From Leucosporidium creatinivorum (lineage: Eukaryota > Basidiomycota > Microbotryomycetes > Leucosporidiales > Leucosporidiaceae), in assembly GCA_001600635.1 (NCBI GenBank), contig BCKL01000008.1, positions 931,317 to 995,316 on the forward strand: a stretch of 64,000 bases of DNA, written 5' to 3'. The notes beneath the pieces are model-generated. The model had not been told where the DNA came from. It did not search any database and saw only the letters and a program-made list of their open reading frames with translations. This document shows positions 1 through 64,000 of this stretch, piece after piece. Numbering within the stretch: position 1 is the stretch's first letter; each line of letters begins with the position of its first letter. The translations under genes were made by a program, and so were the position numbers.

Positions 1-1951
1 CTCGGCGCTCGCGGAGTCGTCAAGTTCGCGCGTGTCAAGCTTTGGGGCAGACTCACCATCAGCAAAGAGTCCAGCGCCACAATCTTTGATGCAAGCGCCA
101 TTCTTNAGGTACAAGGTCTTGCTGTGGAGGGAAAGATGCGTCAACAGGCGGCGCCATCTCCTGGAGAGGACTGACGAACCAAGACGTCGCGGCAGTGCTG
201 GTGCAAGTAGCCGCATCAGAGTCGGCGCATCCAAGGCAGGAGTGGGTTTTATCTGCGAGTCGAGAGCAGGGCGGGTTGAGGTAAGAGGAGAGGAAGAGTG
301 TGAGTCAGCTTCGGCGTCGGCGACCTCTAAGCAGACCGAGGCGAGCCGAGAGAAAGAGGACGGACCATCGGTATAGGAAGCTCCCTGACAGGTCTGAGTG
401 CATCCGCCATTCTGNAGGTAGTACTTGTCCTTGCTGCAAAGAGAGGATGGTCAGCTGAAGCCCTCGGCACTGCTTCGAATCCCATTGAGCGTCATCCCAG
501 TTGAGAGCAGGTACTCACCAGGATGTAGCGGCGGTGCTGGAGCAGGTAGACGCGTTGGAGTCCTTGCAAGCGGCGCAGACATGGTTGGTCGCTGTATGGT
601 AGAGCGGGTCAGTCTCGGCGCAAACTGGCTTGCTCGAGGACTTACTGTCGGGGAAGGTGGCTCCGGCGCAAGTCTTGACACACGCTCCACCTTGGAGAAG
701 AAGAGTCTTGCTATGAATGTTGAGAGCAAGGTCAGCTTGAACTCGACCCGAGATATTACCGCCAATCGCCCAAAACGACGACGACGGAATTGCGAGCTGA
801 AGTAGGTGACGAGGAGGCCCGACTCACCAAGAGGTAGCAACAGTCGAAGAGCAAGTAGCGGCATCGGCGTCGAGGCAGTTCTTGCATGTATGAGACGAGG
901 CTGTTGATGGTTAAAACACGAAGTGGTCAGCTCGGCTATGTTATGTTAGCCCGCGCTCTTTGGGCGCTGCAGGAGACTCACCATCTCCGAATTGACCAGC
1001 GGTGCAGGGGTCAATACACTTGCCGTTGCTGAGGAACTTGGTCTTGCTATAGCGATGGCACGGCGTGTTCAGCCGACGAAGGGAGAGGGCGAATGCCGAG
1101 CCGAACTCACCATGAGGTGGCGGCGGTAGAAGTGCAGGTCGCAGCATCAGCGTCAACGGTAGAGCATGCGGTACAGGCGTTGGCGGCAGCTACAGAGGGG
1201 ACAGAAGAGCGGCGAGTGTCAGTCGGGCTCCCCTTCCTCTCGGCGCTGCTCAACGAAAGGAGAAGGAAGCTTACAGTTGGCGTAGGTGGACGAAGGGCAG
1301 GTAGAGCCGCACGCTCCATTGTACAGATACCATTTGTCCTTGCTGTGAGGCGAAGAGAGTCAGCGACGAGCTCGAAAAGTGATTCTCACGAGGCTCGGCG
1401 ATCCGACTCACCAGCTCAAGGCGGCGGTGGACGTGCAGGTGTTGCTGTGGGGATCAAGCGCGCTGCAGTCCTTGCAAGCCTTGTTCTTGTCGTCCGAGAA
1501 CTTGCCGCTAGGACACGAGCTGGCGCACTTGCCGTCTTGAAGGTAGCCCTTGTCGCAAGCCGTCGCGACTCCCTTGCTGTCGCAGGTAGCGGCTCCGCTG
1601 TCAGGGCATGAGATGCACTTGTTGTTCTTGGCGTCGAGGTAGGTTGCTCCAGTACAAGTGGGAACGCAAAGACCGTTGATGAGGCGGAAGTTGAGGGTGC
1701 TGAGGAGCAAAGAGGGTCAGCGCCGAGCACTTTCAGAGCGCATCGAGGGGCTCACCAGCCGAAGATGGTGATAGTGAGGCCGGCTGTGGGTCTCAAGTTA
1801 GCACAAAGTACGATAGTCGGATTGCGTGGCGGCTGGACTCACGCTCGCGCTTGGTGAGGTCGCTCGCAACGCCGCGGTACTCGGGGGCGACGTGAAGGGC
1901 TGCAGCAAAAGACGCTGTAGCGAGGAGGAGGGGTGCTGTCGTGAGCCGCAT
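1..1951 (-). CDS. Secreted cysteine-repeat (furin/GF-receptor-like) protein, 3' end outside window
   Basis: Starts at ATG 1951 with a signal peptide (MRLTTAPLLLATASFAAALH) and a short pro-region ending in Lys-Arg-Glu, a Kex2-like site. Exons: 1843-1951, 1756-1783, 1412-1699, 1275-1342, 1111-1189, 982-1046, 828-900, 646-710, 519-591, 366-433, 180-252, 57-121, then a GTGAGT donor at 56 leading out of the window. After exon 3 the exons alternate about 65-68 nt and 73-79 nt. Each pair encodes one repeat of the pattern K-x-x-Y-L-x-x-G-x-C-x-x-x-C, then C-x-x-C-x(6-7)-A-x-x-C. The border cysteine is split TG|C across each phase-2 intron. One donor is GTCCGT (365) and one GTTCGT (179). The family matches furin-like/growth-factor-receptor cysteine repeats. 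A secreted or wall-associated role is inferred. Two undetermined bases (106, 415) lie in exons. Paralogues are at 10723-12355, 40951-44266 and 52430-55733. Confidence 0.8.
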
Positions 1952-2979
1952 AGCTGCGAAAGATGAAGCGGGGTCGATGGAGCAGGAAGAAGAAGAGAGC
2001 GAGAGCTGCAGTCGAGAAGAAAGGTGAACGGCTCCCCCACCGGGGTTTCGCATCGTCTCGCGGAAGAACACACGGTACCGCCGATCAGGCTCTGAGACGA
2101 GTTAATTCGACCACGAGGCGCGTAAAACACCCACCGACGGGAAGCAGACGAGAGCCACAGGCGAGAGCTAGGAGCAGCTCGGCGTGGCTGCTTCGATTCC
2201 GTCTCGCCGAGCTCGCTGGAGCATGGGAGCACTCCCTCCTTCGCCGTACGCTGCAGGGAAGCTGCGAGACCTCCCCATCACCCAAGACAGCGCCAGCCAA
2301 ACACGGCTCGAATCTCTGATCCAGGGAAGAGGAGCGGGCGGGCGAGGCTTCTGGAACGAGGCCGACCGGCGATCGATTCATTCCACAAGACGGGGCCCAC
2401 TGCAGGAGGAGCCCCTTCTTGTGACATCTCCTCACGCTTTGGGACATGCTCCCCATCACGTCGAGCGTTGATTGGTCTGCCCCTTCCCGAGCAGCTGAGC
2501 GGCGAGATCCGAGCGACCCCCGGCTCGCGAAATGAAAGGGAGCTCTCGCTTGATGAGGCGACGGGAGGCTCTCCCAAAGCAGGCAAGGAGAGCTGTAGCT
2601 TCATGGTACATGGAATCGGATCCACACCCTTTCACCACCCCCGAGTCTACCGTTTCCAGCGAGGAATTCCGCCGCCCTGCGATCTCGGTCGAAGCCTCGG
2701 TTTGAAATCGACGAGGCGTATGTTTGGGTTGCGTCGAGGCCTCGTGATGGCTGAGTCTGTACGGGTTGAGCTCACTAGCCTTCCCGTACAGGTGAGGCGA
2801 CCTGGCGGCTTTGAGATCGAGACGAAAGTTGGGCCAGCCAGGGCTTCGCCGATAGCAGCTTGGGAGGCGAGGTTTCGGCACAGAAGAACGAGGTGGATTC
2901 CGAGGGAAGCAGGGAGATAAGATCAAAGGGGGCGTAAACGAAACGTACTAGAAGGGGGAAGAAGACCAAAGACCTGCTA
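1952..2979. other. Intergenic, 1.0 kb
   Basis: This stretch lies upstream of the cysteine-repeat gene and downstream of the DMA1 stop. Long open frames occur on both strands (for example 2456-2926 and 2468-2920), but they overlap each other antisense and have no splice-consistent extension or recognisable domain. I see no supported gene here. Confidence 0.5.
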
Positions 2980-5450
2980 TTAGACCGATACTGCCGCCGA
3001 CTCCCGCTCATTCGACGCCGAGTCGTCCATCTCAACATCCTCCGCCTGCTTGCTCTTGCTCGCACTAGCCTCCGCTACCACCGCTTGGTCCCCAAGCATC
3101 GCATCATCTTCCTCCGCCTTCCTCTTTCCCTTGCCATGTCCCCCTCCGACGAGGAGGACGACCCTCCCATCCCCATCCTCGCCCTCCCCATCCTCCTTCG
3201 CTCCATCCGTCTCGTCCTCCGACCCGAAGCTCCCGCTCCTCGCTCCCGCTCCTGCATTCGAAGGTCCCGCCTCTCCCTGCATCGCCATTCCCAAGCTAAC
3301 GGGCGGCGGCGGAGCATACCTCGGGACCCGCCCATCGGCGAGGGTGGAGAGGAAGGTTGAATTAGGCGGAGTGGCTGCACTGGCGAGGGAGGCATAGATC
3401 TCGGATTCGGTGGGTGCGGAAAGATGGTTCGAGGAGGAAGTGTTGATGGAGATGGCGTGGGGAGTGTCGGGCGAGGCGGAAGTGGGCGAGGCGGAAGTGG
3501 GCGAGGCGGGAGGTTCGTCGCGCAGGGAGGAGGGGCGGGATCGACCGAGGCCAGAGAGGATGGGGAGGTGAGGTAGTGGCGTGTTCTCTGCACCGTTGAC
3601 GGCGGACGAGCGACGAGAGAGGCGCACAGAAGGTGCGCGAGAGCCCGATCGAGAGACGGGCTCGACTTCCTCCTCCACGCTTGACATGGCATCGTCCTCG
3701 ACTTGAATGTCGGGCTCTGCGTCGCCGGTAGCGGGTGCTTCGACGGCGACGGGCTCCTCTGGCTCCCATGGCTTAATCTCCACGTCGGCCCCCAAGTCGG
3801 CGTACTGTTCGAGTGGGGAGAAGGGAGGTCAGCTCTCGGCGCGGACACCGCCCGGGGGAAGCCAGACGCACTGTTCGACACAGAGGACAGCAGAAGCCAG
3901 GGTAGTTTTGCGTGATGAGCGGTCGGATGCATTTGAAGTGCTGTTGAGGAGCGAAGGATCAGCTTCGACCATTCGGCGCGAGGAGACAGAGACGACTCAC
4001 GGTCACATGCGAGCAGGGCGCAATGAAGAGAGCTTGGCAGACGGTGACGGGGTAGAGGCCTACAGTGCGACTTCTTTGATGAGCTACGACTCTCAGCTCG
4101 AGGAGCGAGACCCAACTCACAGATGCAGCAGTCGGTCACGCTCGCGACAGGTCCAGTCGCCTTCTTGGCCGGCGTCGGGACCGCCTTGCCCTTGGACTCG
4201 GTGGAAGAAGCGTCGTCGCCAGGAGTGACTCCTCCGAGGGCACGGAGCTGAGCGAGAGCAGCCGTGCTGGAGGAGGGAGGGGAGAGCGAGGTCAGCTTCC
4301 TGCTTCGAATCTGCAGACTCAGGGCCCTCGAAACTCACTTGAAAGCATTGTTACTCCTCTGCCACCCTCGGTTCAACTCGACCCTCATCTTCACGCATCT
4401 ATAAATCTCCTCCGTCCCTCCCTGATAATCGACGCCGAGCTGCAGCACATCCCCGTCCTTGAGCGGGTACGCCCTGCTCTCGGTGTTGGGTCCGCTTAAT
4501 CGGATGTGGTTAAGGAAAGTGCCGGACGACGACTTCGTATCCTTGATGAAGAACTTGCCCGCATCGTCCACCCAAATCTCGGCGTGACCGCGGGAGACGA
4601 CCTTGGACTTGAAAGCAATGCGAGTGGGGTCACTGTTGTTGTTGTGGTGTGAGCGATCGGTGAAGCGTCCAACTTTAAGGATTTGGAAGGCGGTGATGTC
4701 GCGGTCGACGGGCTCAAAGTGGAGGGAACGGGAGGATTCGAGGTGAGGGACTAGGCGGAGGCGGTGGGATTGAGAGTCGGAGGAGGTGGTGGCGCCGAGG
4801 GGAGGGGCGCCTTCGGTCGTAGGAGTGGAGACGAGGTTGCCTGTAGGGTTCGAGGTACTAGCCGTGAGAGCAGCGAACGCTGGCTGAGGAGCGTCGAGCG
4901 CCAATCCGCTGATCGTCTCGCCCGTCGCGGTCCTCGGCCTGCCCGCCGCATCTCCAGCATCAACGCCCACAGGTGCAGGCGGTTGGGACGAGCTCCTCCT
5001 CGCCCTCGAGCGCGATCCCTCCCCCGGCGAACTCGCTCCGTTCGTAGCCCTCTTGGAGAGCGTCCTCCTCAGTGCCGGGAATCCATAACCTCCCGTCCTC
5101 TCCCCTCCGCCGGGGGAAGGCGGTAGTTCCCCGCTAGGCGATCCGTTACCCGGACTACGCCCCCCTGCTCCTGCTGCAATACCGGCAGTCATGCTCGAAG
5201 GGTTGGTATGCCCGCGTGGGCGGCGCTGGATGAATCCGAGAGCGAGTCCGAAGCGGTTTGTGCTAGAGGAGGAGGGGGAGGGTAGAGGGGCGGTGGAGCC
5301 TAGTGCTGGAGAGGGGAGGGAGCTGGAGGGGAGAGCGGGCGAACGAGGTTGAGAGGAAGGAGGAGTGCCGGCGGGTGATGAGTTGGAGGATGACGCTGAT
5401 TGTCCCGGTTGGAGGTGGCGAGGGAGCATATCGAGTGGTGGCTGCGACAT
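2980..5450 (-). CDS. DMA1: DMA1-type checkpoint E3 ubiquitin ligase (FHA + RING)
   Basis: Exons 4339-5450, 4121-4266, 4001-4059, 3872-3940, 2980-3804 give 736 residues in frame. A Ser/Pro-rich N-terminus (1-250) precedes an FHA domain (about 260-370) with the phosphothreonine-binding signature SRGHAEIW and the SSSGTFLNH loop. A RING finger follows at about 416-463 (CCIC, then APCSH-x-x-H-F-K-C, then CPLC), ending in RTYADLGA as in fungal Dma1/Dma2. In yeasts this ligase binds phosphorylated spindle-pole and septin targets and delays mitotic exit and cytokinesis when the spindle is faulty. Unusual is a 270-residue acidic, Ser-rich tail encoded by the last exon, longer than in the yeast proteins, containing a duplicated SPTSASPTSAS stretch. 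The RING itself is broken over four exons. Confidence 0.92.
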
Positions 5451-5579
5451 GGTGTAAGTCGTTACAGATTAATCCGCTTGAGATTCGATTTGAACGCTGT
5501 TCGACCTCTGGTGCTCGTTCGAACTGTCGCGAAGGGGACGGGCGGAGAGCGGCGGCGCTTGGATCGTTAGTTGTCGAGC

Positions 5580-5652
5580 TACAGGGATCGCGGGAAGCTC
5601 GTCAGCTCTATCATTAACAGCTCTGCCTGCTCCCTCTGCCACCCTACTCACC
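5580..5652 (-). promoter_or_regulatory. Probable 5' UTR intron of the DMA1 gene
   Basis: On the minus strand a GTGAGT donor (5647-5652), an internal GAGCTGAC branch-like site and a CCTGTAG acceptor (near 5580) lie upstream of ATG 5450, with no in-frame ATG in the upstream exon. This fits an intron in the leader. The rest of 5451-6318 holds the promoter side of DMA1 and the 3' flank of DAHP synthase, and I see no other gene in it. Confidence 0.5.
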
Positions 5653-6318
5653 TCAAGATGAGGAGCGAAAGATCAAGCAGTTGTCAGGCGATCGCAAAGG
5701 AGAGGAACGGGGGTGAGAAGTTGTAGAGGGCGTGGGCTGTAGTAGAGCAGCGAGAAAAGTGGCTGGTTGCTGGTGCTGCTATATTCGAGTGCAGAGACGC
5801 GAGGAGACGAGAGCGACGGCGAGAGGCAAGAGCCAAGCAGGCGAGAAGTCTCGACTCACTCGACCCCAGCTGGAGACGGCTGAGCCCCGGGTCGAGAGCA
5901 AAACGAGCAAGTCGAGGCGGGTTGCTGCACTACAGAACAGAGATTTCGCACGTTGATCCTCGTTTGGCGAGCTGTAGCTCAGCAGTCGAGTCGACCTCAT
6001 GCTCGACCATCTTTTTCTTCCTCCGCCGCCGCCGATGGCTGTAGCCTGACATGTGAGCCCCGATCTGCTCGTCGACAAACTCCATCTTGCGCCTCTGAGT
6101 ACGTCTACAGTCGACGAGGCTGATAATCGACACGATTAGCAACTCAGCTCGGCGCCGAGGTAGCTGCTCCGCCATACTCTGGCTCGCTCTTCCTCTCACT
6201 GCTCCTCGACACTAGCGCCACAGGACGTGAACGACCGTCCATTTTACGTACTCCCGCCTAAGCTATGTACTTTTCCGCTGCTCCCCTTCTTCCTCCCCTT
6301 CCCCCGCTCGGCGCCACT

Positions 6319-8243
<1,925 letters not shown>

Positions 8244-8856
8244 TCTTGTAGCTGAGTAGGTTTGGTAGTTGGGTGAGAGACGAGAGAGACGAGACGAGGA
8301 TGAGGGAGGAGGGAGAGCTGCGATTTCGGACTTGGCCGTGCAAGAAGTTGACTCGAAGTGGAGAAGTAAGGGGGCTCCAGCGTCGAGGTGGATCTGCTGT
8401 GCGAGTAAACGTTTCTGACAGCTTGGACAGTCCTGCTTCCTTGTAGCTCGATCCTCTGGCACGCTTCGGCGCTGGAGGTCAAAGCGGACCCCCTCTCAAG
8501 AAGGGAACGCCGAAAGAAGAGCGAGCTGTAGCTGTCGATGGGCTGGAACAGCGTAGGATGTGCTTTCCTACTCTCTAGCACCTACCACTGCTCACACGGC
8601 GCCTCCGCTTCCGTAGACCGCCGACTGAAAGCTCGCCGGCGACTTGGAGCGGCGACGAGCGCGAGCTTCACGCTCTTTCCCTTCCGCCTTCACCTCGTCG
8701 TCTGCACCTCATCATCTCATCCTGGCGCTCTTTAGGACTCGCTCGGCTGTGCTCTCCTTTGCTTCTCGTCGCACTCTCGTCTCCCTTCCTGCTCCTCCGA
8801 CCCTTCTCCTCCACCGCCCCTCCTCCTCTCTCCGCCCTCTTGTCCGACACCTCACC
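8244..8856. promoter_or_regulatory. Divergent promoter region, DAHP synthase / GPD1
   Basis: 613 bp between two start codons. It contains long C/T-rich runs on the plus strand just before the GPD1 start (8760-8855), typical of basidiomycete leaders. I see no further gene and no clear TATA box. Confidence 0.5.
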
Positions 8857-10391
8857 ATGTCCTCCAACAGCGCCGGAGCAGCAGCACAGCCAGAGAAATG
8901 GAAGGTCGCTATCATCGGTAAGCTCACCCTTCCTGCTGCTTGATCCGAGGGGAAAGAGCAGCTGCTCAGCCAGCGTTGGGGTAGCGTCGACGACGAGCTA
9001 ATCACGAGCACTCGCAGGATCCGGCAACTGGGGCAGCGCCATCGCCAAGATTGTAGGACAGAATGCAGAGGATCAACCCGAGCTGTTTGATCGGGAGGTC
9101 AAGATGTGGATGTATGAGGAGGAGGTTCGTCGCTTCTCTCTCTTCCTGCTTTCTGTACCCCGTTCACGCTCTCTCATCTCGCTCGCACACACAGTTCAAA
9201 GGCCGACCCCTCACGACCCAATTCAACGAGCAGCACGAGAACATCAAGTACCTCCCGGGCGTCAAAATCGCCCCCGGAGTCATCGCCGAACCCGACCTCG
9301 TCGAAGCCTGTCGCGGAGCCAACGCTCTCATCTTCGTCACGCCGCATCAGTTCATCCCTTCCATTTGCGAGCAACTCGTCGGCAAGCTACCCAAGGGAAC
9401 GAGGGCCATCTCCCTCGTCAAGGGAGTGGAGGTTCACGAGGATAAGATTCACATCTTCTCCGAAGTGATTGAGGAGCAGCTAGGCGTCACCTGCGCCGCC
9501 CTCTCGGGAGCCAACATCGCAGACGAGGTAGCAAGGGATGCCTTCTCCGAGACGACGATCGGTTGCCGGAGTAAAGAGGATGGGGAGCGATGGGTCAGCT
9601 TGTTCCACACGAATCACTTCCGAGTGAGCTTGACAGATGATGTGTTGGGCGTTTCGCTAGCGGGCGCGTTGAAGAATGTGGTAGCTGTGGCTGCGGGGTT
9701 GGTGGATGGGATGCAGATGGGTAATAACGCCAAGGTCGGTCCTCCTTCTTCTCGGCGCTCTCCTTCTCGGCGCTCTCTCCTCCGGCGCGCTGACACCGCC
9801 CCTCTCCTCTCACCCTTTCTGCACAGGCCGCCATCATGCGCATCGGTCTGCTCGAGATGAAAAAGTTCTCCAAAGAGTTCTTCCACGGCATCCGCGACTC
9901 GACGTTCGTGGAGGAGAGCGCCGGAGTCGCCGATCTCATCACCTCGTGCTTGGGGGGCAGGAATCGCAAGTGCGCCGAGGCGTTCGTTACGTCGGGGAAG
10001 GTACGACTCTTCTCTCTCTCTCTCTTGGATACGCAGCGAGCTGCGGGAGCTGACGAGGACTGGCGGATGGAGCAGAGCTTCGACCAGCTCGAGGAGGAGA
10101 TGCTCAAGGGACAGAAATTGCAGGGCGTACAGACTGCTAAAGAGCTGCATGGTATGCTCACTTGCCCCTCTCCGCTTCTCGACTCACTCGAGCTAACTCT
10201 CCCTCGACTCCTCAGCTTTCCTCAAAGCACGAGGCAAGGTGGACGACTATCCGCTCTTCACCGTCGTCGTACGGTTCCTCTTGCTCTTTGCCCAGTTCTC
10301 CTTGTTTCTGCAGCTGACCTTTGACTGTCGCACACAGTACCGCATCGCCTACGAGCATGTCAAGCCTCAGCATCTTACGGCTCACATCTAA
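8857..10391 (+). CDS. GPD1: NAD-dependent glycerol-3-phosphate dehydrogenase, cytosolic
   Basis: Reduces dihydroxyacetone phosphate to glycerol 3-phosphate with NADH. It feeds glycerol (osmotic stress, redox balance) and glycerolipid synthesis. Exons 8857-8917, 9018-9124, 9195-9734, 9827-10000, 10076-10151, 10216-10268, 10338-10391 encode 354 residues, the usual length. Visible are the nucleotide-binding [11 protein letters not shown] loop (about 21-31), the catalytic Lys in the segment [36 protein letters not shown] and [11 protein letters not shown]. The ATG at 8857 is chosen because the upstream in-frame sequence, although open, has no ATG. It is divergent from DAHP synthase. Confidence 0.95.
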
Positions 10392-10722
10392 ACGGCAAGT
10401 CGGGCTCAGCGGAGGAGGGCTGACGAAGGCGGAATCGGTGTATCGCATATAGAATAGGCCAGTAGTTAGTAGTATAGGGTGTAATCGGTCAGGTCTTAGG
10501 GAATCTGCGGCGCTCTGACCGGCCAAAGGGATGGAGAGAAGGAACGCCGAGAACGAACTCTCGCTTTCTTTATTAGCCTTGTATAGCTGCAGAAAAGTAA
10601 GATGAATTGCTGAACATCGTGTGAGATCCCTATTAGCCCCTGCAACCCCTAAAAGAGCCATTCCCCCCCCTCCGAAACCCTCGCCGAACAATCGCCGAGC
10701 TCCTCCCCGCCGCGCGAAGCTA
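10392..10722. other. Intergenic between convergent genes
   Basis: 331 bp between the GPD1 stop and the stop of the minus-strand cysteine-repeat gene. It must hold both 3' ends. I see no gene and no distinct repeat apart from a C run at 10663-10670. Confidence 0.5.
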
Positions 10723-12355
10723 CTACTTGACGTACAGCCTACAGACCTTCTGCGTGCTAGCCACCGTGTTGGCTCCCAGATTCTTGACGAAGCAGTAGGG
10801 GCCGACAAGGGCGACGTCCTCGCAAATTGCGCCTGGCCTGTGAGCGCCGAGCAATGAGCGGATGAGAGGGTTAGCGACCTCGAGCTTTGACGACGAGGAA
10901 TTGGAGGGAGAGGAAAGGGATAGGGAAGAAACGTACATCGCCCATCCTCCGTGATTGTGGATGTAGTTACAATCCACCGTAGCCACGTACGTCTGACTCC
11001 CTTCCAATGGCTGAGGTTCGGGTAGAATCAGCAAGGTCCGACCGCATTTGCAACTGTCGGGAAGGTCCATCTGGATATTGAAGAGGAGTTGACCGGCGTT
11101 GGCGACACAGAAGTCGTAGCAGCCGTGAGAGGTTGCGACCACGGGACCGGTCGTTTGAGCTTCGGGCGTGTCGCGGATGGTTGCGGTGAAGCCCGCTACT
11201 CGGGTGAGGACGGCGTCGGGGTCAACGCAGAGGTTGGCTGTTTGGTGGCAGGGTGGCTGCTTAGCTCGTGAGCCAGGCAGAGCGGGAGCTGAGGTGAGGA
11301 AGGCGTGAAGAAGGACTCGGCGACGGAGGACTCCGAGGAGAGTGCGCCGAGGTGGGGCAAAGAGACAATAGGGACGTACTGTCGGGGTGGATGAACTTCT
11401 GAATAGCGCAGCCGCACTGATTGCCGAGTCCGACGTATCCCTCAGAGCTGTAGTGACGAGGAAGCGAGAAGCCGAGCGCAGAAAAGGGTGAGCAACGAGC
11501 CACAACAGCTCTCCTGCTCGAGCTCACCAGGTAAAGATGAAATCGGCGTCGCAAGTAAGAGCGCGCTTGTCACGAAGGTTGCATGGCGAGCACGTTCGAG
11601 CTAAATTCGGAGACATCAGCACCGAGTTCGGAATTCGAACGCCGAGATTTGAGATCCGAACTTACAGCCTCGAGGCAGGAAGAAGCCGTCGCCACAGGAT
11701 CCAGTGCATTTGCCGTTCTTGAGAACCGTTCTTTGCTTGCTGTAGAGCGAAAAACGGGGTCAGCTTGCTTGAGCTCGCTTGAGCAGCTCGATCGGCGGAA
11801 AGCGAAACTGACCAGGTCAAAGGGCCCGCTGACGTACATGTAGCAGCGTTATAGTCGATCTTCTCACAGGATACGCAAGCTCTTCCTTTGGGGAAGCCGC
11901 CCGCAGGACATTCGGCGACGCAGCGAGGGACTCCTCCGCTCTCCATGTAGATGCCGTTCTGCGCGCGCAGGAGGAAGAAGGGAGACGCGCAAGCTGAAGC
12001 TCCGGCGGTGGAGCATGCGGTAGTACCCTCGCCAAAGTCGGTGCTGCAGGGTGAGCAGGGTTTCGTCTTGTCTGCGGAAGAGGAGCAGGGGCAAGGTCAG
12101 CTGCTGCTTGCGAGTGTGACAGCGGGAAAGAGTGATCACCCTTCAGATATTGGCCAGGAGGACAGACAATGCGAGGCACGAGGTCTGGGTGAAGAGAAGT
12201 CAGCGTGAGAGGGGAGAAAGCCGCCGGGAGAGCGCACCTCGCTCGCCGAGCTTTGAGCCGGGCTTCTCGATGGCGATGACGGCGGGAGGGAGCGCGAGAG
12301 CAGGGGTGAGAAGGAAGAGGAGAGCTGTGATGAAGGCGATAGGTGGAAGGAGCAT
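10723..12355 (-). CDS. Secreted cysteine-repeat protein, short divergent family member
   Basis: Exons 12238-12355, 12140-12184, 11813-12071, 11666-11739, 11528-11600, 11380-11447, 10937-11237, 10723-10837 give 350 residues. A signal peptide (MLLPPIAFITALLFLLTPAL) is followed by a cysteine-rich region with the family repeat (C-x-x-C pairs, junction cysteines split TG|C) and a C-terminal domain with a CYDFC / C-K-C-G pattern reminiscent of the C-terminal domain of the long copies. It lacks the Lys-Arg processing site seen in the others. At one module border where the long copies have an intron, the sequence reads straight through (exon 11813-12071), so an intron was lost here or gained there. 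Function is unknown. A wall or secreted role is inferred from the signal peptide. Confidence 0.82.
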
Positions 12356-13215
12356 GGTGGCGTGGCGTAAGAGGAGAGGGAGAGAGAGGAGAAGCGTCGC
12401 TGTCAAGGTCATCTCCCTTTTCCCTCGATTCCAGAATCAGCTTCCCGGTCTCACTTTCCCCTCTCGTCAGCTGCAGTTATTCATCTTGATTTATGAAAGC
12501 GCTCCGATCCTGCGCCAGCTCCCTCCCTTCCCTGACCGTCCCTGCTCAGCAAATCCTGTCCTCGCTCACACCATTCGTCTCCCCAGCAGCGCCAAGCGAG
12601 TCGAAGGTCACTCCTTCCTCGTTCACAAAGCGCTGAGATCGTTCCCAGAGAGCTGTCTGTGCCCGAGATGGTCTCGCTCTTCCTGGAGCCTGCCCAAAGA
12701 TCATCCTCCCCCTTCATCTCGTCCCTCAGCAGCAGCGGCTCACCGAGGCGGGGCTAGCTACCAGGCAGGCGCAGATGGAACGGCGGAGCAGACCTGATCA
12801 CAGGATTGCTAGAAGCAGTCGTGACCTGCTGCGCAGAGACATACGGAAGGGGAGAAAGGGCGCCGAGCAAGTCGAGGTCGATTCTCGGCGAAGGCGGCGA
12901 CTCATCTCGGCGCAGGCTGCAAACAATTCGTCTATCTTGCTCTGCTCTGTATGGAGTACGTGTTTCTTCTCTCCCGCCTTCGCAACGATCCTCCGAGTTC
13001 AGCGAGCGCCGCGCAAAATGGAGAGGAGGCAATCAGGAGCTGAACAATCAGCGCGCAAGGCGGGCTGGTGCGCTACAGCAGCAAATATCAGCAAATGATC
13101 TGCGCGCAAGCTTGAGACACACTGATGAGCTGCTCGACTGCAACCAGCGCCTCTCGACTTGCCGCTCTCCTCTGCTCTCTACTTCTCACTTCGTGTCCCG
13201 TCGCTGATCACCAAC
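12356..13215. other. Divergent intergenic region, 0.86 kb
   Basis: Promoter side of the cysteine-repeat gene (minus) and of the hydrolase gene (plus). Several short open frames exist on both strands but none shows a domain or consistent splicing. Confidence 0.5.
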
Positions 13216-14812
13216 ATGAACGCCTCTCCCATCCTCCGCTACGAGCTCGGCGACTTTGTCACTCAGATTAGTCTCCCGCTGCTCCGCGATCCCCACAAAC
13301 CGGCTAACTGCCACGTCTCTCGCTCATAGGCAGGAGAGACGATCCCAGGCGCCTTCCTTGCCTACACGACATTTGGTAATCCCTCGAACCCTGCCATCTG
13401 TTACCCGACATGGTCAGTAGCCCCCTTCGTCCTGCTCGGCGCTCGCTCGACTCTCCCTCATTCGTACAGGTTCTCCGGCGCTATCGCCGACAACGAGTGG
13501 CTCATTAGTACCGAACACAAGGCGTTGAACCCCGACAAGTACTTCATCATCATCCCTGCGATGCTCGGGAATGGTCAATCCTCGTCGCCGAGCAATTCGG
13601 AGCTGCGCCCTTTCCCTGCTACGTGAATTGGTTCATGCCTCCACTAGCGGTCGAGTCTGACATCTCCGTGCGCTACAGGAGCATGCACGATGTAAGACCC
13701 CCCTCCAACAGCTCTTTTGCCTTCCCCTGTCGTTCTCTCGCGATCGCCGAACTGATTCCCCCTCCTTCTCCAGAACGTCGGTGCCCAGCACCAACTCCTG
13801 ACCCAACACCTCTCCATCACCCACCTCCACGCCATCATCGGTTGGTCCATGGGCGCCGGCCAGACGTTCCAGTGGTCCACATCATTTCCCTCCTTCGCCG
13901 ATTGTCTCGTCCCCTTCTGTGGAGCTGCGAGGACGGCTGAGCATAATCAGACGTTCATTAGGTCTCTGATTAGTGCTGTACAGCTCGATCCCAGGTGGGA
14001 TAACCCGACGGAGGTGGCGGTGGAGGGCAAGAAGGCGTTCTCGGCGATTTACTCGGCGTGGGGTGAGCGGGCCGAGGGGCCTCTTCGCGGAACTCCGAGC
14101 ACACCAGAAGCTGATACAGCGCTTTTCATCACTGACAGGCCTCTCGCAGGCCTTCTACCGCGAGAAGCTGTACCGCAAGATGGGATTCGAAACGCTGGAC
14201 GAGTTCCTCGCGGGCTTCTGGCAGCCGCTCTTCGCCAAGAAGGACGCTCGGAACGTAAGCTGCCTCCCATTTGATCTCCTCGATTTTCAAACCTGAACGG
14301 CGCTCCTCGTGCCACCCTACAGCTGGTCCATATGCTCAACACTTGGCACTCGGCCGACATCGTGCGCTTTCCTCTTCCTCTCGTTCCCATCAGTCCCTCG
14401 CTAACATCGTCCACATCCCTTAATCACGCAGACCTGCACCCCCGACCGCTCCTTCACCCATTCCGCCTCCCTCGGCCGCTCCTCCGACACCTCCTACGCC
14501 GAAGCGCTCAAATCCATCTCGGCGAAAGTGCTCATCATGCCCTGTCAAACGGATCTGTACTTTCCTGTGCGCTCCCGCTCTTTACCTCTCTTATCTCTTC
14601 TCCTCACGTTGACCACTCGACTCCACCTACAGCCCGAGGACTCCGCCATCGAAGCCTCTCACATCCGTTCCTCCTCGCTCAAGGTCATCCCGAGTGTGTG
14701 GGGCCATCTTGCAGGGGTGGGAGCGAACGAGGAGGACACTCGATGGATCGACGAAACTGTAGCTGCTTTCTTTGCCGAGGTGGAGGCTGGAAAGGCGGGA
14801 GGGAAGCTCTAA
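13216..14812 (+). CDS. Alpha/beta hydrolase of the homoserine O-acetyltransferase (MetX) family
   Basis: Exons 13216-13257, 13330-13412, 13470-13622, 13679-13691, 13774-14062, 14139-14254, 14323-14361, 14432-14566, 14633-14812 (349 residues). The layout is that of MetX/MET2-like proteins: an N-terminal GDF-(x)-GETIPGAFLAY segment, a DNVGAQHQLL-like stretch, the nucleophile elbow GWSMGAG (Ser), the acid CQTDLYF (Asp) and the histidine in VWGHLAG. Many fungal members of this family are not true MET2 enzymes, so homoserine acetylation is possible but not shown. The first intron is uncertain. A GTCACT donor at 13258 keeps the frame but removes a short Val-Thr-Gln segment that would fit the family. 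One exon is only 13 nt. Confidence 0.82.
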
Positions 14813-14967
14813 GCTCTCGGCGCCGAGCAGCAGTGGGAATGGGTAAAAACAAGTGATTCAATGACACAGTCTCAGAAGGGAAGCGAAGCGGGGGATACAT
14901 CAACTAGTCAAGCTGCAACACTCATACATCCTCATCTCTTCGTTGGCGGTGGTGGGAGACTGAGCGT

Positions 14968-17572
14968 CTACTGGAGCGAGCCGTCCTTGACGCGCGAGAG
15001 GAAGGAAGCGACGCGGGTCATTTCGAGTCCGGAGCCCTCGCTGTGGGTGGTGGAGAGAGAGCGGTCAGCTATCAGACGATGATGAGAGAGAGGAGCGTGG
15101 AGCGAGGGGACCTTACGATTCACTGAGCGAGCGAGCGAGCGAGCGATGAGTCGACCGAGAAAGACGGGGAGAAGGGAGAGATGAGAGCGTCAGCAAACCG
15201 CTGCAAGGATCTCTTCATCAAAACAGAGAGCCAACGACTCACAGCCCCGCCAACAGTCCCTCCAACAGTCCCTCGACCCTCTCACTCTCCACCCCACAGC
15301 ACCTCGCAACAACTCTCGCCAATCGTCCCTCCAACTCGGCCTCCCCTCCTTCCAATCCCTTCACCCTCTGCTCCAACAGCCCCAGGACCCTCTCGTACCA
15401 TCCCTCCAACCTCATCAAATGCACCAACGCATTACTCGCCCCCTCGGTCGGCCCAAGCGGGTCGGCATCGAATTCGATATTGATACCCGTTGGGAGGTTC
15501 GATAGAGTGGAAGCGGGTCCTCGGTAGGTGAATCCTGGACCTGCGGAGGGAAGGGCGGGAGAGCCGTCGATCTCGGTCCGTCCTGTCCAGTCGAAGGAAT
15601 CTTCCTCGGCGATGGCGAGCTCGAGGTTCCGGATCCGCTGGTGGGTGGAATCGACTTCTTGGGCTTTGAGCTTCCAGGTGGAGAGGGATTGACGTTGCGA
15701 GGCGAGGTCTAGGGTTGCTAGTTGGAGTTGGGAGCGCGTGGAGGCGAGGAGGTCGGCTTTCGAGGTGACTTCGGATTGGAATTCGGTGGAGAGGGTGCTG
15801 AGGAGGGAGTTGATGGAGGTGAGAACTTCGGTCGAGTGTTGTGTTGCGGTGTGGGAGGTGCTGGGTGCGTTGTTGGAACGAAGGGCAGAAGTCGCAGCTT
15901 CGGCGGGAGTGAGAGCGAGGTCCTGCTCGGTTCGTTTGGGGTCAGTTCGCTCGAGGCGGTCGAATAAAGGCAGACAACGCACCTCCACCTCGACTCCAAA
16001 GTCCCCCGGATACAACCCCAACTTATTCCCCACCGCCTTATCCGCTCCCACCTCCAACAGCATCCTCACCAAGCTCCGATTCCCGACCCTCGCCGCAATA
16101 TTCAGCGCCGTATCCCCATGCGCATCCTGGGCATCCACCAAGTCCTTGAACCTCCCCTTCTCGCTCCTCGCCACATACTCCAACACACTCTCCATGTAGT
16201 ACCTCGCACTCGAGGCTCGACCTTTGACCCCGGCGACGAGGGCGGCGTGGTGGAGGACTGAACGGCCCGAGTCATCCACCGTTCGAAGGGAGGGACCGAG
16301 GACGGCGAGCAGACGGGGGAAGGCGTCTTGGTCCGAGTTGTTGGTGACGAGAACGGCGCGGATGAGGGGCGTCTCGCCGACATTGTTGCCGCGGTACATG
16401 TCTGCGCCATAGTTGACCAATGCTTTGACGATGGAGATGCGAGCTAGAGCTGCGGCCCAGTGGAGAGCGGTGTGCGAGTTCTCGTCGATGGGAGTGTCGG
16501 CGTCGATGTCGGGGGGGAAGGAGAGGGAGAGGTCGGGGATTGAGTGGGGGGAGGTCGGCTCGAGGGAAAAGATGGACTTGAGGGAGGTTTTGTGCGCCTC
16601 GAGCCTTAGGGGATGGTCCATCCCCATCGTAGAGGGAGGAGCCTTGTTCGAGCGACGAAGCTGCCACGACTCCTCGTTCGGCGAAGCTTGAGGGTGAAAG
16701 CCGTTCGTCGCTCCTCCCTCTACTCGAGGGCGCTTGGGATCCTCGTGCCCACCGGACTCGCGTCCACGCTTACGAGTAGATCCCTCAGCCTCGGCGGGGA
16801 GTAGACCCTGCTCGCGAGCTTTCGAGAGGACCGTCGCTGCTGATTGACCTTCTGGCTGGGGAGGAGCGAGGCCGGCGTAGCGGTTGGTGATGGGTGCGGA
16901 GGGTGTATTGCCGAGGGACATGGGAGGAGGAGGAGGCGTGTAGTCGAAAAGAGGGGAGAGGAGGTGGGAGACGTTGAAGGCGTTGGCCAGCTCGACGGCG
17001 CGCTCGAAGGGGATCCTGTGGGTCTCTCTGTCAGCTCGGTCTTCACGCGCGAGGAATGGTACTACTCACCAAGTACCCTGATAGCGTCCATATCCTCCCT
17101 GCACCTTCTCATGCACTCCCATAGCAATATCCTTCTCGAGAATCTTGGTTCTCTTGCCCTTGTCCACGCCGGCGACCTTGAGGATTTGAGTCGCGTTGAG
17201 AAAAGAGTCGGAACGACGACGCATGACTCCGATGCCGCGGACCATCATCTCGTACACGGGAACCGAGGAGTAGACGGCGAGGCTGATGAGGCGCGTAGAA
17301 GCGAGGGTCAGCTTCGGGCTCCTGGGGAATGCGATAGAGGGTAAAAAGAGACTCACTAGATGTAAGGATTGCCTTGTACACTGCGCAGCGCGAGGAGAGG
17401 TGAGAACGAGTCAGCTACAGCGCGACAGAGGCATCCCCACGCAAAACGCGTCGCCTCCCCGAGTCGATGAGAGAGAGAGAGCTCACTTGGGATTAGGGTA
17501 AGAGATGTTCTGCTCTGGTACAGCGGGAGTAGACAAAGCGTCCAAGCGGTGAAAGTTGGTGTTGGGCGCCAT
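14968..17572 (-). CDS. MBP1: APSES/ankyrin transcription factor, MBP1-like
   Basis: Exons 17487-17572, 17357-17380, 17070-17282, 15983-17015, 15243-15922, 15117-15122, 14968-15040 (704 residues, frame closed). The N-terminal APSES/KilA-N DNA-binding domain spans about 35-130 ([42 protein letters not shown]). Ankyrin repeats follow at about 270-420 ([46 protein letters not shown]), then a coiled-coil region. This is the MBF/SBF component that drives G1/S transcription in fungi. The 60-nt intron at 15923-15982 is a multiple of three and would be missed by ORF reading. A six-nucleotide exon (15117-15122) is required to reach the conserved-looking final exon. Convergent with the hydrolase, 155 bp apart. 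Confidence 0.9.
15117..15122 (-). other. 6-nt microexon of the MBP1-like gene
   Basis: TGAATC between acceptor GCTCAG and donor GTAAGG. It closes the frame from exon 5 into the final exon (Glu-Gly-Ser-Gly, ending KDGSLQ). Without it the protein would end at a TGA formed by the exon 5 donor. Confidence 0.7.
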
Positions 17573-18173
17573 CTTGGACGAGAGCGGGAGCGAGCCGGCT
17601 TGAGACGATGGGAGGAGGAGAGGCGCGTCGAGTTGGGTTTGTAGGCGAGTAGACTCCGCGGTGGGCGGCGCAGACTAGGCGGGTAAAGAAGCTGCTATCT
17701 CTCTACAGGCGCGTCGAGGAGAGGTCGGGCGGGGGCTGCTAGGCGAGTTGAGAGGAGGAGCGAGCTGTTGCCTGAATCACGTCGCGGTGCGTTTAGAGGA
17801 TTTGAGGCGAGAAAGCGAAGCTGTAGAGCGACAGGTGTTGTCTGCCGGAAAGCTGTAGCCTTGTAGACGAGGGCAAACAGTCGAGAGACGAATGCAAGGG
17901 GAGAGGAGGAGAGGAAGGAATCTGGGACGCGTCAATTGACGCTTCTTGCCTTCCCGCCTCGTCTTGCTCTTTGCTTCTGCTCTCCTACAGTTCAGTTTCA
18001 TGACCAAGGATCGTACAGCTCTCTAGACACTCGACTACAGCCTCGCTCGCCTAGCCTACAGCTTCGTGTCCTTCCTCTCCAGCCCGTGCTTCCTCACCCG
18101 TCAGTGTTCTCGCTCTACTTCCCTACATCTCTGCTCGCTCACGTCTTCTGCTCCACAGCTCACCGATATCAAC
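17573..18173. promoter_or_regulatory. Divergent promoter region, MBP1-like / EXPERA gene
   Basis: 601 bp between two start codons, with C/T-rich leader sequence before 18174 on the plus strand and no supported gene. An MCB-type element (ACGCGTCAA) occurs at 17928-17936, which could allow autoregulation of the MBP1-like factor. That is inference. Confidence 0.4.
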
Positions 18174-18936
18174 ATGCTCCACCCACGCACGCGCGACTAC
18201 ATCTACCTCACCTTTCTCATCATTCACATCCCAGCAACCCTCCTCGTCGACCTGCAGGCTTTGTTCTTTGCCGAGAGGATCGCGCCGAGGGCGTTGAGGA
18301 GTATCTGTGAGTGTCAAGTACCGCACTGGACGGAGCGAGGGGGGCAAGAGGGCCGAAGCAGGGAGAAGGAACTATCCCCGAGCTAACCTCCCTTCTCTCT
18401 TCGCAGTCGAGTTCGCGTAGGCTCCCCCTATCCTGACCCATCGCCTCGGAGTACTGCTAACCGATAACTCGCTACCACAGAGCCAAGGAAGACCCTCTCC
18501 TCACGAACGCCAATAACCTCCCTCACTTCGCCTGGTTCCAATCCTTCATCATCCTGGAAGCGATCTTCCAACTACCCGTGTTCTTCATCGGTGCTCGGGG
18601 CCTATGGCAGGGTACGTCGCTCTTTCCTCCTTCCTCCTCCTGCTCCTCGCTGACCCTTTGCCTCTCTCCCGCCTCTCCCACTCCTCCCCTCCCTGCCCAG
18701 ATCGCAAAACCATCTACCCCCTCCTCACCATCTACGGCATCTCCTCCGCCACGACCACCTGGGCCTGCCTCGCCACCGTGCTCACCATGCCCAACATCTC
18801 TCATCAACTTCCGATGCTCCTCGCGAGCTATGTGCCGTTCTTGCTTGTGCCGTTGGCTATGGGGGTGGATTATGCGAGTAGGTTGGTGCGAATTGTGCGA
18901 GAGAGTGAGGCGAGGAAGATGGGGAAGGGAGAGTAG
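18174..18936 (+). CDS. EXPERA-domain (TMEM97/sigma-2-receptor-like) membrane protein
   Basis: Exons 18174-18306, 18407-18416, 18481-18611, 18701-18936 encode 169 residues with four hydrophobic segments. The family pattern is seen: RDYIYLTFLIIHIPATLLVD in helix 1, LPHFAWFQSFIILEAIFQLP in helix 2, then YPLLTIYG-x(8)-TTWACL and a final helix with a short basic tail ending in KMGKGE. Members are ER membrane proteins linked to sterol binding and trafficking. The role in fungi is not well defined. Exon 2 is only 10 nt. Confidence 0.8.
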
Positions 18937-19247
18937 AGAGTGTGGTAGTGGAGCTGGAGTAAGACGGGCTCGGCGCAAGTAGTCAGGGATCGAATTCGAC
19001 CGACCTCTCGAGTAGTCTGGAGCGATGCTTCCCTCCTCGTACTGTACGAGCATGTGAACGGAGCATCAAGAACCGCTCGGTCCATGGTTCTGCACCTCAT
19101 CCGACCCTCTTCGGCGTTTCAGCCGCCCGCGCTCGGACCACAAGTCGGCCTTCTCCCGACTCGACAACCTTCCGTCTCTCTTCTTCCTTCCTCTCGTTCA
19201 ACTTGTCCAGCTTTCCGGCATCGCTGATAGAGCGCTCGCCAGCAAAC
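18937..19247. other. Intergenic, 311 bp
   Basis: Holds the 3' flank of the EXPERA gene and the promoter and leader of the expansin-like gene. I see nothing else in it. Confidence 0.5.
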
Positions 19248-20494
19248 ATGCGCTCCTTCACCCTCTCCTCCCTGACTCTCGCCCTCGCCCTCGCCCTCCT
19301 CTCCCTTTCCCTCTCCCTCAGCGCCGGCGCTTCTCCCTCCTCCCCTCCTTCGGTCGTTGAACTAGACCTGAGCATCCTCAAGCAAGCATCCTACGCCCTC
19401 GCCTCGCCCTCCAAGTCGCTCTCAGCGTCTGGCTTTTCGGCTTTCTCCAAGCGCGCCGTCAAGGGGATCTCGAGCTACACGGGTCCTACTAAGGGACATG
19501 CTACGTTCTATGGGAATAATGGGAGCGGTAAGTCTTTCTCGCTTCTTCACCCCTCGCTTCGCTGTAGCACGAAGAGCGGAGTAGAAGAGCGCCGAGCTGA
19601 CTTGTGCCCTCCCTCTTGCTCCTCCTCTCGCACCTCACCACCTCATCATCATTCAACATCATCAGGCGGTGCATGTCTCCTCCCCGCCCGTTCCGACTTC
19701 GTCCGTCCTCCCTCCCTCACTCCCTCACTCTGAAACGTCTCGCTAACTTCGCTCGGCGATGACCCGACCGAGCAGAAATTCGTCGCCTTCCCGGGCGCCT
19801 CATGGTCCAACTCCGCCAACTGTGGCGCCTGCATGCGCGTGACTGGTCCTAACGGAGCTGTAGACGTCCAGGTGACGAATGAGATGAGTCCTCTCCTGCT
19901 TTTTCCACTTCTCTGGCCGCCGCCGAGCGCCGAGCTGACCGACCAGGGCGGTGATTACTGCCCCGAGTGCCCTCCCGGCTCGCTTGACCTCTCCACTTCC
20001 GCTTTCTCGAAGATTGCGGGAACCAGTAAAGGCAAAGTCGATATCACCTGGAAATGGATCGACTGCCGCTCGGCGGGGTTGGAGAGCGGCAAGCCCTCGG
20101 TCGTCTGGTTCGTCTCTCTCCTCCTTCATCCTTCCTTGCTCTTAAGCTGAAGCTCTGATCGGCTGTGGATGAATAGGAAGAGCGATTCGACCGCGTACTG
20201 GATGGCCATCCAAATCCGCCACTCTGCTTTCCCTATCGCTTCCGTCTCCATCCGCGCTGCCACTGCCTCAACTTACACGAGTCTGAAGAGGGAGAACTAC
20301 AACTACTTCTCTGCAACTTCGGGCGTTGGAGCCGGTCCGTTCGTCGTGCTGGTGAGGCATCAGGTGCGTTCCGAATCCGACTCGCTCGACTCGGCGCCGA
20401 GAATTGGGAAGCTGATTAGGCGGGGTGGGAACAGGATGGAAGTAAGGCGGTCATCAAGGATTTGAAGCTCAACTCGGTGATTGGGGATGCGTAG
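19248..20494 (+). CDS. Expansin-like secreted protein (double-psi beta-barrel + carbohydrate-binding-like domain)
   Basis: The signal peptide is the Leu/Ser-rich stretch at the start of exon 1 (LALALALLSLSLSLSAGA). Exons: 19248-19527, 19666-19700, 19776-20107, 20177-20363, 20435-20494. The barrel domain begins GHATFYGNNGSGGAC, continues ANCGACMRVTGPNGAVDVQV and CPECPPGSLDLS, then DITWKWIDC. The C-terminal part (YWMAIQIRHSAFPIASVSI, ending KDLKLNSVIGDA) fits the second expansin domain. Such proteins loosen cell-wall polysaccharide without hydrolysis. Splicing is unsure in two places. The segment after GGAC reads LLPARSDF up to a GTCCGT donor (19701). The segment 19885-19946 stays open and contains branch-like sequence, but no canonical phase-correct intron restores the expected VTNEM-GGDYC join. 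With or without that segment the protein is about 272-297 residues. Confidence 0.78.
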
Positions 20495-20988
20495 AGCCGG
20501 CGTCTTGATCGTCCTGGTGAGTCGGGCGGGCTCTTCCGTTCTCTGCGCCGAGGCTCACCTCTCTCTCGAATCGGCGCAGCTCCCCTCTATCTCCTCTGTC
20601 TCTACTGCTCTTAGTAGTAAAAGCAAGATTTACAACCTGTCTGCTGGTCAGAGCCTTGCATCCCTCCCTCCTTTCCGTGGCCCATACCAAAAGACCGAAA
20701 GCCTCAAGCCCCTCCGCGCTCAGCTCATCTTGCAAGCTCTTCCTGCTCTTCTTCTGCGCTGGGCGACGCGGATCATATTCTCGGGAACATCCTAGCCGAC
20801 CCGGAGACCGTTCTGACCTCAAGCCCTCGGTTCTCGCTCACCGGACGATGAGAGCTGGCGAAACGAGCGAGCGATGCTATTCATCTTACAGCCCGGAAAG
20901 GAGACGCTAGTAGCTATCCTACAACATCCTAATGCGAGTGAGGGAGACTAGAGTGAATGGAGGGGGTGATGCGTGGGTAATGAGTGGT
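20495..20988. other. Intergenic between convergent genes
   Basis: 494 bp containing the 3' ends of the expansin-like gene and the histidine kinase gene. No supported gene. Confidence 0.5.
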
Positions 20989-23900
20989 CTAAGACGAAGG
21001 TGGCGTTCTCTCCCCGCCGAGCAGCGCCTGCGCCGGAGTCTGCGGCAAGACCAGCAGCGGCGGAGTCGACGGCGAAGGGTCTGCAGAGGCCGAGACAGCT
21101 TGCCGCCGATCTCCGAGCAGGCAGTACCGCCGTAGATCGGCTTCGAGGATGGGTTTGGTGAGAACGGCGTCGGCGCCGTGGGCGAGGAAGTCGTTCTGGT
21201 CGTCCAGGAGGGCGTTGGCGGTGGCGCCTACGATGAGCTCTTGGCGACCAAGGGAGCGGAGTTTGCGCACGGCGTCGAGGCCTGAGCAGACGGGCATCTG
21301 AGGTTGGGCGAAGAGGGTCAGCTCGGCTCACATTCGGAGAGGGGAGAGGCAACGCACCTGATTGTCGAGGAAGACGACGCCAAAGAGAGGCTCTTCTGCT
21401 GTTCCCTTGCGAGCTACGATCTTCTCGATGGCAATGGCGCCGTTCTCGGCTGAGTCGACGATGCAGCCGAGGCGTTGAAGGAGTCGAGCCATGAGCTTCC
21501 GTGTGAGAGCGTCATCGTCGACTACGAGGACGTGTAGCTGCATTGAAACGGCTCGTCAGCGCCAGCTTGATGAAACAAGGGAGAGGAAACTTACAGGACC
21601 GTTCTCAAAGTCGAGCGCCTTTGAACCGAGTGACGACGCTGCGGAGCCCTTCCTCGGCGGTACAAGAGCGGTGGTGGCGCTGGCGTCGACTGGTACAGTT
21701 GCTGGACTCGGCGGAGGTGGCGCTACGATAGGAGGAGAGAGGATCGGCGGCGAGCGAAGGGGCATGGTGAGCGCCGAAGCGGGCGAGCCTTGCAGGAAGC
21801 TCAGTGGCGGGGAAGAGGCGCCTAGAGTAGAGGGACCGGGTGAGCGAACCATCTCGACGGTGACATGTCGTTCGTCGATCTTGGACAGGCTGAAGTCGCT
21901 GTTCTGCTTGGCGAGGGCCGAGGGAGGTTTGAAGCTGTACTCGCTGCCCTCGGAGGAGAGGACCGAGCCAGGCGTGGTGGTGAAGGGGGAGGAAAAGAGT
22001 GGGGCTTCTGTGGTGGGCTTGGTGGGGAGAAGGTTGGAGCTGACTCGACGATGACCTTCCATCGCGTTGAGGTCCGCCGTTTGAGGACCGACTTGGAAGG
22101 GCAGTCTAGAGATACAGGGGGAGGGGTCAGCGTTGCTCGCTCTCATATCAGATGTCTCAAAGTCAGAGACTCACTCGACCCAGAAGATGGAGCCCTCGCC
22201 AAACTTGGACTTGACGCCGAGTCGACCACCCGAAAGCAGCACGATCTGGCGAACGAGTGAAAGTCCGAGACCAGTACCCTTGCCGCCCTGCTTGCGTCCG
22301 ATCTCCGTTTGAACGTAGCTGCGCGGGAAGGAAGGTGAGCAATTGGGTCTCGTCGAGATCCACCTCGGCCGGGCGCCTGTCGCCGAGCCCGACGACGTGA
22401 GAACAAGACTCACGCAGAGAACAGTCGACTCTCCTGCATATCGCTAGCTTTGATCCCAACTCCCGTGTCCTCAATCTCGAAGCGAACGACCATCGTCGAG
22501 CCTTGCGAAGGTACGCTCTGGCTTTCATCGTGAGCTGTAGTCGGCCGACTCCGATGACCGCCTGCGCTGGAAGCTCGAGCGCTGTGAGCGCTGACCGAGT
22601 TGTGTCGCTGGAGGCGACCGTGAGAGAGGCGAGGCGAAGTGGGCGAGGAAGCGTCGTTGCCGCCGAGAGTGGTGTCGTCGCCGACTGCCGTCTCGTTGTC
22701 GGAAGGTGGAGAGGTCTGGGCAGGGTAGATGAGCTGAGTGCGGATGGAGACCTTGCCGCCCGGCTGGGTGAACTTGGTCGCGTTGGAGGTGAGGTTGGTG
22801 AGGACTGGAGAGTGAGAGACGAGTCGGCGAGGAGGAGGGCGAGAGACGAAGGGGCAGAAGAGGCGAGATTGGGAAGGAAGAGGTCAGCTCGGTGATCGCG
22901 ACTATTATACAGCGACGAGAAATCACCCTGTCGAAGCCTCATCTCGTCGCCCATCACAAGCCCGGCGCCCTCCTCGATAATGCCCTCGTCGTCTTTCCCA
23001 CTCGCCGCCCGTTTCGCTACCTCGTCCACCCTCGGATCCAGCTGAGCACTGAAGGTCAATCCCCTCGCACTCGCCTCCATCTCGACTGGCGTGCAAATGG
23101 CACGGATGACGTCGTGGAGGGAGAAGGGTCGCGAAACGGAGGAGAAGCCGCCGCGCTCCATTCGATTGAAGTCGAGTACGTCCTGTGTGTCATGAGGGGG
23201 TTAGCAGCGGTCGGCGGACGAAAGAGGGAGCCGACTCACGTTCAGCACCTGCGACATCATCTGCAGCGAGCCCTCCAGCGCAGCGTACTCGATGGCCGAC
23301 TCGGACTGGTGGTCGAACGCCTCGGAACCTCTGAGGTTCTGGACGGCGAGTAGAGCGGTGTTGAGGGGTACTCGGACCTCGTGAAAGATGTAGTTGGAGA
23401 ACTGCAAGTAAAGAATGTCAGCTTTCCAGCCTCTAGTCGTCTCGGTCAACGGGCAAGCTCACTCGGCGCCGAGCACTGGAAGAGAGGAATAGTCAGCTCT
23501 TGCGCTCATTATCTCGGATCTCAAGCGGCATGACTCACTCCTGCGACTTCCTCTCTCCAATCTCGGCCCGCTGCTTAGCACGATACTGTACCTTGAGCTC
23601 GCTCCGCATGGTGTAGAGCCGACGATCCATGATGTCGCGTTGATAAGAGACGACGAGGAGGAAGGCGTAGAAGATGATGAGGATGATCACTGGTGAATGT
23701 AGAAGTGGTCAGCCATACCCATCAAAGCGGCAACGGGAAACGTACAGTTGCGAATGTAGCTGACTCTCGCCGAAACGACAGCCCCGCAGGCGAAGCCGAC
23801 CCAGACGGCACAATTGAGGAGAGCTGCAGCGCGGGATTGGCCGAGAGCAAAGAGAGCGACTGCTATCGGCGCCGTGCCGGTGAAGAAGACCGCGGCGTAG

Positions 23901-25066
23901 TCTCGTCGACCGCAATCGCCTCCCGAGTAGTCTGTCGAGAGCCCCGAGCGAAAGTCAGCTCTGGTCTCCCAGCAAGCTGGGGAGGAGGCTCTGCACTACT
24001 CACATCCGCACAGCTTCATGTCGATAAGCTGGGTCATGCTGCTATACCAGACGGCAAGCATCACCCAGCAGGCGAAGATACGAGGGTGCTTCTTTGGATA
24101 ATCGAGGGCGACGAGAGGGAGGAGGGGTAGGCAGAAGAGCGGCCCAAGACCGTAATGGGCCACATTGAGCCATGTTGACCTGCACGAGCAAGATGTCAGC
24201 GATTCCCTGCGAGATGATCCGGCGAGAATGCCTACCAAGGGCGAGCGACGAGGCCGACCGACAACGCCCAGGTCACGAGGAAGTAGACGCTAGCGTACAA
24301 GTGTCCGCGTTTGGCCGTCCACCATAGCTGCGGAGTCGAGGTATCAGCTCTGCACTGACGCGAAAGCCTTCGGCACACCCGCCAAGACGGCACGAGTTGA
24401 CACGAGTGACTGACCTCTTTCTGGTAGGCGGTCTCGGTCTCCTTGTCGACGTAAGTAGGCTGTTGCGTGAAGAGTAGATAGGATTAGCTTGAGATTCAGC
24501 ATCGCCGAGAAAGAGCTCGGTTGTCGGTCGTCTACTTACGCAGAAGAAGTGGCTACGAGGTAGACAGCAGTCAGCGTTGGAGCACAGCAGATACCTTGAG
24601 AGCAAACTCACGCCAACTTGGGCCATATGGTGCCCATGCACAACCTCCCAACAGCGCCGAAGGCAGCTCCCGGCTCATGTTCCAGCACCGAGTCCTCGTC
24701 CGAAGCCCTCATCGTGCCATGCCTCGTATCCGTTCCCGCCCGTTCAGATCCCAAAGTTCCTGCTCCAGCCTTCTGCCACTCTTCCGGCGCCAAATGCTGG
24801 TCCACCACAACTTCGTCGACGAATCCGGAAGCTACGCCGGCTTCGGCCTCGTTTGCAGTGATTTGGCGAGCGTGTCGTAGGGAAGAGGCGGATGATGCCG
24901 ACTCCGTGGTAGGATCCCCAAGTGAGCTGTTGGGTCCTTCGGCGCTCATGATCTGCTTGCGGAAGGAGGACCAAATGCGTCGGAGGTGTGGACGTCTTTG
25001 AGGAGAGAACGCCACGACGGGCACAGGGAGGAGGCCGGGAGGGTTGTCCATTGCTTTCTCGTTCAT
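20989..25066 (-). CDS. Membrane-bound hybrid histidine kinase
   Basis: Coding exons 24612-25066, 24540-24552, 24415-24459, 24236-24327, 24004-24179, 23746-23931, 23539-23689, 23463-23475, 23240-23401, 22927-23182, 22414-22804, 22175-22318, 21595-22105, 21358-21537, 20989-21297 (1027 residues). An acidic N-terminus precedes a region of several membrane helices (about 165-340). The HisKA H-box is FSNYIFHEVRVPLN (His about 384). The ATPase domain has an N-box LTNLTSNATKF, DTGVGI and KGTGLGL. The receiver domain starts at about 866 (LVVDDD), with phospho-acceptor Asp about 923 in VFLDNQMP and Lys about 973 in LTKP. It should pass phosphate to a Ypd1-type shuttle in osmotic or other stress sensing; the stimulus is unknown. 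Two exons are 13 nt. The start ATG is in the second transcribed exon, because the open frame above it has only GTG. Confidence 0.93.
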
Positions 25067-25512
25067 GCTGATGTAGCTGGACGAGCCTGCGAGCAATTCG
25101 ACGGGGTCAGTGGAAATCCCGAAGCTCGGCATCCAGAAACAGCGAAGCAACAAACTCGCCTCGCGAGATTCGACTGAGAGGTAGGGGGGGTGCTTAGAGG
25201 CTGTTGGTACTGAAAGAGAGAAAGCGGCTGCTCCTGCTGCCGCTCGCTCCCTGCTGGAAGGTGTTTCGAGGCCGTGAGGCGCGAGCGGAGCAGCGAGCAG
25301 CGAAGGACTTGGCGATGCTAGGGAGTGTGGGTTCGGCGAAGCTGGTGTGGACGGGTTGGGAAGGTCGTAGGGATGTAGTCCTGTGTATCCTTCGCTGCTC
25401 CGGTGCTGAAATGCGACTGTCGAGTTTGGCAGGAGACAAAGCTGCACATCGGCGGTCGAACTCGAGCTCGAGGCGCGAACAAACTTGGAATCCCCCTCAA
25501 CACTCGACTACA
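25067..25512. promoter_or_regulatory. Head-to-head promoter with a 5' UTR intron for the kinase
   Basis: 446 bp between the kinase ATG (25066, minus) and the membrane-protein ATG (25513, plus). On the minus strand a GTTTGT donor (25150-25155), a CACTGAC branch-like site and a GCAG acceptor (25087) define a 69-nt intron upstream of the kinase ATG. The upstream exon stays open in the same frame but without ATG, so it is best read as leader. Confidence 0.55.
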
Positions 25513-26752
25513 ATGGACTCGCTCGGCTGGGAGCATGCACCTCTGGTGCTGTACTTTGTGCTCATTGCAGGTCTGCTGCTGCTCCTCTGGCCATCTTGCG
25601 CGCGCCGACCAACCCCAGCTTCCTCGCTCTTCGTTTCGCTGGCTGGGCTGAGCTTGTGGTACACGTGGTGGTACATGCTGGAGTACTTCGAATGGTCGAA
25701 AGCAGCAGCAGGTGAGTTATGCTTCCGTAGCTGTACCCTGATCACTGATCGCTGATATCTCATCTCCCCCACCTTTGCTCGAGCAGCCGCGCGTGCTGGA
25801 CTGCCCAGCATCACCTCGCAACAATGGCTGAAGGACACCTACCTCTTTGAGGAAGCTTGGCTAATTGTATCTAAGTCGACCGAGGCTTGGTGGTGGTCGG
25901 AACAGCTCTGCGCGTGGACGGCAGGTCCTTTGACGATTCTGTTCGCTGTTGAAGGTGAGTGAAGAGATCTTAGTGCAGTCACAGACGCGTCAGCTAACAA
26001 ATAATCTCCATCGCACAGGCAAGCGACGCGGCATCAAGCACTTGTGGGCTTTCATGTTGCTCGGCCAGGTCGTCGCCGTCTCGGTCGCCCAGAACCTCTT
26101 CTTCGCCGTCCTCGCGCTCGCCCCTCGGTCGACTGTCACATCTACCGCGGCCACACAGAAGGACGAGGTCACCCCCGCCGCCAAAACGGGAGCCAGCTGG
26201 ACCCTCGTCCTCTCGGTCCTCGCCTCCCTCTTCACGGTCGGCCTCTCTCCCAAGACGACCGATGGGCCCTACTTCCTACCTAACCTACTCGTCATGCACG
26301 CCCTTCTCATCCTCCCCCTCGTCCCCTTGCCTACCTACCACTCCTCCCTCTCCCTCGGCCGTCTCTACACCTACACCGCCATCATCGCTCTCCGCCTTCG
26401 CCTTCCCACCTACACCACCCTTTTCCATGGACACGAAATCTCACTCGGCGGCCTTCGTGCATGGCTTCCCCAGCTCTTCCAGCAAGCCTACAGCACCCTC
26501 TTCCAGCACCCGGCTCAGAGCTCCATCGGCTACGACGTGATCTTCGCCAGCCTCACCTTCATCGTCTGGATGGTCTACGAGAACCACAAGATGGGAAGGG
26601 ATCAAGTGGAGTGGGTGTGGGTCGCTGGACTGGCTTCTATGACCCCGCTCGTCGGCGTCGCTGTCTCGTCGGGGCTCTACCTCGGCGCAAGGGAGTTGGA
26701 GCTGGAGAGAGTCGAGGGCAGGCGCATGGTGGAAGAGAAAAAGGTGCAGTAA
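25513..26752 (+). CDS. Polytopic membrane protein of unknown function
   Basis: Exons 25513-25711, 25787-25954, 26019-26752 encode 366 residues with about eight hydrophobic segments, beginning PLVLYFVLIAGLLLLLW and LFVSLAGLSLWYTWWYMLEY, and later LWAFMLLGQVVAVSVAQNLF and YFLPNLLVMHALLILPLVPL. Polar loops are short and the C-terminus is charged (ends EEKKVQ). No signature that I can name is present. It resembles conserved fungal proteins without assigned role, but this is an impression and not a match. It shares its promoter with the histidine kinase. Confidence 0.75.
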
Positions 26753-27056
26753 AGATGAAGATGTACGCTAGCACTCTGGTTGTTCAAGTCAAAATGTGTG
26801 TCGACGGGTTCGGCGGACGGCCCTTCGCAGCGCCGAGGGTGGCGAATTGACCATCAGCGCGTAGCTTGAAGAGGGCGAGCAGTACGAGCGTGAGAAGGGC
26901 TTGCAAATGCGCGCAGAGTGCTATCATCCACCTTCAGGCCTGTGATTCGATGTCACTTACCCCTCACGCCTCAAACGACGCGTCCAAGCTTCCGTTTCTC
27001 TTCCTCCATCACTCTCACCTCGCTGTTCTCGTCGACTCGCTCTCGCCTTCCAAGTA
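26753..27056. other. Intergenic, 304 bp
   Basis: 3' flank of the membrane-protein gene and leader of the first SNF2 gene (C/T-rich from 26985). Nothing else seen. Confidence 0.5.
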
Positions 27057-30867
<3,811 letters not shown>

Positions 30868-31197
30868 GCGTCGAGTAGTCTATGGAAGAGGGCGTTGGCT
30901 GGGTGGGAGTATCTTTAGGCTGTGCTGTTGGTCATTCCATTATCGTTAGAACTCATCGCATCGACGGCAGGGTCCGAAGAGGTGCGCTGAAGAGAGAGCG
31001 AGCGCCGAGTTGAGCGCTGTAGGTGCAGAAGCGAGGTCGGCGCGGAAAGCGGGACCAGAAGTGTAATGATATGTACCAGGCTTCAGATTTCTCGGCTCAA
31101 TTCGCGTTCTTTGCAACGTCTGAGCTCGAAGGCTCCAAACGCGACCAAGCTCCGCTCTCCGCCTTCGCTCTTCACCTCGCCTCAAAGCTTCGACATC
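30868..31197. other. Intergenic between tandem SNF2 genes
   Basis: 330 bp carrying the 3' end of copy 1 and the promoter and leader of copy 2. No gene seen. Confidence 0.5.
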
Positions 31198-34488
<3,291 letters not shown>

Positions 34489-34801
34489 GGAGGGAAGGGA
34501 CGACGATTAGGAAGCCGAGAGCAAGGGGGATCGCCTGTCACGCGGATGAGGAGGGCGGGAGGGAAGGAAGGAGAATCGTCTAGTACTTTCTTGTTGTCGA
34601 TCTATCTATCTTGACTAGCCCTTCGCTTCTCGGTCGCGGAGACAAGACTCTGCTCTGCTCGCTCTCGGTGCTCGGCGCTGGATCGACGGAAGACGAAACG
34701 GATTACTTTACAGCGTGAAATTCGGTCTGAGAGCTTGTACGGGTGGAGAGGGTTGCTAAGTGAGAGAGGCGGGGATACGATAGGTGTGGGAGGGGGATGG
34801 C
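34489..34801. other. Intergenic between convergent genes
   Basis: 313 bp with the 3' ends of SNF2 copy 2 and SLA1. Nothing else seen. Confidence 0.5.
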
Positions 34802-37800
34802 TTAGAACTGCGCGAGCGAAAGACGAGGTCAGCATTCGGCTCGAACGCTGCGCTCGAAGCAAAGTAGGACTCACTTGACGAGGCATGAAGCCGTTCTGCC
34901 CAAACTGCTGCTGCGGCATGCCTGTCGCTTGAGGGTACATCTGATGCTGCTGACCCGGGAAGCCCGTCATCTGAGGCTGCATCTGCTGCTGAGGGAAGCC
35001 AGTCGCTTGAGGTTGAAGACCTTGGAAGGATGCTGTACAAGCCGAGTCAGTGACGTTCTCTCTCAACGAAGACAAACGAGCGATGAAACTTACGCATCCC
35101 CGTCGGCTGAGGCCTTAACGCATCGTATCGTGACGGCTCCTGAGGACCGAGGTTCGAGCCCTTGGTAACGAACGATCCATCCTTCATCGACGAGAAGATG
35201 TTGGTCGGGTCGAACTGAGCCGGCGTGCTCGAGGCGGGAGGAGCGCTCGTCGCTTGGCCGGGAGGGAGAGGGTTGAACTGGACGGGCTGCTGCTGCTGTT
35301 GCTGAGGAGGGGCAGGGCTGAAGCGTTGAGGTGTCTGCTGGTAGCCTTGCTGCTGTTGAGGGAGGTATCCAGTCGCTTGAGGTTGCATGTAGCCCGTCTG
35401 CTGAGGTTGCTGGAAGCCCGTCTGCTGGGGCTGCTGGAAACCAGTTTGCTGAGGTTGCTGGTAGCCGGTGGGTTGGTTCTGGAGGAAGTTGGGGCTTCCA
35501 GTCGGCTGCATGCCCATCGGAGCTGCGAGACCGAAGCCGGTAGGCTCTGCGAACCGAGAAGGAAAACGAGAACGAGCGTCAGCGACAGCGCTTCGGCTAG
35601 GAAGACGAGGCGACTCACGACCCATTATGGGCATGCCGGTGAAGCTTGGCTGCATCTGCGGGACGAATCCCGTCGCCATTGGCATCATCGGGCCCTGGCT
35701 GAAGGCAGGGAAGCCCGTCCTCGTCGGCACAAGCGGGGCCAGCAGTCCCTGGTTGGCGGCGATGGGAGCGACGGGTCCTCGAGGACCATTGTAGGATGCA
35801 CCGGTGGGTTGCGGTGACATCTGGAAGCCCGTAGGCTGCGAAGTAACGGGCGCCGAAGGAGGACGGTTGTTGATGCCGAGCTGGGCGAGAAGGCCATCGT
35901 TGTAGGTGAGAGTTGGTCCGCCTGGTGGGCCTGCTGACCCTGCGCGAGCGGGCTGCTCGGGTGCGGGAGGTGCAGCGGCGGGAGCTGGAGGAGGAGCGGG
36001 AGCGGGAGGAGGAGTAGGAGCGGCGGGTGCGGGAGCTGGGGAGGGAGTAGCAGCCTTGGAAGTCGGCTTGATATCCCAGGCGTCGTCGTCGAAGCCTCCG
36101 AGTTGAGGGATGGTAGAGCTCGACCGCTTGTGAGGGTCGAGGGAGGAGCTGCCGACGCTTTGAGGGGAAGCGACTCGAGGCGTCGGCGTCGATCCACGAC
36201 CCCTAGCGAGCTCCGATCCAGCGCTCGCCAACGCCGCTCCATCGACGGTATCCTGCCTTCCACTCGTCGTCGTGTTCCTCCTTCCTCGGCGCGGCTTGAG
36301 CTCGCCATTCGGCCCCGAGGCGAAGAGGTTCGGCGCCGGCGTCGTCGGCGTGCCATTCTGCAGCGCCTTGGCGAGCACCGCATCGGCAGCAATCTGCGCC
36401 TCGCGATCCGTCTTGTCGGGCGTAGGAGGTGGCCTATGCGCGCCGGGGTGGTACTTCTCGCGAATGTACTTCTTGACGCGAATGATGTCCCCCTCCTTGA
36501 GGCCGAGGGAGCGAAGGTTCGACTCCTCAAGGTCGGGGATGAGCGACTCGTCGAACCCCTCGTTCTCGGCGTTCCGAGCGTAGCGAGTACAGTTGTCCAT
36601 GTCGCAGCCGGCGTTGAGGAAGAAGTCGAACCAGTCGGTGTTGGAGCGGGGCTTGGGCTTGCTGGTAGGTCGTTGAGGCGTAGGAGGCTCGACCTCGACG
36701 GATGGTCGCGAGGAGCGAGACCTCGTACCCTCGCGACGGTCGCCGCCGCCACCGCTGCTGCCGCCGAGCTCGCGCTTGAGGTAGGCCGTATCGTCCGGCG
36801 ACATCTTCTCGACGGGGACCTCGATGATGACGCCGTTGAGCTTGTGTAGGCGAATCTTGTTGTCCTTGAGCCCGAGGAACTCGGCTTCGACCTTGAATTG
36901 GCCGGTACGGTCCTTCCAGGTGCGAACGCGCGAGGTGTCGGGTTCTGCGAGCGGGCAGACGAGTCAGCTACCGTTATCGTCGAACAAACGAGAGACGACT
37001 CACTCCTCACGGACCTCTCCTTCCCACTGCTACTTCTCTCCTTACCCTCCCTCCGACTGCTTCCCTCCCGACTCGCACTCTCGCTCTCTCCACTCCTCTC
37101 CGGCTTATCCTTCGGCCTCCTCGGCGCCAACTGCCTCTCCTCCTCCTCATCCTGCAACTGCTGCACCTCTCCTCTAACAGGGACCGGGATCGGACCCGCC
37201 TTGGGCGCCTGACTCAACCGATTCTGCCTGGCCTCCTCGGCCCTCAACTCCTTCTTCCGAGCAGCCTCGCGCGCTTCCCTGTCACCAGCGACCTTTGCGT
37301 CTCGTTCCCGAGCAGCCTTGGCGTCGGCCTTGAGTTGAGCAGCCAGGGCAGCTTCATCGGCCAATCGCTCTTCTTCGGCCAGTCGAGCGGCTTCCTCGTC
37401 CTCCTCTCCTCCTGCGGCATCGAGCTCGACGTAAGAGGCAGGAACAACTCCCTCCTCCTCGCCTTTGCGGATCTTGGCCCACTCGGGATCGTCCGAAGCG
37501 CCGATGAGGAGGAAGACTCGGTCGCCTTCCGTGAGGGAAAGCTCGTCGTCGCCTGCCGAGTCGAAGTCGTAGAGTGCAGTAGCGTTGGTGGAGGAGCTGG
37601 CGGAAGATGAGCCATTCCGAGCGGGAGCGGGAGGAGCGAGAGGGATGGAGAGGGAGGAAGAGGCGGTGCGGATGGGAGGAGGGGGGATCGCTGCTGCGCC
37701 ACGGATAGGAGGAGGAGGAGGAATGTAGGCGCTTGCTGCTGCTGCTGGGGCGGGAGGAGCCGGGGGAGCAGCTGGAGCAGCTGGGGCGGCGGCGACGGGC

Positions 37801-39220
37801 GAGGGCGCTGAGGTCTCTCCTCGGTCCTCCTCGATTTTGGCGAGGATCTCGTCGAATTCGGACTTGGAGGAGATGACAAAGTGGAGTTCGCCTGCGGTGG
37901 GGAAGGTGAGGTGGAGGTGCTTGGACTTTTCGTGCGTGAGGTCGGTGAGGGTCGAGAGGGGGTATTGCTGGACGGGGGTCTGTCGATGGGAATAGACGAG
38001 GAGGCGAGCAGGGCGGAGAGAGAGCATGTAGGAGAAGATAGTCAGCGAACTTAGCCCTTTCTAGCGAGGCGGGGGCTTCGCAGAGCCCTCCCTTAAGGAC
38101 CTCAGCTCCGGGCTCGTCGGCTCACCTTGTCGGTCTCGCTGGCAAAGAAGACGGCGCCGTTACCAACGCCAAGGGTACCCTTCTTCTTTCTCTTCTTCTT
38201 GTCGAGCTCCTGCAAGGCAATACAGGTCAGCGTCAACCTTGAGCTCGGCGAAGGGGAGAGAGCCACGCACAGTGACGGCCCAAGTCTTGACGTTGCCGGC
38301 CGAGGCGGTGGGAGCTGCAGCACGAGTGGGAGGTGGTGGGATCGAGTCCGAATAGCCCGTCACGACGGGAGCGGGGAGAGGCTGTTGTGTGGTAACGAGG
38401 ATCAGCGGGGCTGCTGAGCGGGGTAAGGGCGACGCATCGACAGCTCACCTGGTCCTCCTCGACGGGAGCAGCAGCAGCAGCAGCATCTCCATCCTGTAAT
38501 GAGAGCTTAGATCAGCGCTGCACCCCGGGCGCTGCCCTGCAGTACTCACCTCGACGTAGCTAGCGGGTACGAATCCCGCTCCTCCGCTGTTGGCCCTTTG
38601 GACGAGGATCCACTCCTCCTCCTCCTCGAGCAACTCCAAATGCTCTCCTTCAGCAATCTCCATCTCCTCATCATTCTCGAGCTGTCCATCCTCGCCCACC
38701 GCGGGCGTATAGTCGTACAAGGCCGTTACGGCGCGCAAGGGGACCGAGGGAGCGAGGTAGGAAGCGGGAACGAGGCCGATTGCTGGAGCGGCGGAGGCGT
38801 CGGTGGTCTTGATTTTGACCTTGTGCCAGCTGTCGAGTACCATGGTGTTCACAGGGTGGTGGAGAGGTGGGAGAGAGCGCGAGGTCAGCACGCACTCAGA
38901 GACGTGGAGAGCCCGTCGGGCGACGCCCTGAGAGACTGGAGCCGTCCCTAGATGATGCTACATCCGAATGCGCTCATGCCGTATCCGTCTGTAGGCGACT
39001 ATCCCCCTTCGAACCAGTCTCACCCCCTCCTTGCAGCCCCAGCCTACGCCCGCTCACTCGCCCGGCCTAAGCGGTCGGTCTTGCCTGCCTTCAAGACTCA
39101 CTCTGGATCGTCATTCTCGAGTACCCAGACGAGCTGGTCCTCTGTAATGCTCAATTCCTCCTCCGTAGTCGCCTCGTAATCGAACTCTGCCCGGGCGAGC
39201 GACAGGTAGCGGGTCGTCAT
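34802..39220 (-). CDS. SLA1: SLA1 endocytic actin-patch adaptor
   Basis: Exons 39102-39220, 38550-38829, 38449-38493, 38271-38381, 38126-38209, 37004-37979, 35619-36944, 35094-35546, 34875-35032, 34802-34807 (1185 residues). Order of domains: SH3-1 (1-60, split by a 272-nt intron), SH3-2 (about 63-130), a Lys-rich linker, SH3-3 (about 348-405, ALYDFDSAGDDELSL), a charged Ala/Glu coiled coil, SHD1 (about 540-600, RTWKDRTGQFKVEAEFLGLK), the SAM-like SHD2 (about 640-705, TDWFDFFLNAGCDMDNCTRY), Pro-rich linkers, and C-terminal QPTG/QQTGF repeats that are Pan1/End3-binding and phosphorylated in yeast. The protein binds NPFxD cargo via SHD1 and clathrin, and regulates Las17/WASP at cortical patches. 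The final exon is six nucleotides (Phe codon plus stop). Confidence 0.95.
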
Positions 39221-39591
39221 GGTCGTGTGGGTCGTTTGGAGAGGGTGCAAAGGCCTGTAGGCCGGCTGATGGATGTACTGAGATGAGAGAGAGCTGTAGT
39301 CGGGTACAAGGAAAGCGGTACTGCTGCAAGCTGAGAGCGACGAACGATTCGAACTGAGGCGGAGGAGGTCAAGGGGAGTCGAGCCGGTCGAAGCGGAGAC
39401 GGCTTGACCTCGAACTACATCTTCGCTCCAATCCAGCCGCCTCAGTATCGACCTACAGCTTTATAGACAGCTCTCAGCTACCGCCCACTCGTCTCTGCTC
39501 TCCTATAGCCTCGCCAAAGCTCCCTCTCTCTTCAACAAACATCGCTTCCGCTTCCAGTCTCGCCTAGCACCCGCTGCTCAGCACCACCACC
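39221..39591. promoter_or_regulatory. Divergent promoter region, SLA1 / SPC19
   Basis: 371 bp between two start codons, C/T-rich toward SPC19. No gene seen. Confidence 0.5.
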
Positions 39592-40471
39592 ATGTCACTA
39601 GGACGCGCTCGTCAATCTGTTTATCCAGCACCACCTGCACCGTCTTACTGGAACACTTTAGACGCGTGCAGCCAGTCGCTTCATTCGAGCTGCAGCAGCG
39701 TGAGTCGCGTCGCTGCTCTCGGGGCTTGCTCTGTGGCAGGGAGAGGCTGACGTCTTCGTGGGATCTACAGCTCAATAGCGCGATTATCACGCTCGACCAA
39801 GGGACGTACGACTTTCCGCGGTTGGCGCAGGTCATCAGCTCGAGGAGGGTGAGTTCGGTCGCGCTTCTGCAGGACCTACAGCCTCGTCTCGCAGTCTCGC
39901 TGACTTGTATTCTCTCCGATCAATCCTCCCGAACACCCGCACTTCGCCTCACTCGAACAGGCCTTCGACACCATCACCGAATCCGAAGTCCTCTCGGCGC
40001 AACGCTCGCTCGCCTCCGAGATGGGACCTCAGATCACCGAGCTCATCGAGAGAGCAGAGAGTGGATTGGAGGGAATGAAGAAGAGGGAGAAGCTGTTGAG
40101 GGCGAAGGTGTGTAGCTATCCTTCGCTTTGAGCTCTCGCACCTCGGCGATCCTCCCTATCCCCTTCGTCCTTCACCTCCTGCTTAACACCCCCTCGACAC
40201 CTCCTCAGCACCTACTCCGTCTCATGTCCCACTTGCTGACCCCTATCTCTCTTCGCAGATCGAGAAACGTCTAGCACCCCCAACATCGCGCCTCACCGCC
40301 GCTCCTCCCGACCTCTCGGCCCTCGAACGGAAGCTCAAACAACTGCAGGGGAGGAAGAATACATTGGGAAGGGAGGTGGATAGGCTGGAGGAGGGACAGA
40401 AGGCTACGGCGGCGGCGGTGAAGGGGAGGGCAGCGGGAGGGGTGGCGAGGGGCGGGAGGGTGGGGAGGTGA
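39592..40471 (+). CDS. SPC19: DASH complex subunit SPC19
   Basis: Exons 39592-39699, 39771-39848, 39961-40107, 40259-40471 encode 181 residues. The Spc19 signature is the early segment SLNSAIITLDQGTYDFPRLAQVISSRR, followed by FDTITESEV and a helical middle region. A C-terminal coiled coil starts at SALERKLKQLQGRKNTL. DASH/Dam1 rings couple kinetochores to microtubule plus ends, and Spc19 is a structural subunit within the heterodecamer. The Gly/Arg-rich tail (AAGGVARGGRVGR) may bind nucleic acid or microtubules, which is inference. Confidence 0.85.
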
Positions 40472-40950
40472 GCGAGAATGAGGGTAGAAGAGGGGAGGGG
40501 CGTGTAAGACTAGGAGAGGGCTGCGACGAAGTTGTTGTGCTTGTTGATTGGGTTGCGAGGCGCAGCGAAGAAGTGGTGAGGAGGGTGCGAAGCTGCGACG
40601 CCTCCGCCGAGCTGAACGCTCGAGTCGATTCGCCTGCGCTTCTGGTCTCGCTGTTTCTCCCTCAACAGGCTATCCAAGCGCAAGGTATACTGGTGTAAGA
40701 GAGAGCTAAGCCTCGGCTGACTCCCTTCGCCGCTCTGCTCTCTCGCTGGCCGTCTAAGCTCGGCTTTAGTCTCTCTCGCGCTCGCCTGTCGCAAGCTCCC
40801 TCGGCATCACGCTGGCTTGTTGCAGATCACTGGTACACCTTGCTATGAGAATTGAGAAGCCTTGAAAGAACGAGAAGGGAGGGGGAGAGAGAGTCGACCC
40901 AAGCCATCGCCTAGGCGAGCACGGCGGGAGGAAGAGGAGGGGTCGGCGGC
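40472..40950. other. Intergenic between convergent genes
   Basis: 479 bp. The stretch 40813-40830 (TGGCTTGTTGCAGATCAC) is repeated exactly at 52281-52298, at the same distance beyond the stop of the second long cysteine-repeat gene, so it marks the left edge of the duplicated segment. Confidence 0.6.
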
Positions 40951-43900
40951 TTAGTAGAGGTAGTCGCAGTTACTTCCGTCGCTGACGCGGGTGCAGGTAT
41001 CCCCGTAGAAGGCAACATCAACGCAGGAAGAGACTGTAGAGTCAGAGAGCAAAGTCAGCCGAGTTCTGCGTGCGCCGAGCATGCTTCGGCGCCAGCGCAG
41101 CGGACACAGTACGAGCGCGCAAGAGAGGGCGCAAAGTGGACGATACTACTTACTACCTTTGTTGAGTGCGGCGCAGGTTCCTTTAAATTGAGCGGCTGTA
41201 GGCCCGTAGTCGTACTCGAGGAGGGTCTGTCGAGGCTCCGTTGCATCCAAACAGAAGCAATTATTTTGGCCCGCGGTATCCTGAAAGCTAGAAGCGGTTC
41301 CTACAGGGAACTGGCTGCAGTAGGACGAGCACTGAGCATGGGAAGGACCAGGTGCACCTGAAGCGAAGTGAGTGCAACATCAGCAAGAGATAGCTCGGCG
41401 ATCAGAGCAAGGAGGCGCACCATATAGGAAGTGGCGGTTGCTGAAGTACCCTGCTGTCTGAGAATACTGCATATGCCCGAGGTACAGGGCGTAGGCCGTT
41501 CCGGGGACACACTGGTGGTTGACGGCGACGTTGGCGGCGGTGCTACAGGTAAGGGCGCCGGTTGAGTCGCAGGTGGCAGCATCTGGGAAGGCAGAGCAGC
41601 TCTTGCAAGTGTTTGTAGCAGCTGAGAAGCGGAGAAAGAGCGTTGATGGTAGAAGAGAGACGTGGTCAGGCTTCGGCGATGGCCTCGGAGGGCTATTCAG
41701 CGGTACTCACAGTCACCATAGGCTTCCGAGGGGCAGATAGAGAGGCATTGTTTGCCGTTGAGGTACCAGCCGCTCTTGCTGTAGGTGATCATCCGCCTGA
41801 GGTCAGCTTCGCGCTCGAGCTCAGATCTCGGTCGCCCTTTCGATGAGGCTCGGTGCTTGTCAAAGTTGCGTGGGAGGGTGCGAAAGAGAAAGAGCGTACC
41901 AAGTAAGAGCACCCGAGTCGTCGCAAGTGGCAGCGTTGCTCGAGCACGCCTGGCAGACGCGCGAAGCTGGTAAAGAGAGGAAGGGTCAGTGCAACTCTGC
42001 ACTCCCTCGCCTCGGCCAGCATTCACAAGTACTCACAGTCGGAGACAAAACCATCTCCACAGCTATCTACGCAAGCGGCCGACTTCAGCAGCTTGGTGTT
42101 GCTGTAGGGAGGAAAGAAGCTGGTCAGTTTGGCTCGGCGATGGGGGTCGACCTCAATGAGGTGAGCGAATGAACTAGGAAGTAGCCTGAGACTTACCAGG
42201 AGAGAGCACCAGTAGAGCTACAAGTAGCGGCATCCGAGTCCTTACAAGACAGGCAAGAGTGCGAAGCATCTGCGCCGAGAAGAGCAGCGGCCAGAAGGGG
42301 GGTCAGCTTCGTCGAGGTCTACAGCATCGGGCATCACAGCGCACCATCAGGGAAGGTAGCACCAGAGCATGTAGATCCGCAGGCGCCGCTTTGGAGGTAG
42401 CCTCTCTTGCTGCGAAGGGGGAACCAGGTGTCAGCGCGGATGTCGGCGAGAGCTCGGCGCTTGTCCCCATCTCAACAAAGAGCCCAGAGGAGGGCAGAAA
42501 CTCACCAAGACGTAGCACCGGAGGCGGTGCAAGTGGCGGCCGACTTGTCTGCGCAAGGAAGGCAGCTCTTGGTGGTGTCTGAGACGAGCGAGGAGGGTCA
42601 GCTCGGCGCGCCGCTTTGTCGCCGGCGAAGGGCGCTCACCATCCGGGTAGAGACCGTCGGAGCACGACGCAGTGCACAGTCCAGATTGGATGTAGAGTCC
42701 GGTCTTGCTATGGACGCGAAAGAAAGCCATCAGCAGCCTTCCCTCTGAGGGCCGCTCTTCCGCCTAAGGAGCTGCCGAGAGAGCGGGGCTCACCAGCTCA
42801 AGGACTCGGTGGAAGAGCATGTAACAGCCGAAGTATCCGTGCAGGGGACACAATTGTGCGATGCATCTGTGTTGTGAGTTGATGGGAGGGGCGACGGGGA
42901 AAAACAGCGAGCAAGGAGCTGATCAGCGAAGCTCGTCCGATGTCGTCGTTCATCTCCAAGCGCTGAGAGGCTACATACCGTCGGCCCTGCTTCCATCAGC
43001 GCAGGTATCCGCGCAAGCTCCCGTTTGGAGGTACTTCTTTGAGCTGTAGATCGGCAGAAGATGGCGTTCGTAAGGCTCGGCGAGCGATTGCCGGAAAGGA
43101 CCGCCGAGACGAACCAAGAAGTGGCGGCCGTGGCGGTGCAAGATGCGGCATCTGGGTCGGTGCATCCGACACATGACCGAGTAGGAGCTAGAGGAGCGAC
43201 GACGGCGTAAGGAGATACAGAACGAGAGGGCGTGTCAGCTTCGGCGATCTTGACAGCTGGTCAACGCGGAAGTAAAAAGACATACTGTCGGCAAAGGTAG
43301 GTCCCCGACAGGATCGCGTGCAGACTCCGCTCTGGAGGTAGTAAGTGTCCTTGCTGTTGAGCAAAGAGAGGCGTCAGCCGAAGCTTTCGGCGCAGGCATA
43401 AATCGGCGCTTGGCGCCGGCCGCTGGTAGACTGAACCAAATGGCAAGCAAAGTCTCACCACGACGTCGACTTATCAGCTGTGCAGGTCCTGGCAGACCGG
43501 TCGGAGCAGGCGCGGCATGCATTGGCTGAGGGGGAGTTGGATCAGCTTTGGCTTCGCCGAAGGAAGAAGGGGCGGACGAACCGGCTTTGTTGTAGAACGT
43601 GGCCTCGGGACAACTTCTGATGCACTTTCCTTGCCAAAGCTTGGTGGCCAGTGAGCTAGTGTGTATATGAAAGGTCAGCGAGCCTCCAGCGCCGAGAGTG
43701 GAGAAGCAGCGCACCAGGCCGTTGCTCCCGATGCTGTACATTTAGTGGCGGAGATATCGATCTTTTTGCAGCTGGTACATCTTCTCGCTCCTTGCACTGT
43801 GCTGGAAAAGCCAGGTGCGGGGCAAGTGGTCACGCAACGCCCGAGAGCGCTTTCGGAGTAGACCCCCGCCGAGTTGACCCTTGCGAGGTAAGAAGGCGAG

Positions 43901-44691
43901 TTGCTGTTGGGTGAAGAATCTTAGTGATTGATTGAGGCTTGATCTGTATTCCTCTGAGGCCCACCAAGCGAGAGCTCCCGCGGTGTTTGAGCATTTGCTC
44001 GCCCCTTTGCCGAACTTGCTCGAGCAGGTGGAGCAGGTCGAGCCGGTTTGGATTGAGCCAAGAGGACACCCATGAGCCACAGCGGGGTCGGGGAGGGCTG
44101 TGATACCGAAAGGCTCAGCGTACAGCAAGAGAGCTGCATCTGGAAGCGACTCACCTTCGCGCTTGAGCAAGCCCGACTCGAGGCTCGGTCGGTACTCGGG
44201 GGCGATGCGCATGGCTGCAGCGAGCGATGCTGTAGCTAAGAAGAGGGAGACGTTGGTGAGCCTCATTGCTGGAGGTGCAGAGCCGTGCGTTGAAGAAGTG
44301 GCTGGAGAGAGAGAGCAGAGAAGCGAAAGCAGGCTGAGCCACCAGAAAATGAAAAAGGCGACTCGGAGTGCCCCGCTGACAGGTAACCGCGTTCCCGCCC
44401 TTCGAATGTTCAATGCCGCCAAGAGGCGGGATTGACAGGCGGGAGAAACGGCAGAGGAACAGGTTGCTCGCTTCGGCCTGGATGCTTCGGAGCCTTCTCC
44501 AAACCTTGCAAGCTTCATGCGAGCTCAGCCTGAGGCGTCATGCCGCTCAAAGAGGGCTTCTTAGTGCAAAGAGCTTACCCTCGTGCAGAAAACAGAACGA
44601 ATGCAGGCTGAGGAGCTGCCCGCCGTCGTGGTGAGACTTCGGTAGCCGAGCGAGGGCGATCGAGGCCTCTCCCGTAACGCTGGGATTGGCA
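40813..44691 (-). repeat. Segmental duplication, copy 1
   Basis: About 3.9 kb sharing gene, exon sizes and both flanks with 52281-56134. The right flank 44644-44691 matches 56087-56134 over 48 nt with one mismatch, and the left flank matches over 18 nt. Both copies keep the same orientation. Confidence 0.85.
40951..44266 (-). CDS. Secreted cysteine-repeat protein, long copy 1
   Basis: Nineteen exons: 44155-44266, 43965-44097, 43715-43903, 43582-43655, 43459-43525, 43286-43353, 43115-43187, 42979-43043, 42794-42866, 42640-42707, 42506-42578, 42345-42409, 42197-42269, 42037-42101, 41900-41966, 41711-41778, 41421-41621, 41154-41357, 40951-41033 (606 residues). A signal peptide (MRLTNVSLFLATASLAAA) precedes a pro-region ending LLKR-E (Kex2-like). 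About eight two-exon modules follow, of the form K-x-x-Y-L-x-x-G-x-C-x-x-x-C-x-D-G / C-x-x-C-x-D-x-x-A-x-x-C-x-x-x-x-A-x-S-C. A C-terminal domain has CSSYCSQFPVGTAS, CFCLDA, GTCAALNKG and a final SCVDVAFYGDTC-x-RVSDGSNCDYLY. That domain recalls WSC-type carbohydrate-binding folds, which is inference. Surface or wall location is inferred. All border cysteines are split TG|C. Confidence 0.88.
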
Positions 44692-45691
44692 GGACTGAGG
44701 AGAGACCTCGCTCCCGTCGGTTGCCCAGCTCATCTCCTTCCCGTGTAGCTACTGACGAGTCTCATCCGTTGCTTCGTCTACAGCTGATTCAAAGACGTCC
44801 CGCTGCAGCGGCGGTCAACTTTGAGAGCCGACTCCTCGGCGCAAGCCTTGAGATAAAAAGATCTGAGCAGAGTAGCTCGAATGGGAGCCTGAATCGTGCT
44901 GTAGTGCCACTGCAATACCTTTCACTGGGAGCTAGAGCAAGAACGCGCGCCACCAGTTGTCCGAAATCCTCGTATGGGTGGGCCGAGCTTCGTCGTCGAC
45001 TCGGCGATGACAAGAGCCAATCGTTACAGCCGAGGGTCGACAGTCTTCTCGGCTTTGGGCACTTCTGGACCCCAACAAATACATTAAGCCATCCATCCAG
45101 TGGTTCATCGCTCACGGTTCTTGTGCCGGCGAGCTCTGGTTCCGACAAACGAGCTCGGCGCAGAGGTAGGAGAGTCCTGACGAGGAAGACGAGCGAGTCT
45201 GGCTCGCTGACACGAGCAGAAGTTGCGAATTGATTGTCGCAGAAAAAGTTTGGGTGGCAGCGAGATGACGAGAAAAGCCTGTTGCAGTGAGAACACCGGT
45301 AGCAGCAGCGACGTCTCAGCCGAGAAGGGCCTTGAACGCTCCCTTGAAGGTGTCCATGAAGCTGTGGCCGGGTGGAAGGGCAGTTTAGTAGTCGCTCAAG
45401 CTCTGTGAAGCGCAGCCGAGCGAGTGGCAGGCTCTCACGACGGAAGTGCCCCTCGCGCCGAGCACGTCGACTCGAGCTCACCTCGCCAGCTTGGTCCTGC
45501 CGAGCTCTGCTCGTCGAGAGAGAGCAAGCCGGTGGTCAGCTTCAGATCTCTACTCCGTCTCTACAGCGCCCCACTCCATCAACATCAAGCTCACCCTGCG
45601 CCTGCTCAATTTCCTTCAGCTGCTCGCTCTCCCTCGTTAACTCGCCGCGCTCATTCTCAGTCGTCTTGGTGATCCTCGCATGCGCCCAAAG
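44267..45691. other. Intergenic, 1.4 kb
   Basis: Promoter side of the cysteine-repeat gene. 44644-44691 is part of the segmental duplication. Longer open frames on the minus strand (44789-45481) and plus strand (45223-45695) lack ATG-supported, splice-consistent structure and recognisable domains. No gene supported. Confidence 0.5.
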
Positions 45692-45899
45692 CTAGAACTC
45701 CTTGGTGAGAGCGTCGAACTCGGCAAGAATCGCTGTAATGGAGGGAGAGTCAGCTCGAGCAGCGCAAGAGCGAGACGAGCTCACCCTCTGCTTCCTCTTG
45801 ATCCTCTTTTGCGCCCGCTTCGAAGGCAGAGAGCATGGCTGCAGAATCAAAGTGCTTGGCTTGCTCGGTAGGATCGACGAGGAGAGGGTTCGAGGTCAT
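45692..45899 (-). CDS. Small acidic protein, 51 residues, unknown
   Basis: ATG at 45899. Exons 45785-45899 and 45692-45732 are joined by a 52-nt intron with a GTGAGC donor, a GAGCTGAC branch-like site and a TTACAG acceptor; the frame closes at TAG. The product starts MTSNPLLVDPTEQ, contains an Ala/Glu-rich helical stretch (AFEAGAKEDQEEAEAILAEF) and ends LTKEF. I do not recognise it. Textbook intron signals in a 208-bp locus make a real gene likely, but further 5' exons cannot be excluded. It lies in the stretch between the two duplicated cysteine-repeat genes. Confidence 0.55.
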
Positions 45900-46392
45900 G
45901 CTGAGGTCGAGAGGGGAGCGAGGAGAGAGGGGGGAGGGAGAGAGCCGTGAGTCGGGGCAAGCTGAGTTTGGCTCGCCCTCTCTTAGCAGCGGATGCAGCA
46001 GGGAGCCTTAAACCTAGCAGGCCGCTTCGCATCGTACCTCTCGCTCCAGCGCCAGCTCGCGAAGGGACAACTTATTCCAGCTCGAGAACTCGACAGCGAA
46101 AGATCCGACTCTTCGGCGCTCGCTCGGCGACCTACCAAGCCTTCAGCGCATCAAGCTATGCAGCACATTCCATAGCCACAGCTGTGTAGTATCACCCGTC
46201 AGCAAACTTGGACACAGCCTCCAAGCCCTGCGACTCACCTCTCGGGAGGATCAGCGAACGACGGCTAGCTCTTGACCTTCTCACGCTCAGCAACCCCAAC
46301 CACCCGGTTGAAAGTGAGAACCGTCTGCTCATCCGGCTCGAGTGCGCCTCTCTGGACGCATTTGTTCCCAGGCTGCGTCAAGCCTTTCGATG
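45900..46392. other. Intergenic, 493 bp
   Basis: Promoter side of the small-protein gene and 3' flank of the first F-box-like locus. No supported gene. Confidence 0.5.
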
Positions 46393-47651
46393 CTAGTCTC
46401 GGCTTCGTGGCCTGGAGATCCAGGAGAGGATAGTGGCGGTAGGCCGGATCGAGGAGCTCGGTCGAAACGATGATAAGGGAGTGCCCTCGAGTCCGAGCTG
46501 GCGAAGGTTAGGCAAGCATCGAGGGAAGACGCCGAGCAGGGTGTGGCGGGGCCGGTTGCTCGCGTTGGCCGACGTCTAGGGGAGAGCACAATGCGCATCA
46601 GCAGGACGCGCAAGATGCATGTAGCCCTCGACGTACTGAAGCCCAGCAAACTGAAAGGTGCAGCTCTTTGACCGAGTCGAACGAGAGCTGAGCTTGAGCC
46701 AGCGACGACGGAGGTAGCACAGCCAGGTATAGCTTCTTGGGAACGCTGAAGGCTTAGGCGGCAAGGAGGTCAATCGAGCTATTGTCGAAGGTGTGCATGT
46801 TGATGTGGAGCTCCCGCAAAGCGAACGACGTCTGCGAGGCGGCTCAGCGTAAGTTGTGGCAGCTATAGAATGGGCTAGAAGCACTTACAAGGTGAGGTAG
46901 GCTCCGAAGCCCGCGTGTGATCTCCGTGTAGACGTCACCGGGTGCTCGCAGCGTTAGCTTCGTGAGAAGGGGAAGGACCGAGATCTCGGGGATAGCCTCG
47001 CCCAGGCTGAGCGTGCGAGTATTCCAGCAGTGTCGGAGCGGGAAGGAAGCGCTGCAGGAGTGCACGTCGAGCGAGCGAAGACTCGACATCATGACCGAGA
47101 ACGAGAAGGTCGGATCCTGGATGCCGTCTCCGCTCTGAATGAAGAGCGTCTGGACGTGGAGCTGTGCAAGGACATCGGTGACGTCGACGCCTAGGGGTCT
47201 CGGTCTACTTCCGACCGAGGCGAGAATGCACAAGACTTCGAGGTTGTCGAGCTGGGGAAGTAGGGCGAAGGGGAAGCGCTGCTTTGGCTCTCGGAGATGC
47301 CACTCGACGTATCGAACGAGCTTCCGAGCTTCCGCATCCTGCTGTAAAGCTTTCGTAGCATCCTTCGGCTCGATGTTGTAGCGTCCGAAGGTGTGGTTGG
47401 CCCAGGCGAGAGGACGAAGCACCTCAGCGACTCGCTTCGAGGTGCACCGGAGCGCGCGCAGGTCTTTCTGATCCACCTCGTTGGGCAGCATGACGAGCTC
47501 TCCTTTCCTGGAGAGGACCAGTAGCGGTAGGTCGGCGAGCGACGTCGGTTGAGCGTCCGAGGTGCTGTTGGATGGAGGGGCAGGTTAGCAAGCGCGTCGA
47601 GAGCGCTACAAGGGTAGAGCAGGGAGCAGAGGCGTACCTTTGAGTCATCAT
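46393..47651 (-). pseudogene. F-box-like protein gene with an internal stop
   Basis: Exons 47638-47651 (14 nt), 46889-47564, 46637-46831, 46393-46575. The start is MMTQSTSDAQPTSLADLPLL. The F-box-like part has the family segment RALRCTSKRVAEVLRPLAWANHTF, shared with the two downstream paralogues, followed by Leu-rich repeats (LDNLEVLCIL, SLRSLDVHSC, LLTKLTLRA). In exon 3 an in-frame TAA (46754-46756) ends the protein at 255 residues. Beyond it the frame stays open with family-like Leu-rich sequence (KKLYLAVLPPS, SVKELHLSVCWAS), crosses a consistent 61-nt intron and ends at TAG 46393. The paralogues have 410 and 436 residues, so this copy is truncated, either as a young pseudogene or as a short functional form. 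Members would recruit SCF ubiquitin-ligase targets, by inference. Confidence 0.65.
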
Positions 47652-48237
47652 AGTATCTCCTAGTACAGCTTGACCTCCTCCAGCAGCAGCGACGAGTCGA
47701 GAAAGCGAGAGACGAGTGTGCGGAGAGAGAAACACGCGGGGCTGAGCGTTGTCAAGGTCGGCTGTAAAGGCATAGATCAGCCAGGCGAGCAGACTCGAGA
47801 GCAGCAACAGATTTCATCGAGCTGCCTGTAGCTCGCTGCATGCCCTTTGCACCTCTCGAGGCCAGCCTTCCCATCGCCGAGCTCGCTCACTCGCTGCTGC
47901 TCCGCCCGAACGCGTGACGAGTTCAATTGGGGCTTCTTAGTGCTAAGCAAAGGACTCGTAGTAGGTCCTTGTAGTAGCCGAGAAGGAAAAGTCGACCTGC
48001 GGATCGAGGCGGATCAGCTTCAGCGAAGCGAGAAGGGCCCGAAACGAGCGCCGAGCGACACTGCTCGACGTAGGGAGTTGTAGGGGAATCACACGACGCT
48101 GTGGGAGGTCTAGTGGATACCAAGAAAACAAAAGGAGATGGACGCGAGTGAAAAGGCCAGCCTCTGATGGTCAGGAAGGTCAGCTGGGCTCGTTTGACGA
48201 GATTCGCCTGAAGAGAAGCGCCGAGGCAGCTCACCGG
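47652..48237. other. Intergenic, 0.6 kb
   Basis: Upstream side of the truncated F-box-like gene. No gene seen apart from the transporter remnant that begins further right. Confidence 0.4.
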
Positions 48238-48420
48238 TGATTCCCAGGATAAGGCGGCACACCACCAAGCCAGGGTAGCTCTGAACGACTCCCATCAACG
48301 TCTGGTCAAGGCCCAATATAGCGTGAGGAAGGTGATCCCTATGTAGTGGCAGCGAGTCCCGTCAGCCCCGCGCCGAGGTTGCCTCGCTGAGGCCTTCCTC
48401 ACTTGCATCAGGTGACCTGC
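48238..48420 (-). pseudogene. Remnant of an MFS transporter (Dal5/allantoate-permease type)
   Basis: Two adjacent minus-strand segments in different frames read GITFLTLYWALT and TLMGVVQSYPGLVVCRLILG. Together they match the pattern of helices 3-4 in anion:cation symporter-family permeases, with an intron donor GGTGAGC just after. No continuation is found on either side, and the sequence upstream (48424-48666) contains seven undetermined bases. This is a short decayed piece with no coding capacity. Family assignment is from pattern memory only. Confidence 0.35.
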
Positions 48421-48699
48421 GCGNGTTCACACCANCGCATACGATATGACTTCCGCTGACTCCTTCCCACGNAGCGCGGCGAGCAGCATTGACGATTCGA
48501 TTCTCCNCTCANCGCGCCTGCTCCGAGTCGGCCGAAAAGCAGAGCAGGTCGTCTTGCAGCACGTGTACCTCGGCGAAGCGTCTAGTACCATTTCGCAAGA
48601 AAANCGTAGTCCCCTCCGTTGAGCTCTGCAACAGGTGAGCCCAGGCGTCAGCGAGCTGCGAAGGCNTGGTCGACCGAGAAGGCACTCACCCGGCGCCCA

Positions 48700-50133
48700 T
48701 CAGTTCCAGATGTACGGCTCCCGGTGGGAGTTGAAGGTGACGGCCGTCGTAGTCTTTTCCTGCCCTTTCGAGTAGATGAGGTACAGCCACTTGATCTTGG
48801 TCTCCTCGGCGATCTGATCCAGCAAATCGAGCATCGTGCAATAGCCTTGCGCTACAGAGTGAGCCCCAGTGAGGAAGTTCGTCGCCTGCACACTGGTAGA
48901 CCAATCTCCTTCGATGAACAGCGTGCACAGGTTCGGGAACGACTTGAGGAAGCCGGTAACCACGAGGAAGGGATCCTCCGCCTCCTTGAACTGCAGAGAA
49001 AAGGCGATCAGCTTCTCTACGGATGGCGTGTGATGACTTGACTCACGAGATCCTTTGAAAAACGCCATCCGGACAGTCTCAGCCTCTCCACAGAAGGCAT
49101 TTCGACGCCATTTAGAGCGAGCAGCTCGGACTTGGAGAGGTGGAGCCGACGCGCCGATACTCATCGTGAGCGAGCGTAGGGTGCTGGAAGGAGCAAACGC
49201 GCGTAGAGCTTCCACAAAAGACGGAGTATCGATGGAGAGGAGCGGGAGGGTAAGATGGCGAAGAGCGCAAGCGGTGTCCTGCGAGGCCGAACAGTCTAGA
49301 GTCAGCGAGCGTCACCGATCCTCTCCTGAGGTCTGCCCACACTCTCGAGCATCGCGGTTCTGAGCGTCTCCACGTCGGTAGACTCGAGCTTGTGAACGAT
49401 GAGCGCTTGCACAGTGCTGAGCACCGAAGCGTACGGCCCGAGCGAGTTGGTGATGAGGAGTCGAAGGGGTGGGTCGCCTGAGATGGGCTGAGTCCAGTCG
49501 CGGAGCTCCAGACCCGTCAAGGAGGGTAGCTGCTGGCCGAGGGAGAAGCCGTCGTCTTCGAACCCCGAAGCGCGGGCAAGGGAGAGGGCTCGGAGATGAG
49601 GAATGAGATGAAGCGTCTCGGTGACGCCGAACGGAATGAGGGGCGGTGGCGACCTGCTACGACGGTGGTAGTGCGACGAAGGGGTTTCCTCGGGCACTAC
49701 TCGTACACTCTTGAGGTTGGTCAGGCGAGGGAGGGTCGAAGCTGGAAGCATTGACGGCAGCTTCCACTCGACGTGTCGTACGTAGCTCTGCAGCTGTACA
49801 TCGCGCAGCAGCTGTCTGGTCGACTCTTTGGGACCTCCAGTCTCGGGCGCGAAGCAGTGGCTTGCCCAGGCGAGGGGGCGAAGGATCGAAGCGAGGCGCT
49901 TGGCGGTACAGAGGAGAGCGCGAATCTCTTCTTGGTCGGCGCCTTTCCTGAGCATGAGGTGTTGTCCAATGATGAAGATGATCTCGTCGGGTAGTTGGAG
50001 GAGCGGGAAGGGCTCGTCGACGGGCTGAGGCGAAGAGGGTTCGAGGGGCGACGACGCGCTGAAGGAGCAAAAACAGCATCAGCGAGAGGTACAGCGAGGT
50101 CGGGCATGACTGTACTCACTCTTCTGAGTCCAT
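48700..50133 (-). CDS. F-box/leucine-rich-repeat-like protein
   Basis: Exons 50120-50133 (14 nt), 49341-50058 and 48700-49278 encode 436 residues. The start is MDSEDASSPLEPSSP. The F-box is LLQLPDEIIFIIGQHLM, followed by IRALLCTAKRLASILRPLAWASHCF. The remainder carries irregular Leu-rich repeats (LPRLTNLKSVRV, LIPHLRALSLARA, LPSLTGLELRD, LKSFPNLCTLFIEG) and ends SHREPYIWN. A GTGAGT/GCAG pair at 49052-48993 looks like an intron, but removing it breaks the frame. The read-through aligns with the paralogue at 50534-51956, so it is kept as exon. Probable SCF substrate receptor; targets unknown. Confidence 0.75.
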
Positions 50134-50533
50134 CGTATCTCGTTCAAGCAGCTCAGAGTCCTCCATCGAGTCGAGAGCAGAACTAACGAGTGAGCGGGAG
50201 GAGAGAGAAAGACGCGAGGAGGGCCGAAGCCAGATGAAGTGGAGTAGCAGAATCGGGAGAGCGTCTGGTATAGTTGTGGTGGACTGTGAGTGGCTCAGAA
50301 GAGCTCCCCTGCTCCGTCAGACCTGCTACAGCCTCAGCGAGCTCACCTTCACCCATCGCCGAAGCCGCTTCTCTTGCCGCTCCCTTCACGGCTTTCGCTC
50401 ACCCTTGTAGGTCTTATGGGAGGCGGGATAGAGATACCTGTTGCATGAGCGCTGAGCTACCACAAGGACTGCAACACCACTCCCTCAGCGCCGCAACCTC
50501 GGCGATGCTATCCCCTCCCTCCTCCCGAACCGC
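50134..50533. other. Intergenic between F-box paralogues
   Basis: 400 bp: promoter of the upstream-lying paralogue and 3' flank of the next. Nothing else seen. Confidence 0.5.
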
Positions 50534-51956
50534 TCAGGTAGTCCAGAACAGCTCCTCAGTCCATCCCTCGCCCTCTTCATCTAGTCTGATTTCCAGCGTA
50601 CAGCCCCACGCGGACTCAGAACCCCACGCGGATTGATGGTGAATCAGAACCACCTCTTCCNGCTTCGACTCCGCCGAGTCCAGCTCTNTCAAGAACGTCT
50701 CCAGGTCGGGCACCATCTTGATGGCGCCCTCCGCCGTTGAATCGATCCAGTAGCCGTGTATGTGAAGATTGAGGAGGTTGGGGAATGAAGACAAGAGCTG
50801 GAGGAGGAAGGGGTAGGGGCTCGGACGAGGATTCACGCTGCTGGACGAGGGAGGCTGCACGGAGAGGCTGGTCAGTGGCGCTCTTCGCAAAGAGAAGCCA
50901 GCAAGAACTCACTTGAAGCCAATGGCGGTAACCANACAGCTCAAGTCTCTGGAGCGAGGGGAGACGACAGTCGGCGAAGGTATTGCTATCGCCGAGCTTG
51001 AACGAGATCGAATTGAGCTTCAGCGTGTGGAGCTCTGTGGTAGCGCTGAACGCCTTGAGCAATGCAGGTGCATCTTCGAAGTGAAGCTCGAGCTGGTGCA
51101 AAGGGTAGGTGACCGTCGAACCCTGCGCCGAGGAAGGAGTCAGCGAGTTCGAGGGCGGGTCGTAAAGGCGAAGGGTAGCCTCACCGAGCTTTCCAACTCT
51201 TGTTGAATCTGTTCAGCTAGTTCCTCGAGACCCTTCGGACAGCGTNTGAACGTGAGGCCTTGNAGAGTAGGCAGGACCTCGAAAATCTCCTCCGCCGAAT
51301 CGACCGTAATCGTCTCTAGCAACGCCGCTCCCCCATGTAGAAACGTGGGGAGCTCGCAGAATTGGTAGTCGAGATGCCTCAGCGCTGGTGTGTCGTGTTC
51401 GAACGAGAAGCTGTTGCTCTCGATGCCGTTGTAGTTGAAGAGGCCGAGACTTTTGAGATTGGGCAGGAGCGAGAGGGTATCGGTGATGGATATAGAAACG
51501 TAGGTTTGGTACCTATCACTCCCGACCGACGTGATGGACAGGTGGGTGAGGTTGGTGAGGGAGGGGAGGTTGAGAATGCCAAAGCCGAGCAGACCGTCGG
51601 GGTAGTAGAAGTCGGCGGACTGTACGAGGCTACGCAGCTCAGGATCTCGGTGAAGCACTCTGAGAGAAGGGTAGATGTGGTCCCCGTCGGCGTTGAAATG
51701 GTAATGCTTCCACGCTAGAGGCCGAAGGAGCACGGCGAGGTGTCGGCAGACGAGGCGAAGAGGTCGGAATGGTTTGTGGGTGCTGATACGATCAGTGATG
51801 TGGTAAAGTAGCTCATCGGGCAATCGCAAGAGCAGTGAGTTGTGCTGAACCGACCGTGAGGAGGGCGTCCTCCTAGAGCAGCGCAACGAAAGACGTCAGT
51901 CAGCGGCTCATCTACTGAGGTGCAGGAGGCTAGCGAGCTCACATCAAGTCTTGCAT
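50534..51956 (-). CDS. F-box/leucine-rich-repeat-like protein
   Basis: Exons 51943-51956 (14 nt), 51185-51872, 50913-51122, 50534-50854 (410 residues). The start is MQDLMRTPSSRSVQH. The clearest F-box of the cluster is LLLRLPDELLYHITDRI, followed by LRLVCRHLAVLLRPLAWKHYHF. Leu-rich repeats follow (LPSLTNLTHLSITSV, LLPNLKSLGLF, LHQLELHFED, LHTLKLNSI, LSSFPNLLNLHIHGYW). Near the C-terminus a seven-residue direct repeat (SAWGSES / SAWG) occurs. Five undetermined bases lie inside coding sequence (50661, 50688, 50935, 51246, 51263). The 14-nt first exon and its phase are shared with both paralogues, showing tandem duplication. Confidence 0.78.
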
Positions 51957-52429
51957 ACCGGTGCAACCCGTACAGAGCAGTTCCTGAGCGAATCGAGTCG
52001 AGATACAGCAAGCAAGCAGCGAGTGAGAAGCAAGAGGGAAAGAGGCGAGCTGGCTTCCGAGACGGGCTTGATTAGAGAGCAGAGCCCCTGACCAGTCGAG
52101 CCTTGAATCGGTACAACTAGTGGAGCACGAATCTGTGTGCTACACTTGGCCAGAGTCCCTTCCGAACGACTTTGGAGCTTTCAGCCCTCGAACTTCGCCG
52201 AACCCCTGCTCCCGCTTTCGCCGAGTCGCCGAGCTCGCTGACCTCTCTCGCTCTTCAAATGTGGTCCTACAACAGCTTGGTGGCTTGTTGCAGATCACCA
52301 ACACATGTGCATAATGTCAATCCCCTGATTCACCCTCAAATGGAACACTAAGAAGCGACAAGAAAGGAGAGGAATCGAGTTGAGGCAGAGCCGAGGCGAG
52401 CTCGGGAAGGGAGAGGAGAGGTCGGCGGC
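51957..52429. other. Intergenic, 473 bp
   Basis: Promoter side of the F-box gene and 3' flank of the second long cysteine-repeat gene. The left edge of duplication copy 2 (52281) lies here. Confidence 0.5.
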
Positions 52430-55400
52430 TTAGTAGAGGTAGTCGCAGTTGCTTCCGTCGCTGACGCGGATGCAAGAGTCTCCGGCGAAGAGCACGTCGA
52501 CACAGGAAGCGACTGTAAGAGCAAGAGCGAAGTCAGCCGAGCCCCGCGCCGAGCATGCGCGCGAGAGGTCAGAATCAAAAGAGATGCTACTTACTGCCTT
52601 TGTCAAGCTCAGCACAGGTCCCTTTCAGATGAGTAACGGTCTTGACACTATCCTCATCAAAGATGCTCTCCATGAGGTATTGTTCGGGCGCTGCTGCCGA
52701 TAAGCACAGGCAGTAATGCCCGCCACTGAAAGGCTGCTCCCAGCCAGACGCGGTTCCTGCAGGGAAGTTGCTGATGCACCATGACTCGCACTCAGCATGG
52801 CCCTTTCCGGGGATATCTGCGACCGAAGGGGAGTAGACTCTTAGCAGGGAAGGAGTCCGAGGCTGGCAGATCAGGGAACTAATGCACACCGAACGCGTTG
52901 CCATCACCGTCAGCATACCCTGCCTGTGAAGAATATTGAATCCATCCCGGATACAGCGAGTACGGGACCGGCGTGAAGCACTGGCCTTTGGAAACGACGT
53001 TGCCGGGGGTGATGCAGGAGAGGGCGCCGGTGGTGTCGCAGGTAGCTGCACCGGAGAAGACCGTGCAGCTTTCGCATGTGTTGGTGGTAGCTGAGGAGTG
53101 TTGAAAGAAGGACGACGAGAGGGGGGAGACGGGGTTAGTCCTTCGGCGATGGCTTTGGAGGGTTGGTTAGCGGCTACTTACGGTTTCCATAGGCTCCCAC
53201 GGGGCAGAGAGAGAGGCACTGCTTGCTGTTCAGGTATGAGCCATCCATGCTGTGGTTGAGAACCCATCTGAAGTTAGTTCCTTGCTCGAGGTCAGATCTC
53301 GGTGGGCCCTCCCAATGACGCTCGGCGCTTGACCTGGGTCCAGGAAGAAAGTGAGAAGAGATGAGGACATACCAGGTAAGGGCTCCAGTTGCGTCGCAGG
53401 TAGCTGCGTTGCCCGTGCACGCCTGGCAGACGCGCAAAGCTGGTGGAGAGAGGAAGGGCCAGTTCCACTCTGCACTCCCTCGCCTCGGACAGCAATGACG
53501 AGTACTCACAGTCGGAGACGAAACCACCTCCACAGCTATCTACGCAAGCGCCCGACTTAAGCAGCTTGGTGTTGCTGTAGGGAGGAGAGAAGCTGGTCAG
53601 TTCGGCTCGGCGATGGGGGTCGACCTCAATGAGGTGAGCGAATGAACTAGGAAGTAGCCTGAGACTTACCAGGAAAGAGCACCGGTAGAGCTGCAAGTAG
53701 CTGCGTCCGAGTCCTCGCAAGGCCGGCAAGAGCGCGAAGCGTCTGCGCCGAGAAGAGCGACAGCGAGGAGGGTCAGCTTCGGCGAGGTCTACAGCATTGG
53801 GCCTGCCGACGCACCATCAGGGAAGCTAGCGCCAGAGCACAGTAATCCACACGCGCCGTTCTGGAGATAGCCGCTCTTGCTGTGAAAGGGAAGATTGGTA
53901 TAAGCGTGGGCTCGGCGAAAGCTCGGCGCTTGCCTCTTCTCGACAAAACAGCTGGAAGGGGGAGAAAGGCTCACCAAGACGTAGCACCGGATGCAGTACA
54001 AGTTGCGGCCGACTTGTCTGCACAAGCGAGGCAACTCTTGGTGTTGTCTGAGAGAGAGAGGGAGGTCAACTCGGCGGGTCGTCTGATCGACGGAAGAAAG
54101 CTCACCATCGGGGTAGAGACCGTCGGAGCATGAGCTAGTGCACAAGCCCGATTGGAGGTAGAGTCCGGTCTTGCTAAGAACGCGAAAGAAAGACGTCAGC
54201 TGCTCTGAGCGCCGCTCTTCCGCCGAAATAGCTGCCGAGGGGGCTGGACTCACCAGCTCAAGGACTCGGTGGAAGAGCACGTCACGGCCGAAGTATCCGT
54301 GCAGGGGATGCAAGTGTGCGATCCATCTGTTTTGTGAGTTGATGGGAGGGGAGATGGAGAAGGATCAGCGAGCAAGGAGCTGATCAGCGAGGCTCGTCGT
54401 GGTTCAACTCCAAGCGCTTAAAGGCTACATACCGTCGGCCCTGCTTCCATCAGCGCAGCTATCCACGCACGCTCCCGCTTGGAGGTATTTCTTCGTGCTG
54501 TAGATTGGGGCAAGAGGCGTTAGCGAACGCTCTGCGAATTAGAAGAGCGACCGAGACAAACCAAGAAGTGGCAGCCGTGGATGAGCAAGAAGCTGCATCG
54601 GGATCAGTGCAGTCGGCGCATGTCATAGTATTGTCTGCAGAGGCAGCGTTGCAGAGAAGAAGATCGGATACGGAGAGAGCGGGGAAAGAGAGAATCGGTC
54701 AGCTTGGACCTCGGCGATCAAGTGAGGCGAGGGTCGAGGCGAGGGAAGCTCACCGTTGGCAAACGTAGCTCCCCGACAGTTCTGAGTACAGGTACCGCTC
54801 TGGAGGTAGTACGTGTCCTTGCTGTGGGGCGAAGGTAGGCGTCAGTCGAAGCTTTCGGCGATAATCAAGCTCAGCGCCCGGCGCTGATTGGCTGCGTCAA
54901 ATCGCAGGCGAGGACTCACCATGATGTCGACTTGACGGCAGTGCAAGTCTTTGCAGAGGTATCGGAGCAGGTGCGGCATGCGTTGGCTGGGAAGGGACAG
55001 ATCAGCTTCAGCTCGGCGAACAAGAAAAGAGAAGAGAGAGGCCAAACGAACCGGCTTTGTCGTAGAACGTCCCCTCGGGGCAGGTTCCGATACACTTTCC
55101 TTGCCAAAGCTTAGTGCGGGGTGAGCTGTTCAGTGCAGAACAGGTCAGCGAGCGTCTTACGTCGAGAAAGGACAAAGGACTTACCAAGCCGTCGCTCCCG
55201 TCGCCGTGCATTTAGTCGCCTGCTTGTCAACCTTCTTGCAGCTCATGCACTTCCTGACACCATCGATGGTGCTGGGATAGCCAGCCGAAGGGCAAATGGT
55301 GACGCAGCGACCGAGAGCGCTCTCCGAGTAAATTCCGGCCGAGTTGACTTTGGCGAGGTAGAAACGAGAGGTGCTGGTGGGAGGAAGGTTGTCAGTGAAT

Positions 55401-56134
55401 GTAGATCCTAATCTGAAATGCTCCGAGAGCTCACCAAGCAAGAGCTCCCGCCTTGGTCGAGCATTCTCGCGTTCCGCTCCCGAACTTGCTCGAGCAGGTC
55501 GAGCAGGTCGAGCCGGTGAGGACGGAGCCAGGAGGACATCCGCGAGCGACAGCGGGGTCGGGAAGGGCTGTAACATCAAAGGACTCAGCGTACAGCGAGA
55601 GCGGCGCATCCGAAAGCGACTCACCTTCGCGCTTGAGCAAGTCCGAGAGGCTGGGCCGGAGTTCGGGGGCGATGCGCATAGCTGCAGCGAGCGATGCTGC
55701 AGCCAAGAGGAGAGAGGCATTGGTGATCCTCATTGCTGGAGGTGCAGAGCCGTGTGTTGAAGAATTGGCTGGAGAGAGAGCGGAGAAGCGGAGAGGCGAA
55801 AGCAGACTCGAAAGCGAAGAGGCGGGTTCCCCGCTCCTTTGTATGTAGCCCCATCCCATGCTCCAAGCGATAAATGCAGCCAAGAAGCGGGATCGCCAGA
55901 TGAAGCAAGCAGTAAAGGCTCCGACCTGATTCCTTCGGAGATGCCTCCTCCCGCTCCGTAAAGTCGCTGGATTGAGCCTACACTGGTACAAGAGCTGGCA
56001 TCGAGTGTAACCCGTCGACCTCGTGCAGCAAGGAAGAGCGAAAGCAGGACAAGAGCAGCTCCCGACCTTCCGGATGAGACCTCGGCAGCCGAGCGAGGAC
56101 GATCGAGGCCTCTCCCGTAACGCTGGGATTGGCA
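52281..56134 (-). repeat. Segmental duplication, copy 2
   Basis: Counterpart of 40813-44691 with the same orientation, the same 19-exon gene and matching flanks. Introns are also largely alignable (for example around 53575-53670 against 42102-42197). Confidence 0.85.
52430..55733 (-). CDS. Secreted cysteine-repeat protein, long copy 2
   Basis: Nineteen exons: 55625-55733, 55435-55567, 55185-55373, 55052-55125, 54920-54986, 54754-54821, 54562-54634, 54433-54497, 54254-54326, 54106-54173, 53975-54047, 53815-53879, 53670-53742, 53510-53574, 53373-53439, 53182-53249, 52890-53090, 52595-52816, 52430-52512 (611 residues). All exons except 1 and 18 have the same length as in copy 1. A signal peptide (MRITNASLLLAAASLAAA), a pro-region ending LLKR-E and the same module series follow. 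The C-terminal domain contains CESWCISNFPAGTASGWE, CLCLSAAAPE, GTCAELDKG and the conserved end RVSDGSNCDYLY. Divergence is concentrated in that domain, while the repeat modules stay close. Function unknown; secreted or wall-associated by inference. Confidence 0.88.
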
Positions 56135-56521
56135 AGGAGCCCGCTCGCGACTGTATCTCCTTCCCATGCAGCTAGCGCCGGGATCCACCCTGTACAGTAT
56201 CACGTCTGCAGTTGACCAGAGGAAGACCAGCAGTCGCCGAGGAGGCCCTCCTTGGCGAAGAGAAGATCAATCTATCGCCGAGCTCCTCGCTCGCTCTCCC
56301 TGTCGAGGTCAAGTTGAGCTGAAGAACGCGCTATGGCGCTGTAGCTCTGCTCAGGTAGTCCAACTTCAGCAACCGCAAACAGAGCAGAGAAGACGAGACT
56401 GGAGTCCGAAAATCGAAGCCAACCCCTCGGACTTGCTCAAGCTCGGTCGACCGTCTGCTCCCTTTTTTCCCGCGCGACGGCGGCGTAGCCCTCCTCAGCG
56501 GAGCCATTGAACAAGCTGGGA
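55734..56521. other. Intergenic, 0.8 kb
   Basis: Promoter side of long copy 2 and leader of the next small gene. 56087-56134 is the right edge of the duplication. No supported gene. Confidence 0.5.
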
Positions 56522-57171
56522 ATGTTACAGTCGAGGAGCGGAGATATATTCTCAACCGGTACCGAACCTGTAAGCTGTCTTGTGTCTGGAGGTATAGGGC
56601 AGAGTGTCTCGGCGTCGCTCACGGCTGACCTCCGAGTCGGCGCCGTCACTTACGTTCCCCCTTCGAGCTCTACACGCACAGCTACGAGGACCGCAAGTCA
56701 TGCTGGCCGGAAAAGGAGAAGTTCCCTCCCAAGGCTCGAGCAGCGTTTCTTGCCCTCGGCCTCACCACCAACGACTCGACCATCGACCGCCTTTGCCGCT
56801 TCTTCCGCACTCGCCGAGGGGGCTTCCTCATCCAAGCGCACCAGTCCTTCAACACCAAGATTTTTAGCACCAACCGAGCTCCGCATGCCTACCTCCAAGA
56901 AGTGCCCGCATGGCCCGACTTCGAGGCCGTTTGGGCCGAGTTTGAGCAGCGGCGACGAACAGTTGCTGGCGAGGAGGGGTGGGACAACTGGGCCAACTCG
57001 GGATGGGATCCGGCCGAGCTGAAGGCGCTGGTGGAGCGACAGGTAGTCAAGCATCCGTCTGATGGTCGACCGTGGAGGGCTTTGGTGAGCTTTGATTGCT
57101 CGCGAGGCTCGTCGCTGAGGAAAAGGGGAGACGTTTGCTGAAACTTGGCACGCGCGCAGGGCCTGGAGTAG
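56522..57171 (+). CDS. Unrecognised 158-residue protein
   Basis: Exons 56522-56569, 56668-57084, 57160-57171. The product starts MLQSRSGDIFSTGTEP. The central exon is clearly coding in style (DRKSCWPEKEKFPPKA, TTNDSTIDRLCRFF, RGGFLIQAHQSFNTK, WDNWANSGWDPAELKAL) and ends RPWRALGLE after a GTGAGC/GCGCAG intron. I do not recognise a family. The repeated Trp-Asp and aromatic residues suggest a folded globular domain. The first exon and its acceptor (AG at 56666-56667, after a C run) are the weakest part. The central exon has no ATG of its own, so an upstream exon is needed. Confidence 0.5.
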
Positions 57172-57485
57172 AGCAGAATAACTGTGACACCTTTAGTGTT
57201 TTTTTCTCTGGTCCTTTGAGCTGTCTGCGAAGCGAGCAAAGCAGCACCGAGCCCTCCCTCTCCCTCGCTTTCTCTCCAGCTCAGCGCCGAGTCCCCGTCA
57301 GCCCTCAAAGTCGAGGCGAGGAAAAGCAAAAAGCAGGGGTATCGACATTGGCCCGGGGTATCCTTCCTCATCTGTCTCCCTCACTCTTCCAATCCTGTCC
57401 GCCTCATCCTGGCTCGGCTCGGCTCGGCGCTCCCTCCTCCTCCCTTCCCCTCTTCTCCCTTGCCTCCGAGTTTCCCCCCAACTTC
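57172..57485. other. Intergenic between convergent genes
   Basis: 314 bp with the 3' ends of the unrecognised gene and VMA21. Near 57413-57429 there is a short GGCTC repeat. Nothing else seen. Confidence 0.5.
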
Positions 57486-58028
57486 TCAGAGATCCTTCTT
57501 CCCCTCAACCCTCTTGCTCTGCACTCCACCAACCTTCTCCCCCTTGCCAGTCAGATCCCCCTCGGCCATATCCTCCCTCAGCGCGACGACGACAAAGGCG
57601 ACGAGGATGAGGTTCGCGACGGTTGCTGCGGTTATTCCCGCGCCGGTTAGGTTGTCTGTTGGGGGAGGGAGGAGGCGAGCGGTGGGAGCGAAGGGAGACA
57701 GAGAGAGAAGGGAGCGGATCGTCAGCTCTTGCCCCTCTTGCTCTGTAGCAGATCAGCAAGCAGCAAACTTACCACCAAAGTACCAATCCCTGCTCACGAA
57801 ATAACTTCCCACCGGCAAGACGACCATAGCGAGGGTGAAGAGTCCCAGCTTGATCAACACTCCTCTGCTCATTGGCATCCCCCATCACCAGTCCAAAGTC
57901 AGTTGGGGCGATAAAGCAAGCAGCAGAAGAGAATAGGGCAAGACCCACGTCATAGGCGCCGTAGGCCCCTCGGACGGGATGGCTGCCTTGAGGTGCTCGG
58001 GAGTCGGGGGCATCGGCTGGCGGGCCAT
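57486..58028 (-). CDS. VMA21: V-ATPase assembly factor VMA21
   Basis: Exons 57949-58028, 57773-57864, 57486-57655 encode 113 residues. The family core is complete: the first helix KLGLFTLAMVVLPVGSYFV, a short lumenal loop with SRDWYFGGDNLTGAGI, and a second helix TAATVANLILVAFVVVALRE with the acidic end. Vma21 chaperones the Vo sector of the vacuolar proton pump in the ER and cycles to the Golgi. The C-terminus (GEKVGGVQSKRVEGKKDL) is longer than in yeast and ends KKDL rather than a classic KKxx signal. Confidence 0.92.
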
Positions 58029-58565
58029 GGCTGGTGGAGGCGAGCGGGATAGAGGTGGGTGCTGTAGGCTTATAGGGTAGACGGGAGTTAATCTGCTGTA
58101 CCGCTGCGATGTGCTGAGAGACGAGAGGACGAGGTGAGATGGACGAGGGGGAAGGGAGAGAGGCAGGCAGAGGTGACGCTCAGCTTGGAGGGGGGAGAGT
58201 TAAAGAGGAGCAGAAAGAGAGTGCTCGACAGTACTGGGATAACTTGTTGGAGCCATAAGAGTCTACCTGCCAGATTTCAGCTCTCACCGAGCTGTACGAG
58301 ACGAGCGACAGACCATCCTCGGCGGCATCCTTTCGCAGGAGAAGCGCCGAGCTCGGGGGTCAGTCTGGGGCAGCTTTTGTAGCTCATTCTGCTTCGGTTA
58401 TCAGCTGTAGCTCTCTTTAGTTATCTACTAGCCTGCTCCAACTAATCTGTAGTACACTACATGACCCTCCCATCTCCCCTCGCCTCGATTGGCTTCGGCC
58501 CATCTCAGTCTCTGCGCGTCTTGGTCTCCCACCTCTCTCGCCTCGCGTTCTCTGATCTGTAGAGC
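58029..58565. promoter_or_regulatory. Divergent promoter region, VMA21 / SDH4
   Basis: 537 bp between two start codons. No gene seen. Confidence 0.5.
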
Positions 58566-59427
58566 ATGTCGTCCTCTCTCCTCCGCCAATCTGCCATGCG
58601 CAACTTGATGACTCGCTCCCTTCACTCTGGTCCGTCTCTTACCTTGTTCTGTAGCAGACTAGAACGAGCAACCGCAACAGCAACCCGGGAGACTCCGGTT
58701 GGTTCGTTGAACCGCTCGCTGACCAAGTTCTGATGGACTACAGGCCGACCAGCAATGGCTGCTACTGCTTACAAGCGTATGTCCCTTCCCTCTCTCTACC
58801 CTCCTACAGCTGCTAACGCTCTCCCTCCCACTCTACAGCTTGTGCGTCTCCCTGCTCCTCTCTCCCTCTTGCCGCCCATCCCCCGCTGACCTCGTAAATG
58901 GACTACAGACGTCCAAGGAACAGTCAACGACCCCACCCCCTTTCCCGCTCCTAACAAGGCGCACGGATCGTATCACTGGACCTTTGAGCGCTTGCTCTCT
59001 GCTTCCCTCGTTCCCCTCGTAGGAGCTACCGCCGTCACCTCGGTCAACCCTATCCTCGACGGCATTCTCAGTGTAGCCATCGTTGCGCATAGTCACATGG
59101 TATGTCCCTTTCCCCCGGCTGCGCTGCACGAGTGAAGGAAGGAAGGACCAGAGCTGACCGCGCCCGAGCATCGCGACTCGCAGGGCTTCGACCAAATCCT
59201 CATCGACTACGTCCACGAGCGTAACTTCCCCATCCTCGGTCCTCTCGCCAAGTGGACCCTCCGTCTGTTGACCGGTGGCGTGTTGGTCGGAGTGTACCAG
59301 TTCAACACTAACGATGTTGGTGAGTTCGCGAGCCGCGGTTCGGGCGTGAGAAGGGAGAGAAGGGAGAGCTGACTGGGAGCGTTGGGCAGGAATCACCGAG
59401 TTGATCAAGAAGGGGTGGAAGGTATAG
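58566..59427 (+). CDS. SDH4: Succinate dehydrogenase membrane anchor subunit (CybS, SDHD)
   Basis: Exons 58566-58629, 58744-58776, 58839-58841, 58909-59099, 59184-59319, 59390-59427 encode 154 residues. The N-terminus is a mitochondrial presequence (MSSSLLRQSAMRNLMTRSLH). The conserved stretch GTVNDPTPFPAPNKAHGSYHW-x-FERLLS is followed by three helices, with the heme-ligand histidine region VAIVAHSHMGFDQILIDYVHERN, and the tail GITELIKKGWKV. It anchors complex II in the inner membrane and helps form the ubiquinone site. The third exon is three nucleotides (CTT), flanked by a full acceptor (CTCTACAG) and donor (GTGCGT). Including it gives KPYVQGTVND, skipping it gives KHVQGTVND, and both keep the frame. 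The first donor is GTCCGT. Confidence 0.93.
58839..58841 (+). other. Probable 3-nt microexon of SDH4
   Basis: CTT is bounded by an acceptor with its own GCTAAC branch site (58812-58817) and by GTGCGT, with a second branch site GCTGAC (58885-58890) before the next acceptor. Two complete sets of intron signals around three bases are hard to explain otherwise. Constitutive or optional use cannot be told. Confidence 0.65.
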
Positions 59428-59602
59428 GAGGATCACAGTGGGGTGTAGTGATGCGGATGCGATTGTAGTGACTTTGTACCCTCGGCTCTCTCGGTTCTCG
59501 GCGTTGCGTTGCGTTCTCGCTTCTCGTCTCTCTGTGCTCACTCCTCAAGACGCTGGTACAAACAACATCCTTTTCCCTCTCTACCCAACTACCAGCCCCT
59601 CC

Positions 59603-60708
59603 TCAGCTCTGAGCGACCTCCCTCTCGGCCTCCCTCCTCGCCTCCTCCAACCAGGCCCACGCCTCCCTCTCCTCCTCCCCCGCTCCCTCCTCATGCACGA
59701 AATCTACATCCCACTCCACCTCTCTCCCCCCTTCGAGCATGATGGGGTGGGAGGTGAAGATAGGCATGGGGGCTGAGTCGAGAGGTTGGTCGGAGAGCGG
59801 ATTGGTGGAGGGGCCGAGGCCGAGCTGGCGAGTGAGGACGGCGAGGGCGCGGGAGAGGCGAGAGGGCGGAGGGAGGGGATTGAGGATGATATGGCAAGTG
59901 GTGTCGACCGAGCCGGCTTGAGAGTGGTGGGCGTCCGAGCGTGAGAGTTGGGCGCTGCACTCGCTCCCTCGAAGTCCGGCGCATCGAAAGAAGGCGCCGA
60001 GGGCGCTTGATCCTTGCTCGGTGGTCGTTCCCTAATCTGGAGCGTCTCGAGCAGTTGTCTAGTCTTTTGCGAGTCGTCCGGTCTGAGCCTGTCGTCCACT
60101 CCTGGTGCTGCTGTTGCTTCAGAGATGGGACCCTCGACCTTGATCTCCTTGACTGACCGCGCGACAGCCCTCCTCCTCTCCTCCACATCCTCCAACAGTT
60201 CCGTCCACCCCTGCTTGCCCACACAATTGATCTTATACCACTCGGCCCTCGCTCTACACCTCTTGGAACAGAACGCTCCCTTGTCCTCCTCCGGCGCCGA
60301 GCCGCCCTCGAGGAGGGCGTTCCCCCTCAACTTGAACCTCACCGCCTCCTCACTCGCTTCGGGGTCGTATGCAGTAGAAGGGGGGTTGGGGCACGTAGGA
60401 TAAGGACACAATCCCTCCATGTGCCGCTCTTCGAGGCAGTCGGTCCAGGAGGAGGAGTCGAGGATGGGACCTGCTGTGCGGAGGTCGGATGTGGTGCAAG
60501 TAGGGGAGGAGAGGAGTTCGATTTGCTCGAGCTTTTGTTTTAAAGAGGTGAGAGAGGAGAGAGCCCGGGTGGTCATGGTTGATTGGAGCGAGGCGAACGA
60601 GGTCGAGTCGAGCGTTTGGCGTGAGGTGCTCGAGGGTGTAGAGGAGCTGCTGGTGGACTCGTGTACGCGGAAGGAGGAGGGGAAAGAGTTGCTAGGTAGA
60701 GCTGGCAT
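59603..60708 (-). CDS. RTR1: RTR1/RPAP2-type RNA polymerase II CTD phosphatase
   Basis: ATG 60708. The Rtr1 zinc-binding pattern is present: EERHMEGLCPYPTCPNPP (Cys-x4-Cys-like) and FCSKRC-x-x-R-x-x-WY at about 95-165. The family dephosphorylates the polymerase II C-terminal repeat (Ser5/Tyr1) and helps polymerase import. Reading exon 1 straight through ends at 59704 in low-complexity sequence. In another frame the region 59916-59603 is clearly coding (TTCHIILNPLPPPSRL, MLEGGREVEWDVDFVHEE, AWLEEARREAEREVAQS). A 44-nt GTGCAG...AAG intron (59917-59960) joins exons 59961-60708 and 59603-59916 into 353 residues. This intron is shorter than its neighbours and is the uncertain point; a single-base error would have a similar effect. 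Confidence 0.75.
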
Positions 60709-60841
60709 TGGGTTGGTTGTAACTGTAGCTGATTATGTAAACTAAGTTGAGAAATGAGCTCGAGGAGGAGGAGGTACAAGTCAGAAAGGCGTCTCGAGTC
60801 TCTCGCTTCTCAGCTCTTACCCTTTGCCCGCTCACCTCGCC
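60709..60841. promoter_or_regulatory. 133-bp bidirectional promoter
   Basis: Only 133 bp separate the RTR1-type ATG (minus) from the next ATG (plus, 60842). All 5' signals of both genes must fit here or within the genes. No TATA-like element is obvious. An AAACTAAG stretch lies near 60738-60745. Confidence 0.6.
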
Positions 60842-63485
60842 ATGGCACCTTATCGAACCGCAGCTCTGGAGATTTCAGCTCTAAGTCCACAAGAGTACGA
60901 CGATTACATCCCTCGCCTCTCTGCTGCTTTCCAAGCGTCATTCACTCCCACCACTGGCGAGGAGCTCAGATTACCCCCCCTCGAGGTGTGGCACTGGTTG
61001 ACCCAGTGGATTGATATAGTAGAGGAGAGGAGGGAGAAGGAGGTGAGTCTTGTGCTACAGAGCGGTCTGGTACAGAGTGGAGCCCGAAAGCGACGGAGAG
61101 ACGAGCTCGGGCTGGGCGCTAGCTCTTACACGTCGCGGGAGGGGCTGTAGAGCTGTAGAAAGACTTTTAGGAGCTGTAGACAGCTATCGATTAGCCGCTA
61201 CTGCTCCCTCATCACTTCCCACCCTCTCACTCTGGTCCACCCCCCACTCGTCGCGCTCGCTGACGTCTCTCCTCTTCTCTTACACGCGCGTCCTACAGAT
61301 CCTCTCCTTCTTCCGTCTACCTACCAACACTCCCTCCCCCTCCCCCTCAGCAACCGATTACCCACCCGCCCTGCACACCCTCCTAGCCCTCACGCGCCTC
61401 TACTCCCACTCGAAGGAGACTCGACATCTGACGAGGGATCTGCTGTTCGTGCAGGCTGATCCGGTGATTTGGAAGGTGGAGCCGAGAGGTACTGCTCCCC
61501 CAGTAGTGGTTTCGGCGGCAGTGGGAGAGAAGGGCAAGCAGCGCGAGGAAGTGGTCAACGCCGAACCTCATCCGCCCCCGCCAATTAGGACGGCCTCAAT
61601 CTCAACCAAACCTACTCCACCGACAGTCACAGCAACCCCTCTACCCCTAGCAAACCCATTCCGTCGTCCCCGGCCTCTCGCAACAACCTCCACACCCGCC
61701 AACCTCCCCATCCCCGACCTCGGCCTCCCCACTCCCCCTTCTTCGACCTCTTCTTTCCCCCCTAATCTCGGCGCAGCAGGGAGTGGGCTACAGAGGGCGG
61801 TCAGCAACCCCATTGTTAGGGAGAGCAGGGAAGCGCCTATGCCTCCGCCGAAGAGGATCACTTCGTCGGCGGTGGTCGGTCAGCCAGTTGACGGCGCGGC
61901 AGGAGGAGGAGGAACAGCGATTGGAGGGGCAGGGCTGAGGAGGGCATCGACCAACCCGTTTAGGAGGGTCGAGGATGCTGGACAAGCAAGTAGAGGACCC
62001 GTCTCGGAAGGAGGAGCATCGTCGTCCACCTCTTCGGGCGGCGGCAGCAGAGGGCCTACGTCCCTCCCTCCCTTGCCTCCTCGACCGCTCTCCACTCCCG
62101 TCGCTTCCAAGCCCTCACCAGCACCAGCGCCGAAGCCGAAACCACCCCTCCCGCCAACTTGCTCCTCCCCTTCCTCCTCCAAACCCCTCCCTCCCCGCCG
62201 AAGCTCGAAACCCGCCCTTCCCCAACGACGCGCCTCTCTTCCCGCTCCTTCCTTCCCTGCCCCCTCAACGTCTGCACCGAGGTTAAGCATCATCTCCTCC
62301 TCCTCTTCCTCTCACGCTCCACCAACGACAAGCTCCACGGCACCAACTCCTCCTGCCCCCTCCCTGCCCTCGAGGGATCGCTTGACCTCGTCGACTCATA
62401 TCGGGATCGGCTCGTCGGTAAGGCTGATTAGTACTACGAAGCACTCGCTCTCCCACCACTCGGAGAGTAAGGGGCATTCCCCGGCGCAGTCGAATGCCGG
62501 CAGCGGCGGGGGGAAAGGGAGGATGTCGAGGAGTAATTCGGGGGTCAGTACGAGTGGCGGTGGAGAGGGGGAGGGGTGGAGGTATGAGAGTGCTGCTCAG
62601 AGTCCGAGGAAGGGCAGGGGGAGGGCGAGGAGTGGGAGCGAGCAGAAGGAGAGAACGGCTCAGGCCAAAAAGGATCCGGATGGAGCAGCAGCTTCGCCAT
62701 TCGCCGATTCTTCTCCTTCCATCTCGCACTCGAGGTCTTGGTCGAGGTCTAGGTCTAGGTCACCTTCCACCAGCAGCGACGACGATTCCCATCGCTCACC
62801 TTCGCCGAACTACACCCAGGCCCAAGCCCAACACACGAGGACCGCTCCCCTCCCCTCGACCTCCCGTTTCCCCTCCTCCACATTTCCCTCCTTCTCTACC
62901 GCTTCTGTCATTCCCCCTCCTCCCGAGGACACGCCCTACAGCGCAGGCACTGGCGCCGGGCTGACGAGGAGCAGCACGCTCGGGTCCAAGCCCAAGCCCA
63001 AGGCGCGGGGGGTGGTCCCTCCTCCTCCTAAACGACGAGTCCCTTCTTCCTCGTCCGATAACCCCTTCGATCCTCCCATCCTAGGGCTCGGCCGCCCACC
63101 CCCCTCGACCTCGACTCAGCAAGGTCACCGCCGGACGACGTCGCTCACTTCGCGCCATAGTTCGGCTTCCGCACCAGCTGGCATAGGAGCAGGAGGAATC
63201 GGGTTGGGAGCGGAGGTAGTTGGGTTTTTGAAAGAAGGCGCGAGGGAGGGGGAGGGGTGGTTGGAGCGCGCGAGGGAGGGGTTGGGCAGGAGGGCGAGTG
63301 GGAGGACTCGGAGGAAGGGAGAGGAGGGAGAGAGGTTGGTTGAGCGGGAGACGTCGAGCGAGGAGGAGGACGGTGGAGTGCAGCAGCGGGAGGAGGAGGG
63401 AGAGGGAGAGGAAGAGATGAAGCAGTTGGAGAGGACCGTGAGGGAGAGGGTGGAGAGAGGGCAGTGGAGCCAGCTGGGAGAGTAG
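60842..63485 (+). CDS. Long Ser/Pro-rich protein of unknown function
   Basis: Exons 60842-61042 and 61299-63485 encode 795 residues. The N-terminal ~170 residues are the only part that looks folded (ISALSPQEYDDYIPRLSAAF, VWHWLTQWIDIVEERRE, YPPALHTLLALTRLYSHSKE, RDLLFVQADPVIW). The rest is disordered: Pro-rich runs (PLPPRPLSTP, KPKPPLPP), poly-Ser, an RS-like tract (SRSWSRSRSRSPS), NPFRR and NPFDPP motifs that could bind EH domains, and an acidic C-terminus ending GQWSQLGE. Proline stretches could bind SH3 domains such as those of SLA1, which is speculation. I do not recognise a named family. It shares a short promoter with the RTR1-type gene. Confidence 0.75.
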
Positions 63486-64000
63486 GGAGGGGTTGTAGGG
63501 GTGTAGTGTGGTGGTTGTGGCGGTGGTGTGCTGTGTGGAGCTGTTTGTATCTCGCTGTTTCGTTCGCTGCATTTCGCATCTCTGGAGATTCCGACTTCAA
63601 CGCCGGCGCCCGCGAGCGAGACCTTGGTATCGGGCGGGTATTGGAGAGGCGTAGTAGCAGTGAGGAATAGCAAAGCCCAATCTGTGTAGCGTGTCCTCAT
63701 GTTACGCCTCCTTTGCAGCTCGCTCCCTTAGCCCAAGCTCGGTCGTCGTTGCCCAGCTCGGCGCTCTTTGTCGAGCATCGGGTCAGCTCTCCTCAATCCT
63801 TTCATCGCTCGAGGGGAAGGCTTTGGAATCCAAGTCTTCAGTGTGGAGAGTTGGAGCTCTGCAACAAGCCCTCATCTCGGACTTGGGATCTCTCGAGAAG
63901 GGCTGGGCATGAGCTCGGTAGCCAGCTCGGCGCTTTGCACGGCCAAACGAGGGGAGATCTGTCTGCTCCCTCCCGTCCGTTCGTCAGCTGGTGCACCGGA
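63486..64000. other. Window end, no gene assigned
   Basis: 515 bp after the last stop. A plus-strand open frame at 63691-63912 has no splice or domain support. Nothing else seen. Confidence 0.5.

What the first reader, a model, noticed from the sequence alone, without database searches (positions are those of the whole stretch)
40951..44266. Exon-modular cysteine repeats with the border cysteine split TG|C by every module intron
In four genes of the window, nearly every repeat is encoded by one ~65/68-nt exon plus one ~73-nt exon. Intron phases alternate strictly (phase 2 after TG, phase 1 inside the module). The last base of the conserved cysteine codon sits in the next exon, so each module pair is frame-neutral and any loss, gain or skipping keeps both frame and cysteine count. 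This is an unusually regular gene architecture for a fungus. It suggests growth by exon duplication and possible production of isoforms of different length by exon skipping.
Basis: seen in the sequence. Interest (0 to 1): 0.8.

Follow-up and report, generated by a model that had tools for sequence, protein, structure and literature searches.

The report
Cysteine-repeat genes built from exon pairs
A fungus-like genome carries a family of probably secreted, cysteine-rich repeat proteins in which a repeat is typically spelled by a fixed pair of small exons, and some genes have visibly grown by copying whole blocks of exon pairs together with their introns.

Summary
Genes A (44266-40951), B (55733-52430) and C (1951 to the window start) carry two-exon modules: the border cysteine is split TG|C by a phase-2 intron, and a phase-1 intron lies inside. 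A divergent fourth gene (12355-10723) has one such module. Nine more loci were modelled elsewhere in the genome. Over 12 loci, all 145 internal exons of 55-92 nt have phases (2,1) or (1,2); 86 of 91 phase-2 introns split a cysteine codon; 65 of 66 clean modules have six cysteines, three per exon. Genes hold 2 to 17 clean modules.

Growth by exon duplication is supported: gene F aligns to itself over 2.1 kb, introns included, at an offset of eight exons (E 5e-168), gene E at two exons. A and B are under purifying selection (dN 0.18, dS 0.68).

Exon-skipping isoforms are not supported: those 145 exons are all out of frame singly, so only pairs are frame-neutral, and no transcript data were available.

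The repeats match Pfam Furin-like_2 and, weakly, R-spondins. Exon-array genes are known from Tetrahymena and animals; my searches found no fungal case in print.

The parts
40951..44266 (-). Gene A: 19 exons, 606 aa, signal-peptide-like N-terminus, KR at residue 35, six clean two-exon modules
   Evidence: several splice sites set by hand to agree with gene B
43582..43655 (-). Gene A module 1, exon I (74 nt, phases 2 to 1)
   Evidence: other parses
43459..43525 (-). Gene A module 1, exon II (67 nt, phases 1 to 2, ends TG)
   Evidence: other parses
42197..42269 (-). Gene A module 5, exon II (73 nt), ends TG before a phase-2 intron
42102..42196 (-). Phase-2 border intron, 93 of 95 aligned positions identical in gene B
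52430..55733 (-). Gene B: paralogue of A with 19 exons in the same order; 17 of 19 exon lengths equal, the other two differ by 3 and 18 nt
   Evidence: one module exon (53439-53373) and the 3' exons set by hand
1..1951 (-). Gene C, 5' part: 12 exons to the window start, four clean modules; could not be followed further
1412..1699 (-). Gene C 288-nt exon holding two modules without introns
10723..12355 (-). Fourth, divergent family gene (rough model of 8 exons)
11528..11739 (-). The one two-exon module of the fourth gene (74 + 73 nt); 3' border TG|C in the model, 5' border TG|C by eye only (intron 11812-11740)

Best explanation
These genes encode secreted proteins made of furin-like six-cysteine repeats. 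A typical repeat is one exon pair: exon I (62-74 nt, three cysteines, the first split TG|C by the preceding phase-2 intron) and exon II (67-91 nt, three cysteines), separated by a phase-1 intron. The two introns flanking a pair share phase 2, so a pair or a block of pairs can be inserted or deleted between pairs with frame and cysteine parity kept. The arrays grew by tandem duplication of such blocks, introns included, probably by unequal recombination. Later duplication and recombination between genes gave relatives with different module strings. Shown here by computation: architecture, selection on the protein (A against B), and block duplication with introns (E and F). Inferred: unequal recombination as the mechanism, secretion, Kex2-type cleavage after KR, disulfide pairing, and a role as a disulfide-rich extracellular rod (coat, adhesion or ligand binding).
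For: Phases (2,1) or (1,2) in 145 of 145 internal exons of 55-92 nt, with alternating runs up to 36 introns. 65 of 66 clean modules with 3+3 cysteines. F self-alignment 1075-3208 against 2331-4472, exon 8-intron 21 onto exon 16-intron 29, 63.6% identity, E 5e-168; E self-alignment of 577 columns at a two-exon offset, 67.4%, E 4e-59. Of 102 intron pairs alike between genes, 63 are phase 1-1, 37 phase 2-2, 0 phase 1-2, 2 involve phase-0 calls. A/B dN 0.183, dS 0.677 over 605 codons. Module strings share blocks, for example c-b-d-e in A, B, D and F. Pfam Furin-like_2 at 2.8e-12, 47.2 bits against a cut-off of 28 (gene A).
Against: No transcript or protein data. Several splice sites were set by hand. 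Part of gene I, the 3' ends of F and D, and one border of the fourth gene are unresolved. The 50 internal exons of other lengths have mixed phases, 17 of them (1,1) and 10 (2,2). Only one within-gene intron pair passes blastn 1e-4 on introns alone, so most older duplications are inferred from exons. Module-matched intron z-scores in F (1.2 to 8.0) overlap the mismatched ones (0.6 to 5.8). The self-alignments used permissive gapped scoring, and weaker alignments at other module offsets also run through introns. F module 1 has tyrosine at the border position. Which process duplicated the blocks was not tested.
Confidence: 0.8

Rival explanations
1. The exon pairs serve alternative splicing: whole modules are skipped to make proteins of different length from one gene.
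For: Exon pairs are frame-neutral and nearly all carry six cysteines. Symmetrical exons are argued to be prone to skipping in animals (PMC6335736, passages seen).
Against: Each single exon of 55-92 nt is out of frame (145 of 145), so two exons must go at once. Introns are short, median 75 nt. In Ustilago maydis 12 of 193 alternative splicing events are exon skipping and 114 are retention (PMC2219887, passages), and that paper states that fungi are thought to use intron definition. The same passages note numerous exon-skipping cases in Cryptococcus neoformans, so skipping is not excluded in fungi. The pattern is fully expected from duplication alone.
Confidence: 0.08
2. The repeats arose first without introns, and introns were later inserted again and again at the same favoured site in each repeat.
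For: Distant paralogues on C17 have long exons, and the first modules of C, E, F, K and M lack the inner intron. Split cysteines use TGC more than whole ones (83 of 86 against 432 of 557, counts, p 4e-6), so the site has a sequence preference.
Against: Introns are copied with exons in E and F. Intron similarity between genes respects phase. In the rough model of the distant C17 gene 13 of 16 phase-2 introns also split a cysteine, so the border intron seems old in the family.
Confidence: 0.07
3. The gene models are wrong and the regularity comes from forcing splice sites onto repetitive sequence.
For: The first models gave several different parses in parts of A, B and I, and I set some sites by hand.
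Against: The module part is largely stable when cysteine codons score zero and penalties change. A and B keep 17 of 19 exon lengths, the other two differing by multiples of three, while only 5 of 18 introns keep their length, and substitutions sit mostly at third codon positions (0.35 against 0.17).
Confidence: 0.03

Closest known systems
Furin-like repeats (Pfam PF15913 Furin-like_2; R-spondin furin domains)
   Same: Gene A passes the Pfam cut-off, 47.2 bits against 28. A query of five F modules aligns with R-spondin-2 over residues 73-174, about two modules, E 1.4e-4.
   Different: Up to 17 clean modules in tandem, a C-terminal region of gene A without a Pfam match, and in gene A no other domain over its cut-off.
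Tetrahymena 90-bp-exon LRR gene arrays (PMC6564038, part of the abstract and passages seen)
   Same: Tandem arrays of fixed-length exons, over 96% phase-2 introns, a junction amino acid shared by neighbouring exons, growth by exon duplication, variable exon number between genes.
   Different: There one exon is one unit of exactly 90 bp with symmetric phases. Here a unit is two unequal exons (phases 2-1-2), the junction residue is a cysteine, and the repeat is not leucine-rich.
Exon shuffling of symmetrical modules in animals (Patthy, PMC6335736, abstract and passages seen)
   Same: Modules flanked by introns of one phase, frame-neutral duplication.
   Different: Described there as a minor process outside animals; here the flanking phase is 2 and the module is itself split by a phase-1 intron.
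SP7-like effectors of arbuscular mycorrhizal fungi (PMC11333574, passages and section 6 seen)
   Same: A fungal multigene family of secreted proteins with 6-11 imperfect repeats.
   Different: Hydrophilic repeats, not cysteine repeats. The text seen describes one conserved intron before the first repeat, and no exon unit per repeat.

Membership tests
Furin-like_2 (PF15913) | Profile match above the curated cut-off | tested here: met
   47.2 bits (gene A) and 34.5 bits (eight F modules) against 28. A distant C17 paralogue has no match up to E 0.1.
Furin-like_2 (PF15913) | Fold of disulfide-linked hairpins (recalled) | not tested
R-spondin | Furin repeats followed by a thrombospondin type 1 domain (recalled) | tested here: not met
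   Only Furin-like_2 passes its cut-off in gene A.
Exon-array genes grown by tandem exon duplication (Tetrahymena LRR kind) | Repeat exons of fixed length with strongly biased intron phase | tested here: met
   145 of 145 internal exons of 55-92 nt are (2,1) or (1,2); lengths mostly 65/68 and 73.
Exon-array genes grown by tandem exon duplication (Tetrahymena LRR kind) | Duplication includes intron sequence | tested here: met
   Self-alignments of E and F through introns; the other genes were not tested this way.
Exon-array genes grown by tandem exon duplication (Tetrahymena LRR kind) | Leucine-rich repeats in single 90-bp symmetric exons | tested here: not met
   Six-cysteine repeats in two non-symmetric exons.
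Genes with regulated exon-skipping isoforms | Transcripts lacking one or more modules | not testable with these tools
   No RNA data held.

The most novel reading that the evidence does not exclude
The two-exon cysteine module works as a genomic cassette for fast variation in a surface or secreted protein family: genes in clusters on several contigs exchange and multiply blocks of modules by recombination in their introns, so that array length and order differ between strains, much as tandem repeats vary in other surface proteins, but with introns as safe breakpoints.
Probability: 0.3. Interest if true: 0.75.

Novelty: new variant of a known kind. Interest (0 to 1): 0.58.

Why it matters
Growth of proteins by duplication of frame-neutral exon units is usually told as an animal story, with ciliates as an exception. 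Here it can be read directly in a compact, intron-dense genome, with recent and old steps in one family: a one-module duplication in E, a four-module block repeated about two and a half times in F, and genes of 2 to 17 clean modules. It allows a test of whether short introns act as recombination breakpoints in cysteine-repeat genes, and gene predictors may well split or truncate such genes.

Tried and rejected
First splice models gave spurious exons; I dropped them where paralogue comparison and stricter scores disagreed. The motif CGCCGA near branch points suggested mobile introns; it is frequent across the whole window on both strands and not clearly rarer in long ORFs, so I did not read it as a sign of introner spread. 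Pfam Furin-like_2 as a genome search found four places, one over the cut-off, since the search runs exon by exon; protein queries were used instead. One scan of the prokaryote genome collection found no relative (45 pattern matches, none confirmed). Papers: searches showed no description of exon-modular cysteine-repeat genes in fungi; most hits were seen as listings only. Zambounis 2012 on brown algae is not held and is known here only as a reference title.

A mistake mended: the scripts assumed TG before each module, so one search shows six cysteines in 66 of 66 modules. The recount with the real bases gives 65 of 66; F module 1 begins with tyrosine.

Rows dropped before counts: the duplicate copies A' and J'; the distant paralogues (window 12355-10723, C8 698 kb, 706 kb and 902 kb, C17) were left out of the 12-locus counts, as were internal exons outside 55-92 nt (50, mixed phases). 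Gene C lacks its 3' end and gene D its 5' end, and D's 3' end is mismodelled. In gene I four short exons are unresolved, so its two counted modules are a lower bound.

Full report
What was checked. The window is G000:C8:931317-995316 of a 27.7-Mb genome in 63 contigs. Gene A (44266-40951, minus) was modelled by dynamic programming over donor, acceptor, branch-point and codon scores. The first scorings gave unstable parses. With stricter donors (G at position 5) and codon scores from long ORFs of the window, 12 of the 16 clean modules of A, B and C came out whole. To avoid rewarding the claimed pattern, I set the scores of both cysteine codons to zero and repeated the models; 14 of 16 came out whole, and changed penalties gave much the same arrays. 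The remaining sites in A and B were set by hand to canonical sites shared by both genes.

Anatomy. In A, 8 of 8 phase-2 introns split a cysteine codon TG|C or TG|T; in B 8 of 8; in C 6 of 6. A and B have 19 exons each. Their exon lengths agree in 17 of 19, and the other two differ by 3 and 18 nt, while intron lengths agree in 5 of 18. Over 605 aligned codons they are 72% identical in protein, differ at 0.17, 0.17 and 0.35 of codon positions 1, 2 and 3, and have dN 0.183 and dS 0.677. So A and B behave like protein-coding genes under purifying selection. Its two-exon module and 3' TG|C border come out of an anchored model; its 5' border is TG|C by my reading, but the model took a different donor there.

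The wider family. Protein searches of the same genome (lower bounds, as the tool says) gave clusters on contigs C8, C9, C17 and C38. Twelve loci of the close subfamily were modelled: A, B, C, D, E, F on C8, G, H, I, J on C38, K and M on C9; two identical copies (A', J') were left out. Of internal exons 55-92 nt long, 74 have phases (2,1) and 71 have (1,2), of 145 in all; 50 internal exons of other lengths have mixed phases. One search shows 146 because it still held a cut last exon of C. Of 91 phase-2 introns, 83 read TG|C and 3 TG|T. The five others are F intron 3 (TA|C, a well-placed border with tyrosine instead of cysteine), two in the unresolved 3' end of F, one in the unresolved part of I and one in the mismodelled 3' end of D. 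For comparison, 2 of 104 well-scoring introns in rough models of other window genes split a cysteine in phase 2. Sixty-six clean modules were extracted; 65 have six cysteines, three in exon I and three in exon II, and F module 1 has five. The commonest cysteine spacings are 10 or 11, 4, 13, 3, 8 (46 of 66 modules). Clean modules per gene run from 2 (G, H, I, J) to 17 (F); C and D are incomplete.

How the arrays grew. Gene F aligns with itself from 1075-3208 to 2331-4472, offset 1,256 bp, 63.6% identity, E 5e-168, running from exon 8 to intron 21 onto exon 16 to intron 29, that is exactly eight exons or four modules, through introns as well as exons. Gene E aligns with itself over 577 columns at an offset of 318 bp, 67.4%, from intron 10-exon 14 onto intron 12-exon 16, one module. 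The scoring was permissive, and weaker alignments (57-67%) at other module offsets also cross introns. With introns alone, blastn at 1e-4 finds one within-gene pair (E introns 12 and 14) and 102 between-gene pairs; of the 102, 63 are phase 1 with phase 1, 37 phase 2 with phase 2, none phase 1 with phase 2, two involve phase-0 calls. A reversed-sequence control gave 3 hits. In F, module-matched introns score z 1.2 to 8.0 and mismatched ones 0.6 to 5.8, so single introns are weak evidence and the long block alignment carries the case. Clustering modules gives strings such as A and B a-b-c-b-d-e, D k-h-b-c-b-d-e, E g-g-h-b-i-i-b-j-d-e, F g-g-h-b-i-k-h-b-i-k-h-b-c-b-d-e-j, K and M g-g-h-b, G, H, J f-g; the nearest neighbour of 63 of 66 modules lies in another gene. 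F thus looks like an E-like 5' part, a repeated h-b-i-k block and an A/B/D-like 3' part. Some introns shared by E and F (5, 6 and 8) and by D and E are identical, so exchange or duplication between genes is recent.

Duplication of two-exon units is supported. The statement that any loss, gain or skipping keeps the frame is too broad: every single exon of 55-92 nt is out of frame (145 of 145), so the frame-neutral unit is the pair. The isoform idea has no evidence here. It would need double skipping in genes with short introns (median 75 nt); the paper on U. maydis whose passages I read reports 12 exon-skipping and 114 intron-retention events of 193 and says fungi are thought to splice by intron definition, though it also mentions numerous skipping cases in C. 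neoformans (PMC2219887). Eighteen of 207 introns are multiples of three without an in-frame stop, so most retained introns would break the protein.

What the protein is. Gene A matches Pfam Furin-like_2 at E 2.8e-12, over the cut-off. A query of five F modules matches R-spondin-2 chains of the PDB, best E 1.4e-4, over about two modules. Ten of eleven readable N-termini carry KR at residues 31-35 after a hydrophobic leader, F being the exception in my model; I infer secretion and Kex2-type processing, with no signal-peptide predictor run. C-termini are not hydrophobic by eye, so a GPI anchor is unlikely. The C-terminal region of A has no Pfam match. Function remains inference: a disulfide-rich extracellular rod.

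Older history. Distant paralogues on C17 and C8 have longer exons in places, yet in the rough model of the large C17 gene 13 of 16 phase-2 introns split a cysteine. The border intron therefore seems old, and the strict pairing is best kept in the close subfamily. The first modules of C, E, F, K and M lack the inner phase-1 intron (141-144- or 288-nt exons), by loss or because they never had it.

Relation to known systems. The nearest architecture is that of Tetrahymena LRR genes with arrays of 90-bp exons and over 96% phase-2 introns, explained there by exon shuffling through ectopic recombination and possibly retrotransposition (PMC6564038, part of the abstract and passages). Patthy describes shuffling of symmetrical modules as a minor process outside animals (PMC6335736, abstract and passages). 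SP7-like effectors are fungal repeat proteins but the text seen mentions one conserved intron before the repeats (PMC11333574, section 6). Searches showed no fungal example of the present kind; the library lacks most subscription papers. I therefore call it a new variant of a known kind.

Noticed in passing
window 30224-52050 and C8:1012471-1034295: A 21.8-kb inverted copy, 99.6% identical, runs to the contig end in a poly-G run and holds an identical copy of gene A; differences lie only from 47089 on and crowd at 51.4-52.05 kb. Recent duplication or assembly artefact.
   Followed up: partly
C38:213087-217048 and C9:864717-868678: 3,962 bases identical in reverse orientation near two contig ends, each with a copy of gene J.
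   Followed up: partly
introns of the family; whole window: CGCCGA occurs 91 times in family introns against 14 in exons (5.26 and 0.74 per kb). Both orientations are about four times over base-composition expectation across the window, and long ORFs are not clearly poorer in it than the rest.
   Followed up: partly
window 42196-42102 against gene B: One intron is 98% identical between A and B while most others are 73-90%, suggesting local gene conversion.
   Followed up: no
split cysteine codons of the family: Split cysteines read TGC in 83 of 86 cases against 432 of 557 whole ones, p 4e-6; perhaps an exon-start preference after AG.
   Followed up: no
C8:842432 onward (gene F), intron 3: The one well-placed module border where the split codon reads TA|C (tyrosine) instead of cysteine, leaving that module with five cysteines.
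   Followed up: no
C17:378138-384979: A large distant paralogue (rough model 1,247 aa) with long exons; 13 of 16 phase-2 introns split a cysteine.
   Followed up: partly
window 46000-52000, minus strand: Between genes A and B several ORF stretches look like related F-box or LRR-type proteins by eye.
   Followed up: no
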